Positions 1 through 64,000 of a stretch of 64,000 nt of DNA are shown piece by piece; within the stretch, counting starts at the first letter, position 1, and each line of letters begins with the position of its first letter. Origin of the DNA: Deltaproteobacteria bacterium (GTDB taxonomy: Bacteria; Bdellovibrionota_B; Oligoflexia; Oligoflexales; Bog-1112). The stretch spans positions 1 to 64,000 of the forward strand of contig JACPKR010000041.1 in assembly GCA_016186945.1 (NCBI GenBank), given 5' to 3'. A program made the position numbers and the translations under genes. The notes beneath the pieces are model-generated. The model ran no database searches. It had not been told where the DNA came from and was given only the letters and a program-made list of their open reading frames with translations.

Positions 1-106
<106 letters not shown>

Positions 107-115
107 TTATTTATA

Positions 116-154
116 AAAAGCCCTCGGTTGGGAAACTAACCGAGGGCTTTTTTA
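116..154 (+). terminator. Rho-independent terminator of the rRNA operon
   Basis: Perfect 11-bp inverted repeat AGCCCTCGGTT (119-129) / AACCGAGGGCT (138-148) with an 8-base loop, preceded by an A-run and followed by a T-run (148-154). It lies ~10 bases after the 5S gene. Confidence 0.93.
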
Positions 155-170
155 TTTCAGCCGGATTTTT

Positions 171-223
171 TGGAGGAACCAGCTGCGCAGTTTCCTCCAA
201 ACCACCTCCTTGCCCCAAGTGGG
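171..223 (+). repeat. Family A repeat, partial copy (A1)
   Basis: Holds the family A hairpin core (GGAGGAACCAGCTGCGCAG.. then TTTCCTCC) and the right part CAAACCACCTCCTTGCCCCAAGTGG. It lacks the central CGACGGTTCCCTCG section and the outer GTAATGCG ends, so it is truncated. It sits between the rRNA terminator and the next gene; the remaining ~85 bases up to 310 would hold that gene's promoter, where I see only weak hexamers (TTGACT at 243 and 270). Confidence 0.8.
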
Positions 224-310
224 CTGATCTTTCTAGAGTGGGTTGACTCTGGCAAGTCTTTGTAATAGTTTGACTTTCGTTGGTTTTGTCACAGAATCGA
301 GGAAAAAATC

Positions 311-877
311 ATGCTAAAACGTATCGTACTTGCCAGTGTCGTCTCCTGTAGTTTCGCTCAAGCACAAGGTGCAATTGAAGTTTATAACGTGAAATTAGCC
401 GAGACAGCCAATGTCCGAGGGATGGAATTGCCACTTAAAGGAGCGGGTGTAAGAACGAAGTGGTTTTTCAAAGTTTACGTCATGGGGCTGTATGCACCAG
501 CAGGGAGTGACGAGAGTGCTTTGATCAGCGCTTCAACTCCCAAGCGTCTCGAATTGGTCCTGAAGCGAGACGTTAGCAAGGAAAAAATGATCACCGCCTT
601 ACAGGAAGGTATTACAGCGAACTCGACGAATGAAGAGATGGCCGCTATGGCTCAGTCGATCCAGTCTTTTTCAAACCTGTTCCAGGAAGGGGATTTCAAG
701 GAAAGCAACCGTATGGTGATGGACATCCTTCCTGGTATGGGGGTAAGTGTTGCCGTTCAGGGGATGGGACGTGGAATTATCGGTGACGCACAGTTTTCGG
801 AAGCGTTAATGAAGGTTTGGTTGGGAGCGAAACCTGCTGACAGCGATTTGAAGGTAAAACTGCTAGGTGGGAAATAG
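311..877 (+). CDS. Exported chalcone-isomerase-like domain protein
   Basis: 188 residues. Residues 1-19 look like a Sec signal peptide (basic start, hydrophobic core, AQA-Q before the likely cut). The mature part reads like the bacterial chalcone-isomerase-like family: a G(M/V)ELPLKGAGVR strand, then the WFFKVYVMGLYAP strand, then a helical section and the late GRGIIGDAQFSEAL motif. Bacterial members are periplasmic and mostly uncharacterised; they are not expected to act on flavonoids. An AGGAAAA stretch lies before the ATG. The 3' end overlaps the convergent speD by 15 bp. Family call fairly sure, function unknown. Confidence 0.75.
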   Translation: MLKRIVLASVVSCSFAQAQGAIEVYNVKLAETANVRGMELPLKGAGVRTKWFFKVYVMGLYAPAGSDESALISASTPKRLELVLKRDVSKEKMITALQEGITANSTNEEMAAMAQSIQSFSNLFQEGDFKESNRMVMDILPGMGVSVAVQGMGRGIIGDAQFSEALMKVWLGAKPADSDLKVKLLGGK

Positions 878-1282
878 GGGGAACGACCCTTCGGCTTCGC
901 TCTGGGCAGGCTTTTCCCTCGGCCCCCATTTATCGCGACCGCGTTGGATTTCGTGGCGCATAACTTCTTTAGCCCGGAGGGTGTCTTTCAAAAAAGACTC
1001 TATGACTTCGGGTTTCATTTTTTCGCTACAAGTGAACATGTCGACACATGCACTTTCGTGTTCGGGCCACGTATGCACAGCGATATGCGATTCCGCAATT
1101 ACGATCACTCCACTGACACCGTGGGGGGAAAATCTGTGGAAGACGTCTGTAATGATGCTTGCTTTTCCCCGTCGTGCAGCTTCCAAAAGAATTTCGCGAA
1201 GTAGGGTGGCATTATTAATGATATCTGGGTCACATCCGAAGAAGTCGAGTAAAAAATGTTTTCCCAAAGACGGGGGGGACAT
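863..1282 (-). CDS. speD: S-adenosylmethionine decarboxylase proenzyme
   Basis: 139 residues, the prokaryotic short class. It makes decarboxylated AdoMet, the aminopropyl donor for spermidine. The self-cleavage site is visible as ESHIAVHTWPE: cleavage between Glu64 and Ser65 would form the pyruvoyl group. His70 and Cys85 (in DMFTC) match the processing and catalytic residues of the Thermotoga enzyme in spacing. A GGAG lies about 6 bases before the ATG, and the gene starts only 14 bp after the cyclase stop on the same strand. The last ~20 residues (from about PREKPAQSEAEG) are encoded by a CTTCGGCTTCGCTC-type repeat and look added on. No speE is in the window, but an agmatinase-family gene lies at 7971. 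Confidence 0.93.
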   Translation of the reverse strand: MSPPSLGKHFLLDFFGCDPDIINNATLLREILLEAARRGKASIITDVFHRFSPHGVSGVIVIAESHIAVHTWPEHESACVDMFTCSEKMKPEVIESFLKDTLRAKEVMRHEIQRGRDKWGPREKPAQSEAEGSFPLFPT

Positions 1283-1296
1283 AGGAGTCTCCGCAT

Positions 1297-3045
1297 TTAA
1301 AGCACTTTGAAAACTTTAACTGGTTTAGCCTTGCCCTTGACAGTGGTTTCTCCCACTTCTTCGAAATTGAAGAGGTTCGCGACATAGTTGCGCAGGGTGT
1401 CTGTAACGAGAATGTCCCATTTATATTCTTTCGTCAGAGACTCAACCCGTGAGCAGACATTTACCGTATCCCCGATCACAGTATATTCGAGTCTTTCCTC
1501 TGATCCTATGATACCCGAAACGCACGGTCCATAATGCAAACCTATGCCTATTTTGAGTTGCGGCTTACCATTTCTCTCCATTTTTTCGTTAAACTCCTTG
1601 AGGGCCTGGCGCATTTCGATTGCTGCGGTAACGCAATCACGTTGCTCATTTCCTCGCTCCTGGGGGACACCCCATATAGCCATGATGGCATCTCCGATGA
1701 ATTTGTCGATAACTCCGTTATGTTTTGTAATGACATGAACCATGCTTGCAAAGTATTCGTTCAAGAGACTCACTACTTCCTCGGGCGATGTGTTCTCACT
1801 TAATGTTGTAAACCCTCGGATATCGGAAAAAAGGATGGCAATGTTTTTGCGCACCCCCTGTCGTTCTATGTTCTCAAGAGAAATGAGATCTTGAGCAATC
1901 GTTGTGCCGTGGAACTTCGTCAGAATATTTTTTACCTTGTCGCGCTCTTTCAGTCCGCCGAGCATATTTTCCACAGAAACAGCGAGTGCGCCCACTTCAT
2001 CTCTTGAGCGGATCAATTTTGTGACGGGAATGTTGAAATCCCCTTTACCAATCTTCAATGCAATTTCAGATAATTTAATGATGGGACGTGTCAATGTGAG
2101 TGAGAACAGAAAGATCAGAATAAGTGAGATAGAAAGTATGATGCCTGTCAAGTAGTACACTTTTTGCCTAATCAAATAGGCAGGCTCTAAAAGAATAGCT
2201 TCCGGCGCTTCCGTTATAACGATGGGGCCAGCCTCGGTGTGGGCAAACGCTCCGAAGTAGGACTGTCCATCTTCCTCACTTCGGTATTTGATTTGCCCTT
2301 TCGTTATTTTAGATTCAAGTGCCTTTTTTACAATTTCCAAATTTTGTAAGTTTTTCATTTCAAAAATATAGGGTTCGTGAGGGTGTGCGAGTGTGGTCCC
2401 GTCCTCGTCGATAAGGTATGTTCTTCGTTCTCCGATGATTGAAAAGCTTTTCTGGAAACTTGCCTGCTTTATGTCAGCAAGAACATAATGGCTGACATGC
2501 CCGTTTTCATCCTGGGCCAAAGGAACGCCTAACGTGAGAACCGCTAGGCCGCCGCGGAGACTTCTGTTGTAGATGGAAAATTCACCCTTTAATACACGGT
2601 GAACGGGGAATTCGATAGCCTGATCGAGCCTCTGAAGGTAGTCCTTATCCTGTTCCAGTTGCTCAAGTCTTTCTTCGTTGACAAAGGAGCGAATCCTTTC
2701 CTGTTTGCCACCTGAAACTTTGTAAAATCGGAACGCTAGAATGTCCTCATCGCTGATAAATAAGGACTGGAGGATCTCCTGGAGGTTTTTCGATTTATCT
2801 AATTCGGGGGATAGAAGTAAGGCGCCGAGGATGTAAACTTTTTTGCGAATATTTGCTAATAGTGAGTTTATTTCATGAGAACGTGATGTTGCATCTGCCA
2901 TGTTCAGCGCTTCTTCTCGCTTTTCACTCTGAGTCTTGAATAACGATCCCGTTTGAAAGGCAAGGGGAATGGTTATTGCAAGCATTATTGCAGAGATGAC
3001 CAAAAGTAGTTTTGTTGAAATTGAAAATTTTGAGGGAAGCCTCAT
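1297..3045 (-). CDS. Membrane class III adenylate cyclase with extracytoplasmic sensor and HAMP
   Basis: 582 residues. TM1 about 12-30, a periplasmic sensor about 31-290 (Cache-like in position), TM2 about 296-318, HAMP about 319-370, class III cyclase domain about 398-582. Metal-binding Asp408 (FSDIRGF) and Asp452 (GDAIMAIWG) are present. Lys448 and Asp526 (IGDTVN) are the adenine-selecting pair, and Asn529 and Arg533 the transition-state residues, so it should be an active adenylate rather than guanylate cyclase. It probably turns an envelope signal into cAMP. It is divergent from the FecR gene at 3231; speD follows 14 bp downstream and may be co-transcribed. Confidence 0.93.
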   Translation of the reverse strand: MRLPSKFSISTKLLLVISAIMLAITIPLAFQTGSLFKTQSEKREEALNMADATSRSHEINSLLANIRKKVYILGALLLSPELDKSKNLQEILQSLFISDEDILAFRFYKVSGGKQERIRSFVNEERLEQLEQDKDYLQRLDQAIEFPVHRVLKGEFSIYNRSLRGGLAVLTLGVPLAQDENGHVSHYVLADIKQASFQKSFSIIGERRTYLIDEDGTTLAHPHEPYIFEMKNLQNLEIVKKALESKITKGQIKYRSEEDGQSYFGAFAHTEAGPIVITEAPEAILLEPAYLIRQKVYYLTGIILSISLILIFLFSLTLTRPIIKLSEIALKIGKGDFNIPVTKLIRSRDEVGALAVSVENMLGGLKERDKVKNILTKFHGTTIAQDLISLENIERQGVRKNIAILFSDIRGFTTLSENTSPEEVVSLLNEYFASMVHVITKHNGVIDKFIGDAIMAIWGVPQERGNEQRDCVTAAIEMRQALKEFNEKMERNGKPQLKIGIGLHYGPCVSGIIGSEERLEYTVIGDTVNVCSRVESLTKEYKWDILVTDTLRNYVANLFNFEEVGETTVKGKAKPVKVFKVL

Positions 3046-3230
3046 GAGTGATTCCTATTGGACGATGGATTTTACCAAGCTCGGTATAGTTTGACACGTT
3101 CGATTGTTTTGAGCCTAGTTATATAATAGAGGTAAAGGAAATTTGTGCCAGGGCTTATGCAAAGTCATGCGTAACTTAAGCGAGACTTAGCACCAGCCTT
3201 GAAGTCCGCGGTACTGAGGAGACTGTTTTC

Positions 3231-5282
3231 ATGATCAAACGGTTTCTTGTCATTTTATCTATCTCTATTTTTGGATTTGTGGCGACGCGTATATGGTACG
3301 TGAGGACGGCGAAGGATTTTGGAGAGCCGGAGCGTGAATCCATTGCTTATCTTAAGGCAGACCAAAATGTCGTAGAGCAAAAGCTTGTGGATAGATTGGT
3401 ATGGAAGGATATCAGGAAAGGGCAGCCTCTCTACCACGGGGATACCGTCAGGACTGCTTCAAAGAGCGAAGGTGAGGTTGCCTTTCTGAAATCAGGCGTT
3501 GAGATATTTCTGCATGAAAACACAATCATCATCATCGAAGAACTGTTCGGGGAGTCGTCTCTGAATCTTCTGAGCGGTTCTCTCTTTGCGCATTCCGTAA
3601 CCGGCGCGGGTGCGCCGAAGATAAGAGCGGGGGAGGCTCATTTTTCACTTAAAGAAGGGAGTGCTCTCAACGTTGCCGCTCATGACGACAAAATTCATGC
3701 AGCTGTTGCCAAGGGAAACGTGTCAATAAAAACAAAGACAGAGGACATTCACCTTGAGGAAGGTGCGACCGGCAAGCTTTCCAAGGAAGGGTTTGACCAA
3801 AGGGCGTTTATTAAAATTCTTCATCCACGACCCAATGCCTTACTTGAGAAAGGAAGCCCTATTGCGTTCGCATGGGAAGGAATCAAAGAAGGCGTAGAGG
3901 TGGCCCTTAGGATGGGGAGCAGTTTGAAAACATTGAACCGTGTTGCTTCCGTAAAAGATACGATGCCTTCAGGAACCATGACGTTTCCTGCCCCCGAGGG
4001 TAGTTTTTACTGGCAACTCGTTGCTCTTGAACAAGGGAAGGAAATTAGAGAGAGTATGCTTTTCAGGGGAGAGGGCGTTGCCCTTTCGGCACCGGAACTT
4101 TTCTATCCTTCGGATAATGCCGTTTTTGATAGTTTTGAGACTAAACCGCGTTTACACCTGAGTTGGAAAGTTCCCCATCGGACTCAAAAAGTCAAACTGG
4201 AAATTGCTGAAGATGCTGCATTTAAAACCCCTTTCCTAACCCAGGAGTGGGATCACCGATCCGAGTTTAACGTTTTATTCGACCAGAACAAGCCCTATTT
4301 CTGGCGCGTCACTGCTGTTTGGGAGGCACCTTTCATACCCAAAACATCCTCGGTCTCTCGTTTTTCCTTCCGACATCTCAAGAATCTTCCCACGCCTCAA
4401 GCTCTTCTTCCTGATAACGACCGGATTTTTGTCTTCCAACGACTCGACCCGAAAGGGCTTGCCTTCGAGTGGACACCTGTCAGGGAAGCAGATCGTTACC
4501 GTTTTAAAGTCAAGTTTGATGGTGAGAAGGAGCAAGTCATTGAAACCAATAAGACCGTGTTCCGATTCAAAGACCCCAATGCAAAGGGGGGGACCTGGAG
4601 TGTGCAGGCTTTTGACGAGTTTAACGTTTCGACCTGGTCCGAGCAAAGACGCTTTTCCGTCATCCATGCTGCGGACGTCGAGTGGTTAAAGCCCAAGCAA
4701 AAGCAAGTGGAGTATTTCACTCCCAAGCCGCAATTGGATTTGGCGTGGACTCCGACGCAGGGTGTAGCACTGTGGGTTCTACACTATAAGTCGGAGGAAG
4801 GAGATATTTCGCAATCTGGAAAAAGAACCTTGAGTCAGGCGGAAACCCCCCTGGTGTTGGAAGAAGGATTATGGAGGTTCGCCGTGGAAGGGTTCGACGA
4901 GCAGGGAACAATGATTGCCTTATCGAAGCCACTTTTGGTCAAGCTTGAACCTTCTGCTCTGATTCCTCCTCCCCAACTGGATGAGCAGACGCGTGTCCTT
5001 CAGGCAAAGAGGGATGGCACCTATTTTCTGAGGTGGAATTCCGTTACCCGAGCGGCGGGTTATGAGATTGAAATGGTTCATACGGATTTGGGGAAGAGGA
5101 AGGTTTCCACCCAGAAGACATCTCACCAGTTGGAGAGCTTGATGCCCGGACGTTATTCTCTGAACTTACGGTCAAAGAATGTGAACGGGGTTTTGGGGCC
5201 GGTTTCTGAAGAATACGCAATTGATGTGCCGGACGTCAGTGATATTCAGGCACCCGAGATTGAGAGGATTGTGATTAAGTGA
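3231..5282 (+). CDS. FecR-domain periplasmic protein with repeated fibronectin-like modules
   Basis: 683 residues. An N-terminal signal anchor (about 5-22) precedes a FecR-type domain (about 60-185, with KGQPLYHGDTVRTASKS and the LLSGSLFAHS strand). After that come several ~100-residue beta-rich modules with the recurring pattern FxWxxV..A..Y..xV and repeated WSVQAF/WRVTAV strands, resembling fibronectin III folds. Such FecR proteins are usually periplasmic or outer-envelope scaffolds rather than classical sigma regulators. A TATAAT hexamer stands at 3122-3127 in the divergent spacer; no well-spaced -35 was found. The stop overlaps the next start by 4 bp, pointing to translational coupling. 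Confidence 0.75.
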   Translation: MIKRFLVILSISIFGFVATRIWYVRTAKDFGEPERESIAYLKADQNVVEQKLVDRLVWKDIRKGQPLYHGDTVRTASKSEGEVAFLKSGVEIFLHENTIIIIEELFGESSLNLLSGSLFAHSVTGAGAPKIRAGEAHFSLKEGSALNVAAHDDKIHAAVAKGNVSIKTKTEDIHLEEGATGKLSKEGFDQRAFIKILHPRPNALLEKGSPIAFAWEGIKEGVEVALRMGSSLKTLNRVASVKDTMPSGTMTFPAPEGSFYWQLVALEQGKEIRESMLFRGEGVALSAPELFYPSDNAVFDSFETKPRLHLSWKVPHRTQKVKLEIAEDAAFKTPFLTQEWDHRSEFNVLFDQNKPYFWRVTAVWEAPFIPKTSSVSRFSFRHLKNLPTPQALLPDNDRIFVFQRLDPKGLAFEWTPVREADRYRFKVKFDGEKEQVIETNKTVFRFKDPNAKGGTWSVQAFDEFNVSTWSEQRRFSVIHAADVEWLKPKQKQVEYFTPKPQLDLAWTPTQGVALWVLHYKSEEGDISQSGKRTLSQAETPLVLEEGLWRFAVEGFDEQGTMIALSKPLLVKLEPSALIPPPQLDEQTRVLQAKRDGTYFLRWNSVTRAAGYEIEMVHTDLGKRKVSTQKTSHQLESLMPGRYSLNLRSKNVNGVLGPVSEEYAIDVPDVSDIQAPEIERIVIK

Positions 5283-6910
5283 GTGAGTTGGTCAGTAAAT
5301 TGCTAGCCTTTGCGAGGGGAGCGACGGTTCCCTCGCCCCCCTCGTGCTCCCCCTCTCCCTGGGATTCTCCCTGGGATTTTACTGTCTTTCTTTTCTTCTT
5401 CTTTGCTCTCGCAGCTTTTGGGGAGGAGAGACGTTCCGACCTTCGCACGGTTGAGTTGGGGTGGAATCATGTCTCGGGGGCCTTGGATTATGAGGTGGCG
5501 ATTAAGAAGGAAGGGGGCAAGCCTGAAGGATTTGTCACGACAAAGAATTTCTGGGTGGGGCAAGTCCCTTGTGGTGTCTATGAATTGAAGGCTCGGTCTT
5601 ACGATCGAAGGAATGTGCCTGGGGTTTGGAAGGCGTTTCCCAAGTTCGTAGTTCCCATGCGCGAGGTGGAGCGTGTTCGTCCCCGCCGAGGAGTTCTTGT
5701 GCAGGCGGACCATGAGGTGGAGGCATCGGTTGCCTTTGAATGGCAGACCGTGGACCAATCTGTTGATTATGTTTTGGAAGTGTTCGACGAGAAAGGTGGG
5801 CGTGTTGCATTTGAAAAGGTCAGTCGAAATTCTGCGGAAATTAAGCTTCCCGTCGCTCATCAGTATTCATGGCAGGTGCAGTCTGTTAATGCTGGGTGTC
5901 CGCAGAGTGATATTTCGGAAGCTTGGGCGTTAGTGCTCAAAGGTAAGAAAATGGATCCGCCTGAAATCAAGCGCAAAGACTTAGAAGACTCGGTTGAATT
6001 TTCATGGAGTTCGCGTTACGGGCAAAATTACGCCTTGGTTTTGGAGACATACAACGAGGAGGCCGAGGCATGGGAAGAAGTGGAATCCAAGCCTGGTTTC
6101 GAAAAGAGAACATTTGGGGTCGATAGTGATTATAAGTCTGGTCAATACAAGCTCAGGGTTTCCGCCCAGGCTCCTCTTCGCATCGAGTCGGACTTTGCAG
6201 AAGTCGTTTTCGATCATGTTCAAAAGATTCGGCAGGATCATCTTTTCGATGTTAGTGCGTCCTATGCTCCTATGGTAAAAGCGTACAGTATTCAAAATCC
6301 ATTGATAAACGCAAAAATAAGTGCCTTTTTTGCCAGTTCTTTTCAGGGAGCAGTTGAATACTCCCACAAAGGACGAGCGGGAGCTTATCTTGAGTATCAA
6401 AATGCGAAAAGGGATTTGAAATTCACCGATCAGTTGACGAACACAGCAGATACCATTCCCCTTCGTTACCAAAGTATTAACCTTGGGACATTCAGAGCTT
6501 TCCGATTAAAAAGATATTTTATAGATCAGATCATTGATGTGGGTGTGCAGCTTTCTCATCAAAGCATCAGCAACATTACGTCGGAAGGCACAACTATAAC
6601 AACAAGTCCGACGCGGGTTACTTCGTTTGCTATAACGATGTTTCCCAGGGTCGTGTATTTTAACATTTTGGTCAGAGGCTATTTTTCTGCTGGGTTTTTG
6701 CTCGATTCATCTCCACTTTCTATTGAAAATTATTCAAATATAGGTGTTGGGGCTGCATTTGAAAAGCAGCATTTCAAGAATATGTCGAGTGGTGTGTTTT
6801 ACCGATTTGAGAACATGCATTATGACTTTAAGGATGAGGCGAGAAATACTCGGTCGCATATTGTGCAGACACAGATGTTTGGTCTCTACCTCAAGGCATT
6901 TTTCTGGTGA
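5279..6910 (+). CDS. Envelope protein with fibronectin-like modules and a probable C-terminal beta-barrel
   Basis: 543 residues from the GTG that overlaps the previous stop (GTGA). Residues about 14-30 are coded by a family A repeat (ATVPSPPSCSPSP), placed before a hydrophobic stretch (about 34-46, VFLFFFFALAAF) that would serve as the signal peptide. Residues 55-310 hold three modules like those of the upstream FecR protein. From about 320 the sequence alternates polar and aromatic residues in long amphipathic strands and ends in ..KAFFW, an aromatic C-terminus typical of outer-membrane barrels. I infer a periplasm-to-outer-membrane partner of the FecR protein. No named family recognised. 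Confidence 0.65.
   Translation: MSELVSKLLAFARGATVPSPPSCSPSPWDSPWDFTVFLFFFFALAAFGEERRSDLRTVELGWNHVSGALDYEVAIKKEGGKPEGFVTTKNFWVGQVPCGVYELKARSYDRRNVPGVWKAFPKFVVPMREVERVRPRRGVLVQADHEVEASVAFEWQTVDQSVDYVLEVFDEKGGRVAFEKVSRNSAEIKLPVAHQYSWQVQSVNAGCPQSDISEAWALVLKGKKMDPPEIKRKDLEDSVEFSWSSRYGQNYALVLETYNEEAEAWEEVESKPGFEKRTFGVDSDYKSGQYKLRVSAQAPLRIESDFAEVVFDHVQKIRQDHLFDVSASYAPMVKAYSIQNPLINAKISAFFASSFQGAVEYSHKGRAGAYLEYQNAKRDLKFTDQLTNTADTIPLRYQSINLGTFRAFRLKRYFIDQIIDVGVQLSHQSISNITSEGTTITTSPTRVTSFAITMFPRVVYFNILVRGYFSAGFLLDSSPLSIENYSNIGVGAAFEKQHFKNMSSGVFYRFENMHYDFKDEARNTRSHIVQTQMFGLYLKAFFW
5316..5362 (+). repeat. Family A repeat fragment (A2) inside a coding region
   Basis: GGGGAGCGACGGTTCCCTCG followed by CCCCC..CTCCCCCTCTCCC matches the central and right part of family A (compare 9050, 26745, 31690). 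It is read in frame in the 5279 gene, just before its signal peptide. Confidence 0.7.
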
Positions 6911-6925
6911 GTCAGGGAGCTTACG

Positions 6926-7939
6926 ATGACGATAGCTCTTATATGGGACAATCTTAAGACGCCTGTTTCACTTTTGCTCATAATCTTTTTCGGAGGAGCC
7001 TTAGGTTACAAGATTATCTACCCTGACGTTGAATGGTCAAAATTGTTTTTCATGACCGCCATAACACTTTCCACTGTTGGATATGGGGATGTGCTCAATG
7101 TGGAAGAGAATGCTGTTGCCAGCTACTATACCATGGTGTTGATGTTGGCGGGGATGGGGATAGTCCTTTACAGTGTTTCAGCCATTACAGCGTTTTTCCT
7201 GGAGGAGAAATTTGGGTATTTACTCATGTTACATTCAATGAAAAGGAGAGCTGGGAAGATGGAACATCACTATATCGTTTGCGGGGCGGGACAGACCGGT
7301 ATTCATGTGATCAAGGAATTGCACGACATGAAAACTCCGATGGTTGTCATCGAAGAAGACGAGAAAGTTGTTCATTCGCTACGGTCGCAATTTCATGGTG
7401 CGATCGTCTTTCCCGGTAATGCGATTCAAGATCAGATTTTGAAAGATGCTGGGATTGAGAAGGCGAGGGGTTTGCTTGCACTCCTAAAAGATGACAAGGA
7501 CAATCTGATACTTGTTGTGACGGCAAAAATGTTGAACCCGCATCTAAAGATCGCATCCAAAGCGATTGAATTGTCCATGGTGGGAAAATTGAAAAACGCA
7601 GGGGCGGATCATGTCGTAAGTCCTAACTTTGTTGGCGGCATGAGGATTGCGTCTGAGATTTTGAGGCCCCATGTAGTCTCTTTCCTGGACAGAATGTTAC
7701 GGCGGTCGGTCGTTGAACGGATTCTGGAGGTCTCCGTTTCACCGGGGAGTAAGAAGGTTGGCAGGTCTTTAGAGAGCTTGCATACTTTCAAGAAGATTGG
7801 CATCCATGTCATTGCCATTGCCAGAAGCGGGACGCAGATTTATAACCCTGATCCAGCAATGGTGTTGGAAGCCAATGATGTGCTTATTTTTATCGGGTCA
7901 CCAGATGATGCAAGGAATTTAGAGCACCTGGAACACTAA
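6926..7939 (+). CDS. Two-helix potassium channel with RCK (TrkA-N/TrkA-C) domains
   Basis: 337 residues. TM1 about 15-33, pore helix and selectivity filter TVGYGD at 50-55, TM2 about 66-90, then a RCK domain from about 112 (YIVCGAGQTGIHVIKEL Rossmann motif, acidic VVIEEDE strand end) and a TrkA-C domain about 250-337. This is the MthK-like layout: a K+ channel gated by a cytoplasmic ligand-binding ring. GGGAG lies before the ATG, 15 bp after the previous gene in an apparent operon. Confidence 0.9.
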   Translation: MTIALIWDNLKTPVSLLLIIFFGGALGYKIIYPDVEWSKLFFMTAITLSTVGYGDVLNVEENAVASYYTMVLMLAGMGIVLYSVSAITAFFLEEKFGYLLMLHSMKRRAGKMEHHYIVCGAGQTGIHVIKELHDMKTPMVVIEEDEKVVHSLRSQFHGAIVFPGNAIQDQILKDAGIEKARGLLALLKDDKDNLILVVTAKMLNPHLKIASKAIELSMVGKLKNAGADHVVSPNFVGGMRIASEILRPHVVSFLDRMLRRSVVERILEVSVSPGSKKVGRSLESLHTFKKIGIHVIAIARSGTQIYNPDPAMVLEANDVLIFIGSPDDARNLEHLEH

Positions 7940-7970
7940 TGTGAAACCTTGGCTCCGGAATGAGGTCTTT

Positions 7971-9026
7971 ATGTTGTCGAAAGAAAAATTGCGAGACATT
8001 GAAAAAGCGGGACGTGCGGAGGACCGGAGTGCGTTTCTTGGGACTGCTATTGGGCAAAGTGAGGCGGATCTAGTGTTGCTTCCTGTCCCTTGGGACGCCA
8101 CGACTTCCTATGGGGGAGGGGCGGCGGAAGGGCCGGATGCGATTGTTGAGGCTAGTCAACAGTTGGATCTGGAGGATCTATGTTTTGACAGGCCGTATCA
8201 GGTGGGGATCCTCATGGCAGGAAAATCGGAAGGGATTGTGAAACGCAATATCGAGGCTGCGAGTTTTGCGAAGAAAAGTCGGGTGTCAGACCCCGTTGAT
8301 GCTGACGCAATTGCAGGTGTGAATCGATTATCAGCATGGGTGAATGAGTATGTGTATGGGGAGAGCGGAGCGCTTCTAAAAAGTGGGAAGATGGTAGGAG
8401 TTGTGGGAGGGGATCATTCCTCGCCCTATGGATTTATCAAGGCGCTATGCGAGCACATTCCCAAGTTTGGAATCCTGCATATTGATGCCCATTTAGATTT
8501 GCGGCAGGCTTATGAGGGATTTCAGTGGTCGCATGCCTCCATTATGAGAAATGTTCTTCAGGATTTTCCTGGTGTCGAGGCGTTAGTGTCTGTCGGTATT
8601 CGTGATGTTTCTCGGGAGGAGTGGGACGTTTGCGTGGCGCACAAGGAACGCATCAAAGTGTTTCCCGACCGCGATTTGTCGAGGCGTAATATGCATGGGG
8701 CTATCTTCGAAACGATCGTTGGGGAGATTTTGAGTTACCTTCCTGAGAACGTTTACATCTCGTTTGATGTCGATGGACTCGATCAGCGATTTTGTCCTGG
8801 AACGGGGACCCCTGTCCCCGGAGGGTTGGAGTATCATGAGGCTGTTTATCTTCTTGAGGAATTGGCGTTGAGTGGGCGGAAGATTGTCGGGTTTGATTTG
8901 AGCGAAGTGGCTCGTGGAGGGGGTGGTGGGGAGTGGGATGGGAATGTGGGAGCACGTTTGCTCTATAAACTTTGTGGAGCGATGGCCTTTTCTCAGGGGA
9001 AGATGGGGCGGAGTCCACGGTTTTAG
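7971..9026 (+). CDS. speB: Agmatinase/ureohydrolase family enzyme
   Basis: 351 residues from ATG 7971, preceded by GAGG; a GTG at 7941 would add ten residues without better support. The ureohydrolase metal motifs are present: GGDHS, DAHLD, and SFDVDGLD, with the DAHLD motif followed by the substrate loop QWSHAS. The family cleaves guanidino groups (agmatine to putrescine and urea, or arginine and related substrates). With speD in the window a polyamine role is likely, but the exact substrate cannot be read. Last gene of the plus-strand run begun at 3231; it converges on rel. Confidence 0.85.
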   Translation: MLSKEKLRDIEKAGRAEDRSAFLGTAIGQSEADLVLLPVPWDATTSYGGGAAEGPDAIVEASQQLDLEDLCFDRPYQVGILMAGKSEGIVKRNIEAASFAKKSRVSDPVDADAIAGVNRLSAWVNEYVYGESGALLKSGKMVGVVGGDHSSPYGFIKALCEHIPKFGILHIDAHLDLRQAYEGFQWSHASIMRNVLQDFPGVEALVSVGIRDVSREEWDVCVAHKERIKVFPDRDLSRRNMHGAIFETIVGEILSYLPENVYISFDVDGLDQRFCPGTGTPVPGGLEYHEAVYLLEELALSGRKIVGFDLSEVARGGGGGEWDGNVGARLLYKLCGAMAFSQGKMGRSPRF

Positions 9027-9049
9027 GTGGTGAACAGCGTCCTATCTGT

Positions 9050-9097
9050 TGGGGGAGCGACGGTTCCCTCGCCCCCCCAAACCCCCCTCTCCCAAGG
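9050..9097 (+). repeat. Family A repeat fragment (A3) between convergent genes
   Basis: GGGGGAGCGACGGTTCCCTCG, then C7, AAACCCCCCTCTCCC: the central/right section of family A. It fills most of the 84-bp gap between the agmatinase-family gene and rel. Confidence 0.75.
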
Positions 9098-9110
9098 TTT
9101 CTTTAGATCA

Positions 9111-11324
9111 TTAACTTTGTCGGTCGACCAGGATGGTGTCGGGGACAGATGCGATTGCTTTCATGACACTGGTAAGGTGTTCGAGGTCTTTTACAGTGAT
9201 TTCAAAGAGCAGGATGCCTTTCCCATCGTTAGAGACTTTCACCTGGGCTTTCTGAATATTGGCTCCGCACTTGGAGATGGCCATGGTAATTTCTGCAAGA
9301 ACGCCTTGGCGATCGAGGGTGATGATGCGGAGGTGGACGCGATGCAGGGCAACTCGTCGGGTGGTGTCTGTCCAGGAAACTTTCACGCGTCGTACCGGGT
9401 CAAGGTCGAGGGCGCGTGGGCAGTCGGTCCGGTGGACGGAAACGCCTCGTCCTCTTGTTATGAATCCGAAGATATCTTCTCCCGGAAGAGGGTTACAACA
9501 TCGTCCGAAGGTGACCAAAATGTTATCCAGACCAGAGACGAGGACACCGGATCCTGTGCTTTTGGGAACGTGGCTCGGGGCTTTGATCTCCTTGGTTTGT
9601 GGTAAAGTATGTTCGGGAAACACTTTCTCGATTAGCTCAGGAACGTTTATTTTCCCGTAGCCGATGACGACAAAGAGGTCGTCGAGTGTTCCTTCCTTTG
9701 CTGCCTTGTAAAGTTGCTCCACCTGCCGATTGGAAATGAGTTTGTTTAGGTTTAGGTGTTTTTTCTCCAGTTCGTCTTCGAGAATTTCCTTCCCAATTTC
9801 TTTGCTTTTGGTGCGTTCTTCAGCACGCAGGAACGAGCGGATTTTATTTCGCGCTTTTGTAGTGACGACGAAATTCAGCCAGTCTTTCGAAGGGTGCTGG
9901 TTGGGGGAGGTCAAGATTTCTACGATATCACCGGACTGCAATTTACCCCTCAGCGGGGTGATCCTGCCGTTGACTTTTGCCCCCACGGATGAAAGGCCGA
10001 CGTCCGTATGTACGGCGAAAGCAAAGTCGAGTGGTGTTGCCCTAAGCGGTAAGGGATGAACGTCACCTTGAGGAGTGAAAACGAAGATTTCCTCATCGAA
10101 GAGATCCACTTTGATAGCAGCGAGGAATTCGTTAGGATCCTTGACGTCGTGTTGCAGCTCCATGATTTGACGTAGCCACGCGAATTTTTCGAGGTCGGTG
10201 CTCCCGTTCCCTGGTGTTGCCTTCTCTTTATAGGCCCAGTGGGCGGCTATCCCGTATTCGCAAACTTTATGCATGTCGTGGGTGCGGATTTGAATTTCTG
10301 CAGGAGATCCGTTAGGTCTGATGACTGTTGTATGCAGAGACTGGTAGAAGTTTGGCTTCGGCATCGCGATATAGTCTTTGAACCGGCCGGGCATGGGTTT
10401 CCACATGGCATGGACGATACCTACAACTTCGTAGCAGTCGCGGACGTTATCGACAAGGATGCGGAATGCGAAAAGGTCGTGGATATCCTTAAACGCAAGT
10501 TGGCGATCTAGCATTTTTTTATATATGGAGAAGAAATGTTTGGGTCGACCGTAGACTTTTGCATTTTTGAATCCGTATTTTCTAAGTTCGTTTTCCAGGA
10601 TTTCCTTAACTTCTTTGATGTAGGTTTCGCGTTCTTTTTTCTTCGCAGCGATATTGCGAGCGATCTCTTTATATACTTCGTTCTTAGTTTCCTTAAGGCA
10701 GAGGTCTTCCAATTCACTGCGCATGTGGTAGATCCCCAAACGTCCGGCGAGGGGGGCATAGATGTCGAGTGTTTCCTGGGCGATGCGCCGACGTTTTAAT
10801 GAGGGAAGGGATTCCAAGGTTCTCATATTGTGGAGTCGGTCGGCGAGTTTGATAATAATGACGCGCAAATCTCTAGCCATAGCCAGGATCATTTTACGGA
10901 AATTCTCCGCCATTCTTTCCTGGCTTGAGCGGAACTCGATTTTTGCGAGTTTAGTGAGTCCGTCCACAAGGTCTGCGATCGTTTCTCCGAACTCTGCTTT
11001 GATTTCTTCTATGCCGGTACCCGTGTCTTCAACGACGTCGTGAAGCAGTGCAGCGATGAGTGACGCGACATCGACATGGAGTTCTGAAAGCACTTCTGCA
11101 ACGGCGATGGGGTGGATTATGTAGGGTGCGCCACTGGCACGTTTTTGATCCCCGTGTTTGGTGTGGGCGTAGTTGTAAGCTTTTTCGATATTAGCTAGAG
11201 CTTCTTCGTTTTTGATGTAGGATTTGACCTTGCTGAGGAATTTCTGAAATAGTTCATTAGGGTCGAGCGACTTTATATCGTTCCCTTGATTTTTTTCTTC
11301 ATTTTGCTTGATTGGGGTAGGCAT
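9111..11324 (-). CDS. relA/spoT: Bifunctional (p)ppGpp synthetase/hydrolase (RelA/SpoT homologue)
   Basis: 737 residues with the full long-RSH layout. HD hydrolase about 45-200, with His95-Asp96 (LLHDVVEDTG) and the NMRTL helix intact. Synthetase about 250-365, with RPKHFFSIYKK, RFKDYIAMPKPN and the catalytic Glu343 of EIQIRT. TGS about 405-470, a conserved Cys region (FGRCCNPLPGE), and a C-terminal ACT about 663-737. Both active sites look competent, as expected for the single Rel of a deltaproteobacterium. It follows gmk on the same strand, the usual stringent-response pairing. A family B repeat ends 18 bp before its start, so its leader is repeat-derived. Confidence 0.96.
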   Translation of the reverse strand: MPTPIKQNEEKNQGNDIKSLDPNELFQKFLSKVKSYIKNEEALANIEKAYNYAHTKHGDQKRASGAPYIIHPIAVAEVLSELHVDVASLIAALLHDVVEDTGTGIEEIKAEFGETIADLVDGLTKLAKIEFRSSQERMAENFRKMILAMARDLRVIIIKLADRLHNMRTLESLPSLKRRRIAQETLDIYAPLAGRLGIYHMRSELEDLCLKETKNEVYKEIARNIAAKKKERETYIKEVKEILENELRKYGFKNAKVYGRPKHFFSIYKKMLDRQLAFKDIHDLFAFRILVDNVRDCYEVVGIVHAMWKPMPGRFKDYIAMPKPNFYQSLHTTVIRPNGSPAEIQIRTHDMHKVCEYGIAAHWAYKEKATPGNGSTDLEKFAWLRQIMELQHDVKDPNEFLAAIKVDLFDEEIFVFTPQGDVHPLPLRATPLDFAFAVHTDVGLSSVGAKVNGRITPLRGKLQSGDIVEILTSPNQHPSKDWLNFVVTTKARNKIRSFLRAEERTKSKEIGKEILEDELEKKHLNLNKLISNRQVEQLYKAAKEGTLDDLFVVIGYGKINVPELIEKVFPEHTLPQTKEIKAPSHVPKSTGSGVLVSGLDNILVTFGRCCNPLPGEDIFGFITRGRGVSVHRTDCPRALDLDPVRRVKVSWTDTTRRVALHRVHLRIITLDRQGVLAEITMAISKCGANIQKAQVKVSNDGKGILLFEITVKDLEHLTSVMKAIASVPDTILVDRQS

Positions 11325-11342
11325 GGCCCTTTTTTTCCCATC

Positions 11343-11446
11343 TATAGTCTTTGAGAAATAGAATTTGTGGAGAGGACCTTTTTTGAAAAAAAGTTCCCCT
11401 CCACGCCTCCCCCCAAAAAACTTTAAATATTGAAGTTTTTACTATA
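11343..11446 (+). repeat. Family B repeat, internally deleted copy (B1)
   Basis: Left end TATAGTCTTTGAGAAATAG, then AATTTGTGGAGAGGACC and the GAAAAAAAGTTCCCC..CCCCCCAAAAAACTTT section. It jumps from TTGAAGTTTTT directly to ACTATA, so most of the right half is missing (104 bp instead of 167). It lies between gmk and rel. Confidence 0.85.
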
Positions 11447-11453
11447 ATTTTGA

Positions 11454-12164
11454 TCAAGAGCGGCTCCTTCGTTGATGTTCCGTGGCGTCTTCTTCCTTAA
11501 ATTTCTTTCTGAGTTCCACGAGCCAGTCAGCGGTTTCAAATTCTTCGTTTAGTTTCATACAGTGCCTAACACCCTCGGAATGGCTTAGCTTAACTGCTTG
11601 GTTGTTCAAAACAAGGTTTTTTAATTCCGCATATGCGTTCTCCAGGTTGTCGTTGATAATGAAGTGCTGGAAGTTTTTTCCCTGTAGGAGTTCTTCTTTT
11701 GCGGTGTTCAGCCTTCTCCATTTTGAGGGGAGTGTGTCGGTCCCTCGTTGTGAGAGTCGCGTCCAGAGGGAGAGGATAGTGGGAGGAAGGATAAAGATAG
11801 TGCAGCTTTCCGGGTAGATATTTTGAACATGGTGGGCGCCTTCCACATCAATTTCGAGGAGGACCCGCTGACCTGCTTGTATGATTCGCTGGATTTCGTC
11901 CTTGGTAGTGCCGTAGTAGTGGCCGAAAAGCTTGACCCATTCAACGAGGCGATTGGCTTCAACGTGTTGTTTAAATTCTTCTTCGTTCACGAACCAGTAG
12001 TGGATCCCGTTCTCCTCACCGGGCCGTTTTGCCCGGGTAGTGACGCTTACGGAAACTTTGATGTTTGGAACTTCACCGACAAGGCGTCTGGTAAGGGTCG
12101 TCTTGCCCGTTCCTGAAGGGGCCGTGATTATGAGTATGTTCGCGTTTCCGTTTATTTTTTTCAT
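11454..12164 (-). CDS. gmk: Guanylate kinase
   Basis: 236 residues; the usual length is about 205, and the extra length is a charged C-terminal tail. P-loop APSGTGKTTL at about 15-24, the GMP-binding SVTTRAKRPGE.NGIHYWFV section, the LEIDVEGA motif, and the RxxRRLNTAKEEL-type lid region are visible. It phosphorylates GMP to GDP in the cytoplasm and supplies GDP/GTP, the substrate of the downstream Rel. Upstream (12165-12324) is a divergent promoter region shared with the subtilase gene. Confidence 0.95.
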   Translation of the reverse strand: MKKINGNANILIITAPSGTGKTTLTRRLVGEVPNIKVSVSVTTRAKRPGEENGIHYWFVNEEEFKQHVEANRLVEWVKLFGHYYGTTKDEIQRIIQAGQRVLLEIDVEGAHHVQNIYPESCTIFILPPTILSLWTRLSQRGTDTLPSKWRRLNTAKEELLQGKNFQHFIINDNLENAYAELKNLVLNNQAVKLSHSEGVRHCMKLNEEFETADWLVELRKKFKEEDATEHQRRSRS

Positions 12165-12324
12165 GAGATCGTCCGGGTTCTTGCTAATAGTATGATCGGC
12201 TAATTTTCGATGTTTTTAAAGCCCCTTGCAGTTAAGTAACGGAAAAATTGGTGGAATGGTTTTATCAAGCTGGCTATTTTTCTCTATAGGAAAGTGAGAT
12301 CCCCTGTAATGGAGGGAGTTAAAA

Positions 12325-14055
12325 ATGCCCTATTGGTTTTGGTTATTGTCTGGGTGGCTGGCAGCGTGTGGGTCTATTGAAACGAGAAAAGATGGGAAGG
12401 AGGGTGAAGCTCGGAAAGGAAGTTATCTGCTTGCCTTTGACCGCACTCCATGGATGGGGCGGGGGTGGGGCCATGGGGATTCTCAGTCTTTGGGTTTTGC
12501 TTTGGCTAGAAAGTTTGGGGACGATTTTCGGATCCGATCGTTTGAATTGCTGTCTGTACTAGACGCCGGAGATGGGGCAGTTATGCAGCCGCTTGCTATT
12601 GTGCAGGTGGATGTCTGGAAGGAGGAGGATGCGGAGCTTCTCCTTACTCAGTGGGAGGGGGCTAGGGCGCTTGTGTTTTGGGAACCGAACTGGTTGAGTC
12701 GGCTGAGTGGGCCTCCCGTGTTTCGATTGGATCGTTATGTTGAGGCAGATAGTCGTTGGTGGGCGGACGGAATTAAGTTAGTTCCCGCGCTACATGAACT
12801 TGAGGTATTTTCCCTTGCAGGATTGCCATTGGTTTCCCCGGTGGTTGCGGTGTTAGACAGTGGGATTGACTATGAGCACCCTGCTTTAGTGGGGCGTGTG
12901 TGGGAGCATCCCCATCCGGAGTCTTCGCTTTGTAAGGGGGGGCGTTATGGTTGCAATACCGCAAGTCCCCGTGAGGGAACTTTGGGGGATGGGACGGTTT
13001 TCCCACTTGGTGCGCCTGGTCCTGGTCGGCCTTGTACGGGCCGGCGAGGAGATTTGGGGGAAGGAGACTGCGCGCATGGTACCCACGTTGCGGGAGTCAT
13101 TGCTGGGAATCCAGCGGAAGGAGTGATGGGGGTTTGTCCGACTTGTCGGGTTATGAACTTGCGGGTTGTGGAAAGTATAGAAGGAGAAGCACGCATTTCT
13201 GACGGAGCGATTCTCAGAGCGTTGGCATATCTCAGCAGCTTCCAAACAGCCGAGGGGAAAAACCTGGTCCGTGTTGTGAATTTGTCATTTGGCAAATATC
13301 AGAAGGGACAGGCGGTATCGCTTTATATAAAATATATTTCTCAATTGCGGGATGGTATTCTAGTGATAGGTGCAGCAGGAAACGAAGATAGTCAACGTCG
13401 CGTCTATCCAGCCGCTCACCCGCTAGCCCTGGGAGTAGCGGGTTTGGGGGCATCAGGCCGGAAGGCGTCCTATTCCAATTTCGGACCGTGGGTGGATATT
13501 GCCGCACCAGCGGGAGAGAGCCAAGAGGGCTTTGAATTTTTGATTGATTCCAGTTTTCCTGGCGGTGGAATTTCTTACAGTCAAGGGACTTCTATGGCCG
13601 TGCCCATCGTGTCAGGGGTTGCTGGATTAGTTCTGTCTGCTTATCCGGGCCTTTCCCTCGCCGCATTGAAAAATTTGCTAATAAGCACGGCCGATACGCG
13701 GATTTATGGAGAAGGATATGCAGGGGGCTATAATTTCAGGAATTACCTGGTCCAGGTAGATCACAAGAATGTTCCCCTGTTGGGCAAGGGAATGGTCGAC
13801 GCCTGGACAGCTTTGCGTAAAGCGGCACAAAGTAATGATCGTCCTCTAAGGCTTAGCGGAGAGGAGAGGCGCGTCGAATTAAAATGTGGAAGTATCGGGG
13901 GGGCTGACGTTTTTGACTCTTTGAAGGAAGTGCTCTTCTATTTTATGCTTCCCCTTCTTTGGGCCTTTGTCTCTTGGGTTTCAGACAAAGGAAGATGGCA
14001 TTCCCTTAGAAGCAAATGCGGTCGCCTCCTCCAACGGAGAACTGTAACTGAATGA
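12325..14055 (+). CDS. Lipoprotein subtilisin-like serine protease with a C-terminal membrane segment
   Basis: 576 residues. Lipobox LAAC with Cys15. The S8 triad is Asp178 (VLDSGIDYEHP), His251 (HGTHVAGVIAG) and Ser423 (GTSMAVPIVSG), with the oxyanion Asn in AAGNED (about 354). Several Cys occur in an insertion (about 203-275). Near the C-terminus (about 535-553) a hydrophobic stretch FYFMLPLLWAFVSWV is followed by basic residues, so the protein may be tethered at both ends, which is unusual for this family. GGAGG lies before the ATG. It overlaps the next gene by 4 bp (ATGA). Substrate unknown. Confidence 0.88.
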   Translation: MPYWFWLLSGWLAACGSIETRKDGKEGEARKGSYLLAFDRTPWMGRGWGHGDSQSLGFALARKFGDDFRIRSFELLSVLDAGDGAVMQPLAIVQVDVWKEEDAELLLTQWEGARALVFWEPNWLSRLSGPPVFRLDRYVEADSRWWADGIKLVPALHELEVFSLAGLPLVSPVVAVLDSGIDYEHPALVGRVWEHPHPESSLCKGGRYGCNTASPREGTLGDGTVFPLGAPGPGRPCTGRRGDLGEGDCAHGTHVAGVIAGNPAEGVMGVCPTCRVMNLRVVESIEGEARISDGAILRALAYLSSFQTAEGKNLVRVVNLSFGKYQKGQAVSLYIKYISQLRDGILVIGAAGNEDSQRRVYPAAHPLALGVAGLGASGRKASYSNFGPWVDIAAPAGESQEGFEFLIDSSFPGGGISYSQGTSMAVPIVSGVAGLVLSAYPGLSLAALKNLLISTADTRIYGEGYAGGYNFRNYLVQVDHKNVPLLGKGMVDAWTALRKAAQSNDRPLRLSGEERRVELKCGSIGGADVFDSLKEVLFYFMLPLLWAFVSWVSDKGRWHSLRSKCGRLLQRRTVTE

Positions 14056-14552
14056 ACCTTGCCATTCACCTGTTTGCGGCACTTGCATTTACAATCATGG
14101 TTTTTCTCTACATTCAGAAAACAAGGGAGAAGAAGCTTTTGAAAGCCTACCTTGCCGGTGAATTGAGGAGGAAGGTGAGTGTCGATTGGCCACTTTCTTT
14201 CCTTGTCTCTTTCGCGAGAGCGATGGAAATTCCTCTTGCTGGCAGATGGAAAAAAGGTGATGGACCGCATAGGCTTCAGAAGCATGTATTGTTCGATACT
14301 CTTCTGCTTTACGGGATAGATGGGATAAAATATGAAGAGAATTATGAAAAGAATGGGGAAACATGTGTTGTTTTTCGTCTAGCTAGGCGTATTCCTAGCG
14401 TGGATGCTCTGGAAAGTGAACTGTCTGACGCTTTACAAATAAAGGTGCGGGTAATTTCAACTATAGTATTTGAGAAAAAGAATTTGTGGAGAGGACCTTT
14501 TTTGAAAAAAAGTTCCCCTCCACGCCTCCCCCCAAAAAACTTTAGATATTGA
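14052..14552 (+). CDS. Small membrane protein coupled to the subtilase, with a repeat-encoded C-terminus
   Basis: 166 residues; the ATG overlaps the protease stop (ATGA). One N-terminal transmembrane helix (about 4-21) is followed by a basic cytoplasmic region. No family recognised. From about residue 137 the reading frame enters a family B repeat (14462) and the last ~30 residues (VFEKKNLWRGPFLKKSS..) are repeat-coded, so the original C-terminus was replaced or extended by insertion. The tight coupling suggests a joint function with the protease. Confidence 0.6.
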   Translation: MNLAIHLFAALAFTIMVFLYIQKTREKKLLKAYLAGELRRKVSVDWPLSFLVSFARAMEIPLAGRWKKGDGPHRLQKHVLFDTLLLYGIDGIKYEENYEKNGETCVVFRLARRIPSVDALESELSDALQIKVRVISTIVFEKKNLWRGPFLKKSSPPRLPPKNFRY

Positions 14553-14628
14553 AGTTTTTGAAAAGGGGCTTGGGGAAAGAACTTTTTTCAAAAAGTTTTT
14601 CCCAAAATTGATTATCCTGAATACTATA
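14462..14628 (+). repeat. Family B repeat, complete short form (B2)
   Basis: 167 bp from TATAGTATTTGAG to ..GAATACTATA. The outer ~28 bases form an imperfect terminal inverted repeat, and inner segments (CTTTTTTGAAAAAAAG, AACTTTTTTCAAAAAGTT) are themselves palindromic. It supplies the 3' end of the 14052 gene. Confidence 0.9.
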
Positions 14629-14644
14629 GCAACGAGGAGGATAA

Positions 14645-15637
14645 ATGAGGATCATATTACTTATTGGCAGTATTGCCTTCTCAGGCTGTGTGAGCCTGAC
14701 GAAGGAAGAAAGAAAAGCTCCGAAGGTCACAGAGACTATGCCCCTTCCTGAGGCTATTGCTGTGGGCATTGAATTTGGTGGTCGAACCTTGGATGATGTG
14801 AAGAAGTTGATAAAAAAAACGAAGCAGTGGGACAAAGCTGAGGAGCTAACGTTTCGTCTGATAAAAAACCACAAGTCGGACTGGCCCACGGTTTCCCTTG
14901 TCAATGCGATGAATCTTTATCAACTCAGTCCGTCGCGGCGTTCTTTCGTGGTTTTCAAGGATCTTGTTCGGTCCGACAGGATTATCGAACGCCAGTTAGC
15001 TTGGCAATTGGCAGCTTCACAGCCGAGTGAAAAAATGGCGATTGAAATTGATGAGATTTTAACCGATGCGGTTTTACAAAACGAACTGAGCGAGCATCTG
15101 CTCCCTCGCATGGCTGATGCGGTGGCAAATAACGGCTTGAAGGATAGCTATACAATTGTAAGGGAGGGCTTATTCACAAACGGAGACAGTGCGTTTGCGA
15201 AAGCAATGCTCACCCTAGCGCCCCAGAAAGCATCTGAGGATTTTATGGGCTATCTGGCAAAGGCTCCCATAGAGGAGTTGCGACAGATGAATGTCCAGTC
15301 AGTCGATGTGTTTACATGCACACTGATCCTCCAGCATTTCCTTGCAAACCCGCCCCCTATGTCTGATCCGAGACTGGAAGTCTTATTCCTTTATTCCATT
15401 TCTCGCAACAACGGTTTAGCAGAAATGGCCAGGGATGTGCTTGAAGCACTTATGCCTCGGCATGGTGAGCATCTTGCCTACGTCTTAGCTCAACTTCCGA
15501 CATGGATGCAGTTGGCATTCATTGAAAAGGCAAACATGCGTTTAACCCCTGTGGTCTCTCTTTTTCTTGATGAGCTGAAACGTGCAAGCCCGCATCCTGA
15601 CGTAAGTGATGAGATTCAGAGTGTCAAAAGTCGCTGA
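14645..15637 (+). CDS. Lipoprotein of unknown function with helical repeats
   Basis: 330 residues. Lipobox FSGC (Cys15) after a short hydrophobic signal; the start is set by GAGGAGG 6 bases before the ATG. The mature part is rich in helix pairs with A..L..L spacing and reads like a HEAT/TPR-type solenoid, for example the segments around LAWQLAASQPSEKMA and HLAYVLAQLPTWMQ. No enzyme motifs seen. It starts 17 bp after a family B repeat, so its promoter is either in the repeat or upstream of it. Confidence 0.7.
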   Translation: MRIILLIGSIAFSGCVSLTKEERKAPKVTETMPLPEAIAVGIEFGGRTLDDVKKLIKKTKQWDKAEELTFRLIKNHKSDWPTVSLVNAMNLYQLSPSRRSFVVFKDLVRSDRIIERQLAWQLAASQPSEKMAIEIDEILTDAVLQNELSEHLLPRMADAVANNGLKDSYTIVREGLFTNGDSAFAKAMLTLAPQKASEDFMGYLAKAPIEELRQMNVQSVDVFTCTLILQHFLANPPPMSDPRLEVLFLYSISRNNGLAEMARDVLEALMPRHGEHLAYVLAQLPTWMQLAFIEKANMRLTPVVSLFLDELKRASPHPDVSDEIQSVKSR

Positions 15638-15642
15638 GTATC

Positions 15643-15686
15643 TTGGAGGAACCAGCTGCGCAGTTTCCTCCAAACCACCTCCTTGC
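15643..15686 (+). repeat. Family A repeat, partial copy (A4)
   Basis: TTGGAGGAACCAGCTGCGCAG.. then TTTCCTCCAAACCACCTCCTTGC, the family A hairpin core plus right arm, lying between two same-strand genes. Confidence 0.8.
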
Positions 15687-15712
15687 TAGAGGGGATTCTT
15701 GTTGGAGAGAAG

Positions 15713-16159
15713 ATGGCTAATTGTAGCTACGAACGACTCAAACAATACTTGGACGCGTATGGATGGGTCTATCGTTTCGATGGAAGCAATGTGTTTTATT
15801 CCGGCTGGCGCTCAGTGAATAGAACGTATTCGCTCCGAGTGGAAGTTAAGGAATCCTTTATCTTGTTTGAAGTCAAGCTTTTGGGTCTTTCCGAACTTCT
15901 TGAGAAGAAGCACAGGAAGAATATGATGGAATATCTTGTCCAACTTAACCAGAAAATTTCGGTAGCAAAACTGGGTATGAGTGATGATGGGATGGTTCTC
16001 TTACTTGTGGAAGTTTTCAACGACAATTTCAGTTATGACCATCTTAGTAAGGTCTTGGGCTTGATTGGTTACTATAGCGAAATGATTCACTCAGACATTT
16101 TGGAAATAGTGGGGACGCTCACAGGTCAGGCGAGTTATTTACCTCGTTATCTTATCTAG
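15713..16159 (+). CDS. YbjN-like / secretion-chaperone-fold protein
   Basis: 148 residues from ATG 15713, which has GGAGAGAAG just upstream; an earlier TTG lies in the repeat-derived sequence and is less likely. The profile (N-terminal helix YERLKQYLDAYGW, strands with W.. and ..LRVEVKESFILFEVKL, then two helices) resembles the YbjN/type III chaperone fold by eye only. No catalytic residues. Its 3' end overlaps the convergent response regulator by 21 bp. Confidence 0.5.
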   Translation: MANCSYERLKQYLDAYGWVYRFDGSNVFYSGWRSVNRTYSLRVEVKESFILFEVKLLGLSELLEKKHRKNMMEYLVQLNQKISVAKLGMSDDGMVLLLVEVFNDNFSYDHLSKVLGLIGYYSEMIHSDILEIVGTLTGQASYLPRYLI

Positions 16160-16570
16160 TATACGACTGGTGAGGTGGCTGGGGGAGAAGGGTTTCAGAA
16201 TGATGTCGTCGAACGGATTATCGGCTCCCGTGTTGAGCATCTTATTAGAGTTGATATCAGCAGTTATGGCAAAGATGATGGTTTCAGAAGGGAGTTTCTT
16301 AAGTTTCAAGGCTGTGTCAACACCGTTAAGGCCTGGCATATGAAGGTCCATAATGATGAGATCGAAGCGCTCGTTATGCACTTTCGAGATGGCTTCTGCT
16401 CCGTCCATCGCAATATCCACCAGGGCTCCTTTCTCTTGCAAAAAATACTGCAAAACCTCTCTCACATCCTGACTGTCATCTACGACGAGAATATGAAGGG
16501 GAGCTAAAGTCTGTGATACTGCTCTACTTTCGTTTAGTTCCTTCAATTTCTTCCCTCTGTGATTGCGCAT
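16139..16570 (-). CDS. Single-domain response regulator
   Basis: 143 residues. A ~25-residue tail precedes one receiver domain: acidic pair Asp31/Asp32, phosphoacceptor Asp75 (LIIMDLHMPG), Thr103 and Lys127 (ILKPF), a complete set. No output domain. The start overlaps the 3' end of the kinase gene by 47 bp, so the two are translationally coupled. As the kinase's own receiver lacks the phosphorylated Asp, this protein is the likely phosphate acceptor. Confidence 0.92.
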   Translation of the reverse strand: MRNHRGKKLKELNESRAVSQTLAPLHILVVDDSQDVREVLQYFLQEKGALVDIAMDGAEAISKVHNERFDLIIMDLHMPGLNGVDTALKLKKLPSETIIFAITADINSNKMLNTGADNPFDDIILKPFSPSHLTSRILDKITR

Positions 16571-18410
16571 CTTTTAGGAGATCCTTTACTCTATTAAGGA
16601 ACTCGCCAAATTCGCAAGGGTATTTCAAATAGGATAGCTTCAATTTTTCTATTCCTTTTGCATCGGGGCCAGAACGAAGTTTTTGCGCGCCTTGCATAAG
16701 ACAGATGGAGCCTTCAAACAATTCTCGAGCGCTTTTTACGAAACCATATCCGGAGACTGGATACATTCTTTCAGAACAGAGGATGGCATCAACACGGTTG
16801 TTGGAAAGAATGTCCAGCCCTTCCTTGACTGAGTATGCTTTTATGACAGTAATTTTTAGTTTCTCAAGAGATTCTTCAAAGGAAGGAAAGAGTGTGTCTT
16901 CATCGTCGACGTAGAGGAGGATGTTCTGCTGAGGTAACTTGACAGCCTCGGGCTTCTTCTCCTCCTCGGGTACGATGAAGGTAAGTATAAATTCGGTCCC
17001 CTTTTCGATTTCACTTTCGAATTCGATCGTGATGTTATTTGCCTCGCATAGTTTTTTTGCAACAGAAAGGCCTAAGCCTAGACCCACTCCAATGGGCTTT
17101 GTGGTGACAAGGGCGTCGAAGACTCTGTCTTTGATTTCATCTGGGATTCCGCTGCCTGAATCTTTAATACGTAGGATCACCTTTTTGTCATCGTTTTCAG
17201 CCGTGAGGAACAGTTCCTTTTTAAGGCTGTTAGTCATAGCCTGTATAGCATTTTTGAAAAGGATTAGAAGGATCTGCTGAACCTGATTAGGGTTTACATG
17301 AACAGGAGGAAGGTTCTTTGGGATCATTTGGGAAGTTTGAACCTGTCTGCTTTCAACATAACCTTCAAGAAGTTGAAGAGCGCCCTCTACCAGGGTGGAA
17401 ATGAATACATTCGTTTTTCCAGCTCTCGATATATTTGTATAGTTTTGAATGTTGCGAACCACTGTTCCTATGTGCGTGACGCTGTTTTCAATGCTCTTCA
17501 AGCGTTTGATCAGTGTCTCAGGAAGTTGTTCCCTTGCTTCCCTGACAATATAGAGGTTGAATTGAATCGACTGAAGGGAGTTGTTGATTTCATGAGCGAG
17601 GGTTGCGCTAGCCTCTCCGAGGGCAGCAAGACGAGTTTCTTTCAGCAATCGTCTTTCCTTCTCTTTTTCTTCAGTAATGTCAATCGTGTGGACCAGGCAT
17701 AGAGTTTCCGGTTCATATTGGATGACGAAAGCTCTGCTCCATATATCCCGCAACTTACCCTGCTTGTCGTAGATTTTGAGTTTTTCTTCGGCCACACCGG
17801 CTTCGCCCAGGCGTTGGAAAGTGGCGCCTAGCTTGAGAAGCTCTTCCGGGGGATAGATCTTTTCAATGGGAGTCTTTTCAAGATCATCACGAGAATATCC
17901 AAGAACTTCGCTTGCGTGCGGGTTGAGTCTGAGGATTTTCTGGTGAGTGAGTGAAAAAAGGTTAAGTATGTCTTTGCTATTTGCGAAAAGGTGTTCGAAG
18001 TAGCGAATCCATTTTTTCTGCGACTCTTCTTCTTTTTTCTTTGCTTCCCAGGAAATATCGACGAAGTGCAGGAGAACGTCGGTTTCAGTTATACAAAAAG
18101 CTCGTATGAACACGTCGAATGACGTGCCGTGGGGAGGTGTAAGTCTGGATGAAAGCATTGCTTGTTGGTTCGTTTTGAGTTCTTCAAGGAAAACGTTGAA
18201 AGCCAGCTGCTCTTCGTCCCGGAAAAGCTGTTCCAGGTTTCCCGGTTTGTATTTGAGGTTGTTGAGGAGCTGCTCAAATTTGATATTTGCCAGGCTAATG
18301 TCAAGACTTCTGATGTCGACAATCCCCACCGGATCCGGGGCGGTATTGAAGAGACTCATGAAGCAGTGGACGAGTTGTTCTCTACTATTGATGGTTCTAT
18401 TTGTTGCCAT
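16524..18410 (-). CDS. Cytoplasmic PAS sensor histidine kinase with a degenerate C-terminal receiver
   Basis: 628 residues with no transmembrane helix. PAS-like domains about 15-120 and about 135-250, dimerisation helix with His273 (TLAHEINNS), HATPase about 370-480 with Asn387 (N-box), DSGSGIP and GLGLGLSV boxes, then a receiver-like domain about 495-615. In that receiver the acidic pair is kept (VDDED) but the phosphoacceptor position reads CSERMYP, Ser546 instead of Asp, so it probably does not accept phosphate. It sits 31 bp after the small 18442 gene and overlaps the response regulator. It most likely senses an internal ligand, possibly the product of the upstream enzymes. Confidence 0.93.
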   Translation of the reverse strand: MATNRTINSREQLVHCFMSLFNTAPDPVGIVDIRSLDISLANIKFEQLLNNLKYKPGNLEQLFRDEEQLAFNVFLEELKTNQQAMLSSRLTPPHGTSFDVFIRAFCITETDVLLHFVDISWEAKKKEEESQKKWIRYFEHLFANSKDILNLFSLTHQKILRLNPHASEVLGYSRDDLEKTPIEKIYPPEELLKLGATFQRLGEAGVAEEKLKIYDKQGKLRDIWSRAFVIQYEPETLCLVHTIDITEEKEKERRLLKETRLAALGEASATLAHEINNSLQSIQFNLYIVREAREQLPETLIKRLKSIENSVTHIGTVVRNIQNYTNISRAGKTNVFISTLVEGALQLLEGYVESRQVQTSQMIPKNLPPVHVNPNQVQQILLILFKNAIQAMTNSLKKELFLTAENDDKKVILRIKDSGSGIPDEIKDRVFDALVTTKPIGVGLGLGLSVAKKLCEANNITIEFESEIEKGTEFILTFIVPEEEKKPEAVKLPQQNILLYVDDEDTLFPSFEESLEKLKITVIKAYSVKEGLDILSNNRVDAILCSERMYPVSGYGFVKSARELFEGSICLMQGAQKLRSGPDAKGIEKLKLSYLKYPCEFGEFLNRVKDLLKDAQSQREEIEGTKRK

Positions 18411-18441
18411 ATGTTTTATTCCACCTGATAATTCGCCGAAA

Positions 18442-18789
18442 TTACCAGGTTAATTGATCGGTTTGTCGGAGGATTTCTGTAATTGTGGAGAAAATAATTT
18501 GGGGAGGGCAATTTTCCCTTAGAAAACAACAGCGTCCAGCGAGGACATGTTCCTCAGCGTGGGGGAAAAAATTGAAGTCACCGACAACGAGGGTGCGACG
18601 GCCGTCTATCAGGATACCGAGATGCTCTCGCCATCCATTCCAGGGCAGCAGAATCATGGGGGTTCTGCTTTGCAGCGCGTTTCCGTTAAGTTCGTTGGGA
18701 GCGAGACAGAGCGGTTTCAGTTTCCCATTAAGAACTTGCTTAATGGAATTATGCTTTTGGGGTTCCCCGATGATATAGATGTCCCGCAT
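18442..18789 (-). CDS. Small protein of unknown function in the adenylation/reductase/kinase run
   Basis: 115 residues from the ATG at 18789 (MRDIYIIG); an ATG at 18810 would add seven residues. It overlaps the 3' end of the reductase gene by 41 bp and ends 31 bp before the kinase, so it fits in the same transcript. Predicted mixed alpha/beta with two strands LGILIDGRRTLVVGDFNF near the middle and two Cys (RCCF). No family recognised. The opposite strand also has open frames here, so the call leans on its operon position. Confidence 0.5.
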   Translation of the reverse strand: MRDIYIIGEPQKHNSIKQVLNGKLKPLCLAPNELNGNALQSRTPMILLPWNGWREHLGILIDGRRTLVVGDFNFFPHAEEHVLAGRCCFLRENCPPQIIFSTITEILRQTDQLTW

Positions 18790-20236
18790 GAACCCTCCAT
18801 TCTTTTTCATTGTCGTTAATGACCCTTCTCATGAGATCAATGGCAAAATAGCTGCCTTGATGGGGAAGTATAAATTTAGGCAGCGCTGTGATTCCGCCGT
18901 TGAGAAAATGATAGGAATCGATACGTGACGATAACTTTGTGAAGTCTTCTTTGTTTGCAAAGATGTTGACGGCAGTCCACGCTTTGCGGTGGTTTTGTTT
19001 TAGACTTGTCCCGGCAATCTTAATCGCTTCGTCGATGGTGTCGAAGGGAATCAAGGCTAGGAGTGTTCCTGGAAATTCCGAGTAGAGGCAGGGTGAATTT
19101 TGCGGTACGCCTTTAAGGACCACAACGTCCATGCTGGTACCTTCGAAATTTCCACAGGCGATGCTTCCTCCCAACGTGGGCAGGTATTTTTCCAGTTGCT
19201 TGACTTCTGTTCCCTCCCATTGACCCAGGTCGGTTTCCATTGCGAGCGGATCGCCAGCCTTTAGTTGGGACGACAGCTCTTGCAAACGAGCCAGGAGTTC
19301 TTCATAGCAGGCTCTGTTGACAAGGACCGGGCAGTGGGAGAGGCAAAATTTACCGTTGCCGAGTCTAGCACCTTCCAGGAGAAGTCCTGCAGCATCATCA
19401 AGGTCAACGTCCGGTTGCACGATAGTGAGGGGGAGACCTTTTCCGTATTTGATCACTTTCTTGTCAAGGTGCCGCTGCTCTCCGAGTTCCACCTGCGCCA
19501 TGAGTTCGACGAATGTTTCATCGGAGCAGAACACGATGGTCTGGTCGACGTTTCGGATCAATTGTTTGTTGAGTGAGATTGTATCTTCGCCTTCAGACGG
19601 CCAACGCACCAGTTGGGCGTAGTCACCCAGGTTGTTTTCCACAAGAATGTCGAGGAGAAAATGTGTTGCGACGTCTCTCCAGCTCGGCCGTAGGATGACA
19701 TGAGTTCCTGACAATATAGTGTGGGCGAGCGCAGTTCCCGCTGGCGGGCCGTCCATTGTTGAGGAAAAGATCAGAGCACCCGTTCCATCTGACTTGTAAC
19801 GGAGTTCGCTGAGAACCTTGTCTCCGGCTTTTATATTTCGCTTAAAGGACGTATCCATGCCGAAAACAGCGTCGACGAACAATTCCAGTTCCTCTGTCGA
19901 CTTTGCCAGGATATCCATCATCCACGAGGCATCTTTTGCGACCAATCCCCTGAATTTTGCCAGCCCCCAGCAGACATGGGATCGGTAGTTTTTTGCATAC
20001 TCCGAGAGCAAGAATCTGGCGACTTCGATTCTTTCTTTAATAGGGGTCCGGCTCAGGCGCTCCTGTGCCTCGTCGGCAAAGCGCAGGGCTTTACGAAGTT
20101 GAGGAGCGCTTACAGAAGCGATAGGGATTTTGTCAATCTTGTCGATGGAGTCTATGGTTCTTGCTGAATTCTCAACATCGATTCGTTTCCCTGCAATATA
20201 GCAGGGTAGTTGTTCAATTAGTCCCATCGTTCGCAT
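18749..20236 (-). CDS. Aldehyde-dehydrogenase-superfamily protein, candidate acyl/carboxylate reductase
   Basis: 495 residues. The layout is that of the aldehyde dehydrogenase fold: NAD-binding part with a VILRPSWRD helix, catalytic Cys298 in GNGKFCLSHCP, and a late SEFPGTLLALIPF.T.DEA strand equivalent to the EIFGPV motif. The usual general-base Glu of the ELGGK motif is replaced (IKYGKG, Lys263), as expected for enzymes that reduce thioesters instead of hydrolysing them, such as LuxC-like and CoA-acylating types. It overlaps the 3' end of the adenylation fusion by 19 bp. Proposed role: reduce the acid activated by its neighbour to an aldehyde. Superfamily sure, reaction inferred. Confidence 0.75.
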   Translation of the reverse strand: MRTMGLIEQLPCYIAGKRIDVENSARTIDSIDKIDKIPIASVSAPQLRKALRFADEAQERLSRTPIKERIEVARFLLSEYAKNYRSHVCWGLAKFRGLVAKDASWMMDILAKSTEELELFVDAVFGMDTSFKRNIKAGDKVLSELRYKSDGTGALIFSSTMDGPPAGTALAHTILSGTHVILRPSWRDVATHFLLDILVENNLGDYAQLVRWPSEGEDTISLNKQLIRNVDQTIVFCSDETFVELMAQVELGEQRHLDKKVIKYGKGLPLTIVQPDVDLDDAAGLLLEGARLGNGKFCLSHCPVLVNRACYEELLARLQELSSQLKAGDPLAMETDLGQWEGTEVKQLEKYLPTLGGSIACGNFEGTSMDVVVLKGVPQNSPCLYSEFPGTLLALIPFDTIDEAIKIAGTSLKQNHRKAWTAVNIFANKEDFTKLSSRIDSYHFLNGGITALPKFILPHQGSYFAIDLMRRVINDNEKEWRVHAGHLYHRGTPKA

Positions 20237-22362
20237 CCTCCCATGAGTTTGTCCAGATCGTTCGGTAAACGTGACGGGTTTAAAATTTTGGCCGTTTTAA
20301 GTCCGCACGGGCATGGTTCTTCCGAGTACGTCGCTCTGTCTCCCACGATGTAGCGTAGGAGCTGTGTTCCTTCCGCAGGGCCGATGCCATCTTCCAGACT
20401 TGCTCCGATTCTCGATGCGACCACCAGTCCCGATTCCCCCGAGCGGACGTGTTTACCAGAGTCATCCACGACTTCCAAAAAGATATGACCCTGGCAAAGG
20501 TGGAATCCAGCTGAATCGTGTGAACACGAAATTCCTGTTGGTAAGGCTTCCGTCGAACCGTAGAGGTTGGCAATATATTCGACGCCTAATTCACGAAGTT
20601 CCTCAAGCAGGTCCTTGCCCAATGCTGTACTGGAGACAATCAGAGTTTTGATTCCGATACGGGGGATAAAGTCAGGGTCAACTGCCAGGAAGTCTTCCAG
20701 GCTTCCCCCCTTCCCGCTGCCACTGCGCGGAGTCAGGACCATAGCCTGAATCTTGAGCCGCTCCATTTCCGCGATGGATTCCTCTTCGTTGCTATTGAAA
20801 TGCCGAGGAATGGGCGTAGCGCCCAGTAAGCGCATGATATCGTCGAAAGCGGGGCCGGAAACGTGACCTTGGTTGTAGCCGTTCCACACTCGCAAACCCT
20901 TCCAGCTTTTTCGCAGGGGCTTCATGTATCGGACCGCAGTTTCCATGGCAGCCGTCCAGTCTGGCTTTGTCCAAAACATCGGTGTGGGCACACCCGTTGT
21001 TCCCCCCGACCCACGGACAAGATGGATCGGAGCGTCTTTCAGGCCGATCAAATCCTGCGGGTCGGTGAGGCGCAGTATCTGCTTGCCAATGGGAGGAAGG
21101 CTTTCAATGTCCTCCCTCGTGAGCCTGTCTCGTTTAAGAAGGCCCTCTGGTAGCCGTTTTTGCCAGAAATCACAATGTTCCGAGGCAAACAAGATCTGCT
21201 GTCGGTAAAGCTCGCAAAGCCATTTTTCCAAAATGTTGCGATCGTTTGTGTCCCAGTCGCGGGATAGGAAAGAAGTAGGCATCGAGTCTCCGGTTTTTTC
21301 AGTCGTTGGCATGATGAACGGTTTCTTTTGGATCCCTGCACTCCGTGAAACCAATACCGTTGAAGGAGGAACAGGGGAATTTACAAGGAAGACCTCATGA
21401 CCTATCGTTGCAAGAAGCTCCTCATACTCTCGAATGGAATAGACTCCGCCAGCCTCATTCTGAAGAAGCATGCTTAGACCAAAGATCAAACTGTAAGGGG
21501 GATAATTCCTTTTTTCATTCAAGCAATATTCATTGATCACAATGAGACTGGACGGATGGATATGCTTGCTTACTTTTTTAAGAAGGGTTTTAATTGTCTC
21601 CTTTGACTCTTGGTGGAGAAGATGGGACAGGATGACCACGTCAAAGGCTTCCTGCGGCCAGGGAGTGGTGAAAATATTCCCGTCAACCGTGTGGAAACGC
21701 TTTTCAACGTAGGCTTTCTGATTGAAAGTCCGAGCTTCCTCATTCACATGAGGCCAGTCTACCTGTACAACGCGAGCTTGCGGAAAGTATGCGAGAAAGG
21801 CTTCTCCAAAGACGCCAGAGCCGCCTCCCAAGTCAATCACGTTCCTGATCTCATTTTTGCCCCATGCGAGTGAACGGGCTACACTTTGAGCAACCTGCAT
21901 ACTAAACGGGCGAATCGCGCGAACCAATTGCTTCCAGAACTCTGCTCCCGGTTCATCCGTGCGTTGACGGGCACGCGGGTGACCATCTTTTACTGTGTCA
22001 GTCAAAGTTAACCAGGTCTCTCTTCCCAGACGCCAGAGGATTTTAATGGCCTCTCCGACGTAAAGCGGGGAGCTGGGGACAAGGTACGTTTGAGCTGTTG
22101 GGGAATTTGAATATTTTGATCCGTCAAAACTCACAAGATCGAGGGCGACCAGACCTCCTAGGATGCTTTCCATACTGCGTCGAGCAAGAGACAAGAGCTG
22201 CGAAATTTTTTCGAGATTCGCGTCCGGATGAGCAGCCAGTGTAGCAAAAATGCCCAAATCAATTGCTGACATGATGATGTGACTTTTTCGGTATCCTGCA
22301 GCGTTGAGAAGCAGGCTTGTAAGGTCGGCTTCCGCCTCTTGATTTTTTGAAGACGTGCTCAA
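20218..22362 (-). CDS. Fusion of an O-methyltransferase and a phenylacetate-CoA ligase/LuxE-like adenylation domain
   Basis: 714 residues. Residues 1-345 are a plant-type O-methyltransferase: winged-helix dimerisation domain (about 15-100), SAM motif VIDLGGGSG (175-183), and acidic VQVDWP strand end. After a linker (about 346-370), residues 371-714 form an adenylate-forming domain of the PaaK/acyl-protein-synthetase type: GSGGTTGVP (451-459), YGSTE (601-605), GDRA (675-678) and a CPCG cysteine pair (684-687). It would activate a carboxylic acid and methylate an oxygen (or other) group of the same pathway. First gene of the minus-strand run; the promoter should lie in 22363-22493. I know of no named family with this domain pair. 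Confidence 0.85.
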   Translation of the reverse strand: MSTSSKNQEAEADLTSLLLNAAGYRKSHIIMSAIDLGIFATLAAHPDANLEKISQLLSLARRSMESILGGLVALDLVSFDGSKYSNSPTAQTYLVPSSPLYVGEAIKILWRLGRETWLTLTDTVKDGHPRARQRTDEPGAEFWKQLVRAIRPFSMQVAQSVARSLAWGKNEIRNVIDLGGGSGVFGEAFLAYFPQARVVQVDWPHVNEEARTFNQKAYVEKRFHTVDGNIFTTPWPQEAFDVVILSHLLHQESKETIKTLLKKVSKHIHPSSLIVINEYCLNEKRNYPPYSLIFGLSMLLQNEAGGVYSIREYEELLATIGHEVFLVNSPVPPSTVLVSRSAGIQKKPFIMPTTEKTGDSMPTSFLSRDWDTNDRNILEKWLCELYRQQILFASEHCDFWQKRLPEGLLKRDRLTREDIESLPPIGKQILRLTDPQDLIGLKDAPIHLVRGSGGTTGVPTPMFWTKPDWTAAMETAVRYMKPLRKSWKGLRVWNGYNQGHVSGPAFDDIMRLLGATPIPRHFNSNEEESIAEMERLKIQAMVLTPRSGSGKGGSLEDFLAVDPDFIPRIGIKTLIVSSTALGKDLLEELRELGVEYIANLYGSTEALPTGISCSHDSAGFHLCQGHIFLEVVDDSGKHVRSGESGLVVASRIGASLEDGIGPAEGTQLLRYIVGDRATYSEEPCPCGLKTAKILNPSRLPNDLDKLMGGCERWD

Positions 22363-22493
22363 GGATAATCCCTTTTATGGGTAGTAGAGATTCGTCGGAA
22401 GAGTTTTTTTTAAGAACTTAGTCGGGAATATTGTACGCCTAGACTGCATACCTAGGCAAGGGGCTGTTTATGGCGTCGCTCTCCCAAGGAATT

Positions 22494-22588
22494 CTTGGAG
22501 GAACCAGCTGCGCAGTTTCCTCCAAACCACCTCCTTGCTGGAGGAAGGGGGAATGCCCTCCAAACCACCTCCTTGCCTCAAGTGGTGG
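22494..22588 (+). repeat. Family A repeat, rearranged copy (A5)
   Basis: TTGGAGGAACCAGCTGCGCAG.. core and right arm, followed by a second right arm (CCTCCAAACCACCTCCTTGC at 22557-22576). This looks like a tandem or nested pair of fragments. It overlaps the last codons of the glycosyltransferase gene (stop at 22578). Confidence 0.75.
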
Positions 22589-24461
22589 GACGATACAGGG
22601 TCAGAAACCACCTGTGAACGGGGGTACAGGGAGTATCGGAGAGTGAAGAAACTCCGGTGGTGCTTGAAAAAAGAAAACCACCTTGCTTACAAGTTTGCAA
22701 TCGCACCATACGAACAGGAGTAAAGGAAGCGAAGTGAGGAGGAACTTCATTTGTGCTTATGAGCTGGAACTCACCTGCTTCTCGAATCTGGGCCAGGGAT
22801 GATGCAAAGCTCATGTTGAAGGTAAACTCAGAAGGTCGGGTGATTCCAGGCCACTGGTGAATGTTTGAGAACGGGTTGTAAACCCGTACCATGCTGGTGA
22901 TCTGGTAGCTGTCAGCATACAAGGGAACATGTTCCTTGCGGCTCCATTCGGCAAGCTTGGTATAACCAGAACTTTCTTTCAGAATTCGGTCATTCGCAAG
23001 TGAAAGAAAGGGTTGGTGTGCATGAACGATCATTACCAGGAAGAGCACGAGGTTTGCCAGAAGCGCATAATAAATCGTCTTCTTGAAGTGTTCATAATAG
23101 AAAGCCAACAAGGGGGCGGCTGATAAAATGTACATTGCGGACCAGTTCGGCTCTACTCGAATAAAAAGGGACACAAGCGCAAAAAAGACAAGCGGGACCC
23201 AGCAAGCTGTTCTAAGCAAAGTCAAGGCTAGCGAAGGGGGTGGAGTGCTTTTCTTCTTTCTCCGAAACAGCCCCAGCAGCAGAGGGATCAGGAGAAAGCC
23301 TAGCATGGCCCCTTGACCGAGGATGAACTCACTGAGGCGTTGCACGATCTTAAAAATCCCAAGGTTTGAGAATGTCCGCCATTTATTAAGGACCGACGGT
23401 AAGTCTGGTTCCTTCTCCTTTTCACCTACATCTTGTTTCTTCACTTCATCTTGAAGAGCTTTCGCCAGGAGGTCTTCAGGACTCCCCTCCTCTGCAGTTT
23501 GGGGAAGAGGCAGCTTGCTGTTGTAATGCGGTAATTCAGAAGCCGTGAGACGTCCCATCTGAAAACGAAAGGTCTGCCAGTGGTTCTGTGCGTTCCAATA
23601 GAGGTTCGGGGAAAATACAAGCAGGCAGACCAGCGCTCCCGCATAAGGCCACGGGGTTTTGAATGCCTCTCGATCTTTTTTCCACAGCATGATTGCGAAT
23701 ATCGGTCCAAGGAGAACCACGGTGTACTTGCTTAGAAGGCCTAAGCCGGTGACCAAACCTGCTGTTAGCCATCGGTAACGAGCAATCGTGAGTGCGACAT
23801 AACATTCGTGTAATGCAAGTAGCCAAAAGGTAATCACGAGCGCGTCCGGTGTTGCCAATGTGCCACCAATCAACCCTGCGATGTTGAACTTGAAGATAAG
23901 AAGGGCCAGAACCCACTGAGCGATATTTAACTTCAGAATCCCGAAAAATCGCGAGGCTAGCAGCAGCGAGACAAGGCTTAGCAATAAGACCCCTGCCCGT
24001 GCGTTTAGAAATATATCTCCGTTTATCTGAGAAAGGCTCGTAAGAAGCGCCACACCCGGTGGATGGTCAAAGTAACCCCAGTCAAGAAACTGCCCCCATA
24101 TCGCATAATAGGCTTCGTCAGTCGTGATAGGGACAAGCCATGACGCCATGAATCCAAGGCCGAGAGAGAAAATAAATAAGGTGCCTAGAAAAAAAAGTTT
24201 TGTTTGAGACTGAGGAAGCGAGCCTCCTTTTTGAAAGTTTCTATAGTATTTGAGAAAAAGAATTTGTGGAGAGTACCTTTTTTGAAAAATGGATCCCGCG
24301 GTCAAGCCGCGGGATGACAAAGTTCCCCTCCACGCCTCCCTCCAAAAAACTTTAGATATTGAAGTTTTTGAAAAGGGGTTTGGGGAAATAACTTTTTTCA
24401 AAAAGTTTGTCCCCAAATTGATTATCTTGAATACTATAAAAGCGGATTTCGACCTTGCCAC
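22578..24461 (-). CDS. ArnT-like (GT83/PMT-type) integral membrane glycosyltransferase with a repeat-encoded N-terminus
   Basis: 627 codons from GTG 24461, 13 bp after the recD2 stop. Residues about 8-73 are coded by a family B repeat (VFKIINLGTNFLKKVIS..). The real protein begins near KLFFLGTLFIFSLGLG (TM1), followed by TDEAYYAIWGQFLDWGYFDHPPG, the catalytic acidic loop of lipid-linked sugar transferases, then about ten more membrane helices. There is no in-frame ATG/GTG/TTG between the repeat and TM1; the first ATG would cut TM1. So either the repeat-coded leader is translated or the gene is impaired. Substrate unknown; family members move sugars from polyprenyl carriers to lipid A or proteins. 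Confidence 0.78.
   Translation of the reverse strand: MARSKSAFIVFKIINLGTNFLKKVISPNPFSKTSISKVFWREAWRGTLSSRGLTAGSIFQKRYSPQILFLKYYRNFQKGGSLPQSQTKLFFLGTLFIFSLGLGFMASWLVPITTDEAYYAIWGQFLDWGYFDHPPGVALLTSLSQINGDIFLNARAGVLLLSLVSLLLASRFFGILKLNIAQWVLALLIFKFNIAGLIGGTLATPDALVITFWLLALHECYVALTIARYRWLTAGLVTGLGLLSKYTVVLLGPIFAIMLWKKDREAFKTPWPYAGALVCLLVFSPNLYWNAQNHWQTFRFQMGRLTASELPHYNSKLPLPQTAEEGSPEDLLAKALQDEVKKQDVGEKEKEPDLPSVLNKWRTFSNLGIFKIVQRLSEFILGQGAMLGFLLIPLLLGLFRRKKKSTPPPSLALTLLRTACWVPLVFFALVSLFIRVEPNWSAMYILSAAPLLAFYYEHFKKTIYYALLANLVLFLVMIVHAHQPFLSLANDRILKESSGYTKLAEWSRKEHVPLYADSYQITSMVRVYNPFSNIHQWPGITRPSEFTFNMSFASSLAQIREAGEFQLISTNEVPPHFASFTPVRMVRLQTCKQGGFLFSSTTGVSSLSDTPCTPVHRWFLTLYRPTT
24242..24438 (+). 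repeat. Family B repeat, long form with nested hairpin (B3)
   Basis: 197 bp from TATAGTATTTGAG to GAATACTATA. It matches B2 except for ~30 extra bases at 24289-24320 carrying GGATCCCGCGG..CCGCGGGATGAC, a strong hairpin. It lies inside the 5' end of the glycosyltransferase reading frame and keeps it open. Confidence 0.9.
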
Positions 24462-24474
24462 AAGCGGGTCTCCT

Positions 24475-26634
24475 CTAAGACGTTACCAGCAATTCCCTGA
24501 GCTTTGTCTGTCGTTGGTGGCTCCGTTGGTTTTGAACCGCCAGAGCAAAAGCTTTATAGGAGCCTACGAATATGGCTAGTTTCCTGGCCCTTGTCAGTGC
24601 GGTATAGACGAGGTTGCGTTCCAACATGACAAAGTGGGAGAGGGAAAGGGGGATCACGACGACGGGGAACTCACTTCCTTGCGATTTGTGGATGGTGATG
24701 GCGTAGGCAAGTTTTAAGTCACCACGTTGCTCACTATTGTATGTGACCAGGCGTTTGCCGAAGCGAACGATGAGTTTGCCTCCCTCGACGTTATTATGTT
24801 CTACATAGCCGATGTCACCGTTGAAGACAAAAAGTTCGTAGTTGTTGACTGTTTGGATAACTTTGTCATCTCTGCGGAACTCGGATTTGTTCCCCTGGCT
24901 TTCTCCATCACCCTTTGGTGGGTTGAGCAGATTCTGGAACAGCTCGTTGAGCTTGCCACAACCGAGGGGGCCTTTGTTCATGGGGGAGAGGATTTGCACG
25001 TCGGTCTTCGGGTTGTAGCCTGCATGGGGGAGACTGGTGCCGAGAAGTTCTTCAAGTGTGGCGAGTGTCTCTTCATCGCTCGCTGTTTTTATGAAATGGC
25101 AATCGCTCTGAGCCTCATTGGAAAAGGAGCAGGGTGCGCCATTATTGATTCTATGAGCTGTTTGGATGATCTGGGAACCGGCAGCTTGGCGAAAAATTTC
25201 TGTAAGCTTGGTGAAGGGGATGCGTTCCGAGTGGATCATATCTTTGAGCACATTTCCTGGGCCGACGGGGGGCAGTTGGTCCTGGTCTCCTATGAAGATG
25301 AGTTGGGATCTATCGCGTACAGCGCGTAGAAGGCTATTCGCAAGCCTGACGTCCAACATGGAGGCTTCGTCAACGATGATAACTTGCGCGGTAAGCGGGT
25401 TTGTCTCGTTTTTTTGAAAACCTGTCGGGGGAAGGGGTGACCATTCCAGTAGACGGTGGATCGTTTTCGCCTTCATGGAACTGACTTCCGAAAGGCGTTG
25501 CGCTGCTCGTCCCGTTGGTGCGGCAAGCAAAATGTCTCTCCCCATAGCGCGAAGCAGGTGGATGATGGCGTTAGCGGTTGTCGTCTTTCCGACTCCTGGT
25601 CCTCCGGTAAGGATAAAGACTTTCGAACTTACTGCGTTAAGAACGGCATTCTGCTGAGATGGGGACAGTTCGATCTGACTTTTTTCACAGAAACGGTGCA
25701 GCCATGCTGTGATACGTTGGCGCACGTCCGGTTCTTTGGGGTTGTGTCCCTGGAAAGGTGCGGAGGCAATTTGGCTCAAGTAACTTGCCGCTTCTTTTTC
25801 CGCCAGAAAAAGTTCTCTCGTGAAGAGTTCTTCCTGATCGTGATCGGTTATTAGGAGGTCTTGTCGCAGGAGAAAATCGAGGGCTTCGTCAATCTTTTCG
25901 TGATCGTCGATTTCCAGTTGGCCTGCCAGATTCTGAATGAGCTGGTGTTTTGTCTGAAAGCAGTGCCCGAAATCTTCCGCCTGCTGGAGAAGGAAAATAA
26001 TGCCGTGTTCGATGCGCTGGGGTGCGTCTTTTGCAATGCCTAGCTCTCGCGCGATCTGGTCGGCGCGCACAAAACCGAAGCCTTTGATCTGGCGGATCAA
26101 ACAGTAGGGATTGGCAGAAATAACGTCGACAGTATCGTTACCAAAGTTAGCGATCATTTTCTGGGCCGACCGGTATGTGATACCGTGATTAATGAGAAAC
26201 ATCATCGCTTCTGAATGTTTTTTCTTCTCAGCCCAGGCATGGATCAGTTTGTTGGCGGTTCTTTTGCCAAGCTTGGGGACAGTCTTCAATTTCTGGGGGG
26301 TCTCATTCAAAATGCTCACGAGGTCCATACCCAGGTGTTTGACGACCCTTTCGGCTGTTTTTTGTCCTATCCCCTTGAATAGGCCGCAGGAAAGGTAATG
26401 TATGAGTGCATCTTCATCCGATGGAAGCACAGAAACTGCACGGCTTACGACTAAACGCTTTCCGAACTTTGGATGGTCCCCCCATTTTCCAAAGGCCATT
26501 ATGGTCTCGCCAGGGTGCGTATCTCCCAAATAACCAGTAACGGTAACCGCATTGCCTTTTTCGCCTTGGCATTGCAGTACCGACCACCCGTTGTTTTCGT
26601 CCCTGTAAGTTGTGCGAGTGATTTGAAGCTTCAC
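24475..26634 (-). CDS. recD2: RecD2-type 5'-3' DNA helicase
   Basis: 719 residues from GTG 26634 (GAGG a few bases upstream); the frame is open 65 codons further but that part is family A repeat. N-terminal OB-like domain (VKLQITRTTYRDENNGWSV), tandem helix-hairpin-helix region (about 90-200), then SF1B helicase motifs: Walker A TGGPGVGKTT, motif II VDEASML, motif III GDQDQLPPVGPG, motif IV/V section and the late AITIHKSQGSEF and YTALTRARK motifs. It unwinds DNA 5'-3' in repair; RecBC partners are not in the window, as usual for RecD2. The next gene starts 13 bp downstream. Confidence 0.95.
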   Translation of the reverse strand: MKLQITRTTYRDENNGWSVLQCQGEKGNAVTVTGYLGDTHPGETIMAFGKWGDHPKFGKRLVVSRAVSVLPSDEDALIHYLSCGLFKGIGQKTAERVVKHLGMDLVSILNETPQKLKTVPKLGKRTANKLIHAWAEKKKHSEAMMFLINHGITYRSAQKMIANFGNDTVDVISANPYCLIRQIKGFGFVRADQIARELGIAKDAPQRIEHGIIFLLQQAEDFGHCFQTKHQLIQNLAGQLEIDDHEKIDEALDFLLRQDLLITDHDQEELFTRELFLAEKEAASYLSQIASAPFQGHNPKEPDVRQRITAWLHRFCEKSQIELSPSQQNAVLNAVSSKVFILTGGPGVGKTTTANAIIHLLRAMGRDILLAAPTGRAAQRLSEVSSMKAKTIHRLLEWSPLPPTGFQKNETNPLTAQVIIVDEASMLDVRLANSLLRAVRDRSQLIFIGDQDQLPPVGPGNVLKDMIHSERIPFTKLTEIFRQAAGSQIIQTAHRINNGAPCSFSNEAQSDCHFIKTASDEETLATLEELLGTSLPHAGYNPKTDVQILSPMNKGPLGCGKLNELFQNLLNPPKGDGESQGNKSEFRRDDKVIQTVNNYELFVFNGDIGYVEHNNVEGGKLIVRFGKRLVTYNSEQRGDLKLAYAITIHKSQGSEFPVVVIPLSLSHFVMLERNLVYTALTRARKLAIFVGSYKAFALAVQNQRSHQRQTKLRELLVTS

Positions 26635-26679
26635 CTGTACCTCATGCTGAGGCAAGGCGTCGTGTTGAGAGTGAGAGAA

Positions 26680-26812
26680 GCCACTTGGGGCAAGGAGGTG
26701 GTTTGGAGGAAACTGCGCAGCTGGTTCCTCCAAGAAATCCCTTGGGGGAGCGACGGTTCCCTCGCCCCCCCAACCCCCCCTCTCCCTATTTGCCCCAAGT
26801 GGAATATTATAA
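26680..26812 (-). repeat. Family A repeat, nearly complete copy lacking outer ends (A6)
   Basis: GCCACTTGGGGCAAGGAGG.., hairpin core GGAGGAAACTGCGCAGCTGG, central GGGGGAGCGACGGTTCCCTCG, and right end CTATTTGCCCCAAGTGG. The outer GTAATGCGTAAG on each side is missing. It occupies about a third of the 377-bp gap between the divergent recD2 and hpf starts. The rest (26813-27011) holds hpf's leader and no convincing gene. Confidence 0.88.
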
Positions 26813-27011
26813 TAAGCTGTAAAGATCATTGCTGATTACTCCGATAATCAAATTTGAGTCAAGGGAGGCGGGAAAAGAAGACGGAATGAGGAAAATTACC
26901 CCTCGACGCCTTGTCTTTCCCAAATTCGGTTTTACATTATTTCAGAGTCGGATAAAAGAAAGGAGGAATCATCGTCGACCGTTGTTGAACCAACCCAAGC
27001 AAGGAGATCGT

Positions 27012-27434
27012 ATGAACTGTAGGTTTTCCTTCAAGCATGTGAAGCGTTCCCAAACATTGATCGATTATTCAGAGCCGAAAATCCTCGCGAAAATTGAAAA
27101 GTATGCGACTAAGCCAATAGATGTACATGTTACTGTCACACAGCAGGGGATCAACTACGATGTGCGGTGTCATGTCAAAGGCGGAGACGGTTTTAGCTTC
27201 CAACTCGAAGCGGAAAATACCGATTTACACACCGCCATCGACATGATGCTCCACAAAATGGAGGGTCAGTTAAAAAAGCAAAAGGACAAAATCAAGCACC
27301 ATAAAACCCCAGAACGATCGAACTTCAAGCACCTTCGCGTTGTTGAAGAAGAAGAGGAAGATTGGGATGCGGTTCCCATCGACGCTGAGGAGCTTCTTAA
27401 GTTAGAAAGGGCGAAAGTTCGTTCCGGAAGCTAA
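27012..27434 (+). CDS. hpf: Ribosome hibernation-promoting factor
   Basis: 140 residues from ATG 27012 with AAGGAG 6 bases upstream; the frame is open further 5' but those codons look non-coding. The beta-alpha-beta-beta-beta-alpha pattern of HPF/YfiA is visible: FKHVKRSQTLIDYSEPKILAK, VHVTVTQQGINYDVRCHVKG, and helix LHTAIDMMLHKMEGQLKKQKDKIK. The C-terminus is acidic (EEEEED) and lacks the long dimerisation domain, so it is closer to the short type. It binds the 30S decoding centre and silences ribosomes in stationary phase. The stop lies 1 bp from the stop of the convergent ABC permease. Confidence 0.85.
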   Translation: MNCRFSFKHVKRSQTLIDYSEPKILAKIEKYATKPIDVHVTVTQQGINYDVRCHVKGGDGFSFQLEAENTDLHTAIDMMLHKMEGQLKKQKDKIKHHKTPERSNFKHLRVVEEEEEDWDAVPIDAEELLKLERAKVRSGS

Positions 27435-27435
27435 A

Positions 27436-29148
27436 CTAGCTGCGAAACATTTCTCCAAGTTTTTTCCCTAAAATGGCGCTGGCTGCAAGAATGCAGCCGG
27501 CCAGGATCAGCATAGATATCATCCCCAAAGCGCTGGCTACAAATTCACCACTCCCCTGCTCGAGGTAAAGGGCATAGATCGCTTTTGTAATAGGGTAGAA
27601 ACGATCTTTCATGGCGAGGATGAGAGAGTCAGAGACATCCAGAACCGCGTAGGAGAAACACAGAAGGCCCCCAGCAAGTAAATTGGCTGCAATAAGAGGA
27701 AGGGTAATTTTTCGTAAGGTGTGAAACTTAGAGGCGCCGAAGCATTCCGAGGCTTCCTCCAACGATGAGCTTATCTGCTGCAACCCCCCACTGGCAGAGC
27801 GAACCATGTAAGGTAAGCGCCTGATGCCGTAGGCGATAACCAGCAAGGGGACAGGGTTGTGTAGGGGGTCGAGAAAAGTGTCAGTGTAAGTAACCACATA
27901 ACCAAACGCTAAAACTATGCCTGGCAACGCTAGAGGGACCATGACAACGGCATCAAGCAGGCCACTCATGGGAATAAGTTTCCGAGTGACTACAAATGCA
28001 ATCAAGATACCCAGCACGAGGTCAAGCAAGGTAGATAGGCTTGCGAAAAGAAGGCTGTTCTTGATGCCGATCTCCGAAACTTCCTGTTGGAACACCATGG
28101 CATAGTATTTCAAAGTGTACTGTTCAGGCAGGGCTGTCATAAACCACCCCTCGCCCAGACTTGTAATCAAGACTGTAAAATGAGGGATGAGGGCCACAAG
28201 AATAGTTCCTACAAGAAATGGGAAAATAAAAACTTGCGCAGCGCGGGAAGCCTGTTTAACCGAGCTGGTAACATGGCCACGGGCAAGCATCTGATATTTC
28301 TTGCCGCTGACGAAGAATCGAGACACGAGGAAAAAGGAAATCGTCATGACTATGACGAAAAAAACAAGGGCATAACCGACCGGATTTTCGTTTATGTCGG
28401 TCACAAGGTTGAAAATATGCACCGGCATGGTGTTGTGAAAACCCACAAGAAGTGGAGTTCCCAAGTCGGTCAATGACCAAATAAAAACAATAATGGCCCC
28501 TGCAAAATAGCCAGGTCGTGCCAAAGGCCAAACGATATCCCAATACTGCCGTAGGCGGCTTACGCCAAGAGTCTGAGCCATCTCCTCCAGTGACGGGTCA
28601 ATATTCGAAAGAGCAGACGTCAAGTTCAAATACAAGATGGGATAAAGGTGGAGAACCTCCAGGAAAATCACGGCCCAGATCATGTTCTCATCCGTAAGCC
28701 ACGCGATAGGTGACGAGATGATCCCCTTGTCCATGAGGAAAATATTCACGGCGCCGAAACGGGCAAAAAAACGCTGCATCCCAATGGCCCCAACGAAGGG
28801 AGGCATGACCATGGGAACCAGAAGAAGCCCGGTCAGTAGCCCCTTTCCCCGGAACTTAAACCTTGCGCTGATGATGGCGAGGGGAAGGCTCCAGAGTGTT
28901 GCAAAAAAGGTGGTGCCAAGACTGATAAGAATACTATTTCCGATGGCAGAAAGTTGGATATCGTTGGAAAACAAGAGGGAGAAATATTCCAGGGTAAACC
29001 CGGTCTTGGACGTGAATGCCTTCGCGACGATCGTAGCCACAGGCCAGATAAGGAAAAATATGAGCAGAAGGAGCGTGCCAATCACCGTAAGGTAACCAAT
29101 CAAGCGAGAGAGAACCTTACCTGATGACAGCTTACTTCTAAAAGGCAT
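27436..29148 (-). CDS. Fe3+-type ABC importer, fused double permease
   Basis: 570 residues with about twelve membrane helices in two homologous halves, each with a binding-protein-dependent permease EAA loop (EEMAQTLGVSRLRQYWDIVWP about 190; EEASECFGASKFHTLRKITLP about 465). This is the FbpB/AfuB-like duplicated permease. It overlaps the ATPase gene by 11 bp. The EAA loops contact the ATPase. Fe3+ is the commonest substrate of this class, but 2-aminoethylphosphonate, thiamine and others are also carried, so the substrate is open. Confidence 0.92.
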   Translation of the reverse strand: MPFRSKLSSGKVLSRLIGYLTVIGTLLLLIFFLIWPVATIVAKAFTSKTGFTLEYFSLLFSNDIQLSAIGNSILISLGTTFFATLWSLPLAIISARFKFRGKGLLTGLLLVPMVMPPFVGAIGMQRFFARFGAVNIFLMDKGIISSPIAWLTDENMIWAVIFLEVLHLYPILYLNLTSALSNIDPSLEEMAQTLGVSRLRQYWDIVWPLARPGYFAGAIIVFIWSLTDLGTPLLVGFHNTMPVHIFNLVTDINENPVGYALVFFVIVMTISFFLVSRFFVSGKKYQMLARGHVTSSVKQASRAAQVFIFPFLVGTILVALIPHFTVLITSLGEGWFMTALPEQYTLKYYAMVFQQEVSEIGIKNSLLFASLSTLLDLVLGILIAFVVTRKLIPMSGLLDAVVMVPLALPGIVLAFGYVVTYTDTFLDPLHNPVPLLVIAYGIRRLPYMVRSASGGLQQISSSLEEASECFGASKFHTLRKITLPLIAANLLAGGLLCFSYAVLDVSDSLILAMKDRFYPITKAIYALYLEQGSGEFVASALGMISMLILAGCILAASAILGKKLGEMFRS

Positions 29149-30232
29149 CGTAAATTCCGTGTTCGAAAGGAAGGACTTTCACATCCGCCGGATCTATGAC
29201 TATGGTGATCGTCTCACCAAGCTGCCATTCATGCTTGGAATTGTAGAGATTCGCTTTTAACTTTTGATGGCTGTCGTAGGAAAAAATGAGCTGTTCAATT
29301 TCTCCCAGGTAGGTGTCATAGGAGAGGGGAAGCTTGAAAACGTTGTCGCCCGATGCTATCTCTTCTTTCTCCATGACTTGAATGCTGGCAGGGCGGACGG
29401 AAACTTGGATCGTTTCTCCAACTTTATAAGAGGAACTTGTTTTCGCAGCCAGAAGGTCCCCTAGCGCCGTTTCTATCACATACATCTCACCCTCTTCCCT
29501 TTTTAGGGACCCGCTGATCACGTTGGTTTCCCCAATAAATCCTGCAAGGAAAGTCGAGTGGGGGTCGCAATAAAGTTCGCGAGGTGTGCCGGTCTGGATG
29601 GAAACTCCGTTACGCATAACCGTCACGTGCGTGCCCATCGAAAGGGCCTCCTTCTGATCGTGCGTGACATAGAACGTCGTAATGCCGGTCTCTCGGTGGA
29701 TGCGGGAAATGTTGTCGCGCATCTCCATCCGCAGTTTCGCGTCAAGATTGGAAAGCGGCTCATCAAGCAGAAGTACGTTGGGCCGTATCGCCAAAGCTCG
29801 GGCCAAGGCGACCCTCTGCTGTTGCCCACCGGAAAGTTGGCCAGGAAGCCTGTGTTCGTAGGAACTAAGGTGCGTGATCGACAAAGCTTCGTTCGTCCGC
29901 TCCCGCAAATCCTTCGTGGAAAGCTTGCGAAGTTTCAGACCATATTCAATATTTTGCCTCGCTGTCATGTGGGGCCAGAGGGCATAGTTTTGGAAAACCA
30001 TGCCGATCCCGCGTTCTGAAGAAGGCAGCGACGTTACATCTTTTCCGTTAAAAAGGATGCGCCCGTCGCTAACTTTTTCCAAACCAGCGAGAAGACGCAA
30101 GGTTGTGGTTTTCCCACAGCCGGACGGCCCAAGGAGAAAATGGAATGAACCCGAAGCGATCGTAAGGTTCAGGTTATTTACAGCAGTGACGTTGCCGTAG
30201 CGTTTGTAGATGTTTTGAAACTCAACTTTCAT
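29138..30232 (-). CDS. Fe3+-type ABC importer, ATP-binding subunit
   Basis: 364 residues. Walker A GPSGCGKTT (about 36-44), signature LSGGQQQRVALARAL, Walker B VLLLDEPLSNLDA, switch His in YVTHDQKEA; after about residue 235 a TOBE regulatory domain. It powers the fused permease. The start overlaps the binding-protein stop by 4 bp (ATGA), giving a compact three-gene operon. The C-terminal domain is typical of the FbpC/PotA/MalK class. Confidence 0.95.
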   Translation of the reverse strand: MKVEFQNIYKRYGNVTAVNNLNLTIASGSFHFLLGPSGCGKTTTLRLLAGLEKVSDGRILFNGKDVTSLPSSERGIGMVFQNYALWPHMTARQNIEYGLKLRKLSTKDLRERTNEALSITHLSSYEHRLPGQLSGGQQQRVALARALAIRPNVLLLDEPLSNLDAKLRMEMRDNISRIHRETGITTFYVTHDQKEALSMGTHVTVMRNGVSIQTGTPRELYCDPHSTFLAGFIGETNVISGSLKREEGEMYVIETALGDLLAAKTSSSYKVGETIQVSVRPASIQVMEKEEIASGDNVFKLPLSYDTYLGEIEQLIFSYDSHQKLKANLYNSKHEWQLGETITIVIDPADVKVLPFEHGIYDAF

Positions 30233-31563
30233 TGCGGAGCCACGGCTCCTTTCATGTCAGCGTCTTTTACTATTTTCTGATAAGACAGATGTGCCTGCTC
30301 TAACCAATGATTGATCATCTGGTTACGAAACCGTTGGTCCCCCCATTTTTTTACGGCTGAAGTCACCTCTTCTTTTTTCACAGGAAACAGACCTTTTTCT
30401 AGCTCTGCAAAACGCTTTGTCTTGATAAGTACTTCGGTGGCCTGTCTTAGTTCCTTGTGAGAGTCGATCAGAACGGCTCCTATTAAATCACTGAGCACAA
30501 ATTGGATATCCGTTGCCTGGTCTCTATTTAACACAAATTTGGGGGGGGCCAGAGTGTACGGATTGAGTTGAGTAATGCGCCGATTTTCCGTGTCCGCGTA
30601 AGTTTTCTTGTTCACCGCTAAGCGGCCCAGCGATGAGAAACGTGGGCCATCTTTGGCTCCCATGGGAAGGATAAAAAGCTTCTGCACTTCTGCATCGAGG
30701 AGGAACTCGATAAAACGGCCGGCAGGAATGGGGTGCGGGGCTCCCTTGAGCATGGAAATGGGATCCGCATTAACGATGGAAACATCAATCGGCAAGTGAA
30801 AACCGAGATTCTGGACACCAAGATCTCCAATTTTTGCCAAGGCAAAATAATCAATGCTCGGAGCAGCCGCAGCTTCTCCCGCAACGACCGCTTTTACCGG
30901 AGCGGAACTGGAGTGGCTGAACTTGTTCGTATTGGCCGCAATCCTGGTCAGCAAAGCCCAACCTTTGTCCCAGCCGGACGACTGCATCATCACAGTGTAT
31001 ATGGTGAGATAACTCGACGAGCGTCTGGGGTCAGCATTGCTTAAATGGCCAAAATAACGAGGGTCAGCAAGGTCGTTCCAGTTTTTAGGCTCCTCAAGCT
31101 GCAATAAACGCAGGAGCTTCTTGTTAAAGAACAGTCCGAAGGAAGAAAAATTGACGGCGTGCCAAGTCTCTTCCTTGTCGTAAAGGAGAAGGGGACCAAG
31201 TTTAGCGGGAACTTCTTTTTTAAGGTGGGAGGGAAGGAGGTGCGATTTCAATAGCTTCAGCTTTTTTAACTCTAGGTGCGGTTGCTCGCCTCCCCCCCAG
31301 AACAAGTCGATGCCTGATGTGGCAGATTGGGAAGCAAAGCGAGCCAAAATATAGCGCAGATCGTCTGAAGCACCGCCTTGGTCCAACCACTCGACCTCTA
31401 CTTTTTTGCCGTATTTTTTTTGGTAGTGTTCCTTGAAAAGGGGGATAATCTCTTGCTGAACTGAGTGGCGATGAGGAGAAATAATAACAATTTGATCGTC
31501 CGACGAGGCAATCGTCGGTGCCTGCATCGCTATCACAACGCACAAGAAGTTTAAAAAACGCAT
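30229..31563 (-). CDS. Periplasmic binding protein of an Fe3+-type ABC importer
   Basis: 444 residues, ~90 longer than usual FbpA proteins because of a charged helical C-terminus (from about 355). Signal peptide about 1-19 (ending TIAS). Typical family strands: QIVIISPHRHSVQQEIIPLF.E.Y, GIDLFWGGGE, WHAVNFSSFGLFFNKKLL, NWNDLADPRYFGHLSNADPRRSSS and VSIVNADPISMLKGAPHP. The twin-Tyr iron motif of FbpA is not obvious, so a non-iron substrate is possible. First gene of the operon; its upstream 240 bp are filled by a composite family A repeat. Confidence 0.85.
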   Translation of the reverse strand: MRFLNFLCVVIAMQAPTIASSDDQIVIISPHRHSVQQEIIPLFKEHYQKKYGKKVEVEWLDQGGASDDLRYILARFASQSATSGIDLFWGGGEQPHLELKKLKLLKSHLLPSHLKKEVPAKLGPLLLYDKEETWHAVNFSSFGLFFNKKLLRLLQLEEPKNWNDLADPRYFGHLSNADPRRSSSYLTIYTVMMQSSGWDKGWALLTRIAANTNKFSHSSSAPVKAVVAGEAAAAPSIDYFALAKIGDLGVQNLGFHLPIDVSIVNADPISMLKGAPHPIPAGRFIEFLLDAEVQKLFILPMGAKDGPRFSSLGRLAVNKKTYADTENRRITQLNPYTLAPPKFVLNRDQATDIQFVLSDLIGAVLIDSHKELRQATEVLIKTKRFAELEKGLFPVKKEEVTSAVKKWGDQRFRNQMINHWLEQAHLSYQKIVKDADMKGAVAPQ

Positions 31564-31616
31564 TGTTTTTGAACCCTTAGGAGATCAGTCTTTTTGCATT
31601 GTACGTTAACAATCGG

Positions 31617-31798
31617 CTTGTGGCAAGGAGGTGGTTTGGATTGTGGTAATGCGTAAGCCACTTGGGGCAAATAGGGAGAGGGGGGTTTGGGGGGGCGAGG
31701 GAACCGTCGCTCCCCCAAGGGATTTCTTGGAGGAACCAGCTGCGCAGTTTCCTCCAAACCACCTCCTTGCCACAAGGCCTGCGCAGTTTCCTCCAAGA
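31617..31798 (+). repeat. Family A repeat, one copy inserted in another (A7)
   Basis: An inner copy runs from GTGGTAATGCGTAAGCC (31642) through the central and core segments to CTCCTTGCCACAAG (31775). It is flanked by GGCAAGGAGGTGGTTTGGA (31622-31640) on the left and CTGCGCAGTTTCCTCC (31779-31794) on the right, which together look like the two halves of an older copy. It fills the space between the importer operon and icd. Confidence 0.75.
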
Positions 31799-31803
31799 GA
31801 TGT

Positions 31804-33048
31804 CTAATATTGGTCCGGGGGGGCAAGTTTGGACCAGATGTCCTTGAAATTTTTCTCAACAGCTTCAAGGAAGCCGTCAGTCGACAGGTATGTGTGTTCA
31901 CCTGGATTATTGGTGTCGTGGATCACGGAAGCAAGGTCTTTTGTAACCTGGCCTGCGTCTATAGTACGGATACAGGCTGCTTCGAGCGCTCCTGCCCACT
32001 TGATGAGAGCTTTATTGTCATCCAGTTGCCCGCGATGCGCCATACCGTGGGCCCAGGCGAAGATGCTTGCGACTGGGTTGGTTGAAGTGGGAATACCTTT
32101 CTGGTGAAGGCGGTAGTGGCGTGTCACAGTCCCATGAGCGGCTTCTGTTTCGATTGTCTTGCCGTCCGGACACATAAGAACGGAAGTCATCAGCCCCAGA
32201 CTTCCAAACCCCTGTGCGATGATATCGGACTGAACGTCTCCATCGTAATTCTTACAAGCCCACACAAAACCACCTGGCGATTTCAAAGCTTGTGCGACCA
32301 TGTCGTCGATGAGGCGGTGCTCATAGGTTATGCTTTTTTCCTTAAACTTCAGAGCAAATTCCTTCTCATAAATTTGGGCAAAGATATCTCGAAAGCGCCC
32401 ATCATATACTTTCAATATGGTGTTTTTGGTGGAAAGATAGAGAGGAAGTCCCGTGCGTACAGCCATGGCCATACATGCACGTGCAAAACCTGTAATTGAC
32501 TCGTCAGTATTGTACATCCCCATGGCGATTCCAGGAGACTTGAAATCGACAATCTCCCATTCTTTTTTCCCCTTCTCTCCTTCGAAGACAAGTTTCAGTT
32601 TGCCTGGTCCTTCAATCCGCTGGTCAACGGCTGTGTACTGATCGGCGTGAGCGTGGCGTCCGACGATGATGGGTTTCTTCCAAGTCCTGACGAGCCGGGG
32701 GACTCCTTTGCAAATGATCGGAGCGCGGAACACCGTCCCACCGAGTATGTTGCGGATCGTCCCGTTCGGACTTTTCCACATTTTTTTCAGCTTGAACTCC
32801 TTCACGCGGTCTTCGTCCGGAGTGATGGTCGCGCATTTGATACCAACGCCATACGTTTTGATAGCATTCGCAGCTTCGACCGTAACGCGATCTTCCGTGG
32901 CATCGCGATTCTGAATGCTCAAATCGAAGGTTTTTAGCTGGATATCAAGGTAAGGCATGACAAATCTTGCCTTAATTTTCTCCCAGATGACTTGCGCCAT
33001 CTCATCCCCTGTAATGTCTACGACTGGACTTGAAACTTTGACTTTCAT
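31804..33048 (-). CDS. icd: NADP-dependent isocitrate dehydrogenase (eukaryotic-like class)
   Basis: 414 residues. It oxidatively decarboxylates isocitrate to 2-oxoglutarate in the TCA cycle. Motifs of the dimeric eukaryotic-like NADP-IDH are present: [14 protein letters not shown] at the N-terminus, [16 protein letters not shown] for substrate binding, [14 protein letters not shown], the [22 protein letters not shown] metal region, and [22 protein letters not shown] lies before the ATG. Ordinary in length and motifs; apparently its own unit. Confidence 0.95.
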
Positions 33049-33090
33049 TTATCATCCTTCCGTCTCAAAGTGATTCGCGAAGCCTCCAAC

Positions 33091-34032
33091 TTACACGGAT
33101 GTGAGGAAGAAATGAATTGATTTTGCAGCTTTACGGTAGTCACGGACTTTGTAGTTTACGTCGATAAGGGCGATGACTTCTGTCGCCCGCTCAGGGTCCG
33201 AGTTGCAAACAAGGGCGTGACTATTGTAGAGAATTGAGTAAAGGCCAAGGCCAGCTCCCTCCTTTTTACTGTCAATAAGATCCTTGGGTCTTGTATTAGG
33301 TAGAGCTTTTTTCAAGTATTTGAAGATAGTTTCTTTTCTCAGGCTTCCGAAAGGGTCTCTAACTCCAATAGCCAACACTGAGCCGTCGAACCCGTAGCTG
33401 AGTTGTGACCGCTGGTTTTGAGGCAGCTCGACTTTGGGGTCGACACTCCCATTCGAGAGCGGGGGTGCATCATAGAGAGCGTTCATCACAAGCTCTTCCG
33501 TAATACTGGCTGCTCGGTTTGGGAGCTGAGTCCCAACTTTCTTGGATTGTACAAAAGCAATCACCCCCTGAGTTAGTTCTGTGCGTACAGTATCTGCAAT
33601 TGGTTTTATGAAGATTTCGGTGGAAGGCAAAAGGTACTTTTCAATGCCGAAGAGGTCTTGTCGAATCATTTTCTGCAAGGATATACGCAGCTCGTTGTAA
33701 GTCCAGGGAGAAGGTGCGCGATTCGCTATGATGTGATCTACATATTTCTCCTCGTGCGACCCCAATGATTCAGAATAACGAGCCATAGGCAGATCTGTAA
33801 GTAAACACGACTTTCCGTTGGGATGGTATCTAAAAAACTCAGCAAACAATTGCAAATCTGGAGCATTAGACAGTAGGATCATCAAATCGTTTCTGTTCTT
33901 TATGACTTTGAGAGCAGACATTGTGTTGGACACAGACAGCACTTCCAGACCCGATGCACATATTTTCAAAAAAGAAAGGGGGGGTATTTTTTTATAACCT
34001 GCTAAATCTACGAATAGAATCGAGGGCTTCAT
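33091..34032 (-). CDS. Protein with receiver-like N-terminus and HATPase C-terminus
   Basis: 313 residues. The N-terminal ~120 residues alternate strands and helices like a receiver (SILFVDLAGYK.., LMILLSNAP, SCLLTD) but lack the acidic pocket and phosphoacceptor. Residues about 165-290 look like a GHKL ATPase of the RsbW/SpoIIAB sort: ITEELVMNALYDAP (N-box), AIGVRDPFGSL (G1) and EGAGLGLYSIL (G2). No His phosphotransfer helix is seen, so it may be an anti-sigma-type kinase or a signalling ATPase. It is divergent from the Glt-like operon across a family B repeat. Confidence 0.6.
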   Translation of the reverse strand: MKPSILFVDLAGYKKIPPLSFLKICASGLEVLSVSNTMSALKVIKNRNDLMILLSNAPDLQLFAEFFRYHPNGKSCLLTDLPMARYSESLGSHEEKYVDHIIANRAPSPWTYNELRISLQKMIRQDLFGIEKYLLPSTEIFIKPIADTVRTELTQGVIAFVQSKKVGTQLPNRAASITEELVMNALYDAPPLSNGSVDPKVELPQNQRSQLSYGFDGSVLAIGVRDPFGSLRKETIFKYLKKALPNTRPKDLIDSKKEGAGLGLYSILYNSHALVCNSDPERATEVIALIDVNYKVRDYRKAAKSIHFFLTSV

Positions 34033-34089
34033 CTTTTTCGGCCTCTCACGTGAGTTGACAGTGGAAAACGAACGTTTCTAAAATATTAT

Positions 34090-34286
34090 TATAGTATTTG
34101 GGAAAACGAATTTGTGGAGAGGACGTTTTTTGAAAAATGGATCCCGCGGTCAAGCCGCGGGATGACAAAGTTCCCCTCCACACCTCCCCCCAAAAAACTT
34201 CAAATACTGAAGTTTTTGAAAAGGGGCTTGGGGAAATAACTTTTTTCAAAAAGTTTGTCCCCAAATTGATTATCTTGAACACTATA
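34090..34286 (+). repeat. Family B repeat, long form (B4)
   Basis: 197 bp from TATAGTATTTGGG to GAACACTATA with the nested GGATCCCGCGG..CCGCGGGATGAC hairpin (34139-34168). It lies in the 337-bp divergent spacer upstream of the Glt-like operon; the operon promoter must be within it or in 34287-34355. Confidence 0.9.
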
Positions 34287-34369
34287 ATAACCATTGTATA
34301 GAAGTTTCGGGGTGATTGAAATTACCCTCTGTCGGGACCATCTCTTAAAGTATTCAAGGAGGAAACGGA

Positions 34370-35029
34370 ATGTTTGACACGATTGCTCGCTTGTTTTATC
34401 AGGGTGGCCCGTTTGTGATGAGTGGAATTCTCTTCGTTCTGGTCATTTCCGTTGTTTTGATCGGGGAACGGGCTGTGCGCTACTGGTTTCAATATGACCT
34501 GGCGAATAGTTCCGGATTTATGGCTGCCGTCCAGAAAATGATTATGAACAATTCCATCGAGAATGCCATAAGGCTTTGCAAGAATGCTCGCCCGAAGCTT
34601 GTCCCCGTAGTCCTTACGGAAGGACTCATGCGTGCGAACGACTCCGAGGAAGAGATTGAAAACGCGATGGAACACGCCACCCTTTCCGTTTTGCCGAAAG
34701 TGACAAGAGGGGTTCCCTTTCTGGGAACCACAGCTAACGTTGCAACCCTCCTGGGCCTTTTGGGGACAATCTTCGGCCTGATCAAAGCGTTCGGCGCAGC
34801 AGCGACCGCAACAGGCGTGCAAAAGCAGACCATACTTGCGGAAGGGATTGCAGAAGCCCTTACCGCAACGTCCTTTGGCTTATCGACAGCACTGCTCTGT
34901 CTTTTGGCCCACGGGTTTCTTATGATGAAGCAGGGGACCATCATCAACGACATCAACCAGAATGCTTCCCGTCTTATTGACTTGCTGATCACCCGCAAGA
35001 TCAAAATGAAGGGATCTCCTGTAAAATAG
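34370..35029 (+). CDS. MotA/TolQ/ExbB proton-channel subunit (AglR-like)
   Basis: 219 residues, three membrane helices (about 15-35, 118-140, 160-182), with the family core GTTANVATLLGLLGTIFGLIKAF and the TATSFGLSTALLCLLAHGF helix. AAGGAGG precedes the ATG. First gene of the eight-gene operon. In Myxococcus, AglR with two TolR-like partners forms the motor that drives the Glt (gliding) or Nfs (spore coat) machine; the two ExbD-type genes directly downstream fit that three-part layout. Confidence 0.9.
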   Translation: MFDTIARLFYQGGPFVMSGILFVLVISVVLIGERAVRYWFQYDLANSSGFMAAVQKMIMNNSIENAIRLCKNARPKLVPVVLTEGLMRANDSEEEIENAMEHATLSVLPKVTRGVPFLGTTANVATLLGLLGTIFGLIKAFGAAATATGVQKQTILAEGIAEALTATSFGLSTALLCLLAHGFLMMKQGTIINDINQNASRLIDLLITRKIKMKGSPVK

Positions 35030-35036
35030 GTACACC

Positions 35037-35555
35037 ATGAGTCGACTTGGAAAAAAAAAAGTATTTGAAGCAGGCCAGTCGGTCGAACTCAACATCATGC
35101 CTTTTATTGATGTTTTCTCGCTGCTGTGTACCTTTCTCCTTTTTTCAGCAGTCTTTCTTTCGGTGGGTATTCACTTCGTTCAGATTCCCTTCATAAGCAA
35201 TGCCGCCCCTTCAAAGGAAGAAGTTGAGCGTCAACTGAATGTAAGTGTGGACGTGGGCAAGGACAATATTGAGCTGGTGACGTCATGGTCCGAGCAGCCT
35301 CTCGAAAAAAAAGTTTTACAATTCCCTCATGCGGAGGCAGGCATCGCACAACTCCATAAGTCACTCATAGACCTAAAACAGGCGCACCCGAAAGTGGATA
35401 AGGTTGACCTGTTTTTAGATGACGAGATCACTTATGACCAAATCATCGGCTTGTTAGATCAGATCAAATTGCGCTTCCCGGAAGACCCTCGCACGTCAGA
35501 TCTTGAAGGAGATGTCCTGTTTCCCAAAGTTGTTTTTGGTAGCGTTATGCTCTAG
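35037..35555 (+). CDS. TolR/ExbD-type motor subunit 1 (AglQ/AglS-like)
   Basis: 172 residues. One N-terminal membrane helix (about 21-43) with Asp25 in the MPFIDVF motif, the proton-carrying residue of this family; periplasmic domain about 60-172. It starts 7 bp after the proton-channel gene. The basic run KKKVF at the N-terminus fits an inside-facing end. Confidence 0.9.
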   Translation: MSRLGKKKVFEAGQSVELNIMPFIDVFSLLCTFLLFSAVFLSVGIHFVQIPFISNAAPSKEEVERQLNVSVDVGKDNIELVTSWSEQPLEKKVLQFPHAEAGIAQLHKSLIDLKQAHPKVDKVDLFLDDEITYDQIIGLLDQIKLRFPEDPRTSDLEGDVLFPKVVFGSVML

Positions 35556-35571
35556 CCAAAAAGGAGGAATT

Positions 35572-36051
35572 ATGGCCTCTGTAAGCAGTGAACAAGGGGA
35601 GTCGATTCCCCTAAACCTTATGCCTATGCTCGACATTTTCAGCATTCTGATTCTCTTCCTTCTGATGAGCTTTTCCACAGACCCGATCAGCCATGACCTG
35701 CATGCGGGGGTTGAGTTGCCAGAAACGGCGGTTCTTGACTCTTTGGACGAGACACCGACCCTTATCTTGTCGGAATCGGAAATCCTCGCTAACGATAAAA
35801 AAATCGTCACCCTGATCAATCGAGATGTCGAAGCTAGGTACAAAAGTCAGGGAGCCATCTTCCCCCTATTCAAGGAGCTTGAAAAAATGGCCGAGGCAAA
35901 CCGTCGTTTTTCCAAAGTAAAAACTACAACGGGGTCTCTTACCATGGAAGTCGACAAAGAGCACCGGTTTCGCTTGTTAAGAATGGTCATGCTGTCTGCA
36001 CAGCAAGCGGATTTTGTGAAATTTAAACTCATGGCTTCGAAGAATATTTGA
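35572..36051 (+). CDS. TolR/ExbD-type motor subunit 2 (AglS/AglQ-like)
   Basis: 159 residues from ATG 35572 with AAGGAGG 5 bases upstream; the longer open frame starts inside the previous gene and is not used. Membrane helix about 16-36 with Asp21 (PMLDIFS). Like its neighbour it keeps the proton-carrying Asp. Having two different TolR-like subunits next to one TolQ-like subunit is the Agl motor arrangement. Confidence 0.92.
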   Translation: MASVSSEQGESIPLNLMPMLDIFSILILFLLMSFSTDPISHDLHAGVELPETAVLDSLDETPTLILSESEILANDKKIVTLINRDVEARYKSQGAIFPLFKELEKMAEANRRFSKVKTTTGSLTMEVDKEHRFRLLRMVMLSAQQADFVKFKLMASKNI

Positions 36052-36054
36052 CCC

Positions 36055-36741
36055 ATGCTTAAAAAGATCCTCATTCTTTTGTGCCTAACTCCCACTGTTC
36101 TTCACGGTGCGGATGAGCTTTTTGAGGAATTCGAAATACGAGTCATCCGTCCTCGCTACTTCACAAAAAGACACCGTTTCGAGATCGGCGCACAGTTTGC
36201 AGCCATCACCAACCAGACATTCGTCTATACGTACCTGCTCGCTGCAAACGTCGGCTACCATTTCAGCGAACAATGGGGAGCTGAACTTGTCGGTGCTTAC
36301 GGCTTATCCTTGGAAAAGACCGAGAAGCAAATCCTCGACAAAGACTTCGACATCAACACGCAGGTCGCGACGACGGAACGTTATTACGGTGGCAACGTTC
36401 GGTGGACTCCTATGTACGGCAAATATCAGCTTCGGAATGGACGTCTGATCTACTTCGACACATTCCTGTCAGCGGGAGGGGGGCTGCTGGGGATCAGACA
36501 ACGTTACGACCATTGCGGGGAAGGAAGTACAAGGAGTCCTGGCGTTTTTGATTATCCCTTTTTTGAACTTGGCCTCGGTCAACGTTTCTTCGTGAGTCAA
36601 TCGGACAGTCTGCGCTGGGACCTGAAAGGACAGGTCTATACTGTCAACTCCTCAGATTCCGCATGTGTGGAAGGGACAGAGGGCGAGAACTTCTTCGCCC
36701 CGAACATCACGCTGCAACTTGGGTACGGGAGGTTTCTCTAG
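36055..36741 (+). CDS. Outer-membrane beta-barrel protein of the Glt/Nfs-like operon (GltA/GltB type)
   Basis: 228 residues. Signal peptide about 1-19 (ends VLHG-A). The mature part is a string of ~10-residue amphipathic strands (RFEIGAQFAAITNQ, YLLAANVGYHFSEQWGAELVGAYG, LIYFDTFLSAGGGLLGIRQ, FFELGLGQRFFVSQSDSLRWDLKGQVY) ending in ..LGYGRFL, as expected of a small barrel. GltA/GltB and NfsA/NfsB in Myxococcus are such barrels. It starts 3 bp after subunit 2. Confidence 0.8.
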   Translation: MLKKILILLCLTPTVLHGADELFEEFEIRVIRPRYFTKRHRFEIGAQFAAITNQTFVYTYLLAANVGYHFSEQWGAELVGAYGLSLEKTEKQILDKDFDINTQVATTERYYGGNVRWTPMYGKYQLRNGRLIYFDTFLSAGGGLLGIRQRYDHCGEGSTRSPGVFDYPFFELGLGQRFFVSQSDSLRWDLKGQVYTVNSSDSACVEGTEGENFFAPNITLQLGYGRFL

Positions 36742-38238
36742 GTGGGCGTTCGAACATACATGCTTAGCTCCCTACTCAGCTTGTCAGCTGGCTCAGCCTT
36801 TGCCGACTACACGTCTGGGCTGCGACTCTTTAACGCCAAGAATTACACATCATCTGCCCCTGAATTTTACAGCGCCTTTCAAAATGCGAAGGAGAAAAAA
36901 TCAAGACTCCAGGCGGCACTGGGACTAGCGACTAGTCTCCAACGTCTAGGGTTTTCCTACGCCGCGACAGAGTACTTTGCGATGCTTGTAGAGTCAGGGC
37001 ATGCTGCCCTATTTCGAGAAGGTCTGGAGGCTTATGCGGCCATAGACGAGCTGACCCCATTGAGTCGCGAGACGATTGCACGCCTTTTCAAGCAGGATGT
37101 CGAACTGAGTGGTGTAGGACCCGCTGCTCGGGGGTTTTTCTTCTATTATGCGGGGCGAGAATATTTTCAGAGAAAACTTTGGCGTCAAGCGGAGGAATTG
37201 TTCAAGCAGGTACCCCCGGTCAGTGCGCTCTTTCCCAAAGCGTTGTTTCACCTCGGCATCGTTAGCCATCTAAGCGGCAATGCTACAATGAGCGAGCGCT
37301 ATTTCGACAAAGCATTGGAAGTCGCCAGCACTCTTCGAAATTCGGACTGGTTTCGTGAACAGGTCTTTTTGAACCTAGCGCGTCTCCACTATGAAAAGCA
37401 AGACTTCGTGCGAGCTGTCGAATTCTACGCAAAAATCCCGAGAGACTCCGAGAATTGGCTTACGGCAGTCCTTGAATCCGCTTGGGCTTTCTTCCTCATG
37501 GAAAAGCCCAACAACACGCTGGGGAATATCCACACCCTTCACTCACCCTTCTTCGAAAAGAGGTTCTTTCCAGAAAGTTTCATCCTCCAGGCGACAAGCT
37601 TTCTCCGCCTCTGTCGCTTCGATCGTGTGAAAACATCTGTCGACGAGTTTGACAGACGCTATGGGCCTGTCTTCAATCAACTTAGGGAAGTCATCGGCAC
37701 AGCGGAAAAAAATCCGGAATTCATTTATGAAATTGTCCGCGACTACAAGATGCAAAAGCTAGAGCAATACCAAGAAATAGGGACGGTGCTTGACGCCCTG
37801 TCCCGCACCGATCTTTTCAAGCAGGGCCTTGCGACGATGGAAAAACTTGCGGATGAGGAAAAGCGTCTGGTCACAGCACCCAGCTCGTGGCCTCGTCCCT
37901 TTGCCGACAAACTTCGCTCCTTGCTTGAGCAAAAACAGTCACGACTTGTCCAAGACCTAGGACGTTCGTTGCAAGAACAGGGACAGTTTTACCTTCGTTA
38001 TCTGAACGAATTGGGAGCGCAAGCCAAGCTGATTACAGCCGAGCGGCTGTTGGGAAGGATCGAAGCCCTTCGTCAGGAGTTACAGATTCACACAACTCCG
38101 AAGAAGGAGAACTTTATCGGAGGGCTACAACCGTTGGTGTTAGGTCAAGATTTGGAATATTGGCCCTTTGAAGGGGAATACTGGGAAGATGAGCTGGGAG
38201 GCTATGTTTACAACATCGCAAGCAAGTGTAGGGGATAA
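36742..38238 (+). CDS. Exported TPR protein (GltE/NfsE-like)
   Basis: 498 residues from GTG 36742, directly after the barrel-gene stop, with GGGAGG upstream. Signal peptide about 1-22 (SAFA-D). Then repeated TPR-like helix pairs (about 30-290), for example SAPEFYSAFQNAKEKKSRLQAALGLATSL and LARLHYEKQDFVRAVEFYAKIPRD; the C-terminal part is coiled-coil-rich. No catalytic motif. GltE/NfsE are TPR proteins of the outer-membrane part of the machine; the assignment is by position, length and repeat type. Confidence 0.75.
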   Translation: MGVRTYMLSSLLSLSAGSAFADYTSGLRLFNAKNYTSSAPEFYSAFQNAKEKKSRLQAALGLATSLQRLGFSYAATEYFAMLVESGHAALFREGLEAYAAIDELTPLSRETIARLFKQDVELSGVGPAARGFFFYYAGREYFQRKLWRQAEELFKQVPPVSALFPKALFHLGIVSHLSGNATMSERYFDKALEVASTLRNSDWFREQVFLNLARLHYEKQDFVRAVEFYAKIPRDSENWLTAVLESAWAFFLMEKPNNTLGNIHTLHSPFFEKRFFPESFILQATSFLRLCRFDRVKTSVDEFDRRYGPVFNQLREVIGTAEKNPEFIYEIVRDYKMQKLEQYQEIGTVLDALSRTDLFKQGLATMEKLADEEKRLVTAPSSWPRPFADKLRSLLEQKQSRLVQDLGRSLQEQGQFYLRYLNELGAQAKLITAERLLGRIEALRQELQIHTTPKKENFIGGLQPLVLGQDLEYWPFEGEYWEDELGGYVYNIASKCRG

Positions 38239-38239
38239 G

Positions 38240-41200
38240 ATGCAAGCTTCGTCACGCCAGATTCTTCTTCTCCTTGCTTGCGGATCAGTGTGTGCCCTGA
38301 CCGCGTCAGCGCAGGAGCATCAACGCCCACCGCTAAGCATTGAGACACCCTCGAAAAAAGAGATTCTCCCAAGGAAAGAAGCTCCCCAGGACAGAAAGCA
38401 GCTATACCACAGGGAACTGCGCAAGGAACTTATAGAAAAAATCGATGAGACGATCGCCTATCTAAGCAAACTTGCTGGACAGTATCCCCGCAAGTCACCC
38501 CAACGCTTGAAGTTTCTGGATAAAATCCTAGGTTTGCACTTCGAGCAAGCCGTATTCATCGCCTCCGAAGAAAGCGAGCGCTACGATCGTGATTGGAACG
38601 TATGGAACGAGGGAGGACAAAAGGGCCGAGAGCCACAGGTCAACAATCGAGTTTCAAAGGCGCATTGGCAACGGGTGGAAACTCTCGCCAATGACGTGTT
38701 GAAGGAATATCCTCAAGCCCCCCAAGCGGACAAAATAAAATTCCACCAGGCCATCGCCCAGCAATACCTTGAAAAAAAGGATCTAGCAGCCCGCTCTCTT
38801 CAGGACTTAGTTAAGCAATATCCTCGCTCCAGGATGCTCGATGATGCGCATTTTGCTCTTGGCGAATATGAATTCGGACGTGCGCAATTCAATCGGTCGC
38901 TCTTTCATTTCGAAAAATCAATCGACAGAGACAACCCAGATCGCTTGGGATGGGCACTTTTCAAGATGGGATGGTGCTATTACAACTTGGGTAATTTTCA
39001 AGCTGCCCTGAAATTTTGGAAGCAAACGATTGCCGTCACTCAGAACTTTCAGAACGAGAAAAAAGCGTTGATCCTGAGGGAAGAAGTTCTTAGGGACATC
39101 GTTTTGGCTTTCGTTGAATTGGGACAAACTGACGAAGCAATAGCGTATTTTCGACAAAACAAGGGGGATGAGTTTATCGCAAGCTTTCTCGACTCACTCG
39201 CGAGAAACTACCAGAAGAAGGGAGCGAAACAGCGATCCCTCGATGTCTGGAATCGACTCCTTGCTACAACACCAGATTCACAGGAAGCCTTTGATGCCCA
39301 GGTGGAAGCGATCGCGCTTCTCAACGAACGGGGAGCCTATGACCAGGTTTGGACTAGGCTAGAAAGTATGCACGCTCGCATTTCACCGCAAGGTTCCTGG
39401 GCCACGGCAAATCCGAACCAAGTTAAAGATGCAACTCGGAAAACAGCGGAGTTAATGATTTACTATCCGAAAGTGATCCATAAGAAAGCTCAGAAAAGTG
39501 ACTCCTCCAAACTTTATTCTGAAGCGCGAAAAGGTTACGTCCAGTATTTGAAACACTATCCTGAGTCAAGGGACCAGACAGAAATTTGGGAATTGCTCGG
39601 GGATGTTACTTACGCGCAAAATCAATATGAACAGGCCGGAGACGTCTACCTCAACATCGTTAAGCTAGGCAAAGACAAGGCGGTGATCTATGACGAGAAA
39701 GGCAAGGTCACTCTCAATATTCATGCCCGGTCTGCGAAGAACATGCTCGATTCTTACAATAAAACAATGGCGGATGAACTTAAGGGACTCCTCCAGAAAC
39801 GCCCGAATTTTGAGAAGACCCCAGAAACCCTTAGCGAGCAAGCGCGGAAGTTCATCTCTTCCTGCCAATTGTTCACGGAGCAATACCCCCAAGAAAAGGC
39901 CCTGATAAGAAATTGTGACTCCTTTGTTGCTGAAATTTACTACCGAACCGGGCATCGTGAAGAAGCTAAAAAAGCACTGTTCACAGTCGCGTTCAAATAC
40001 GCAGACGCCAAAGAGGGGCCTGAAGCTGTGGAAAACCTCATTCCCCTCGTCAAAGATGATGAAGCGTTTCTTGTGTCCACCGTAAGAAGACTGCTCGCTC
40101 TCTCGGCTTACCAGAAGGGAAAAATAGGGGCCAAGCTGCAGGGGGTCATGCGCGGGCTAGAACTGAAGACCTTGACCCAGGAGACATCGGAAAAAAAACG
40201 AGCCAGTCTTTACGAAGAGCGGGCCTTGAAATTCCCCAACGATCCCGAGGCAGACAAATTTTGGTACAACGCTGCTCATGACTATATGAAGTCGGGGGAC
40301 ATGGCACGTGCGGTTAACGCTTTTCAAATGATAGCCACAAAATACCCACAGTCGAGAGCTTATGGCGAGTCGCTTCTCACCTTGGGAAAGCTCTACGATA
40401 AGCTGTTTGAGTACAAAAGAGCGTCTCAGTTCTACAGTCTCTATGCACAACGTAATCCTACAGAGAAGGAAGCGGCAGGGGCCGGGCAACGAGCCTGTGA
40501 CCTGGCTATTGTAGAAAACCTTGATCGTGCCTGGGACATCTGCCAAGCCTTCGCCACGCAACATAAAACGATCGGTGCCCGGCAAGTCGAGCGTATGATT
40601 CAAATCGCCTTCCTTAGAAAAGATGGGGATCGTGTCGCTCATCTGGTACAGAACGTCTATTTGCCGAATTTCCCCCTAGACCCTTCACAGAAAATCATGG
40701 CGTACCACAAATTGTTTCAAGTGGGATCAGACTCTCATCGGGTCGCGGCTCGGAAGATTATTTTGGAACAGGGAAAGAAGGGTGTTGCCGGAGAGGCTCT
40801 ACGTTACTACGCAGAAATGCTCTTTCTCGGGCATGATGGTCGTTTTGAGCAGCATATGGCCTTGAGTCTTCGAAGCGGGTCAGTGGAGAACTTGCAAGCT
40901 TCCATCCAAAAAATATCCGCGAGTCTGACTCAGCTTGAGAACGCCTACGGTCAAGTGACTGCAACGAAGGACTCCTACTGGGGAACAGTCGTATTCTACC
41001 GACTCGGTCTGGCTAACGAACAATTCGCTGAGCAACTTGCTAAGCCACCGGCAATCGCTGGTGTGAAGGAAGACGAGTTGAAGGCCCAGTTGAAAGCATC
41101 GGTTGACCAGGTGATGGAAAAAGCTAGGGAATTCTATAAGGTCGGACTGGATACCGCACGCAAGTTTTCCGTCTATAATGAATCTGTGCCAAAGCTTGTC

Positions 41201-41278
41201 GATGCCCAGCTACGGATGAGTCATCGTAAGGAGCGTTTCCTTGACTGGGTTCTGATACCGGACATGCTCGGGCAATAG
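38240..41278 (+). CDS. Large exported TPR protein (GltD/NfsD-like)
   Basis: 1012 residues from ATG 38240 (AGGGG upstream, 1 bp after the previous stop); an upstream in-frame start lies inside that gene and leaves the signal peptide internal. Signal peptide about 1-24 (ASA-Q). Nearly the whole protein is TPR-like: spaced ..A..G...Y..G....A...F......P repeats such as DDAHFALGEYEFGRAQFNRS and GWCYYNLGNFQAALKFW. GltD/NfsD of Myxococcus are similarly large periplasmic TPR proteins. A family B repeat begins 2 bp after the stop. Confidence 0.8.
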   Translation: MQASSRQILLLLACGSVCALTASAQEHQRPPLSIETPSKKEILPRKEAPQDRKQLYHRELRKELIEKIDETIAYLSKLAGQYPRKSPQRLKFLDKILGLHFEQAVFIASEESERYDRDWNVWNEGGQKGREPQVNNRVSKAHWQRVETLANDVLKEYPQAPQADKIKFHQAIAQQYLEKKDLAARSLQDLVKQYPRSRMLDDAHFALGEYEFGRAQFNRSLFHFEKSIDRDNPDRLGWALFKMGWCYYNLGNFQAALKFWKQTIAVTQNFQNEKKALILREEVLRDIVLAFVELGQTDEAIAYFRQNKGDEFIASFLDSLARNYQKKGAKQRSLDVWNRLLATTPDSQEAFDAQVEAIALLNERGAYDQVWTRLESMHARISPQGSWATANPNQVKDATRKTAELMIYYPKVIHKKAQKSDSSKLYSEARKGYVQYLKHYPESRDQTEIWELLGDVTYAQNQYEQAGDVYLNIVKLGKDKAVIYDEKGKVTLNIHARSAKNMLDSYNKTMADELKGLLQKRPNFEKTPETLSEQARKFISSCQLFTEQYPQEKALIRNCDSFVAEIYYRTGHREEAKKALFTVAFKYADAKEGPEAVENLIPLVKDDEAFLVSTVRRLLALSAYQKGKIGAKLQGVMRGLELKTLTQETSEKKRASLYEERALKFPNDPEADKFWYNAAHDYMKSGDMARAVNAFQMIATKYPQSRAYGESLLTLGKLYDKLFEYKRASQFYSLYAQRNPTEKEAAGAGQRACDLAIVENLDRAWDICQAFATQHKTIGARQVERMIQIAFLRKDGDRVAHLVQNVYLPNFPLDPSQKIMAYHKLFQVGSDSHRVAARKIILEQGKKGVAGEALRYYAEMLFLGHDGRFEQHMALSLRSGSVENLQASIQKISASLTQLENAYGQVTATKDSYWGTVVFYRLGLANEQFAEQLAKPPAIAGVKEDELKAQLKASVDQVMEKAREFYKVGLDTARKFSVYNESVPKLVDAQLRMSHRKERFLDWVLIPDMLGQ

Positions 41279-41279
41279 A

Positions 41280-41322
41280 TATAGTATTTGGGAAAAAGAA
41301 TTTGTGGAGAGGACCTTTTTTG
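41280..41322 (+). repeat. Family B repeat, left end only (B5)
   Basis: TATAGTATTTGGGAAAAAG.. AATTTGTGGAGAGGACC, then the sequence leaves the family and enters a 51-bp tandem repeat. No right end is found nearby. Confidence 0.85.
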
Positions 41323-41466
41323 CGCTGTCATCCCGCGGCTTGACCGCGGGATCCAAAGGAGCAGCCTTTTTTGCGCTGTCATCCCGCGGCTTGACCGCGG
41401 GATCCAAAGGAGCAGCCTTTTTTGCGCTGTCATCCCGCGGCTTGACCGCGGGATCCAAAGGAGCAG
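41314..41466 (+). repeat. Three identical 51-bp tandem repeats with a GC-rich hairpin
   Basis: Units 41314-41364, 41365-41415 and 41416-41466 are identical. Each holds GTCATCCCGCGGCTTGACC.. GCGGGATCC, the same hairpin nested in family B long forms, followed by AAAGGAG. As 51 is a multiple of 3, the frame stays open and would code three 17-residue repeats (CAVIPRLDRGIQRSS..). Confidence 0.95.
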
Positions 41467-41494
41467 CCTTCCTCGAACAAGTTGGATCCCGGCC

Positions 41495-42286
41495 GTGGTG
41501 AGAGTTTTACTGGTTCTGTTCTGCATTGTGACGGCATGTACTGCGCCCTCTCCCGAAGGTGAGGTGCAGGAGGCTGTCGAACGTTCCCCCAAGGAAGACG
41601 CGCCAGCTCGACAGGGAGAAGCTCAGATTTTCAGCGTATCGAACAATCCCTTGATCTCCCATCCGGTTGATCCGCGTAAGTTGATCCAGAAAAAACAGGC
41701 AGTCGCAATGCAGGGGACTGACAAAAACATTCCTGACGCGGCTAAACTCAGCCTTGCTATGGGCGCTTTTTATTCACAAAATTGGGGGGAATTGCTTCTG
41801 TTCTTGGATGATTTGACGGCCTCTCGCGATGTCAGAGTGCGATCGCAAGCTCACAATATTCAAGGTGTCCTCGCTCTCAGGGAAGGACGTCTGTCCGAAG
41901 CCGTAGTCTCCTTTCAAGAAGCTCTAAGGAGTGATAACTCCAACCAAGCAGCACTTCTGAACCTTGGGTTTTTAAACCTGCGTTTTGGGTACTTCGACAA
42001 AGCTCTGCCCCTTCTCTTGCAGGGGGGTGATGACTGGTTTGCAAAGAGTGGGCTGATTGTGATCAAACGATTGAGCGGTGATCTCAAGGGAGCGGACGAG
42101 CTATGTGACGAGGTGCTTGACAAACATGGTAAGCACAAGATGACGCTTTTCAACTGCGGACTCTTGGAATTTCAAAGCAAGGGTGATATCCGGCAAGCGC
42201 GGAGCCTGATTGAAAAGGCGATGGCCGTCCCTGGGGGCGAGCGTGAGTGGAACGCGGAAGCTGTACGGCTTCTACGATCTATGTGA
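41495..42286 (+). CDS. TPR lipoprotein (GltC/NfsC-like)
   Basis: 263 residues from GTG 41495 (GTG 41498 equally possible). The signal VVRVLLVLFCIVTAC gives a lipobox with Cys about 16. The frame stays open upstream through the 51-bp repeats but those codons would bury the signal. The body has at least three TPR units (about 90-260: AHNIQGVLALREGRLSEAVVSFQEALRSD, ALLNLGFLNLRFGYFDKALPLLLQ). No good ribosome site is near the GTG, so the repeats probably replaced the native start region. GltC/NfsC is the matching component in Myxococcus. Confidence 0.75.
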   Translation: MVRVLLVLFCIVTACTAPSPEGEVQEAVERSPKEDAPARQGEAQIFSVSNNPLISHPVDPRKLIQKKQAVAMQGTDKNIPDAAKLSLAMGAFYSQNWGELLLFLDDLTASRDVRVRSQAHNIQGVLALREGRLSEAVVSFQEALRSDNSNQAALLNLGFLNLRFGYFDKALPLLLQGGDDWFAKSGLIVIKRLSGDLKGADELCDEVLDKHGKHKMTLFNCGLLEFQSKGDIRQARSLIEKAMAVPGGEREWNAEAVRLLRSM

Positions 42287-42303
42287 CAACAAGGAGAGGT
42301 CTC

Positions 42304-44175
42304 TTGGAAATCTTTTTTAACATGCCCGATACCGGTGACCAACACATAGAACTAAGTGGTCAGTCGATGAAAATCGGGAGCCTCCTATCTAACGAAATCG
42401 TCGTTGAATCCGAGGGAGTCGATCCGATACATGCTCTTCTTGAAAAACAAGAGGGAGCATGGCTCCTCACAAACCTTTCTGATGCTGGTGTGCTGGTTAA
42501 CGGTAAAGCTGTGTCGATCGAGGCGACACTGCGGGAAGGCGATACGCTCACCATAGGTCGTGTCGTGCTCAAGTTGCAAAAGGCTGTTCCCTTGCCTCCT
42601 CCCCTTCCCCGCATGGATAAGGCTTCCCAGCCTCTTGAAAAGGAAACGCCTGCCGAACGTGGGGAACGCAGAAGCTTAGGGTCTCTTTTTGCCCCGCGAA
42701 AAACGTTACCAAGTGGGGACATGCTGGAAGTCGTTGCGTATTGGGAAGGTCATGTTCTTGATGTCGAGCACTTTCATCCGACCTTGAAAGGCTTCGACAA
42801 GGTAAGCATTGGAGATCCGACTAAGACCCACTTTCTTGCCGCGGGGGACGAGGATATTGCCCACCATGTTCTCGCGGAAGTAGATGACGGCAGCTACACG
42901 CTCCATTTGTTGGACGGAATGACTGCCAGAGTTCGCAGTGCCGGAGAGGTGAAGGAGCTAGGACCAGGAACTCACGAATTGGGACGACGGGATCTTACCC
43001 ACGTGCGTTTTGGCCCGATCCACTACTTCTTCCTTTTTATGAGGTTGCCAGAACTCATTCTGCCTCCCCAGGGGTGGAAAGACCCACTGTTTGCGGGGAT
43101 GATGGCTGTCGGCCTCTTGCTATGGGCTTTAGTCACAGGTAGTTTTTTGGTGACGGACCCTAAGCTTCTCGAAGAACGTGAGCCGGACCTATGGTCGATT
43201 GTTCAGTTGCCTGACAGACTTCCTGAGAAGAAGCGGCCTCAAGCCAAGCCACCTGTCGAAGTTGCAGAGCTAAAAACTCCTCCCCCTCCTCGGGAAACAC
43301 CTCCTCCTCCAAAACCACAGCCTGTCAAAGCTGTGACCCCTGAGGAGCAGGAGAAGCCAAAACCTAAACCCCAAGCGGCACCTCCTTCACCTCCTCCTCG
43401 TGGTTCGGAAACGCTGACGAAAGCACGTACGCAAGAACCCACACGGAAAGCTTCCGAGAAACCAGGGCAGCCGAAACCCCAGCAGTTCGGAAACGATAAA
43501 CCAGGGGGACAAAGAAAAGGTAACGATAGCTCGAATGTTATGGGTGTGGAGGGAGTCAATAACAAGAAATCGTCAGGCATCAATTTAAACCAACTCGGTT
43601 TAGGTGTCGGCAAAGTGTCCTCGCAGTCGGGAACGGGTGCCATATACACAAAGTTCAAGGATTCCTCAGGAGGAGCGGGAGGAGGAACAGGGTCGGGAGG
43701 AGCGAAAGGATTCGGGCTTGGCGGCCTGGGTACAGGAAAGTCTTTGGGGATCGCCGGTGCGGAACAAGCTGTAGGAAGCTTCGGAGGGGGCGGCTTGCTG
43801 AAAGATTCCGAGGTGGGAGGAGGATTTGCCAGAGAAGGAGTCGACGTAAATGTGCGGGGTACAGATCCTCTGATCTCAGGAGGACTTACCGACGATCAGG
43901 TAAAAGCGGTGATCAATGCAAATCTGAATCAGATACGTCACTGCTATCAACAACTCCTTCAAAAGGACCCCGAGGCGCTTGGCCGCGTTAGGATCAAATT
44001 TATCATAGGGCTGACGGGAAGGGTTCGGACCTCCGACGTCGCTGATTCGACCTTCTCCGATCTCAACATTCAAAACTGTGTAAGTACAACAATCAAGCGG
44101 TGGCAATTCCCCACACCTCGAGGAGACGCCGACGTTATCGTTACCTACCCCTTTATTTTTCAACCCGTGACTTAA
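42304..44175 (+). CDS. FHA - membrane helix - TonB-like C-terminal protein (GltG/NfsG/AgmX type)
   Basis: 623 residues from TTG 42304, which has AAGGAG 7 bases upstream; the next ATG is 42322. FHA domain about 1-95 (KIGSLLSNEI, HALLEK, LVNGKAV, LREGDTLTIG), a second beta domain about 125-250 (VSIGDPTKTHFLA.., HELGRR), one membrane helix about 260-282, a Pro/Lys/Glu-rich stretch about 300-400, a Gly-rich stretch about 440-520, and a TonB-type C-terminal domain about 530-623 (VINANLNQIRHCYQQLL, VSTTIKRWQFP, VTYPFIF). It would span from the cytoplasm, where FHA reads phospho-Thr, to the outer-membrane parts. Last gene of the operon. Confidence 0.88.
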   Translation: MEIFFNMPDTGDQHIELSGQSMKIGSLLSNEIVVESEGVDPIHALLEKQEGAWLLTNLSDAGVLVNGKAVSIEATLREGDTLTIGRVVLKLQKAVPLPPPLPRMDKASQPLEKETPAERGERRSLGSLFAPRKTLPSGDMLEVVAYWEGHVLDVEHFHPTLKGFDKVSIGDPTKTHFLAAGDEDIAHHVLAEVDDGSYTLHLLDGMTARVRSAGEVKELGPGTHELGRRDLTHVRFGPIHYFFLFMRLPELILPPQGWKDPLFAGMMAVGLLLWALVTGSFLVTDPKLLEEREPDLWSIVQLPDRLPEKKRPQAKPPVEVAELKTPPPPRETPPPPKPQPVKAVTPEEQEKPKPKPQAAPPSPPPRGSETLTKARTQEPTRKASEKPGQPKPQQFGNDKPGGQRKGNDSSNVMGVEGVNNKKSSGINLNQLGLGVGKVSSQSGTGAIYTKFKDSSGGAGGGTGSGGAKGFGLGGLGTGKSLGIAGAEQAVGSFGGGGLLKDSEVGGGFAREGVDVNVRGTDPLISGGLTDDQVKAVINANLNQIRHCYQQLLQKDPEALGRVRIKFIIGLTGRVRTSDVADSTFSDLNIQNCVSTTIKRWQFPTPRGDADVIVTYPFIFQPVT

Positions 44176-44180
44176 AAGGA

Positions 44181-44230
44181 AGCAAGGAAGGGAGTTTGAG
44201 GGAAAACTGCGCAGCTGGTTTCCCTCAAGT
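44181..44230 (-). repeat. Family A repeat fragment (A8)
   Basis: GGGAAAACTGCGCAGCTGG..TTTCCC, the hairpin core with compensating changes in the stem (GAGGGAAA / TTTCCCTC instead of GGAGGAAA / TTCCTCC). It lies between the convergent ends of the Glt-like operon and the 44225 gene. The paired changes hint that the stem matters. Confidence 0.65.
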
Positions 44231-44668
44231 GAGATGACGAGTCTCAGGGAAAGTGATGCGTGACGTCTTACCGCGCAGGAATTGATCGACGGAAAGCACA
44301 ACCATCTCAGACGGAACATGAAAAGAGACAGACGATTGATTGTAGACATCGAGTTGCATCTGTTGACCTGCCGTCAGGTGTTCGAGTATAGGAAGAAAAC
44401 CGTAGCGGGACCGCTCGATGTTTTTACGTAGCCGCTTGAGTTCCTCCACTTGGGCTTCGAGCCTTTCAACAAAAAAACGAGCGCGCGCATGCAATTCCCT
44501 TATCTCGGACGGACTCAGCTCCCCAGACGTGGGAAGGATCGAGTGCTGAAACTCCCCGTCAACCTGAGAGTCGTTGTCATCCTGAGCGTAGCGAAGAACC
44601 TTCGACGTTCCCGATGTCGTTGGCGTTTCCGTAATTGTAGGCGAATTTTGTATTCCTTCCACTGCCAT
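44225..44668 (-). CDS. Small coiled-coil protein of unknown function
   Basis: 147 residues; GGGGGA about 7 bases before the ATG. Residues about 52-88 form a strongly charged coiled coil (SEIRELHARARFFVERLEAQ.. VEELKRLRKNIERSR). The C-terminal third is beta-rich. Residues about 20-32 (TSKVLRYAQDDND) are coded by the short GTCATCCTGAGCG-type repeat found in many bacterial genomes, so the N-terminus may be repeat-modified. It converges on the Glt-like operon; no link to it is shown beyond position. Confidence 0.6.
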   Translation of the reverse strand: MAVEGIQNSPTITETPTTSGTSKVLRYAQDDNDSQVDGEFQHSILPTSGELSPSEIRELHARARFFVERLEAQVEELKRLRKNIERSRYGFLPILEHLTAGQQMQLDVYNQSSVSFHVPSEMVVLSVDQFLRGKTSRITFPETRHLT

Positions 44669-44741
44669 GCCAAATCCCCCGGGTGAACATCGGACTTATT
44701 GCTGAAAAACTTGAACGAACCGATTTCCAGGCGGTGAAAGG

Positions 44742-46910
44742 TTAAAAAAGAGGGACTCCGTTGTGGAGGCCATCCCAGACGGGGGCGTTCGCAGATCCTA
44801 GGGGGACGACAGGGAACGTTTTCAGAAGGTCCTTCCCAATTTCCTGTTCAAGCGTTTCGTTAGAAACACTTAGACAAATCAGGTTGGGAAATTTAGTTAA
44901 GTCACTTAGCAATTTGTTCTCGTCCCTGTAGTAAAACACAGGGAGCACGAAAGGATGAGGGGATAGAAGTTCCCACACCTTTCTGGTTTCCGTAATCTCG
45001 ATAATAGGGAGAAAACAGTCATCGTTGGAGTCACGTGGTACGACGAACGATGTTCCCAAGTTGCGAAAACGTACAGCCTCCAGGTCAACAGCGATCCGCT
45101 CGAAAGTGGAGAGGGGGGCATTCCAGAACCGTCTGCACTCATCTCTTAGTACCTGCAGGAAATCAAGGAGACCTTTACCTGACGCAAAACAAAAGAGGGC
45201 ACGGGAAGAAAAACAACCGCGCTGTCCTAAGCTGAGCATATCCTTGGCGAGAAGGTCTGCGTCAGATGGCGAGCAGGAAGTCAAAAGACTAGCTGTAATT
45301 CCGGTGCCAAATCCCTTGATGGGTATCTGACTTTTCTTTTCCAAATCTTGGATCGTCTGGTTATCCCCAAACACCAAGATGTGAGAAATCTTCTCAGGGA
45401 AGGGGCCTTCTGGAACACGTACAGAGGAAGGTAAAATAGAGATGGGGCTTAGTTTTCCAAGCCCTTGCAGAAAAAGGTTAAGGCAAGAATCTGGACGTTC
45501 AAAATTCCTCGGCAGACGTACACTAAGCTCTAGTCCTGCCATGGAACCTATGACAACTGGATAGATGCTTGCAAGACTATGATTGTTGGGAGCGATAATA
45601 AGCCAAGAATCTCCGGCGTTGGCGCTTGAGTTCGTGCTTGCTTGTTTCCAAGCTTCGTCATTTTGTGGAATAGACAGACTCAGATCTTTGAGGGCAGAGC
45701 GTGCAGCGGATGTAGATTTGAATTCATCTTCAAGACTTTTCAGTGTGGAGGCATCATTCAGAAACTTACTTAGAAATTCATTCATAAGTTTAGGGTTCAT
45801 TTTGAGAGTAAGAGATGGGGAAGACGCAGGTGCAAGAGGGCGGGGAGGGAATAGAGTTTTCTTTTCTCGGTGGCCTTCTTCCGCATCGAGCGAGCAACCC
45901 TTCAACGGTGCCTGCGGGACTCTTCCCATGTAGGTGAACGTGCTATCAGCTTTCATGTCGACGATATCTTGAGTACGGATGGGCCATGGGAAATCGATCC
46001 TTAGGGGGTCGTAGGTGACCAGTGCACCTTCACCTTTTCCACTTGCAGTTTGAGGCCCCTGATGTACAAGGCGATTCACCCATGCTGGGAAGCGAAAGGT
46101 GCGTGGTCGATCGGGGGAAAAGGAAAAATCATAGGCCTGACACGCGAACTCACACATCCCATATTCGCTGACAATTTTCTCTGTCGGAAGGAAAAAGAGG
46201 TCTGAGATCAGTTTGAAAAGAGCATCGCGAGTGAGTTCGCGACTTTTCCCTTTATACCCTCCGGTTTCAAAAACAACGGATCCTTCGGGCAGTTTTCTCC
46301 GCACCCCCCTGTCGAAAACATTTATAAAATCAAAGGCCGTTCCAAAAACCCATAGCGCCTGATCTACCTTCGATGATTCCAGGAACTCGGAAAGTTTTTC
46401 CGGTCTTACAAAGTCCACATGCCAAAAATCACCAATCCATGAGATCATTTGGGACAGGCTGCTGTCTGGTCGGTCTGAGATATGGGGTACAAGGCTGATG
46501 CCCGGTATGGCTGTACTATGCCTTTGGTAGAATCGCTTCAGGACATCGTTGAAAACTTTGAGGCTTTGCCCCATATAGAGCAGCAGGCCATCTGTGCTAA
46601 AAAGTGATTGAGCAGCGGTGGCACTGGTGGTCCCGCTCGATTTAAAAACTTTCGCAGGTTTCTTGTTTGAATTTTGCAAGAAGAGTTGATGAATTTGACG
46701 TTCTCTAAAATATTCGATAGGCAAATAAGGAATTCCTTGTTTACCCAGCGTCGGTAGTTCGAGGCCCTTCGCTTGTTTGACGCGCGCGACAAGGTCAAAA
46801 TCAGAATCGAAGCTGTCGGGGAGCACCTTCATCAAGTCCCAAAGTTCCTGCCCTTGAAGTGTGCTAAACCTGAGATTCTGGAAAAAGCTCTTTAAAGTCT
46901 TTTCCGACAT
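44742..46910 (-). CDS. LuxE-LuxC single-chain fusion (acyl-protein synthetase + acyl reductase)
   Basis: 722 residues. Residues 1-345 match the LuxE acyl-protein synthetase family: FKSSGTTSATAAQS (89-102), ETGGYKGKSRELTRD (215-229), EYGMCEFACQAYD (249-261), and Cys339 in LKGCSLDAEE, the position of the acyl-carrying Cys. Residues about 375-722 match LuxC-type acyl reductases: WLIIAPNNHSLASIYPVV (436-453), Cys566 in LGQRGCFSSRALF, and a late VWDGL motif. LuxE activates a fatty acid as acyl-AMP, and LuxC reduces the acyl group to an aldehyde with NADPH; here both are on one chain, so the acyl could pass internally. No luxAB is present. Starts 9 bp after a 63-residue gene. Confidence 0.87.
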   Translation of the reverse strand: MSEKTLKSFFQNLRFSTLQGQELWDLMKVLPDSFDSDFDLVARVKQAKGLELPTLGKQGIPYLPIEYFRERQIHQLFLQNSNKKPAKVFKSSGTTSATAAQSLFSTDGLLLYMGQSLKVFNDVLKRFYQRHSTAIPGISLVPHISDRPDSSLSQMISWIGDFWHVDFVRPEKLSEFLESSKVDQALWVFGTAFDFINVFDRGVRRKLPEGSVVFETGGYKGKSRELTRDALFKLISDLFFLPTEKIVSEYGMCEFACQAYDFSFSPDRPRTFRFPAWVNRLVHQGPQTASGKGEGALVTYDPLRIDFPWPIRTQDIVDMKADSTFTYMGRVPQAPLKGCSLDAEEGHREKKTLFPPRPLAPASSPSLTLKMNPKLMNEFLSKFLNDASTLKSLEDEFKSTSAARSALKDLSLSIPQNDEAWKQASTNSSANAGDSWLIIAPNNHSLASIYPVVIGSMAGLELSVRLPRNFERPDSCLNLFLQGLGKLSPISILPSSVRVPEGPFPEKISHILVFGDNQTIQDLEKKSQIPIKGFGTGITASLLTSCSPSDADLLAKDMLSLGQRGCFSSRALFCFASGKGLLDFLQVLRDECRRFWNAPLSTFERIAVDLEAVRFRNLGTSFVVPRDSNDDCFLPIIEITETRKVWELLSPHPFVLPVFYYRDENKLLSDLTKFPNLICLSVSNETLEQEIGKDLLKTFPVVPLGSANAPVWDGLHNGVPLF

Positions 46911-46919
46911 AGTATCACG

Positions 46920-47111
46920 CTATCCTTTTTTTTCTTTCTCACGAGTATTCTTCTTTACCTCGGCTGAGCGTTTCAAATTGATTTCCTTTTTCATCTCTCT
47001 TAATTTCTGAAGGACACGTGACTTAAGGGAAGGATTTTGATCGAGGATAATTTTAATAACTTCCCAGTCATCGAACCCTTTGCGTTCATTGGTGCTGGCA
47101 TTGTTTGCCAT
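46920..47111 (-). CDS. Small basic coiled-coil protein upstream of the LuxE-LuxC fusion
   Basis: 63 residues with AGGAGG about 5 bases before the ATG. Highly charged, with a helix RVLQKLREMKKEINLKRSAEV. No family recognised. It ends 9 bp before the LuxE-LuxC start, so the two are probably co-transcribed; the promoter would have to be in or beyond the family B repeat at 47123. Confidence 0.65.
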   Translation of the reverse strand: MANNASTNERKGFDDWEVIKIILDQNPSLKSRVLQKLREMKKEINLKRSAEVKKNTREKEKKG

Positions 47112-47122
47112 TCCTGGCCTCC

Positions 47123-47318
47123 TATAGTGTTCAAGATAATCAATTTGGGGACAAACTTTTTGAAAAAAGTTATTTCCCCAAGCCCCTTTTCAAAAACTTC
47201 AATATCTAAAGTTTTTTGGGGGGAGGCGTGGAGGGGAACTTTGTCATCCCGCGGCTTGACCGCGGGATCCATTTTTCAAAAAAGGTCCTCTCCACAAATT
47301 CTTTTTCCCAAATACTAT
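47123..47318 (-). repeat. Family B repeat, long form, reverse orientation (B6)
   Basis: 196 bp from TATAGTGTTCAAG to CCCAAATACTAT, with the nested CCCGCGG hairpin at about 47246-47272. It fills most of the 239-bp space between cmoB and the small gene at 46920. Confidence 0.9.
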
Positions 47319-47350
47319 TATATTTGCCTTTATTGTATCATGAACTCCTG

Positions 47351-48247
47351 TCATTTTCGGGCGCTGACGTAAAATCTCCAAGGTCTAGGGTAGCCTTCCA
47401 CGGTAAATTTCTTATCGGCAGGTGAGAGGAATTCCTCCAGGCTTTTCACCGGAGCGTACCGAGTCGTCCGCTGTTCCTGAGTGGAGAGCGGGCCTTTGTA
47501 AAAACAGTGGGGATCCTTGAACCCGCTCCTCATTATCCAGTTCATAAGTGCCGGCAAAGTGGGGAGGAACCACATTCCACCTGCTCCTGCATATCTGCCA
47601 GCAGGGACCAGGGCACTTGGGGTGTCGCCCGAGATTCCTTGGCAGTCAATGATTACGGTGCCACCTGTTTTAAGCGCCTTGTTTAGCTTTCGCAATATGC
47701 CCAAAGGGTCGGTGTGGTGATAGAGTATTCCCAGGCAGAAGATAACGTCAAAAGTCTTGGGGAAGGAGTCGATCGCTTCCACTCCCTGGGTTTCGAAATA
47801 CAGGCGAGGAACCTGCGCGAAACTCTGCAGAAATTCAAAACATAGCTTATGCTGAAGCACTGGCTCGAAGCCGATCACTTCCGCGGGTCGTAGGGCACTC
47901 ATCCTGAACATGTAGTATCCATTATGACAACCGATATCGGCAACCGTCTTGGCTTCGAGCGAAACATGGGGGAGTATACGCGCCCACTTCCAGTCAGATC
48001 GCCACTCGGCGTCAATGTGTTCTCCAAAAATACGAAAAGGTCCCTTTTTCCAAGGCATGAATGCTTTGAGAATCTTGAGAATCTCTAGGCGTTCCTTTGC
48101 GCTTAGCTCTGAAGGATCTCCGATCACCACTTCAGGGCCGCTTGCGTCGAAACATTGGGTGCGAAAGGTGGGGACCTTGCCCATGATCTGTTGGAATCTG
48201 TGGGCCTCGTTCATTTCAATGCCACAATGGAAACGAAGGAGTGCCAT
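47351..48247 (-). CDS. cmoB: tRNA 5-carboxymethoxyuridine synthase
   Basis: 298 residues; the E. coli protein is 323. N-terminal helical part, then a Rossmann SAM domain: VADIGCHNGYYMFRMS (motif I), IGFEPV, FDVIFCLGILYHHTDPLG, and the PLSTQEQRTTRYAPVKSLEEFL C-terminal block, all typical of CmoB. It uses carboxy-SAM to turn ho5U34 into cmo5U34 in tRNAs. The start overlaps cmoA by 37 bp. Confidence 0.93.
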   Translation of the reverse strand: MALLRFHCGIEMNEAHRFQQIMGKVPTFRTQCFDASGPEVVIGDPSELSAKERLEILKILKAFMPWKKGPFRIFGEHIDAEWRSDWKWARILPHVSLEAKTVADIGCHNGYYMFRMSALRPAEVIGFEPVLQHKLCFEFLQSFAQVPRLYFETQGVEAIDSFPKTFDVIFCLGILYHHTDPLGILRKLNKALKTGGTVIIDCQGISGDTPSALVPAGRYAGAGGMWFLPTLPALMNWIMRSGFKDPHCFYKGPLSTQEQRTTRYAPVKSLEEFLSPADKKFTVEGYPRPWRFYVSARK

Positions 48248-48927
48248 TTCAGAACAATGTCCACTGTAGAGAATCCTGCGCGTTCCAAAAGATCATACTG
48301 CTCGGTCAGAGTCAGTGGGACCAGCACATTGTCAAGGGATTCTTTCTTGCGTTCGATTTCGTTTTGACTGTAGCCGTTTTTTCTCTTGAAGGACTCGTAG
48401 ATATAGGTCTGTGTTTCCTGAAACGCAGGGACTGCAGACCGTATCTTCTCACTGAGGAACAAAAGTCCACCGGACTTAAGACCCGAGAAAATCTTTTGCA
48501 ATAGTGTGAATCGCTCTCGCACCGGGATAAATTGCAGCGTAAAGTTGCAGATGATCATGGAAGCATCCTGGAACTTCATGTCAAGCGCGTTTTGACATTG
48601 GAGGGAGACCCTGTTTTTAATCCTGAACGGAGCTAACTTCGCCTCTGCGTTGTCCAACATGGCTTGTGAGCTGTCGACACCGATCAAGTCGAGGTGCCAG
48701 GGGATATCTTGGCAAAGTAAAGCGAGTGTGGTTCCTGTCGAGCAGCCTATGTCGTAGATCGTACTTTCTTCTTTGCTGTAAGCCTCCGCCCATGCGGTAA
48801 TGCACGATTGCACTTCCTGGTAGAAGGGAATAGACCGCACTGCCATGTCGTCGAAAACGTTTGCAACATCCCGGTTGAAAGAGAAAGGACGGGGGTAATT
48901 CTCGGTCTGGAAAACTCTGTCGAGCAC
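48211..48927 (-). CDS. cmoA: Carboxy-S-adenosylmethionine synthase
   Basis: 238 residues (E. coli 247). Motifs of CmoA: FNRDVANVFDDMAVRSIPFY, IYDIGCSTGTTLALL (SAM motif I), IGVDSSQAMLDNAE, IICNFTLQFIPVRER, and the SEKI.. loop. It makes carboxy-SAM from SAM and prephenate for CmoB. It overlaps cmoB by 37 bp, giving a coupled pair, and is divergent from the peptide-binding gene at 48969. Confidence 0.94.
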   Translation of the reverse strand: MLDRVFQTENYPRPFSFNRDVANVFDDMAVRSIPFYQEVQSCITAWAEAYSKEESTIYDIGCSTGTTLALLCQDIPWHLDLIGVDSSQAMLDNAEAKLAPFRIKNRVSLQCQNALDMKFQDASMIICNFTLQFIPVRERFTLLQKIFSGLKSGGLLFLSEKIRSAVPAFQETQTYIYESFKRKNGYSQNEIERKKESLDNVLVPLTLTEQYDLLERAGFSTVDIVLKWHSFVSIVALK

Positions 48928-48968
48928 TGTAGTATACTCCCTATAAATCTGAGAGAAAGAGATAGCCT

Positions 48969-50621
48969 ATGCCCATTGGATTCTCAACAGCCTTGATTCT
49001 TTTGTTCTTAGGAGCGGCGAAACTTTTCGCACAGCCCTCACCTTCCGAAAAACCCTTAACCATTGGAGTAAGCGATGAATTTTTTGATATGCACCCCATT
49101 GGTCCGACGAGAAAGGGGAAGGATAGCTTGCTGGCGCTTTGCCTGAGAGCGCTTCTGGGAGTGGACGAAGCGGGGCATTTGAGGCCAGTCCTTGCGAAGG
49201 GTCTGCCCGTCCTCAAGTCCCACATAATCGGGGGAGAGGCCCGCACCATGCTTGAATTTGACCTTAGCCCGCAAGCAATTTTCGGGGACGGGTCCCCCGT
49301 CACTGGATTGGATGTGCGGTTTTCATGGACAGTGGGAAAAGCTCAAGGGGTCGAACCCTATTCATTGATCGAGGACGTCTGGATTTTAGAAACCCAGCCC
49401 GAGCGGGTTCGTTTCCTCTTGGCGCGGGGAACAAGTGCGAACATTTTGTGGCAATTAGCAGGATTTAGGGTCGTGCGTGCGAAGAACGAGGCCCCCCTGC
49501 TGGGGAAAGACTACGGGAACAAGACACTTTATCGCACCCTGCCCACTCTTCCTGATTTGTACAATGGTCCCTATGTGGTGAAGGAATTTGAAGTGGGGCG
49601 GCACATTCTTTTTTCCCGCAATCCTTACTTTGGGGGAAAGGTTCCCGAGTTTGCGGAAATAAAGGTCATCCTGGAGCCAGACCCTCTCCTCTTGGAAAAA
49701 ATGTTGAAGCAGGGAGACATGCAGGTCGCGCTTTCCGATTCATTTTCTTCAGAACAACTGAGCAATTGGGAAGAAAAGGCGCTTAAGGAATCACCGCCAT
49801 TGCGGGTTTATCAGAGACCTACGGCAGTATCGGAGCGGGTTGATTTCAATCACACGCATCCCTTGTTGGGAGACGTGCGCATTCGTAGGGCGCTTTCTTT
49901 GAGTCTGGATCGTACCCAGCTTCGTGATGAAATCTACCCAGACCGTCGACTGCCCGCATTTTCCTTTCTTCCAGGTGTCTCGATGACTGTGCAGCCATCC
50001 GGTTTGAAGTTGGAGAAAGCAAAGCTCATTATGAAGAATCTCGGATGGAAACAGGGAAAAGATGGTTTCTTGATTAGAAAGGGGAAACCGCTGAGCTTGC
50101 CACTCGCCGTTGATACTCAGGACAAATTCAGAAATAAGCTTGCTGAACGTCTCAAGCAACAATGGGCAAAACTAGGCGTCGATATTCAGATCAAAAAGTT
50201 GCCAGCTCAGGAGTTTTTCGATCTGGTTAAGAAAGCACGCTTCAGTGCGCTGGCGCTTTATGCTCAACTAAGCCCAGACCTTTCCCGCCTGAGTACGCAG
50301 CTCGCCAGTTCTTCCATTCCTAGCCGAGATAACTTTTATGTCGGAGAGAATTACGGGCGTTTCGCTAATAAGGGAATTGACCAGCTTCTCACGCAATATG
50401 ATCAGGAGTGGAATCTGACCAGGAGAGAGTACTTGTTGGGGGAACTGGAGGAAAAATTTCAGGAGGCGTTACCATTTCTTCCCATCTTTTTTAGGTATGA
50501 AACGGCTGTTGTAACAAGCACCGCTTGTGGCAAGGAGGTGGTTTGGAGGAAACTGCGCAGCTGGTTCCCCCAAGAAACACTAGAGATCGATTGGCTCCGC
50601 GCTATTTTCCTCTGCCCTTGA
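48969..50621 (+). CDS. Oligopeptide/dipeptide-type periplasmic binding protein, repeat-altered C-terminus
   Basis: 550 residues. Signal peptide about 1-21 (KLFA-Q). SBP family 5 features: PLTIGVSDEFFDMHPIGP, DGSPVTGLDVRFSWT, YNGPYVVKEFEVGRHILFSRNPYFGG, and VRIRRALSLSLDR. From about residue 519 the frame enters a family A repeat (CGKEVVWRKLRSWFPQE), and the last ~15 residues lie opposite the coding end of the next gene. The native C-terminus was probably displaced. No permease genes are nearby. Confidence 0.85.
   Translation: MPIGFSTALILLFLGAAKLFAQPSPSEKPLTIGVSDEFFDMHPIGPTRKGKDSLLALCLRALLGVDEAGHLRPVLAKGLPVLKSHIIGGEARTMLEFDLSPQAIFGDGSPVTGLDVRFSWTVGKAQGVEPYSLIEDVWILETQPERVRFLLARGTSANILWQLAGFRVVRAKNEAPLLGKDYGNKTLYRTLPTLPDLYNGPYVVKEFEVGRHILFSRNPYFGGKVPEFAEIKVILEPDPLLLEKMLKQGDMQVALSDSFSSEQLSNWEEKALKESPPLRVYQRPTAVSERVDFNHTHPLLGDVRIRRALSLSLDRTQLRDEIYPDRRLPAFSFLPGVSMTVQPSGLKLEKAKLIMKNLGWKQGKDGFLIRKGKPLSLPLAVDTQDKFRNKLAERLKQQWAKLGVDIQIKKLPAQEFFDLVKKARFSALALYAQLSPDLSRLSTQLASSSIPSRDNFYVGENYGRFANKGIDQLLTQYDQEWNLTRREYLLGELEEKFQEALPFLPIFFRYETAVVTSTACGKEVVWRKLRSWFPQETLEIDWLRAIFLCP
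50525..50575 (-). repeat. Family A repeat, partial copy (A9)
   Basis: CTTGTGGCAAGGAGGTGG.. core GGAGGAAACTGCGCAGCTGG and CCCCCAAG. It lies exactly at the junction of two convergent genes and codes the 3' end of the 48969 gene. Confidence 0.8.
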
Positions 50622-51563
50622 TTTCCACCACTTCATAACAACAGGGTAAACATAATCGTCAGTTAACACACTCATGCTATCCTGAGCAACGCGTGCCGCG
50701 GGTGCGAGCATGTAGGTGACTACCCAGGTGGAGGCAAATGTCGCCATTGTTGCATAGGCTAATCGGCGGACAGGACTTGCTCCCGTGGGAGGGATGAAAA
50801 TTGTCAGGCCTTTGATCCGACGAGTAACCCCGAGATATTTGATAAGTTCGCCAAGGTTATTGACGATTAAAACTTTCGGGCCAACTTCCATAGCAACGCT
50901 CATCATACCGCGTACTGCCTGGAATTTCGTTAAAAGGTAACGCGGAAAGGAAAGATCGCTTTTCTCTGTTTGCCTATCTTTTCCTGCTTTGATGAAGAGT
51001 TTTGCCAGGGGGTCACCCAAATAGTTTGCGGTCGTTCCCGCAGCCTCTGGATTCATTCCCAGGTGTGTGAAGACTAGGATTCCACCTACTTTCATCGCGA
51101 CCTTTGAGACTTGGCTGTAAACATTACTGACATCGAATACGAGGCCGGTGCTGCCGATATTGACACTTTTCCATGCTTTCAAAAGGGTGGGAGGCAACTT
51201 CAAAAGATCTCTCAAGAAAGATTTCGCCGAGGGATTGTCACCAAGCTGACTTGTGAAACTTCCCAGGGCAACATCAAGGGGGGCTTGAATAACGATATCT
51301 ATGAACATTTCTTGAGTATTGGGAATTCGTTTCCATACAAACACGAGGGCATCTTTTGCATTCTTTTTCCAGACTCCGATGTAAGTATCGGTTTCTACTT
51401 CATCCCCGCCAACAAGCTCACAAATTCCTTCCTTGCATCGTAGTGGTGCGTCAGTCAGCTTGTCTTTCTCCACGATGGAGTCTGATTTCGTGGAACTAGC
51501 TGTCGCCGTTAAAGGCAGGAAGCATGAAACCAAGCAATTGAAAATAATGGATTTTGTTCTCAT
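50580..51563 (-). CDS. Exported protein of unknown function
   Basis: 327 residues. Signal peptide about 1-22 (TATA-S). Two Cys (RCKEGICE) just after it may pair. A later stretch (LAYATMATFASTWVVTYMLAP, about 268-288) could be a membrane helix; several helices before it are weakly hydrophobic. No family recognised. The 3' end overlaps the convergent 48969 frame by 42 bp, a consequence of the repeat-caused extension of that frame. Confidence 0.6.
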   Translation of the reverse strand: MRTKSIIFNCLVSCFLPLTATASSTKSDSIVEKDKLTDAPLRCKEGICELVGGDEVETDTYIGVWKKNAKDALVFVWKRIPNTQEMFIDIVIQAPLDVALGSFTSQLGDNPSAKSFLRDLLKLPPTLLKAWKSVNIGSTGLVFDVSNVYSQVSKVAMKVGGILVFTHLGMNPEAAGTTANYLGDPLAKLFIKAGKDRQTEKSDLSFPRYLLTKFQAVRGMMSVAMEVGPKVLIVNNLGELIKYLGVTRRIKGLTIFIPPTGASPVRRLAYATMATFASTWVVTYMLAPAARVAQDSMSVLTDDYVYPVVMKWWKSRAEENSAEPIDL

Positions 51564-51675
51564 TCTCTTGATCCGGTGAAAGTTGTGGGTTGAATTCGAG
51601 CAGTATTTGGTTGAAATACTGCCTCTACATAGCCCTTTGAAATCAGGGCGTCAAATGCTTTCTATCATAAATAAT

Positions 51676-51819
51676 GTAATGCGTAAGCCACTTGGGGCAA
51701 GGAGGTGGTTTGGAGGAAACTGCGCAGCTGGTTCCTCCAAGAAATCCGGGGGAGGCGACGCTTCACTCGCCCCCCCAAACCCCCCTCTCCCTATTTGCCC
51801 CATGTGGCTTACGCATTAC
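51676..51819 (+). repeat. Family A repeat, full-length reference copy (A10)
   Basis: 144 bp bounded by 25-bp inverted ends: GTAATGCGTAAGCCACTTGG.. (51676-51700) and its complement (51795-51819), differing at one base. Between them are the hairpin core GGAGGAAACTGCGCAGCTGG and the central GGGGGAGGCGACGCTTCAC / CGCCCCCCC segment. It codes for no transposase. It sits in the 279-bp gap upstream of the 51843 gene. Confidence 0.93.
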
Positions 51820-51842
51820 CATAAAAAGAGTTGGAGTTCTCA

Positions 51843-52346
51843 ATGAAGCGTGTTTTATCTTTCATTCTTGCTATCTTGTTTTTCCCGACAGCTTGGGCAC
51901 AAGTGGCGGAAAATCCCATCTCGATTGAAAGTTTTTTTCCACATAAGAAACATGTGTCAGTGGGCGAAGATGTGTACCTTTATTGGGTCGCAAAGGGGGC
52001 GGACGCTTGCATGATTCACGGGAACAGTCATTCGACTCAAGAGCTACCTACGCAAGGCTTTCTTCCGGTTGAGGTTAATGAAGACACTCACTTCACACTT
52101 ACATGTTCCGGCGAGGGTAGGGACGACCAGGAGCGGAGAATCTTAGTTTCGGTTGCGGAGGGCGGAGAAAATGAGGGCAAGGAGAGTTTGTTGCGCGAAA
52201 CGTTTGATCTTGGCCATTTACTGAACCATCTGGTATATGATGGTTTTGTTCAACCGATTGTTTGGCGAGTTGCTGCTTGGGCGGCTCCTGCGGTGCTTGT
52301 AGCTTACTATCAGCATCTCGTGGGACGACGCGCACATCAGCACTAA
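51843..52346 (+). CDS. Exported protein with a C-terminal membrane anchor, unknown function
   Basis: 167 residues from ATG 51843 (GGAG upstream). Signal peptide about 1-20 (AWA-Q). An Ig-like beta domain (about 25-115; VSVGEDVYLYWVAKGADACMI.., EDTHFTLTCSGEG), with two Cys that could bond, is followed by an anchor helix near the end (RVAAWAAPAVLVAYY). No family recognised. It ends 21 bp before the tRNA-Ser gene. Confidence 0.6.
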   Translation: MKRVLSFILAILFFPTAWAQVAENPISIESFFPHKKHVSVGEDVYLYWVAKGADACMIHGNSHSTQELPTQGFLPVEVNEDTHFTLTCSGEGRDDQERRILVSVAEGGENEGKESLLRETFDLGHLLNHLVYDGFVQPIVWRVAAWAAPAVLVAYYQHLVGRRAHQH

Positions 52347-52367
52347 GACTAAGAATAAACAGAGCTA

Positions 52368-52459
52368 GGAGAGATGGCTGAGTGGTCGAAAGCGCTCGCT
52401 TGGAAAGCGGGTAGATGGGTAAAACTGTCTCGGGGGTTCGAATCCCCCTCTCTCCGCCA
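52368..52459 (+). tRNA. tRNA-Ser (anticodon GGA)
   Basis: 92 bases including an encoded CCA. Acceptor stem GGAGAGA (52368-52374) / TCTCTCC (52449-52455), anticodon stem CTCGC/GCGGG, loop TTGGAAA with anticodon GGA at 52402-52404, long variable arm (class II) and a T-arm with GTTCGAATC. It reads UCC and UCU. It marks the left edge of the integrated element. Confidence 0.96.
52450..52459 (+). other. Candidate attL (3' end of tRNA-Ser)
   Basis: CTCTCCGCCA at the tRNA 3' end recurs at 60116-60125 beyond the integrase. A 10-bp match is short for a tRNA-targeting element; position is the main support. Confidence 0.4.
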
Positions 52460-52583
52460 CCTGACACACTGCTTACGCAGCAAATCACTTAAAATCCGTA
52501 TCAGTAATAACAAAGACTTAGAAGATAGACTTCTCAGCTACAAACGTCTAAATCACCGCACATCATCCGAAATAACAGCCATT

Positions 52584-52630
52584 GTAGTTAGTTTGTAGTT
52601 ACCTTCTGTAGTGATTGAGGGAGTAACTAC
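52584..52630 (+). promoter_or_regulatory. Cluster of GTAGTTA-type short repeats inside the element's left end
   Basis: GTAGTTA (52584), GTAGTTAC (52595), GTAGTGA (52608) and the inverted GTAACTAC (52623-52630) lie within 47 bp. They could be integrase or excisionase arm sites. The rest of 52460-52669 is AT-rich with no gene seen. Confidence 0.35.
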
Positions 52631-52669
52631 ATATTTTTTAAAAATTAAAATCATAACAATGCCTTACAG

Positions 52670-53539
52670 TCAGAATTTCGATCGACCTGTGATAGAATTT
52701 TTTAGGCGAACAATTTGATCCAACCCCCTCCTGAAGAGGTATCTTTTGGGCACGATAATGCCCTGAAACGCAAGAAGCTGAGCCTGCCAAAAATCGCGTT
52801 GAGTTGAAGTCTGAATCCTCCGACGGATGTGCCAAAGACAATAGGCCAGAAGCCAAGAATACTTTTCATTTTGTTCAGTTTGTTGGAAACCACGTTCTAT
52901 CGTGCGTCGAATATTTCTCAGGAATGTGTTGGCGTTTTCTCGCGGAGGAGTGCCGACCGAATTAGTGGGCCTGGTTAACTCATCGCTTAAGTCAAAAACG
53001 TTTAGGAAATTAATAATAAAACTAGAATCTCTTCTCACGGAAGGGACACCATGTGCTTCTGGAGCGACAACGATCTCCTGTTCGTTACTGATCAAATCGA
53101 TCACTTTCTGGTTCACTACAATTCGCGGAACGTTGGCATTTTTACATTCCAGTTCAAAGGCGTCGATAAATGCAGGACCAGTTATTATTCTTTCTTCGAG
53201 GTTTACGTAGAGAGCTCCAACGGAAATCCCTCCTCTCACGGGATGATTCGTGTCCATTAAATGAAACTGAATTGAACAGATATTTCGCAGAAAATCCTGA
53301 GTCATCCTATCATTTTCAAGTGCGCTGCATCCCAACTTTCGATACGCAATGATTGAGTCGCTAATTAATTCTATTCCATCAAATCCGGATCGAAAGTTTG
53401 TCATGAACTCTTTAAGAACGCGACCATTGTTAAAAAACCTCGAAGTTTCTTGTTCCGAATTTTCACCTTGGATAATTTTTTTGAATCCTAAGACATCAAG
53501 AAAAGCAACTATGTATTCTTTGTATTTCACTTCAATCAT
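52670..53539 (-). CDS. Nucleotide-cyclase-fold protein in the integrated element
   Basis: 289 residues. The N-terminal ~180 residues follow the class III cyclase order: FLDVLGFK with Asp15, ISDSIIAY with Asp61 (46 residues apart, the usual metal-Asp spacing), then RGGISVGALY and TGPAFIDAFELE, equivalent to the RIGIHTG and VN.A.RLE parts. Both metal-binding Asp are kept. The C-terminal ~110 residues are basic and helical, without a known effector. Related divergent cyclases make cCMP/cUMP in Pycsar anti-phage defence, but no PycTM or TIR effector is adjacent. It lies 11 bp after the methyltransferase gene, so it is likely co-transcribed. The fold is fairly convincing, the product unknown. Confidence 0.6.
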   Translation of the reverse strand: MIEVKYKEYIVAFLDVLGFKKIIQGENSEQETSRFFNNGRVLKEFMTNFRSGFDGIELISDSIIAYRKLGCSALENDRMTQDFLRNICSIQFHLMDTNHPVRGGISVGALYVNLEERIITGPAFIDAFELECKNANVPRIVVNQKVIDLISNEQEIVVAPEAHGVPSVRRDSSFIINFLNVFDLSDELTRPTNSVGTPPRENANTFLRNIRRTIERGFQQTEQNEKYSWLLAYCLWHIRRRIQTSTQRDFWQAQLLAFQGIIVPKRYLFRRGLDQIVRLKNSITGRSKF

Positions 53540-53550
53540 AGTTGGGCCAG

Positions 53551-54984
53551 TTACGCAGATTGGGGAAGAGTTTTGTCGCTATAATCATATTTTTCAAACA
53601 AGCGATCGATTTCTTCTTTCTTTGCATGAGGGATCAGTATGTCCTTGAAAATATCAAACGCTGACTTTGCAATGATTTCGATATCTTCATTTTGTTTTAA
53701 AGTGGCAATGTATTCGAGGGCATTTTTTGAAAATTCCCAGGCTACAAAAACACCAATCCTCTTCTTTTCCGATGTTATCGCTGAATGAAATTTTTGTATG
53801 TCAGGTCGTCCGACAGGTGTTGAATGGTTTTTCACTTGAATTGGATTGCGATTTCCATCCCAACCATCGATCCCTCGATCACCTGTCTTTTTGTCATTAA
53901 CTTTCCAGCCCATATATTCACAAACGATTCTTGCAAAATCGTGCCCATCAATTTCCTTCAACTCCTTCTCAGTTTTGGGAACATTTTTGATCTCGAAACT
54001 AACTTTCGAAGATTTGCTGTTGAGCCTTTGTGCCGACACTTTGATAGCTACGGGAGATACGTCCCCTATGATAAATCTTCGATCTGTCATCGAGCAAACT
54101 TTTGCCGTGGTTCCGCCTCCGGAGAAGCAATCCAAAACGAGATCACCGGGATTTGATGAACACTTTATTAGTCTTTGAAGTAAGGCTTCTGGTTTTTGAG
54201 TTGGGTACCCCAAACGTTCAGTGGCTTGTCCTTGGATTGCCAAGATATCGTCCCATACTGTATCAACCGGCCTTCCCTTGTTTTCATCTAAGTACCGTTT
54301 CAAGCGTGGAACCCCATTTCCTTTCTGGTAAATAAGCCCTTGTCGATCCGCGTCGTTCATTTTTTCTTTTGTCCAACGCCATACCTTTAGATGTCCTCTG
54401 AACTCATAAGTCAAATTTGGCCTATTAGGGTTTGGATTTGCAAGGTTGTCTAGCTGATATCGTCGTCCCGTCCCTTCTTCGACATGCTTATAGAACTTTC
54501 GAATATACTCAGGGTCCTGACTGCTGAACGGCCGATTCCAAGTAAATTTTTCAGATTTTGTGTAATAGAGAATTGTATCGTGATTATTGGGTAATCTGGT
54601 TGAAGCAAGTCCTTTGGCTCCCTGTCTTTTCCAAATAATCTCAGACCTGAAATTTTTTCCTCCAAATGTATCGTCAAGTAAGCACCTGAGGCGATGTGAG
54701 GCGTGCCAGTCACAATGAAGAAATAGTGTTCCCGTATTTTTTATTTTCTTATGGATCAATTCGATTCTTGGCCTCATCCATTCGATATAGTGTGAAATTC
54801 CGCCAGAAAATCTATCCCCGAATGATCTTAGTTCATACCCGTTTCCCCAAATAATTTCATAGTCTCGATTGCTAAAGAAGGGGGGGTCAATATAGCAAAG
54901 GTCAACGGATTCATCAGGAATCCAATTGAGCCAGTCAATATTGTCACCGCAAACAATGGTGTTTTTATTTGGATCAATTTTCAC
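53551..54984 (-). CDS. DNA methyltransferase fused to an Mrr-like nuclease domain
   Basis: 477 residues. N-terminal DNA amino-methyltransferase of the beta order: motif IV DPPF (33-36) before the target region (about 110-255), then TQKP (262-265) and motif I DCFSGGGTT (285-293). Residues about 345-477 look like a PD-(D/E)XK restriction fold: Asp373 (DRGIDGWD), then Gln383-x-Lys385 (IQVKNH), then VFVAWEFSKNA. One chain thus holds modification and cutting activities, a layout suggestive of a single-protein restriction system. The next gene downstream is the cyclase-like one. Confidence 0.8.
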   Translation of the reverse strand: MKIDPNKNTIVCGDNIDWLNWIPDESVDLCYIDPPFFSNRDYEIIWGNGYELRSFGDRFSGGISHYIEWMRPRIELIHKKIKNTGTLFLHCDWHASHRLRCLLDDTFGGKNFRSEIIWKRQGAKGLASTRLPNNHDTILYYTKSEKFTWNRPFSSQDPEYIRKFYKHVEEGTGRRYQLDNLANPNPNRPNLTYEFRGHLKVWRWTKEKMNDADRQGLIYQKGNGVPRLKRYLDENKGRPVDTVWDDILAIQGQATERLGYPTQKPEALLQRLIKCSSNPGDLVLDCFSGGGTTAKVCSMTDRRFIIGDVSPVAIKVSAQRLNSKSSKVSFEIKNVPKTEKELKEIDGHDFARIVCEYMGWKVNDKKTGDRGIDGWDGNRNPIQVKNHSTPVGRPDIQKFHSAITSEKKRIGVFVAWEFSKNALEYIATLKQNEDIEIIAKSAFDIFKDILIPHAKKEEIDRLFEKYDYSDKTLPQSA

Positions 54985-55066
54985 CGAAGGTACCTCGAGT
55001 TTTTTCTTTCTCTTCGGCAGCTTTCTGGGTTCGATAGATAGGCAGGCATTGCCGGTTTTTTATGCG

Positions 55067-55399
55067 CTAGTCAGTGGGGTAGTTCAGGGTAGTAACTTGC
55101 TCAAAAGAGCCCATACTTTCGTTCAGTAGTATCTTCTGTCGGTCGTTCTCGATATCAGCAGGAGAGCCGATGACATAGCTGATCACGAAGCGAGCAGCCG
55201 CGATATTTCCATTTTTGGCGGATTTCACAAGAGCCGCAACGATCTCATTCACGTCACCTTCACTTACCGAGGATAGGAGTGTTCTTCTAAAGCTCGCGAC
55301 TCGCCTAATATGAGGGTTTCCAGGGCCGCCAGAGTTTCCCTTTGCAAATCTTCCCTGCGCATCGCGACCGATATCACCGTTTGTTGACGGGTTGCTCAT
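55067..55399 (-). CDS. Small DUF5681-like protein
   Basis: 110 residues from ATG 55399, which has GGGAGG about 9 bases upstream; an ATG at 55417 would add six residues. GRFAKGNSGGPGNP followed by a helical region FRRTLLSSVSEGDVNEIVAALVKSAKNGN resembles DUF5681, common on mobile elements. Function unknown. It lies 82 bp upstream of the methyltransferase gene on the same strand. Confidence 0.6.
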   Translation of the reverse strand: MSNPSTNGDIGRDAQGRFAKGNSGGPGNPHIRRVASFRRTLLSSVSEGDVNEIVAALVKSAKNGNIAAARFVISYVIGSPADIENDRQKILLNESMGSFEQVTTLNYPTD

Positions 55400-55523
55400 G
55401 TTTAAGTGCCCTCCCATTAATTTTTACCACTATCTTAACAGGGTTTGAAGAAAGTCCTCCGGTCTCCTAGAATCCTGTTTCAGCTCGTTTCAATCGATTT
55501 CTGTACTCTCAGGAGAGACCAAT

Positions 55524-56267
55524 ATGCTCGACAACCCACGAGATTTTTTTTCCGTCAAAGAAGCAGTGAAGCAGCTTGGAAAAGATAAGGACTATATCTT
55601 TACTCTCGGAAGCCATGGCGACGTTTCTACCTTTTTTTATGAAGAATTGTTTCAGTACGAAAGAAACGAAAAAAACGATATCAGGACTAAAACTAAAAAG
55701 CGTGTTTTAGGGTATTTTCAGCTAACGACGAACATCGTCGCAAATTTTCTTCTATCTCAGAGAAGACCACAGGAAAAGGACTTAATGCCTTCTTTTAGTG
55801 AAGTTGTTATTGCAGGAGATTTGTGGGTCAAGCTTGATTCAGACCTGAAAGAAGACCCAAAGTATGTTTACCGTTTTGGCGGAAGCGCGGAAGACAGTCT
55901 GGAAATCAACACTGATCGTTCAATCTATTTTCTAAAGTCGGAAATAAAAGCGATTAAGGATGGAAAAGGTTTGCGTAGCCGTGACAAAAAGCGAGCTACT
56001 AGAATTGACAAGGTAGAGAACGAACGCTCCTTTTTTGAATTTGTTGTGTTAGCCATGGACAGGGCCCATCGAGCTGGTGTCTTGGATAAGTTTTATCGAA
56101 ATGGAAAGCTTAGTGTGAGTGCGTTGTTAACGTTCGCTGAGACCAATCCTTATCAATCTGCTTCAGTTTATAACTACGACCTCTCGGAATTCAAGAAGGG
56201 GCATGACCGAGATGCCTTTACTCGGAGAGTGAGGGAACTTAATACAAAGATCGAGGCCCATATATAA
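55524..56267 (+). CDS. Mobile-element protein of unknown function
   Basis: 247 residues with CAGGAGAG before the ATG. Mixed alpha/beta, rich in Lys, Asp and Glu, no membrane segment and no motif I recognise. Divergent from the 55067 gene across ~125 bp. It is the only plus-strand cargo gene before the replication block, so it may be a regulator or a defence protein; nothing in the sequence decides. Confidence 0.6.
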   Translation: MLDNPRDFFSVKEAVKQLGKDKDYIFTLGSHGDVSTFFYEELFQYERNEKNDIRTKTKKRVLGYFQLTTNIVANFLLSQRRPQEKDLMPSFSEVVIAGDLWVKLDSDLKEDPKYVYRFGGSAEDSLEINTDRSIYFLKSEIKAIKDGKGLRSRDKKRATRIDKVENERSFFEFVVLAMDRAHRAGVLDKFYRNGKLSVSALLTFAETNPYQSASVYNYDLSEFKKGHDRDAFTRRVRELNTKIEAHI

Positions 56268-56345
56268 TTTACGGATTTAAATAATTTATTAACAATATAA
56301 ATACATTATTTAATAGTTAAAATTATTTAGTGGCCCATAAAGATC
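56268..56345 (+). other. AT-rich stretch, candidate replication or regulatory region of the element
   Basis: About 60 bases almost without G/C (TAAATAATTTATTAACAATA.., ATTATTTAATAG, AATTATTTAGTG) directly before the AlpA-like and primase genes. ATTATTTAGTG (56322-56332) recurs at 58720-58730 before the excisionase gene. No clear iterons. Confidence 0.35.
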
Positions 56346-56430
56346 CCGCCTATCTCGTGCGACACTCCTAAAAATTTCTTCTAAGTTCAATTCCAGACAT
56401 CGAAGTTCAACAAATTTCTGCGGAGGTCGC

Positions 56431-56658
56431 ATGAAGGATCGCATTCTTCGTGAGCCTGAGGTTCTCAACCTTACAGGTCTCAGTCGAACAACGATTTGGC
56501 GTTTAGAGAAAGAAGGAAGTTTTCCACGAAGGGTCAAAATTTCAAGGCAAGCGGTGGGTTGGTTGTTTCAGCAGATTCAAAAGTGGATGGAGCAGAAACA
56601 TGAGATTTCGTTAAACATAGAGGAGGGCAGAGATGGAAGACCTCGAAGCAATACTTAA
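56431..56658 (+). CDS. AlpA-family helix-turn-helix regulator
   Basis: 75 residues, GGAGG before the ATG. The AlpA pattern is clear: REPEVLNLTGLSRTTIWRLEKEGSFPRRVKIS..AVGWLFQQIQKWMEQK. In P4-like satellites AlpA controls integrase and excision genes. Its end overlaps the primase start by 26 bp. Confidence 0.88.
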   Translation: MKDRILREPEVLNLTGLSRTTIWRLEKEGSFPRRVKISRQAVGWLFQQIQKWMEQKHEISLNIEEGRDGRPRSNT

Positions 56659-57442
56659 GCAAGGAGCTATGGTCTTTCCTGTTCATGGAATAACGGAGGC
56701 TCGGTTATGCACATGCAGAAAAAAGGATTGTGGCTCTCCAGGGAAGCATCCGATCTATCCCAATTGGCAGCGGCAAGCGTGTACATCCCTGGACCAATTT
56801 GATTCTGTCAAGAGAGCCTTTGGTCCTATCAACTACGGTTTGATCACGGGTGGGGCAAGCCAGATTATTGTAGTCGATGTTGATAAGCGAGATGATCATG
56901 ACGGAGCTGAATCTTTAAAAATCGTTGAATCCAAGTATTCCGAATTGCCTCGGACCGTAGAAAGTTTGACCGGTGCAGGTCGCCATATTTTTCTACGCAT
57001 TCCTGAAAGGGTTTCTATCAATAATCGAGTGGGAATTTTTCAGGGAATTGATATTCGAGGTGAGGGTGGCTTCGTCGTCATTCCACCAAGCAGGCACCAC
57101 TCAGGGAAAGAGTATGCTTGGGATTGTGAACGGCACCCTGAGGATATTTCCATTGCCTTTGCTCCTCCCTGGCTGACTACACTCATAGCCTCACGGAATG
57201 AAAAGCAGAAGTCTGACTGGCAAGGGATACTTAAGGCAGGATTTTCGTCGGGGACGAGAAACTGCTCACTCACCAAGATTGCTGGGCATCTTTTAGGCAA
57301 GGGGGTCTCATTTGAAGTTGCGTTGGTTGCGGCGTTAGGCATTAACGAGAAGAGATGTTTCCCTCCCCTCCCTAGCTCTGAAGTATTTCACATTGTCCGA
57401 AGCATCGCAAAAAGAGAAAGGGGGAAACACGATGGAATATAG
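56633..57442 (+). CDS. Primase-polymerase (Prim-Pol) protein
   Basis: 269 residues. Residues about 10-185 form a bifunctional primase/polymerase domain: Cys-rich loop (CTCRKKDCGSPGKHP), NYGLITG, VVDVD (catalytic acidic pair), GRHIFLR, and GIDIRGEGGFVVIPPSRH. The C-terminal ~70 residues look like a PriCT helical domain (SGTRNCSLTKIAGHLL). It primes replication of the element. The next gene starts inside its end. Confidence 0.88.
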   Translation: MEDLEAILKQGAMVFPVHGITEARLCTCRKKDCGSPGKHPIYPNWQRQACTSLDQFDSVKRAFGPINYGLITGGASQIIVVDVDKRDDHDGAESLKIVESKYSELPRTVESLTGAGRHIFLRIPERVSINNRVGIFQGIDIRGEGGFVVIPPSRHHSGKEYAWDCERHPEDISIAFAPPWLTTLIASRNEKQKSDWQGILKAGFSSGTRNCSLTKIAGHLLGKGVSFEVALVAALGINEKRCFPPLPSSEVFHIVRSIAKRERGKHDGI

Positions 57443-58676
57443 CACAAACACCAAAAATGAGCCATCGCCAAATCCTCGCATGTACTATGGTCCCCTCGGA
57501 GAAATCGTTACACGAGTTTCCCCACAAACGGAGGCTGATCCCGTTGCAGTTTTCGCGCAGCTTTTGTCGATGTTTGGGAACTGTTGTGGGAGAAATTCCT
57601 ATTACCTCGTCGGTGCAACAAAACACTATCCAGTCTTGTTCTCACTGATAGTCGGGCGTTCGTCAAAAGCTCGGAAGGGCACAGCTGCCGACCTAGCTAA
57701 AATGATTTTCAGAGATGCTGAACCAGAGTGGGCCAAGAACTGTTGTGATTCGGGGCTTTCATCCGGTGAAGGAATCATCAATCGCATTCGAGATCAACAA
57801 GGTGAGGACGCTGGGGTATCGGACAAGCGTTTGTTTCTTCTTGAAACTGAGTTTGGCGGAGCTTTGAGAGTCTTGCAGCGGGACGGAAACAAACTTTCAT
57901 CTGTCGTGAGAGATGCGTGGGACGGAAATATTTTAACTTCCCTCATTAAACACAACCGAATCACTGCAACTGACCCGCATATGTCTATCGTAGGACAAAT
58001 CGTTCAGCAAGAATTGCAAAGATACTTGACCAACACAGAAATTTTCAACGGGTTTGGGAATCGCTTTCTGTTCATTTATTCAAAACGTTCTAAGTTGCTT
58101 CCACACGGTGGAGATATTGATGCTTCAAAGTTCTTCCTTGAAATTGATGCAATCAAACGTGCGATTGAATTCGGCAGGAAGCAACAACGTCTCACAATGG
58201 ATGATGAAGGGAGAAAGGCGTGGGAAGAGATATATGAAGAACTCTCCGTTGAAAAAGATGGTTTGGTCGGTGTGCTCACAAGTCGTGGGGAAGCTCAAAT
58301 CCTTCGGCTATCGATGATCCTTACTTTGTCGGTTTGCAGTTCCGTTATTACTGCTGACCATCTGTTTGCAGCATACTGTCTTTGGCAATACTGCGTTCAG
58401 TCGTGCGAGTACATCTTTGCTGACTTCCGAGAAGATCCTGACCTTCTAAAGTTCCTTACGGCTCTCGAGCAGGCTGGAAAAGATGGACTGACTCGAACCG
58501 ATATTTCAAATCTCTATGGCCGCAATAGGGGTCGGGGTGCTCTGGAGAAGATTCTCGGGTCAGCCTTGGTAGCCGGAAAGGCGACCTATGAGGTCATTCA
58601 TGCCCCTCCAGGACGTCCTAAGGAGGTTTGGTACTTCAAACAGCCCATCGTTCAAGCAACTGAGAATACGAACTAA
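57432..58676 (+). CDS. DUF3987-type replication protein
   Basis: 414 residues from ATG 57432, overlapping the primase stop by 11 bp, with AAAGGGGG about 8 bases upstream. VGRSSKARKGTA is the P-loop-like motif of DUF3987 proteins, and LETEFGGALRVLQRDGN.. with SIVGQIVQQEL are further typical parts. The family accompanies Prim-Pol proteins on plasmids and prophages and probably works as a helicase or primase partner. Confidence 0.8.
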   Translation: MEYSTNTKNEPSPNPRMYYGPLGEIVTRVSPQTEADPVAVFAQLLSMFGNCCGRNSYYLVGATKHYPVLFSLIVGRSSKARKGTAADLAKMIFRDAEPEWAKNCCDSGLSSGEGIINRIRDQQGEDAGVSDKRLFLLETEFGGALRVLQRDGNKLSSVVRDAWDGNILTSLIKHNRITATDPHMSIVGQIVQQELQRYLTNTEIFNGFGNRFLFIYSKRSKLLPHGGDIDASKFFLEIDAIKRAIEFGRKQQRLTMDDEGRKAWEEIYEELSVEKDGLVGVLTSRGEAQILRLSMILTLSVCSSVITADHLFAAYCLWQYCVQSCEYIFADFREDPDLLKFLTALEQAGKDGLTRTDISNLYGRNRGRGALEKILGSALVAGKATYEVIHAPPGRPKEVWYFKQPIVQATENTN

Positions 58677-58742
58677 AAAACGGCGGTGAATTATTTCGTT
58701 TTTTCGTGATTGCTAGCCCATTATTTAGTGAGGTAACTATTT

Positions 58743-58982
58743 ATGGAAAATACTCGCGGCAATAAACGCGAAGAGGTCTTTGAAAATTCGGATGAAATAC
58801 TAACTACAAAAGAAGCTGCAACGTTACTCAAAGTAAGTGAGAAATCGCTCCTGAACATGTGTTGTAATGGGATGGTTCCTTACTATAAGTTGGGTCGTCG
58901 CAATAGGTTTAGACTTTGTGACCTGAGAAGTCTCCTTCTTGCAAACAAGAAAGGGGCCACTAATGGGCACAAAATACGATGA
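58743..58982 (+). CDS. xis: Excisionase-like helix-turn-helix protein
   Basis: 79 residues. Residues about 19-70 match the MerR-like excisionase domain: ILTTKEAATLLKVSEKSLLNM..GMVPYYKLGRRNRFRLCDLRSLL. It ends 20 bp inside the integrase gene, so the two are coupled. It probably bends DNA to favour excision. Confidence 0.85.
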   Translation: MENTRGNKREEVFENSDEILTTKEAATLLKVSEKSLLNMCCNGMVPYYKLGRRNRFRLCDLRSLLLANKKGATNGHKIR

Positions 58983-60057
58983 AAAGACTGGCTACTATAT
59001 TGTTTCATTTTGCAAAAGAAATCCAAGAACAGGAATGCCTGTCTCTCTTAAACGAAAAACAAAACAGAAAACTAAGGTAAAGCAAATTGAGCGAGAACTT
59101 ATCGCTGCTGTAGAGCGTAAGATTGCGGAAAAGGTAACTCCCAGGTGGAAAGATGTCGTCTCTAGCTACGTCGAAGATGCAAGAGCACGAGGTCTAGCAG
59201 AAGTCACGATCTACAACACTCAGAAGTGTGTAGAGGCTGCAACGTTCGAAAAATGGGGGTCGCGTCTTGTAACGGAGATCACGACCCAGGATATTCGAAA
59301 CTTGATTCAAGTGGAATTCAAAGATAATGCGCCAAGCCATCAGAGGGCAATGCTTAAGTATCTGCGTCAGGTTTTCACTTACGCGCTTGAGAATGGATAC
59401 CTTCAAAGAGATCCGGTACCCAAACTTGCCTTCAGAGTTGGAGACAAAATCAAGAAGGTACTCACAGAAGATCAGGTGAAAACTCTCTTGAGGACGGCCA
59501 AGTCCATGAACTGGGAGTGGTACCCTCACGTTACTATGTGCCTCTACACAGGCCTTCGTAATGGCGAACTCTACGCCTTAACTTGGGACAGGGTGAGCCT
59601 AGACCAAAGGCAGATCATTATTGATCGATCTTGGTGCAGCAAGGGAGGTTTCAAGAGTACGAAATCTGGCGATGATAGGGTTATAGAAATAGCGCCAAAT
59701 TTGGTTCCACTTTTGAAAGAGCTGAAGCTTAAAAGCTATGGCGAATCCTTTGTCCTACCTCACATGAGAGAATGGGAGATAGGAGAGCAGGCTAGGCAGC
59801 TCAGACGCTTTCTAGTGGGCATTGGTTTACCAGAGATTCGATTCCATGACTTGAGAGCAACTTGGGCAACACTGTTGCTATCCAAAGGAGTAGCACCTGC
59901 AAAGGTCATGATGATGGGGGGATGGAAGGACATGAAGACCATGATGATCTATATGCGGAAGACCGGTATCGACATCAAAGGAATGACTGACTGTCTGAAC
60001 CTACATGATCCAAACTTTTCAGGAGCGAAGGTTCTCAATTTTTCGTCGCCGTCGTAA
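58963..60057 (+). CDS. int: Tyrosine site-specific integrase
   Basis: 364 residues from ATG 58963 (GAAAGGGG upstream). Arm-type DNA-binding N-terminus, core-binding domain about 58-150, catalytic domain about 163-345 with Arg199 (TGLRNGEL), Lys231 or 234 (KSTK), His295-x-x-Arg298 (HDLRAT), Trp321 at the second His/Trp position (GGWKDMKT) and Tyr330. It inserts the element, most likely at tRNA-Ser. Its 3' end lies 58 bp from the candidate right attachment site. Confidence 0.93.
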   Translation: MGTKYDEKTGYYIVSFCKRNPRTGMPVSLKRKTKQKTKVKQIERELIAAVERKIAEKVTPRWKDVVSSYVEDARARGLAEVTIYNTQKCVEAATFEKWGSRLVTEITTQDIRNLIQVEFKDNAPSHQRAMLKYLRQVFTYALENGYLQRDPVPKLAFRVGDKIKKVLTEDQVKTLLRTAKSMNWEWYPHVTMCLYTGLRNGELYALTWDRVSLDQRQIIIDRSWCSKGGFKSTKSGDDRVIEIAPNLVPLLKELKLKSYGESFVLPHMREWEIGEQARQLRRFLVGIGLPEIRFHDLRATWATLLLSKGVAPAKVMMMGGWKDMKTMMIYMRKTGIDIKGMTDCLNLHDPNFSGAKVLNFSSPS

Positions 60058-60076
60058 TCGGTCGTAAGTGGGGTGA

Positions 60077-60125
60077 GAGAGTGGTGGAATTGCAGTAGCT
60101 TGCAAGTGCTCCGCACTCTCCGCCA
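60077..60125 (+). other. Candidate attR / tRNA-like remnant
   Basis: GAGAGT (60077-60082) can pair with ACTCTC (60115-60120) and is followed by CGCCA, like an acceptor stem with CCA. Between them are a D-arm-like GTGGTGGAATTGCAGTAGC and a small hairpin GTGC-TCC-GCAC. The last 10 bases equal the 3' end of tRNA-Ser at 52450-52459. It is too short for a working tRNA; it may be a decayed tRNA end left by integration. Confidence 0.4.
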
Positions 60126-60150
60126 TATGCGATCTTGACAAATTTAAGGT

Positions 60151-60175
60151 TATACTTTAACTTATTTAAAGTATA
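60151..60175 (+). promoter_or_regulatory. Perfect inverted repeat, probable operator of the DUF4143 gene
   Basis: TATACTTTAA (60151-60160) and TTAAAGTATA (60166-60175) with a 5-base spacer, 25 bases before the ATG. A TTGACA (60135-60140) lies upstream, so the palindrome covers the expected -10 region, as for a self-repressing gene. Confidence 0.6.
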
Positions 60176-60200
60176 GTCATTCTTTTTAGACTTATCTCCA

Positions 60201-61385
60201 ATGGCCTTTATTGACAGAAAAATCACGGATCAGCTTCAGGAAGCTGTTCGGCATTTCCCGGCGTTAGTACTGACGGGTGCGCGCCAGACGGGAAAGACGA
60301 CCCTTCTTCGAAAGCTGTATCCTCATTTTCAATATGTAAGCCTCGATCGGCCGCTTGTCGCTGAACAGGCAGAACGTGATCCCGAGTCGTTTCTACGGGC
60401 AAACCCTCCTCCTTTGATTGTAGACGAGGTGCAGTATGCTCCTTCCCTGTTTCGATTTCTCAAGATCCAGATAGATGAGAAGCGGGAGTCGAAAGGTCAG
60501 TTCATTCTCACGGGGTCGCAGAAGTTTACCCTCATGAAAGGGGTGACCGAGTCCTTAGCGGGTCGGGTAGCGGTCATGGAATTGGAGGGTCTCAGTGTTC
60601 TTGAGCTGCCGGGAAAAAACCTGGAGAGGGACTATCCTTCCTTGATGACGCGGGGTGGGTTTCCTGAGCTTTGGGTGGAACCTGCGCCTCCTCCCCCTCT
60701 TTTTTTCGATTCCTACATTGCGACCTACCTTGAACGAGATGTGAAACAAATCCTGGCTGTGGGTGATTTGCGAGACTTTGAACGATTCCTAAGAGCCTGT
60801 GCCCTACGAACTGCTCAGCAACTCAACAAGTCGGATCTTGCAAGAGAGGTCGGTGTAAGTGTTCCCACAATCGGGTCCTGGCTAAGTGTGCTGGAAGCTT
60901 TGGGACAGATCGTTTTGCTCGAACCTTGGTTCGGCAATGTGAGCAAAAGGCTTGTCAAAGCTCCCAAGCTTTACATGAGCGAGACATCCTTGGCTTGCAG
61001 ACTTTGTGGCGTCGATGCTTCTAACCTGGAGACGTCTCCACTCGTAGGTCCCCTATGGGAAACCTTCGTCTTTGCGGAACTGAGAAAGCAACTTGCGTTT
61101 AAAGGTCATCGTCCGAAGCTCTGGTATTACCGTGACCAAGCTCAGTGGGAACTAGACTTCATATGGGAGCAGGGCCATCTTCTCTCTTTTTTTGAGTGCA
61201 AGTGGACCAGCTCTCCTCGGCAGTCGGACGCGAAGAATATGGACAGAATTCAAACACTCTTTGAGAACAAAGGAAAGATTCCCTATGCGATCAAAGAAAA
61301 GGTGCTCGTTAGTCGGGCGAGGGAACACTTTTCTGCCGATGGGTTATCATTCCGTTCTCCCATCTCCGGCCTGTTCGATGATTAA
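60201..61385 (+). CDS. AAA+ ATPase with C-terminal DUF4143 nuclease-like domain
   Basis: 394 residues. Walker A TGARQTGKTTLLR (about 25-37), Walker B PLIVDEVQYAP, sensor-like FILTGSQKF, then the DUF4143 part (about 180-394) with the winged-helix section DLAREVGVSVPTIGSWLSVLEALG and a PD-(D/E)XK-like end (WELDFIWEQ..FFECKW). Function in this family is unclear; some members behave like toxin-antitoxin or mobile-element genes. It lies just outside the candidate right end of the integrated element, with a palindrome at its promoter and no clear ribosome site. Confidence 0.85.
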   Translation: MAFIDRKITDQLQEAVRHFPALVLTGARQTGKTTLLRKLYPHFQYVSLDRPLVAEQAERDPESFLRANPPPLIVDEVQYAPSLFRFLKIQIDEKRESKGQFILTGSQKFTLMKGVTESLAGRVAVMELEGLSVLELPGKNLERDYPSLMTRGGFPELWVEPAPPPPLFFDSYIATYLERDVKQILAVGDLRDFERFLRACALRTAQQLNKSDLAREVGVSVPTIGSWLSVLEALGQIVLLEPWFGNVSKRLVKAPKLYMSETSLACRLCGVDASNLETSPLVGPLWETFVFAELRKQLAFKGHRPKLWYYRDQAQWELDFIWEQGHLLSFFECKWTSSPRQSDAKNMDRIQTLFENKGKIPYAIKEKVLVSRAREHFSADGLSFRSPISGLFDD

Positions 61386-61386
61386 C

Positions 61387-61553
61387 TATAGTATTTGGGA
61401 AAAAGAATTTGTGGAGAGGACCTTTTTTGAAAAAAAGTTCCCCTCCACACCTCCCCCCAAAAAACTTTAAATACTGAAGTTTTTGAAAAGGGGGTTGGGG
61501 AAATAACTTTTTTCAAAAAGTTTGTCCCCAAATTAATTATCTTGAACACTATA
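61387..61553 (+). repeat. Family B repeat, short form (B7)
   Basis: 167 bp from TATAGTATTTGGG to GAACACTATA, without the nested hairpin. It lies between the convergent DUF4143 gene (stop 1 bp before the repeat's flanking base) and gmhA, whose stop codon it provides. Confidence 0.9.
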
Positions 61554-62129
61554 GTTCTTGAACATGGCAGTTTCAATGAGTTCACAGATGATATGGCCGA
61601 GCAGGATGTGGCCTTCCTGAATACGCGGAGTATCGCTGGAGGGAACTTTAAGCATCATATCTGCTTTCTTCCCAAGCAGGCCGCCACCCATCCCTGTCAT
61701 CCCGATGCTAATCATGTCGAGGCGTTTTGCGGTCTCAACGGCATTGAGAATGTTCTGTGAATTCCCGGAAGTCGAGATGGCAAAGAGGATGTCACCAGGT
61801 CGCCCCATGGCTTCCACAAGACGGGAGTAGACTTCGTTATACGAATAATCGTTAGCTACCGCTGTGAGATAGGAAGTGTTGACATGGAGGGCTTCTCCAA
61901 AGAGCGGCTTGCGATCAAAATAGTAGCGCCCTGACAATTCCGCTGCCAAGTGCTGGGCATCAGCGGCGCTGCCTCCATTCCCTGCGAAGAGAACCTTGCC
62001 TCCTTCGCTCAAAGATTTCACACAAGCTTGCGCAGATTTTTCCACGAGGGAGATAAGTTCCCGATCGTTAGCGATCGCCTGCTTGACGCTCACCGCTTCC
62101 TTCAGTCTGCGTTCAATTGTATCCTTCAT
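61533..62129 (-). CDS. gmhA: Sedoheptulose-7-phosphate isomerase (GmhA-like SIS protein)
   Basis: 198 residues, one SIS domain. GNGGSAADAQHLAAELSGRY (51-70), ISTSGNSQN (118-126) and a helix near the C-terminus with GHILLGHIICELIE are typical of GmhA, which turns sedoheptulose 7-phosphate into heptose phosphate for LPS core. AGGGGAAGG lies before the ATG. The last six residues and the stop (YSVQDN, TAA) are coded by the end of a family B repeat, so the tail is not original. Divergent from gpmI with a 41-bp spacer. Confidence 0.9.
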   Translation of the reverse strand: MKDTIERRLKEAVSVKQAIANDRELISLVEKSAQACVKSLSEGGKVLFAGNGGSAADAQHLAAELSGRYYFDRKPLFGEALHVNTSYLTAVANDYSYNEVYSRLVEAMGRPGDILFAISTSGNSQNILNAVETAKRLDMISIGMTGMGGGLLGKKADMMLKVPSSDTPRIQEGHILLGHIICELIETAMFKNYSVQDN

Positions 62130-62170
62130 TATGATAACCTTCCCCTTCTTATCCTTATGGGAGACGATCC

Positions 62171-63775
62171 TTGCAAAAGCGAAAAGTTTTAGCCGTTGTC
62201 ATGGACGGCGTTGGCGTGCGCAAAGAAACATTTGGCAACGCGGTGGCTTGGGCAGCCACGCCAGCCCTTGATTATCTTCGCAAACACGGCCTCTATACAA
62301 CACTAAAAGCGCATGGCCCGTGGGTGGGCCTTCCCTCGGAAGATGATATGGGAAATTCCGAAGTAGGCCATAATGCAATGGGAGCAGGGAGAATCTTCGG
62401 GCAAGGAGCCAAGCTTGTAAATGAAAGTCTGCAACACGGCACTTTGTTTGCGGGAGAGGTGTGGGGGAAGGCAATTAAGCAAGGGAAACATCATTCCCTA
62501 CATTTTATCGGCCTGCTCTCGGACGGCAATGTTCACAGCCATGAGAAACATCTCTTTGCCCTCATCCGACAAGCCGTTCGGGAGGGGGTGACGCGTATCC
62601 GCCTTCATACGCTATTGGATGGACGTGATGTTGGCGAACGGTCGGGGGAAATCTACGCAGAGCGTTTGCGCGCGGTCATCGAGCCGCTGAATAAGGCAGG
62701 TGCTGACATACGGGTTGCGTCCGGCGGTGGGCGTATGCTGGTGACGATGGACCGTTACAAGGCGGATTGGACAATTGTGGAGCGCGGATGGAAAGCTCAT
62801 GTGTTGGGGGAGGCTGAGCATCAATGCCCCAGTTTGGAAGCTGCCCTGCAGGAATTTCGCAAAGATCCCTTGCTTAGCGACCAATTTCTTCCCGCTTTCG
62901 TGATCACGGAAAACGGGAAGCCGGTGGGACCGATACGAGATGGGGACGCAGTGATTTTGTTTAACTTCCGGGGGGATCGAGCGCTGGAAATTTCCCAGGC
63001 GTTTGAGGAGGAACATTTTACCCCCTTCGATCGTAAGCACCGACCGGATGTATTTTTTGCAGGAATCTTGCAATATGATGGGGACTTGCAGATACCTAAG
63101 CATTACCTCGTCCCTCCTCCTGCGATAGATCATACGCTTTCCGAATACCTGGTATCCCTTAATGTCCGTCAATTTGCGTGCAGTGAAACGCAGAAATTCG
63201 GGCATGTGACCTACTTCTGGAACGGTAACCGCTCCGGTTACTTCGACCGCTCTCTGGAAGAGTACCTGGAAATTCCGTCCGATAATATTCCCTTTGAAAA
63301 GAAGCCTTGGATGAAGGCACACGAAATTACGGAAGAAACCATAAAACGCATGGGCAAAGACACCTTCGACTTCGGACGCCTCAACTATGCCAACGCTGAT
63401 ATGGTAGGTCACACGGGGGATTTCGAAGCCACAATTGTAGCGGTTGCCACTGTTGACCTCATGGTAAAACGCCTCATTCGGGCGGCTGGAGAGACGGGCA
63501 CCATCCTCCTTGTTAGCGCAGATCATGGGAACGCCGATGACATGTTTGAAAGTGGCAAAGGACACTCGCGCCCGCCTCTCGATCAACGCCCTCGCGCCAA
63601 GACCTCGCATACTTTAGCTCCTGTGCCTTGCTACATTTTCGACCCGCTCGGCATGCAGGGCCGCTCAATTGCGGCTGAAGGAGAGGGAAGCCTGGCTAAT
63701 ATTGCAAACACGGTGCTTGACCTTCTGGGCTTGGAGCAGAGGGCGCTGTATGAACCAAGTCTTCTGCGGTCGTAG
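62171..63775 (+). CDS. gpmI: Cofactor-independent phosphoglycerate mutase
   Basis: 534 residues from TTG 62171 (GGGAGA upstream). It interconverts 3- and 2-phosphoglycerate in glycolysis. Metal-binding Asp12 (VVMDGVGV), catalytic Ser63 (DDMGNSEVGHNAMGAG), substrate loops HTLLDGRDV and FNFRGDRALE, late metal sites NYANADMVGHTGD and SADHGNADDM. A little longer than the usual 510-515. Confidence 0.96.
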   Translation: MQKRKVLAVVMDGVGVRKETFGNAVAWAATPALDYLRKHGLYTTLKAHGPWVGLPSEDDMGNSEVGHNAMGAGRIFGQGAKLVNESLQHGTLFAGEVWGKAIKQGKHHSLHFIGLLSDGNVHSHEKHLFALIRQAVREGVTRIRLHTLLDGRDVGERSGEIYAERLRAVIEPLNKAGADIRVASGGGRMLVTMDRYKADWTIVERGWKAHVLGEAEHQCPSLEAALQEFRKDPLLSDQFLPAFVITENGKPVGPIRDGDAVILFNFRGDRALEISQAFEEEHFTPFDRKHRPDVFFAGILQYDGDLQIPKHYLVPPPAIDHTLSEYLVSLNVRQFACSETQKFGHVTYFWNGNRSGYFDRSLEEYLEIPSDNIPFEKKPWMKAHEITEETIKRMGKDTFDFGRLNYANADMVGHTGDFEATIVAVATVDLMVKRLIRAAGETGTILLVSADHGNADDMFESGKGHSRPPLDQRPRAKTSHTLAPVPCYIFDPLGMQGRSIAAEGEGSLANIANTVLDLLGLEQRALYEPSLLRS

Positions 63776-63783
63776 GCATTGGT

Positions 63784-63999
63784 TCAGGTCTCGGGGGTTT
63801 TTGTTTCGAGTAACTTTCCGACATAGGTCAAAAGCCCTACAACCAAAACTACGAGGATAGATTTTGTCCACGATAGGTCCTTAAGCAGAAGGACAAGAAT
63901 GGCTAGAAACAGCCCCATTAAGAAGAGATTTTGGGCCCAGCGTTTTTCGTTCGCCGAAATCGGAGGATCAAACTTCTTTTCACAGATATGTTTCACCAC
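63784..63999 (-). CDS. Small membrane protein, possibly running past the window edge
   Basis: At least 71 codons; the GTG at 63999 is at the very edge, so the true start may be outside. Two hydrophobic segments (about 25-40 and 46-62: LFLMGLFLAILVLLL, SILVVLVVGLLTYVG) form a hairpin. No family recognised. Convergent with gpmI, 8 bp between the stops. Confidence 0.5.
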   Translation of the reverse strand: MVKHICEKKFDPPISANEKRWAQNLFLMGLFLAILVLLLKDLSWTKSILVVLVVGLLTYVGKLLETKTPET

Positions 64000-64000
64000 A

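Follow-up and report, generated by a model that had tools for sequence, protein, structure and literature searches.

A conserved five-gene unit of Oligoflexus-like bacteria that may produce a small molecule and the cytoplasmic PAS kinase that reads it

Results

A compact run of five minus-strand genes

The locus comprises five genes on the minus strand of the window, by which we mean the whole 64,000-nt stretch of DNA that was analyzed, and all five open reading frames were confirmed at the coordinates listed here.

20218..22362, minus strand: gene 1, 714 aa, an O-methyltransferase fused to a PaaK/LuxE-like adenylating enzyme
18749..20236, minus strand: gene 2, 495 aa, an aldehyde-dehydrogenase/LuxC-like acyl reductase
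18442..18810, minus strand: gene 3, 122 aa, a small receiver-fold protein
16524..18410, minus strand: gene 4, 628 aa, a soluble PAS-PAS-HisKA-HATPase-degenerate receiver histidine kinase
16139..16570, minus strand: gene 5, 143 aa, a stand-alone receiver

Three overlaps and one 31-bp gap make up the spacing, in agreement with the original prediction, which had described five minus-strand genes overlapping or lying no more than 31 bp apart, and the overlaps suggest a single operon. Pfam and NCBIfam searches returned the expected domain content for genes 1, 2, 4, and 5 (O-methyltransferase plus AMP-binding/PaaK-like, aldehyde dehydrogenase/LuxC, PAS-HisKA-HATPase, and receiver, respectively), and no transmembrane stretch was seen in any of the five proteins.

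Two start codons are likely to need revision because of the ribosome-binding sites nearby. The start of gene 2 is probably better placed at 20227 (ATGGGA behind GGAGG), and that of gene 3 probably at 18789, also behind GGAGG. The expression signals considered in the window are the following.

20225..20241, minus strand: translation signals of gene 2 (GGAGG ribosome-binding site; ATG at 20225-20227), inside the last codons of gene 1
22430..22459, minus strand: promoter-like TTGCCT-18-TACAAT upstream of gene 1, a consensus match only

An ATGGGA overlap at the gene 1/gene 2 junction, with GGAGG or a G-rich equivalent, recurs in all five known loci of the unit (see below), and the embedded ribosome-binding site probably couples translation of gene 2 to that of gene 1. 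The promoter-like site had no counterpart upstream of the other loci. Its spacer contains an inverted repeat, GCCTAG-9-CTAGGC (22437-22457), which was considered as an operator and rejected, being absent from the other loci.

Other repeats were encountered in the same upstream regions. Upstream of gene 1, the 20-mer GCAAGGAGGTGGTTTGGAGG is present twice in a head-to-tail arrangement (minus strand, window about 22497-22575). It has 469 occurrences with up to two mismatches in the 2.66-Mb genome versus 0 in a reversed control, is absent from the same-genus genome, and has a single degenerate match among 14 relatives; it resembles a dispersed repeat that has expanded recently. In genome G008, two operator-like copies of GATATCCGGAT lie upstream of gene 1 (L012, about 7580-7660); this sequence was not seen at the other loci of the unit. 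Elsewhere, a single protein of the window (53551-54984) combines N6/N4 DNA methylase and Mrr-type restriction endonuclease domains, and the region 36742-44175 encodes a protein with an FHA/Yop-YscD cytoplasmic domain (42247-44175) close to a pair of TPR proteins (36742-41278).

Conservation of the unit

The original prediction had proposed looking for the same gene order in other genomes, and a phylum-wide search of 58 genomes found it in five, including the window's own. Absence of the order from relatives, which the prediction had named as a ground for rejecting it, is not what these genomes show. The order gene 1, gene 2, (usually) small protein, PAS kinase, receiver is kept across three genera and two families. 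Gene 2, the gene 1 fusion, and the kinase (E 1e-100) are all confined to these same five genomes; at that threshold the kinase occurred without the enzymes in none of the 58, the next-best protein within the five scoring 4e-45. The signaling genes thus always travel with the enzymes, as expected if the five genes form the one unit originally proposed. The locus in the genus of the window (L010) has its gene 1 cut by a contig end, and that in another genus of the same family (L012) lacks the small protein. Both loci from the other family (L011 and L013) carry a second regulator of 290-303 aa (L011:5492-6403, L013:86-958), made up of a receiver and about 180 aa without a known family; the C-terminal part of the 303-aa L011 protein had no usable PDB match by sequence.

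The surroundings of the unit are not kept. In the window its upstream neighbor is mannosyltransferase-like and its downstream neighbor is a convergent YbjN-like gene, and the relatives have instead TauE-like (L010), NUDIX (L012), and transposase (L011) neighbors. Because order and identity are kept in five genomes with different neighbors, the grouping goes beyond chance. That two unrelated functions merely happen to be adjacent would fit the patchiness of the unit, but the recurrence of one order at five loci with different flanks makes this explanation very improbable indeed.

A scan of 84,980 species with short exact patterns, a search of low sensitivity, returned three loci, all in metagenome-assembled genomes of this group. 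No relative of the unit was found on viral contigs, and on plasmids the methyltransferases, PaaK ligases, and aldehyde dehydrogenases that turned up were all separate proteins, with no instance of the fusion. Six further genomes of the phylum carry single-domain methyltransferases. Within the open-licence literature, we found no papers on this gene set.

Gene 1, a methyltransferase-adenylation fusion with a cysteine tail

Gene 1 matches PF00891 (7.5e-23), PF08100, and PF00501 (2.9e-7) in Pfam and NF045666 (9.5e-23) in NCBIfam, and its methyltransferase comes with its dimerization domain. The orthologues in the four other genomes are 47-56% identical to the protein of the window. Three parts can be distinguished.

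21340..22329, minus strand: methyltransferase domain, residues about 12-341; structural match 2r3s, Z 30.4
20257..21267, minus strand: adenylating domain, residues about 366-702; structural comparison with 2y27, 2y4n, and 4r1l
20221..20241, minus strand: tail GGCxxW[DE]; Cys710 (20233-20235) is the proposed acyl-carrying cysteine

Among the orthologues, the SAM motif DLGGGSG is kept and His250 is invariant within LxxHQE; the adenylation motifs GTTGxP, YGxxE, and VGD are likewise retained, with GTSGxP and YGGSE in one orthologue. In the alignment with PaaK, the adenylating half covers residues about 6-331 out of about 430 and the gene 1 protein stops at the same point, which means that the C-terminal lid domain serving CoA is missing. 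What gene 1 has at this end is the GGCxxW[DE] tail, invariant in all five orthologues. Part of the conservation of GG and W[DE] in this tail may come from gene 2, whose ribosome-binding site is formed by the GG codons and whose start lies within the W[DE] codons; only the cysteine speaks for conservation at the protein level. The codon of Cys710 varies between TGC and TGT among the five, suggesting that the amino acid itself is under selection.

In the lux system, acylation of LuxE takes place on its cysteine. A profile comparison of gene 1 with true LuxE of the same phylum gave an E value of 5.8e-5, and one of gene 2 with LuxC gave 7e-6 (LuxC PHDG aligned to PHQG), with moderate Hhalign probabilities of 66 and 84%. 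Cys710 lies 22-23 residues after CxCG versus 20 in four of five true LuxE proteins of the phylum, which end in a KGC motif (KSC in one). The Pfam LuxE model PF04443 did not match the C-terminal half of gene 1 at E values up to 10, and a phylum search with it found other genes, gene 1 not among them. The AlphaFold model of gene 1 is middling (pLDDT 69, tail under 50), too uncertain to place Cys710.

True LuxE genes stand beside LuxC-like genes in other genomes of the phylum (L039-L043), where no luciferase was found within the 4 kb examined. At three of these loci (L039, L040, and L043) a GNAT-like acetyltransferase gene, judged by eye, also adjoins the pair.

Both the methyltransferase and the ligase resemble natural-product enzymes (such as RedM, MfnG, PaaK, and the FlxY/FlxJ families). 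Their structurally known relatives mostly act on aromatic compounds, which makes an aryl acid the more likely substrate of gene 1.

Gene 2, a candidate acyl reductase

Gene 2 matches the aldehyde dehydrogenase family (PF00171, 1.9e-21) and LuxC (PF05893, 5e-6, 26.1 bits versus a cut-off of 21); the LuxC match covers residues 168-319 only, and Aldedh scores higher. The nucleophile Cys298 (19343-19345) and a C-terminal LPHQG are invariant in the gene 2 alignment. The region that holds the general base of aldehyde dehydrogenases reads KYGxGLPL here, aligned by eye, and the missing glutamate fits an acyl reductase. Domains and catalytic residues of both enzymes thus support the earlier suggestion that the first two genes could activate, methylate, and reduce an acid, and in the likely chemistry an O-methylated acid would be reduced to an aldehyde in the manner of LuxE/LuxC.

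Such an acyl or aldehyde product might decorate a macromolecule (a glycan, a flagellum, or a lipid) under control of the signaling genes. In Aeromonas, luxE and luxC lie in a flagellar glycosylation island (PMC7874193) and may play such a part there. The conserved unit itself has no glycosyltransferase, acyl carrier, or flagellar gene, and the mannosyltransferase-like gene upstream in the window is not conserved with it; we regard decoration as improbable.

The signaling genes

The maximum 19-residue Kyte-Doolittle mean of gene 4 is 1.40, hence the protein has no transmembrane segment; together with the Pfam domains this upholds the view of the last two genes as a cytoplasmic PAS kinase and a receiver protein. 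Two of its domains deserve separate mention.

17670..18023, minus strand: PAS-B, gene 4 residues 130-247; sensing domain, the most conserved part between the two families
16566..16931, minus strand: degenerate receiver at the gene 4 C terminus, with an invariant Glu547 at the acceptor position

PAS-A is present only in the genus of the window. In all six between-family pairs, PAS-B is 48-55% identical, versus 30-40% for HisKA and 37-46% for HATPase. Eight control kinase pairs from the same genomes, a small set (n = 8) consisting mostly of paralogues, behaved differently: in six, the region before HisKA was less conserved than either core domain; in the other two, close pairs of one genus, it ranked between them; and in none of the eight did it lie above both. 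PAS-B of gene 4 is therefore unusually well conserved relative to its kinase core.

A rival explanation would place a redox or light cofactor in PAS-B, with the unit coupling the redox state of the cell to aldehyde production. PAS kinases are often cofactor sensors, and the reductase needs NAD(P)H. In PAS domains, heme is signaled by an F-alpha histidine, FAD by an F-alpha tryptophan, and FMN by the LOV cysteine (PMC10468136); none of these residues is among the conserved PAS-B positions, F-alpha being assigned by sequence only. Nor did a search of PAS-B against the PDB by sequence yield a usable or close PAS match. We therefore consider a cofactor of this kind quite improbable, at a level slightly below that of decoration. 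The original prediction had named the binding of an unrelated cofactor as a finding that would count against it, and PAS-B appears, as far as its residues tell, to carry no heme, FAD, or LOV signature. The conserved PAS-B could alternatively bind a partner protein or a cofactor outside this list.

The genome of L010 also encodes a stand-alone 247-aa protein (L057:1207-1950, G003:C437) that consists of the same two PAS domains and nothing else and is 36% identical to the kinase.

Gene 3 has no sequence family match in Pfam or NCBIfam. Its predicted fold is that of a receiver (AlphaFold pLDDT 85; receiver domains head the Foldseek list and make up most of it, best E 1e-3), the phospho-acceptor aspartate is absent, and positional counterparts exist in three of the four relatives. 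The receiver of gene 5 is intact (PF00072, 9.9e-25), with the acidic pair D31/D32, the acceptor D75, and K126, and has no output or DNA-binding domain.

The main rival to a signaling function is regulated secondary metabolism, in which the enzymes would make a pigment precursor, an antibiotic, or a protective aldehyde, and the kinase would sense an outside or metabolic cue and control the enzymes or their use, the product not being its ligand. Kinase-receiver pairs commonly adjoin biosynthetic genes, and the likeness of the methyltransferase and ligase to natural-product enzymes such as RedM, MfnG, PaaK, and the FlxY/FlxJ families speaks for such a pathway. Against it, the unit contains neither a DNA-binding regulator nor a transporter, PAS-B exceeds the kinase core in conservation between the two families, and in the 58 genomes the kinase never occurs without the enzymes. 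On balance, we think this explanation rather unlikely, while taking it more seriously than the others.

Discussion

What the sequences themselves show is which genes make up the unit, that these are conserved together, their domains and catalytic residues, the absence of the lid domain, and the conservation of PAS-B. The explanation that we prefer, and to which we would give about an even chance, is that the unit makes a small molecule that is read by its own cytoplasmic sensor, in an organization like that of PhcBSRQ with other enzymes. The original prediction had read the run in this way, by analogy with autoinducer systems, and the sequences bear it out in part. The patchy distribution of the unit, over just five genomes of which four are fragmented or incomplete, counts against this explanation. 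The substrate, the order of the steps, and the aldehyde product are what we infer for the enzymes. The N-terminal half of gene 1 would methylate a hydroxylated, probably aryl, acid, and the C-terminal half would convert the acid to an acyl-adenylate. The acyl group would then be loaded onto the cysteine of the flexible GGCxxW tail, as in LuxE, a transfer that we propose because the CoA lid domain is missing. Gene 2 would accept the acyl group on its own cysteine and reduce it to the aldehyde, as in LuxC.

For the signaling half, the identity of the ligand and the output are likewise put forward conditionally. The aldehyde, or a product of it, would bind PAS-B of gene 4, and the ligand-bound kinase would alter phosphorylation of the gene 5 receiver. 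This phosphorylation step may be tuned by both degenerate receivers, that of gene 3 and that at the kinase C terminus. As the unit encodes no DNA-binding domain, its output would presumably pass through contact between proteins.

A more far-reaching version, which we advance only tentatively, is that this is an undescribed system in which an O-methylated aldehyde, made by the fusion and the LuxC-like reductase, would diffuse between cells and be read by a dedicated PAS kinase in the cytoplasm of Oligoflexus-like bacteria; some species would have stand-alone PAS proteins that serve as further receptors or sinks. If this is true, bacterial signaling would gain a chemical class and an enzyme architecture that are both new, in a little-studied group, and LuxE/LuxC-type chemistry, known for light-producing aldehydes, would be linked to the making of a signal. 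The compact five-gene form could be moved to a laboratory host.

Each half of the proposed enzymology has its counterparts. Gene 1 shares a common fold and adenylation motifs with PaaK-type phenylacetate/aryl-CoA ligases, from which it differs in having a cysteine tail in place of the C-terminal lid domain. The likeness to LuxE/LuxC, seen by profile similarity, lies in an adenylating enzyme with a C-terminal cysteine followed by a LuxC-like reductase. Unlike LuxE, gene 1 is closer to PaaK, carries a methyltransferase, and has a shorter tail after the cysteine, and unlike in a luminescence operon, no LuxD or luciferase gene adjoins the unit.

The synthase and receptor genes of the RpfF/RpfR system are adjacent. 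There, the BDSF signal is read by the PAS domain of a cytoplasmic receptor (PMC13220807), which is the mode of perception proposed for our unit; the synthase is of another type and the output is c-di-GMP, whereas here a kinase and a receiver are present.

Among working systems, the nearest analogue of the unit is the PhcBSRQ operon of Ralstonia, a quorum-sensing system with a methyltransferase, a sensor kinase, and receivers without a DNA-binding domain (PMC8578825), whose signals are 3-OH PAME and 3-OH MAME. The original prediction had called the enzymes unlike known autoinducer synthases, a description that stands for the LuxE/LuxC-like activation and reduction pair and has to be given up for the pairing of a methyltransferase with a kinase and receivers, which PhcBSRQ shares. 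This comparison is one of gene content, and no Phc model is among the NCBIfam matches listed for the unit. In both cases a methyltransferase, a kinase, and a receiver without a DNA-binding domain share one operon, or in our case a predicted one; the difference is that our unit has its methyltransferase in a fusion with an adenylating enzyme, an acyl reductase as the next gene, and a soluble kinase with PAS domains.

Follow-up and report, generated by a model that had tools for sequence, protein, structure and literature searches.

The operon and its surroundings

The DNA examined here, called the window below, is a 64-kb stretch from an Oligoflexales bacterium (Bdellovibrionota). It contains eight open reading frames on the forward strand between positions 34370 and 44175, all of them as given in the preliminary description, with ORF and domain calls in agreement. 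In order they encode a TolQ-like motor subunit, two TolR-like subunits, an outer-membrane beta-barrel, three TPR proteins denoted C, D, and E after their Glt counterparts, and a G-like transducer. Apparently the eight form a single transcription unit. From gene 1 to gene 8, the intergenic spacers are 7, 16, 3, 0, 1, 219, and 35 bp, so that the earlier wording of spacers of a few bases suits those of 0 to 35 bp, but not the 219 bp between D and E. In that gap, at about 41320 to 41470 (+), a palindromic (REP-like) repeat of 51 bp stands three times in tandem. The best start positions are 35572 for the second TolR-like gene, 41498 for the lipoprotein, and 42322 for the FHA protein; a lipoprotein start at 41288 was dropped because the reading frame from there runs through the repeats, the start of the lipoprotein signal being at 41498. 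The same palindromic repeat also occurs in the window as single copies at 24313 (−), 34161 (−), and 47248 (+).

Upstream lies a divergent gene at 33091 to 34032 (−), for which no Pfam family was found. Its product carries the motifs EELxMNA, DPFG, and GAGLGL, which resemble those of GHKL ATPases. It adjoins the operon in 24 relatives, followed by icd in most, and is possibly a regulator standing outside the machine itself.

The motor subunits

Gene 1 (34370 to 35029, +; 219 aa) encodes an AglR-type proton-channel subunit of the TolQ/ExbB/MotA kind, matching MotA/ExbB PF01618 with E = 9e-23. A profile built from members of the class scores 180 and 158 bits on the 2 two-TolR motors of Myxococcus, either of which may be AglRQS; the same profile scores 60 and 54 bits on Escherichia coli TolQ and ExbB. 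The tree of this subunit agrees, placing it in a clade with the Myxococcus two-TolR (Agl-type) motors at 95/98 support, and TolQ/ExbB in a separate clade at 99/95. A separate TolQ-type subunit (own_C23) is encoded elsewhere in the same genome. Classical TolQR/ExbBD identity, the outcome that would have counted against an Agl relationship, is rejected by the tree position and the profile scores.

The two genes that follow both match PF02472. The first TolR/ExbD-like subunit (35037 to 35555, +; 172 aa; E = 1.7e-9), in the AglQ position, has its transmembrane aspartate in the motif NIMPFID (D25), and the second (35572 to 36051, +; 159 aa; E = 8.7e-9), in the AglS position, has it in NLMPMLD (D21); both aspartates are conserved among relatives. 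The class-built profiles tell the two apart. In each of the two Myxococcus Agl-type motors, the profile of the first subunit has its best match in the first TolR (59.7 and 43.7 bits), and that of the second in the second TolR (70.8 and 65.8 bits).

The barrel and the TPR scaffold

Gene 4 (36055 to 36741, +) encodes a GltA/GltB-like outer-membrane beta-barrel of TIGR04565 (OMP_myx_plus), scoring 93.5 bits against a cut-off of 60. The AlphaFold2 model has 8 strands with a pLDDT of 91 and finds matches of the OmpA/OmpW type, and the two barrels adjoining Myxococcus gltC score 67 and 45 bits with the barrel profile.

Gene 5 (36742 to 38238, +; GTG start) encodes a periplasmic TPR protein of 498 aa. 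It had been named GltE-like in the preliminary description, a name replaced here by GltC-like on its match to NF033756 (gliding_GltC; 194.6 bits, E = 3.3e-57), with a tree and an AlphaFold2 model also used for the assignment. The equivalog cut-off of 450 bits is not reached; on the same model, an NfsC-type protein scores 211 bits and a true GltC scores 1060. In the reciprocal direction, the class-built profile finds Myxococcus NfsC/GltC with 218 and 211 bits, and the tail EYWxDxLG is invariant.

Gene 6 (38240 to 41278, +) encodes the roughly 1000-residue GltD/NfsD-like protein, 1012 aa long, as first described. It matches TPR families, and its class-built profile scores 369 bits on the NfsD-like gene (10792-14460) of an nfs-type locus, L048, from a Myxococcus-type genome; TPR repeats by themselves are a weak basis for such an identity, and the gene position agrees with it. 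The name GltE-like belongs to gene 7 (41498 to 42286, +), a TPR lipoprotein of 262 aa with the lipobox VTAC, whose N-terminal lipobox-like cysteine is present in relatives too. Along with TPR matches, its profile scores 60 bits on the NfsE-position gene of L048, which occupies the same place in the order. The match to NF033758 (gliding_GltE) is weak, at 16.8 bits against a cut-off of 225.

The GltG-like transducer

The last gene (42322 to 44175, +) encodes a GltG-like protein with a cytoplasmic FHA domain (E = 1.8e-10), a single transmembrane helix, a proline-rich linker, and an AgmX/PglI (TonB-like) C-terminal domain. That domain scores 97.9 bits to NF033768, over the cut-off of 40, and also matches a TonB-like C-terminal domain with E = 2e-4. 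The protein scores 140.5 bits to NF033760 (gliding_GltG), under the cut-off of 650, and the class-built profile scores 231 bits on the NfsG-position gene. The conserved transmembrane histidine of the TonB/TolA kind is absent from the helix, as it is from the Myxococcus paralogue, and for that reason force transfer may differ from that of Ton and Tol systems.

Conservation in Oligoflexia

Among 58 Oligoflexia genomes, 48 have GltC, as do 27 of the 30 genera, and the GltC proteins of the Oligoflexia operon form one clade (100/100). The order Q-R-R-barrel-C-D-E-G is intact in every named class locus that no contig end interrupts (28/28). Eight genes in an identical order at all of these loci exclude chance. 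Oligoflexus MAGs (L063 and L080) are among the carriers.

Identity and possible roles

Profile searches against a Myxococcus-type genome give each of the eight genes an Agl, Glt, or Nfs counterpart, with first TolR going to first TolR and second to second. Together with the motor tree, these matches bear out the Agl-Glt/Nfs relationship first proposed from reading the sequence, and the TPR and FHA-TonB proteins did not turn out to belong to unrelated families. Hence, the operon most probably encodes an Agl-Glt/Nfs core complex, an envelope-spanning machine that uses the proton motive force to bring force to the outer membrane. How it would work is read from Myxococcus xanthus, where AglR binds GltG (PMC3169522) and NfsG (PMC3858216), and GltA, GltB, and GltC bind each other (PMC4488436). 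By that analogy, the TolQ-like and two TolR-like subunits would form an Agl-type inner-membrane motor, in which protons passing the aspartates of the two TolR-like subunits would set the GltG-like protein in motion. Its FHA domain would probably place it under phospho-threonine control, and its periplasmic arm, rich in proline and tipped by the AgmX/PglI domain, would act on a TPR scaffold of GltD, the GltE lipoprotein, and GltC. With the scaffold tied to the small barrel, force would arrive at the outer membrane and might displace surface-linked cargo.

The cargo may serve gliding, a surface polymer, or something else. Gliding, one role that had been suggested for the locus, would have the eight proteins work with MglA in moving focal complexes, as in Myxococcus and perhaps Bdellovibrio. 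The Agl-type motor and GltC, D, E, and G are there for it, Bdellovibrio glides (PMC13104615, PMC3169522) with a gliding motor that is still unidentified (PMC13104615), and the same genome has an MglA relative with 35% identity and E = 6e-35 to an approximate query sequence, itself 97% identical to the MglA copy in genome G085. (Pfam Roc, tried as a test for MglA, had no match and was dropped, since the direct query did find one.) MglA is present in most class genomes tested; however, these include genomes that have no GltC (G043 and G044), and MglB (Robl_LC7) has no match in this 91%-complete genome. GltF, GltH, GltI, GltJ, and GltK are all missing from the operon, and a separate GltJ was not seen, the AgmX/PglI domain exceeding its cut-off just once in the genome. 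Furthermore, the cultured species Oligoflexus tunisiensis is listed as non-motile (PMC5154148), yet Oligoflexus MAGs have the operon, and Luciano et al. thought the core alone an unlikely driver of motility (PMC3169522). We consider gliding a doubtful role for this operon.

An Nfs-like machine that works on the cell surface, dragging or compacting a coat or a secreted polysaccharide, fits other observations. The whole core of barrel, C, D, E, and G matches L048, the GltC-model score of about 195 bits is near that of the NfsC-type protein and unlike that of true GltC, and Agl-Nfs moves the Exo polymer on spores (PMC3858216). Against this, no polysaccharide export genes are conserved beside the operon in the flanking genes compared among relatives, Oligoflexus is recorded as non-sporulating (PMC5154148), and a lone OmpA/OmpW-type barrel of 8 strands is too small to let a polymer out; such a machine seems rather unlikely. 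A divergent relative of Tol-Pal or TonB that constricts the outer membrane or serves uptake could account for the MotA/ExbB and ExbD folds and the TonB-like C-terminal match, but is very improbable given the motor outside the TolQ/ExbB clade, the TolQ-type subunit encoded elsewhere, an operon that lacks Pal, TolB, and any TonB-dependent receptor, and the specific homology to GltC and GltD. Returning to the core complex, a more speculative and less probable view is that in Oligoflexia it is stable, vertically inherited, and serves neither gliding nor a spore coat, which would make it a living form of the pre-gliding function that gave rise to the myxobacterial machines. What the Agl-Glt core did before gliding was asked in 2011. 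With the core held together in one compact operon, in a related class that includes cultured members, it becomes tractable to test the function of the core alone.

Comparison with known systems

Like the operon, Tol-Pal and TonB-ExbBD have motors of this superfamily and a transducer with a TonB-like domain. The operon differs in its motor clade, its two TolR-like genes, its TPR scaffold, the lack of TolB and Pal, and a transducer without the conserved transmembrane histidine. The M. xanthus Agl-Glt system shares the homologous motor, GltC, D, E, and G, and a GltA/B-type barrel, but its genes are spread over 3 clusters and it adds GltF, H, I, J, K, CglC, and control by MglA/MglB, none of which the operon has. 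The Nfs system of the M. xanthus spore coat shares the order barrel-C-D-E-G, as seen in L048, but takes AglRQS from elsewhere and has more genes. The Myxococcus loci have 2 barrels where the Oligoflexia operon has one.

The nearest likeness is the core complex (Group B genes) that Luciano et al. described in 2011 from Gammaproteobacteria, Geobacter, and Fibrobacter, likewise with AglR, AglQ, and AglS plus GltC, D, E, and G in a single cluster (PMC3169522). All core genes stand in one cluster, in hosts outside Myxococcales and Bdellovibrionales, at the 28 uncut class loci too, in a comparison whose sampled genomes include none that is clearly gammaproteobacterial. The joint motor-and-envelope arrangement pointed out in the preliminary description, and its possible reading as an ancestral or self-contained version, had already been published in that paper. 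The core clusters described there carry one extra gene, for which Myxococcales and Bdellovibrionales have no homologue and which might correspond to the barrel found here; the Oligoflexia operon appears to differ from them by its built-in TIGR04565 barrel and by its host class. The find therefore founds no new kind of machine, and widens the known distribution of an established one.

Gene content of the operon

Eight open reading frames are confirmed on the + strand of the window at 34370-44175, and the gene types named in the preliminary description prove right in kind by Pfam and NCBIfam matching. Gene 1 belongs to the TolQ/ExbB/MotA family (E = 9e-23), genes 2 and 3 are TolR/ExbD (E = 1.7e-9 and 8.7e-9), and gene 4 is an outer-membrane barrel scoring 93.5 bits to TIGR04565, cut-off 60. 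Gene 5, a 498-aa TPR protein, had been called GltE-like, but its match is to gliding_GltC (194.6 bits, E = 3.3e-57), and the GltE position is taken by gene 7, a TPR lipoprotein, which follows the 1012-aa TPR protein of gene 6. Gene 8 has an N-terminal FHA domain and a C-terminal AgmX/PglI domain (97.9 bits, cut-off 40), and also matches gliding_GltG at 140.5 bits. Start codons were re-placed at 35572 (second TolR), 41498 (lipoprotein), and 42322 (FHA protein).

The gaps are short, as had been described, except between GltD and GltE, where the spacer is 219 bp long and a 51-bp palindromic repeat occurs three times in tandem, at 41320-41470; single copies lie elsewhere in the window at 24313, 34161, and 47248. 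The repeat is a REP-like palindrome with core CCCGCGGCTTGACCGCGGGATCC, and its translation would read VIPRLDRGIQ.

Transcribed divergently is a gene at 33091-34032 (- strand) with GHKL-ATPase-like motifs and no assigned family in Pfam. It may be a regulator. A homologue adjoins the operon in each of 24 relatives, and in most of them icd comes next; because the synteny is shared with icd, linkage alone proves little. The divergent gap has a putative promoter at 34055-34084, a consensus match of TTGACA, 18 nt, and TAAAAT. Elsewhere on the - strand are an aldehyde dehydrogenase/LuxC-like gene adjacent to one for an O-methyltransferase with a fused AMP-binding part (18749-22362), a 722-aa protein with no Pfam match whose start looks LuxE-like by eye (44742-46910), and a fusion of an N6/N4 DNA methylase with an Mrr-type restriction endonuclease domain (53551-54984).

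Motor and envelope parts

A TolQ-like profile built from the class Oligoflexia gives 180 and 158 bits for two Myxococcus motors, each followed by two TolR genes and neither singled out as AglRQS, whereas E. coli TolQ and ExbB receive 60 and 54 bits. The first TolR profile prefers the first TolR of both Myxococcus motors, and the second the second. In the motor tree, the window protein is inside the Agl-type clade (95/98), apart from the TolQ/ExbB clade (99/95), so that tree and scores alike bear out the proposed Agl-type relationship. Neither TolR-like protein has lost its transmembrane aspartate, hence the motor should conduct protons. A second TolQ-like gene of the Agl clade is found in locus L150 (G000:C68:8000-26000; 4662-11096, - strand), where an FHA-HD-GYP protein precedes it and two TolR-like genes follow whose TM helices by eye do not have the usual aspartate; L150 also encodes a one-TM protein and an RNase J relative, and genome G015 has a related TolQ-like gene. 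The L150 set is possibly a non-conducting Agl-type motor.

The barrel model has eight strands at high confidence (pLDDT 91) and resembles OmpA and OmpW, which would fit an anchor better than a pore for polymer. The GltC-like protein (36742-38238) is modeled as an all-helical TPR fold (pLDDT 86). Its tail, about residues 452-487, is predicted to be disordered, yet EYWxDxLG, the best conserved stretch in the family, lies there, and we infer that this motif binds a partner. Contacts known from M. xanthus are those among GltA, GltB, and GltC (PMC4488436) and that of AglR with GltG (PMC3169522). The conserved histidine of the TonB/TolA kind is absent from the TM helix of the GltG-like protein and from the Myxococcus paralogue.

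The machine type, an Agl-Glt core complex, is well supported; what it carries is not, and its force path could serve gliding, the transport of a polymer, or something else. Confidence in the gliding and polymer readings is a share of that in the core complex, of which both are uses. The window's genome has an MglA relative, and MglB was not found in its 91%-complete assembly; MglA is also present in two class genomes without GltC; and the operon is carried by Oligoflexus MAGs, while the described species Oligoflexus tunisiensis is listed as non-motile and non-sporulating (PMC5154148). For these reasons, the actual use may be any of these.

Conservation and relation to the published core complex

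GltC is present in 48 of 58 class genomes and 27 of 30 genera; among those 58, it was not found in any of the 8 genomes of genus g25 or in two of the window's family. The full order TolQ-TolR-TolR-barrel-GltC-GltD-GltE-GltG is seen in 28 of 38 named class loci, the other 10 showing part of it, interrupted by contig ends. The closest named loci are from Oligoflexales MAGs, such as L050 and L051 (the latter from G001, of the window's genus), with Silvanigrellales loci more distant. Together with the table of kinship, these loci place the window's organism in Oligoflexia (Bdellovibrionota). Other phyla also have the core order barrel-C-D-E-G, mostly without a motor within the stretch compared, although in L112 (UBP6) an Agl-type motor is just downstream. 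Many order members have a second, divergent GltC, within a barrel-GltC-GltD-GltE set in the three such loci compared (L036, L041, L043); the window's genome, a 2.66-Mb assembly in which the window is contig C24, has one. The motor-linked GltC sequences make up a single clade (100/100) in the GltC tree; Myxococcus GltC and NfsC fall outside it, as do the second loci, which form a clade of their own.

Motor and envelope genes had been noted to be in separate loci in Myxococcus, which is correct, but the consequence drawn, an ancestral or self-contained version, was already published. Luciano et al. (PMC3169522) reported AglRQS together with GltC, GltD, GltE, and GltG in one cluster in Gammaproteobacteria, Geobacter, and Fibrobacter. 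They described this set as an ancestral core complex whose function is unknown, and proposed that gliding arose when GltF, H, I, J, K, A, and B were recruited later. A literature search, which does not prove absence, found no publication on the Oligoflexia eight-gene form. What is added here is that fixed form across Oligoflexia, with its own clade. Compared with the core complex of Luciano et al., the window operon has the same core plus one GltA/B-type barrel.

Follow-up and report, generated by a model that had tools for sequence, protein, structure and literature searches.

A fused LuxE/LuxC-like protein of Oligoflexia as a probable carboxylate reductase of queuosine synthesis

A single gene in which a LuxE-like acid-activating domain runs into a LuxC-like reductase domain, located on a 64,000-nucleotide stretch of an Oligoflexales genome ("the window" hereafter; positions 1 to 64,000 of contig JACPKR010000041.1, assembly GCA_016186945.1), probably encodes an enzyme that reduces a carboxylate in queuosine (Q) synthesis and takes the place of both QueC and QueF. 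This role is proposed because the family is linked to queD and queA, because it replaces QueC/QueF in the genomes that carry it, and because the residues fixed in its acid-activating (E) domain are not those of true LuxE. In the established pathway (see also PMC11130926), Q is made from GTP by FolE, QueD and QueE (yielding CDG), QueC (preQ0), QueF (preQ1), Tgt and QueA. It also seems reasonably likely that preQ1 can be made de novo by a second route without a nitrile, in which a LuxE/LuxC-type CDG reductase and a class-III aminotransferase replace QueC/QueF, and which would be used by Oligoflexia (with the two halves fused), Verrucomicrobiota, Eremiobacterota and others.

The gene itself (Table 1) reads from an ATG to a stop codon over 722 codons with no internal stop, and its two candidate catalytic cysteines lie in the contexts LKGCSL (Cys339) and GQRGCFSSR (Cys566). 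The first-pass annotation of this DNA, which had described LuxE and LuxC as joined in one 722-residue chain with both catalytic cysteines present, is borne out, as the frame is intact on the minus strand and both cysteines are in place and invariant in 37 aligned homologues. A frameshift between the halves, which that annotation had named as a threat to its claim, is excluded as an artefact because 47 of the 51 related genomes with a match carry the gene in one open frame (645-873 aa); chance joining is likewise ruled out by these 47 single-frame homologues together with the single clade formed by the fused rows. The AlphaFold model of the whole protein has a pLDDT of 84.8. The small frame just ahead of the gene may be co-transcribed with it, and downstream, on the same strand, lies a 147-aa frame (44225-44668) with no family match and no relatives in the compared loci. 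A 19-base, palindromic-looking element is present in the window as a dispersed repeat of six exact copies (24300, 34148, 41327-41447 and 47243); three of these form a tandem array with a spacing of about 51 bases, and another lies upstream of the fusion. No member of the luciferase family (luxAB) was found among the 28 window proteins scanned.

Table 1. The fusion gene, its parts and its same-strand neighbours in the window.
Feature	Position	Strand	Basis
Fused LuxE-like/LuxC-like protein, 722 aa	44742..46910	-	Single frame; relatives; 37-row alignment; AlphaFold model
LuxE-like acid-activating domain, residues 1-341	45888..46910	-	Pfam LuxE weak; LuxE chain of 7xc6 by profile; PaaK-family fold
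Cys339 codon, candidate E-domain acyl-acceptor cysteine	45894..45896	-	Invariant in alignments
Linker, residues 342-371	45798..45887	-	AlphaFold model: residues 340-364 of low confidence, disordered
LuxC-like reductase domain, aldehyde-dehydrogenase fold, residues 372-722	44745..45797	-	7xc6_A match; PF05893 matches in homologues
Cys566 codon, candidate catalytic cysteine of the reductase	45213..45215	-	Invariant in alignments
Small frame, 63 aa, putative coding	46920..47111	-	Ends 9 bases ahead of the fusion start; read from sequence
cmoB, tRNA wobble-uridine modification	47351..48247	-	Upstream, same strand; NF011650 317.7 bits (cut-off 209)
cmoA, overlapping cmoB	48211..48927	-	TIGR00740 206.8 bits (cut-off 193.3)

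Taken alone, the window protein is a poor match to the Pfam models, scoring 21.5 bits against LuxE (PF04443) as a whole and 24.0 bits with the N half only (cut-off 24.9), with no match of the C half to LuxC (PF05893) even at an E of 10. The domain identity is nevertheless secure, since both the relatives and the fold match LuxE/LuxC: when the 37 homologues were scanned singly at E<=1, LuxE was matched by 12 and LuxC by 16, the split relatives exceed the Pfam cut-offs (26.9-61 bits for LuxE against 24.9, and 117-245 bits for LuxC against 21), and a search with the family profile picks up the PDB 7xc6 LuxE chain at an E of 9.7e-11. Among solved structures, the C half is matched best by the LuxC chain 7xc6_A (Z 26.4 over 345 residues, rmsd 3.9, model residues 364-722), the next row having Z 23.5, and structure match and alignment together give this half an aldehyde-dehydrogenase fold with Cys566 as the candidate catalytic cysteine. 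The E half was folded separately (pLDDT 88.1), because the structure rows for the whole model (Foldseek, VIA) were filled by aldehyde dehydrogenases, and its nearest solved folds are PaaK-family AMP ligases (Z 20-21), several of which act on aryl acids, a modelled likeness that would fit a small aromatic acid as the substrate. The LuxE chain of 7xc6 is not among the best 50 structure rows for the E half, which excludes nothing.

The comparison covered 56 related Oligoflexia genomes, from the window's genus up to its class, and all except G003, G004, G006, G007 and G055 contain a match to the fusion. The four matches that do not fall in one frame are those of G001 (frameshifted, in a genome 75% complete), G005, G031 and G040; in G005, a member of the window's own family, E and C are two genes on different contigs, each with its cysteine. 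Carriers within the class are Oligoflexales and Silvanigrellaceae (e.g., Fluviispira multicolorata), and two Silvanigrellaceae genomes have a second, divergent fused copy beside other genes (L082:6752-8770 and L085:6119-8131). Relatives outside Oligoflexia are found in Verrucomicrobiota, Armatimonadota, Eremiobacterota and Hydrogenedentes, where the halves are separate genes: across 51 such loci, profiles detect both E and C in 40, with C after E, and E without C within the stretch in 11, while gene models give an E+C pair in 38, of which 27 overlap or lie at most 90 bases apart. The alignment of 37 full-length homologues has 25 invariant columns, both cysteines among them. In the tree all fused rows, 37 in number, group as a single clade (support 100/98) beside the split rows, and a branch of 2.83 changes per column leads to four true LuxE of the same order. 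No relative of the fusion was found on viral contigs, nor, with a single split E as the query, in phages, and the first scan of genome contigs with the window protein alone gave no match.

A further argument comes from what these genomes do without. With true QueC defined as a match over at least 190 of the 210 model columns, and true QueF as one with an E below 1e-10, the 56 relatives include four with the former (G004, G006, G007 and G054) and three with the latter (G004, G006 and G007), so that the 51 fusion genomes have no true QueF at all and a near-full-length QueC once (G054), and G004, G006 and G007 have both enzymes and no fusion. For QueF, the comparison of 0/51 fusion genomes with 3/5 non-fusion genomes gives a one-sided Fisher p of 3.6e-4, uncorrected for kinship. 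The same is seen in 50 further pair-bearing genomes reached through other loci (49 split and one, L131, fused), where full-length QueC is found in none and true QueF in one (G071). The cultured Fluviispira multicolorata has the fusion and no true QueC/QueF match. The fusion or pair almost never occurs together with QueC or QueF, the exceptions being G071, whose pair stands beside a true QueF, and G054, whose fusion is accompanied by a QueC relative (193 residues, divergent, and without the YPD motif of the G004 and G006 QueC), and both count as evidence against the Q role. Within the window's family, the replacement of QueC/QueF may have been one event. The Pfam cut-off alone, before any sorting, would credit 29/56 and 17/50 genomes with QueC, and 13/56 and 1/50 with QueF; as orthologues, however, such weak matches were rejected, as ten that were fetched all turned out to be other enzymes (FolE in five of five cases for the QueF model; NadE, ArgG twice, an AsnB-like protein and LarE for the five of the QueC model), and the remaining ones were judged by the same pattern, i.e., a partial model match in a frame of another length.

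The neighbourhoods point the same way. Among 54 Oligoflexia stretches (the window included, some genomes contributing two), 26 have queA, in every case downstream of the fusion and on its strand, as the immediately next gene in 5, the second in 5 and the fourth or fifth in 16; where it comes immediately next, it overlaps the fusion or lies at most 35 bases away, and does so in three families (f4, f6 and f7). At the verrucomicrobial locus L168/L241, queA adjoins the pair divergently, and queD comes first or second after the pair in 19 of the 51 non-Oligoflexia loci. NCBIfam models gave 98.7 bits for a QueD example (cut-off 89.25), 372.7 for a QueA example (cut-off 324) and 307 for a second one, below that same cut-off. 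The window's own fusion locus has neither queD nor queA nearby, its same-strand neighbours being cmoA and cmoB, the products of which act, in other tRNAs, on the very position that Q occupies, the wobble base; cmoB also directly precedes the fusion in G002 (L035:3263-4129, 47.8% identity, with the fusion starting at L035:4138). A class-III aminotransferase lies at most two genes from the pair in 9/51 non-Oligoflexia loci, and between the set from Eremiobacterota-like loci and that from Verrucomicrobiota the identity is 43-53%. Two ordinary aminotransferases in L130 share 29-37% with these pair-linked ones, and the enzyme encoded beside E in L117 is more distant from them than the two sets are from each other (36-39%). 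Most loci have no linked aminotransferase, and the Oligoflexia stretches examined show none; nor did any of 22 loci contain a Q riboswitch at Rfam gathering scores.

The gap between CDG and preQ1 amounts to turning -COOH into -CH2NH2, and therefore fits the combination of an E domain, a C domain and an aminotransferase. In the scheme that we infer, FolE, QueD and QueE would furnish CDG (7-carboxy-7-deazaguanine) in the usual way; the LuxE-like half would adenylate the CDG carboxylate with ATP and then bind it as a thioester on Cys339; the acyl group would pass from Cys339 to Cys566 in the LuxC-like half, to be reduced there with NAD(P)H to the aldehyde, 7-formyl-7-deazaguanine; and a transaminase, presumably the class-III aminotransferase beside the pair in some phyla and an unlinked enzyme elsewhere, would convert the aldehyde to preQ1, which would proceed to Q through Tgt and QueA.

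The rest of the pathway is largely in place. Tgt was found in 50/51 fusion genomes (all but G011) and 23/24 sampled others, and the PTPS model, which covers QueD, is matched in 46/51 (not in G010, G013, G016, G031 and G032) and 22/24, respectively. Many of the Oligoflexales matches are weak, and their frames, of about 310-345 aa, have two domains. QueE is present in five pair-bearing genomes within the stretches examined; of three scanned with the QueE model, one scores 357 against a cut-off of 240, and two have QueE as the best match at scores below it. The window's genome has FolE, Tgt, the fusion and a gene of QueD type (80.7 bits against a cut-off of 89.25), and no true QueC/QueF match; QueE and QueA were not located in it. 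One might object that the protein serves some other Q step, be it tailoring or the salvage of a carboxylated precursor, with preQ1 taken up from outside, which would agree with the linkage to Q genes, with the genomes without a PTPS match, and with an MFS gene found beside the pair in 9/51 non-Oligoflexia loci, which could be a precursor transporter. We regard this as unlikely: QueD, and QueE where sought, are kept adjoining the pair or in the same genomes, which counts against salvage because salvage alone would need neither, and the missing step matches the chemistry of the enzyme.

Two features of these genes deserve mention in their own right. The two-domain PTPS-like protein of about 310 aa (L216:6754-7686, L221:1474-2370 and L212-L215) adjoins QueE in Silvanigrellaceae, and in Oligoflexales lies near what looks like a class-I glutamine-amidotransferase-like gene. 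L211:6305-8326 encodes a second Tgt of about 673 aa with a C-terminal MnmC2-like methyltransferase domain, and frames of comparable length recur among the second Tgt copies in Oligoflexales.

Cys339, the putative acyl-acceptor role of which at the C-terminus of the domain follows Vibrio LuxE, is present in all fused (37/37) and split (49/49) E rows and in the true LuxE of the same order (4/4), and Cys566 in all fused (37/37), split (37/37) and true LuxC (4/4) rows. S150, S151, T216, S248, E249 and Q258, in contrast, show little or no variation among the fused and split E rows, and true LuxE differs at these positions. An E/C pair on plasmids of Azospirillum and Pantoea, which groups inside the split set in a quick tree, keeps S150, S151 and Q258 and has Asn-Met at 248-249, and it is for this reason that E249 was picked as a candidate for base recognition. 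These plasmid-borne pairs (Pantoea dispersa in the latter case; L242:4845-7378 and L243:4665-7219) have ABC-transporter or SDR genes, not Q genes, as neighbours, so near relatives of the family can serve other pathways, and the plasmid pairs are another non-luminous use of the LuxE/LuxC scaffold.

The possibility raised by the first-pass annotation, namely a fused fatty-acid reductase that hands the acyl group over internally and releases a long-chain aldehyde for lipid (including envelope lipid), wax, hydrocarbon or signal, has to be split accordingly. Its enzymological part, the real fusion, the two cysteines and a possible internal hand-over giving an aldehyde, stands. The fatty acid substrate and the lipid uses are not supported: the queD/queA context, the QueC/QueF replacement and E-domain residues unlike those of LuxE point to CDG in Q synthesis. 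Kinship to LuxE/LuxC and the existence in the same order of true LuxE/LuxC relatives with other partners do speak for a fatty-acid reductase; however, the invariant E-domain residues differ from those of true LuxE, the fold of the E half is closest to those of PaaK-family ligases, among them several that take aryl acids, the recurring neighbours are queD, queA and cmoB, with no recurring lipid genes noticed beside the fusion or pair in the 54 Oligoflexia stretches and 51 other loci (recurring neighbours only), and the loss of both QueC and QueF would be left unexplained, all of which makes it quite improbable. That the neighbourhood and the QueC/QueF absence are mere lineage effects with no functional link is very improbable indeed, for even if the fusion lies within a conserved block of housekeeping genes in Oligoflexia (scpA, scpB and rsuA, judged from sequence) and QueC/QueF presence in the window's family could reflect one or few events, the Q gene that is linked differs between phyla (Verrucomicrobiota have queD, Oligoflexales queA, which also occurs at L168) and QueC/QueF are absent across about 100 genomes.

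A CDG reductase of this kind would have parallels in several known systems, none of which it duplicates. With the LuxC-LuxE complex (Photobacterium, PDB 7xc6) it shares the two domain families, the expected order of chemistry and both catalytic cysteines, but it is one chain in Oligoflexia, has different fixed residues, is linked to Q genes with no luminescence genes seen in the window, and is separated in its E domain from the true LuxE of the same order by a branch of some 2.8 changes per column. QueC (7-cyano-7-deazaguanine synthase) together with QueF (the NADPH-dependent nitrile reductase) would have the same start, CDG, the same end, preQ1, and the same use of ATP and NADPH, whereas the folds are unrelated and the proposed course is through an aldehyde and transamination instead of an amide and a nitrile. 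PaaK-family aryl AMP ligases (2y4o, 6siw and NatL2, 6tm4) share the fold of the E half over about 280-290 residues at the Z scores given above; the E half, however, is without much of their C-terminal part, and its proposed acceptor is a protein cysteine and not CoA or an amine. Carboxylic acid reductases (CAR) also activate an acid with ATP and reduce it to an aldehyde within a single chain, by way of a phosphopantetheine carrier and an SDR-type reductase, in place of which the fusion has a cysteine relay and a reductase of the aldehyde-dehydrogenase fold.

As far as our searches go, the fusion clade and its proposed role are new, the enzyme families being known. In the open-licence literature searched, the whole words "LuxE" and "queuosine" do not occur in the same paper and no LuxE/LuxC-type route was found among QueC/QueF alternatives, and "7-formyl-7-deazaguanine" is absent from the 40 papers listed from 2023 on. 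According to PMC4772473, deletion of a LuxE homologue in a non-luminous bacterium raised the transcripts of 12 translation-related genes, the expression table including an S-adenosylmethionine tRNA ribosyltransferase, i.e., the reaction of QueA, and the authors there read the homologue in terms of fatty-acid metabolism. Genomes with Tgt, QueA and QueD and without QueC/QueF would ordinarily be taken for salvagers of Q precursors; should the proposal be true, they would be makers using new chemistry, and the annotation of Q metabolism would change across whole phyla. It would also give a use to "bioluminescence" genes annotated in non-luminous bacteria, provide a pair of enzymes that turn the carboxylates of small aromatic acids into amines, and turn the luciferase-aldehyde enzymes and a tRNA-base enzyme into two branches of one widespread scaffold.

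In four Oligoflexales genomes there is also a canonical LuxE gene and, after it, a LuxC that appears, from its sequence, to run into a PaaK-like ligase domain (L088:2936-7787, L089:2-8912, L090 and L091:2153-9707); these genes are accompanied by GNAT-like and MFS-like ones and make up a separate biosynthetic cluster.
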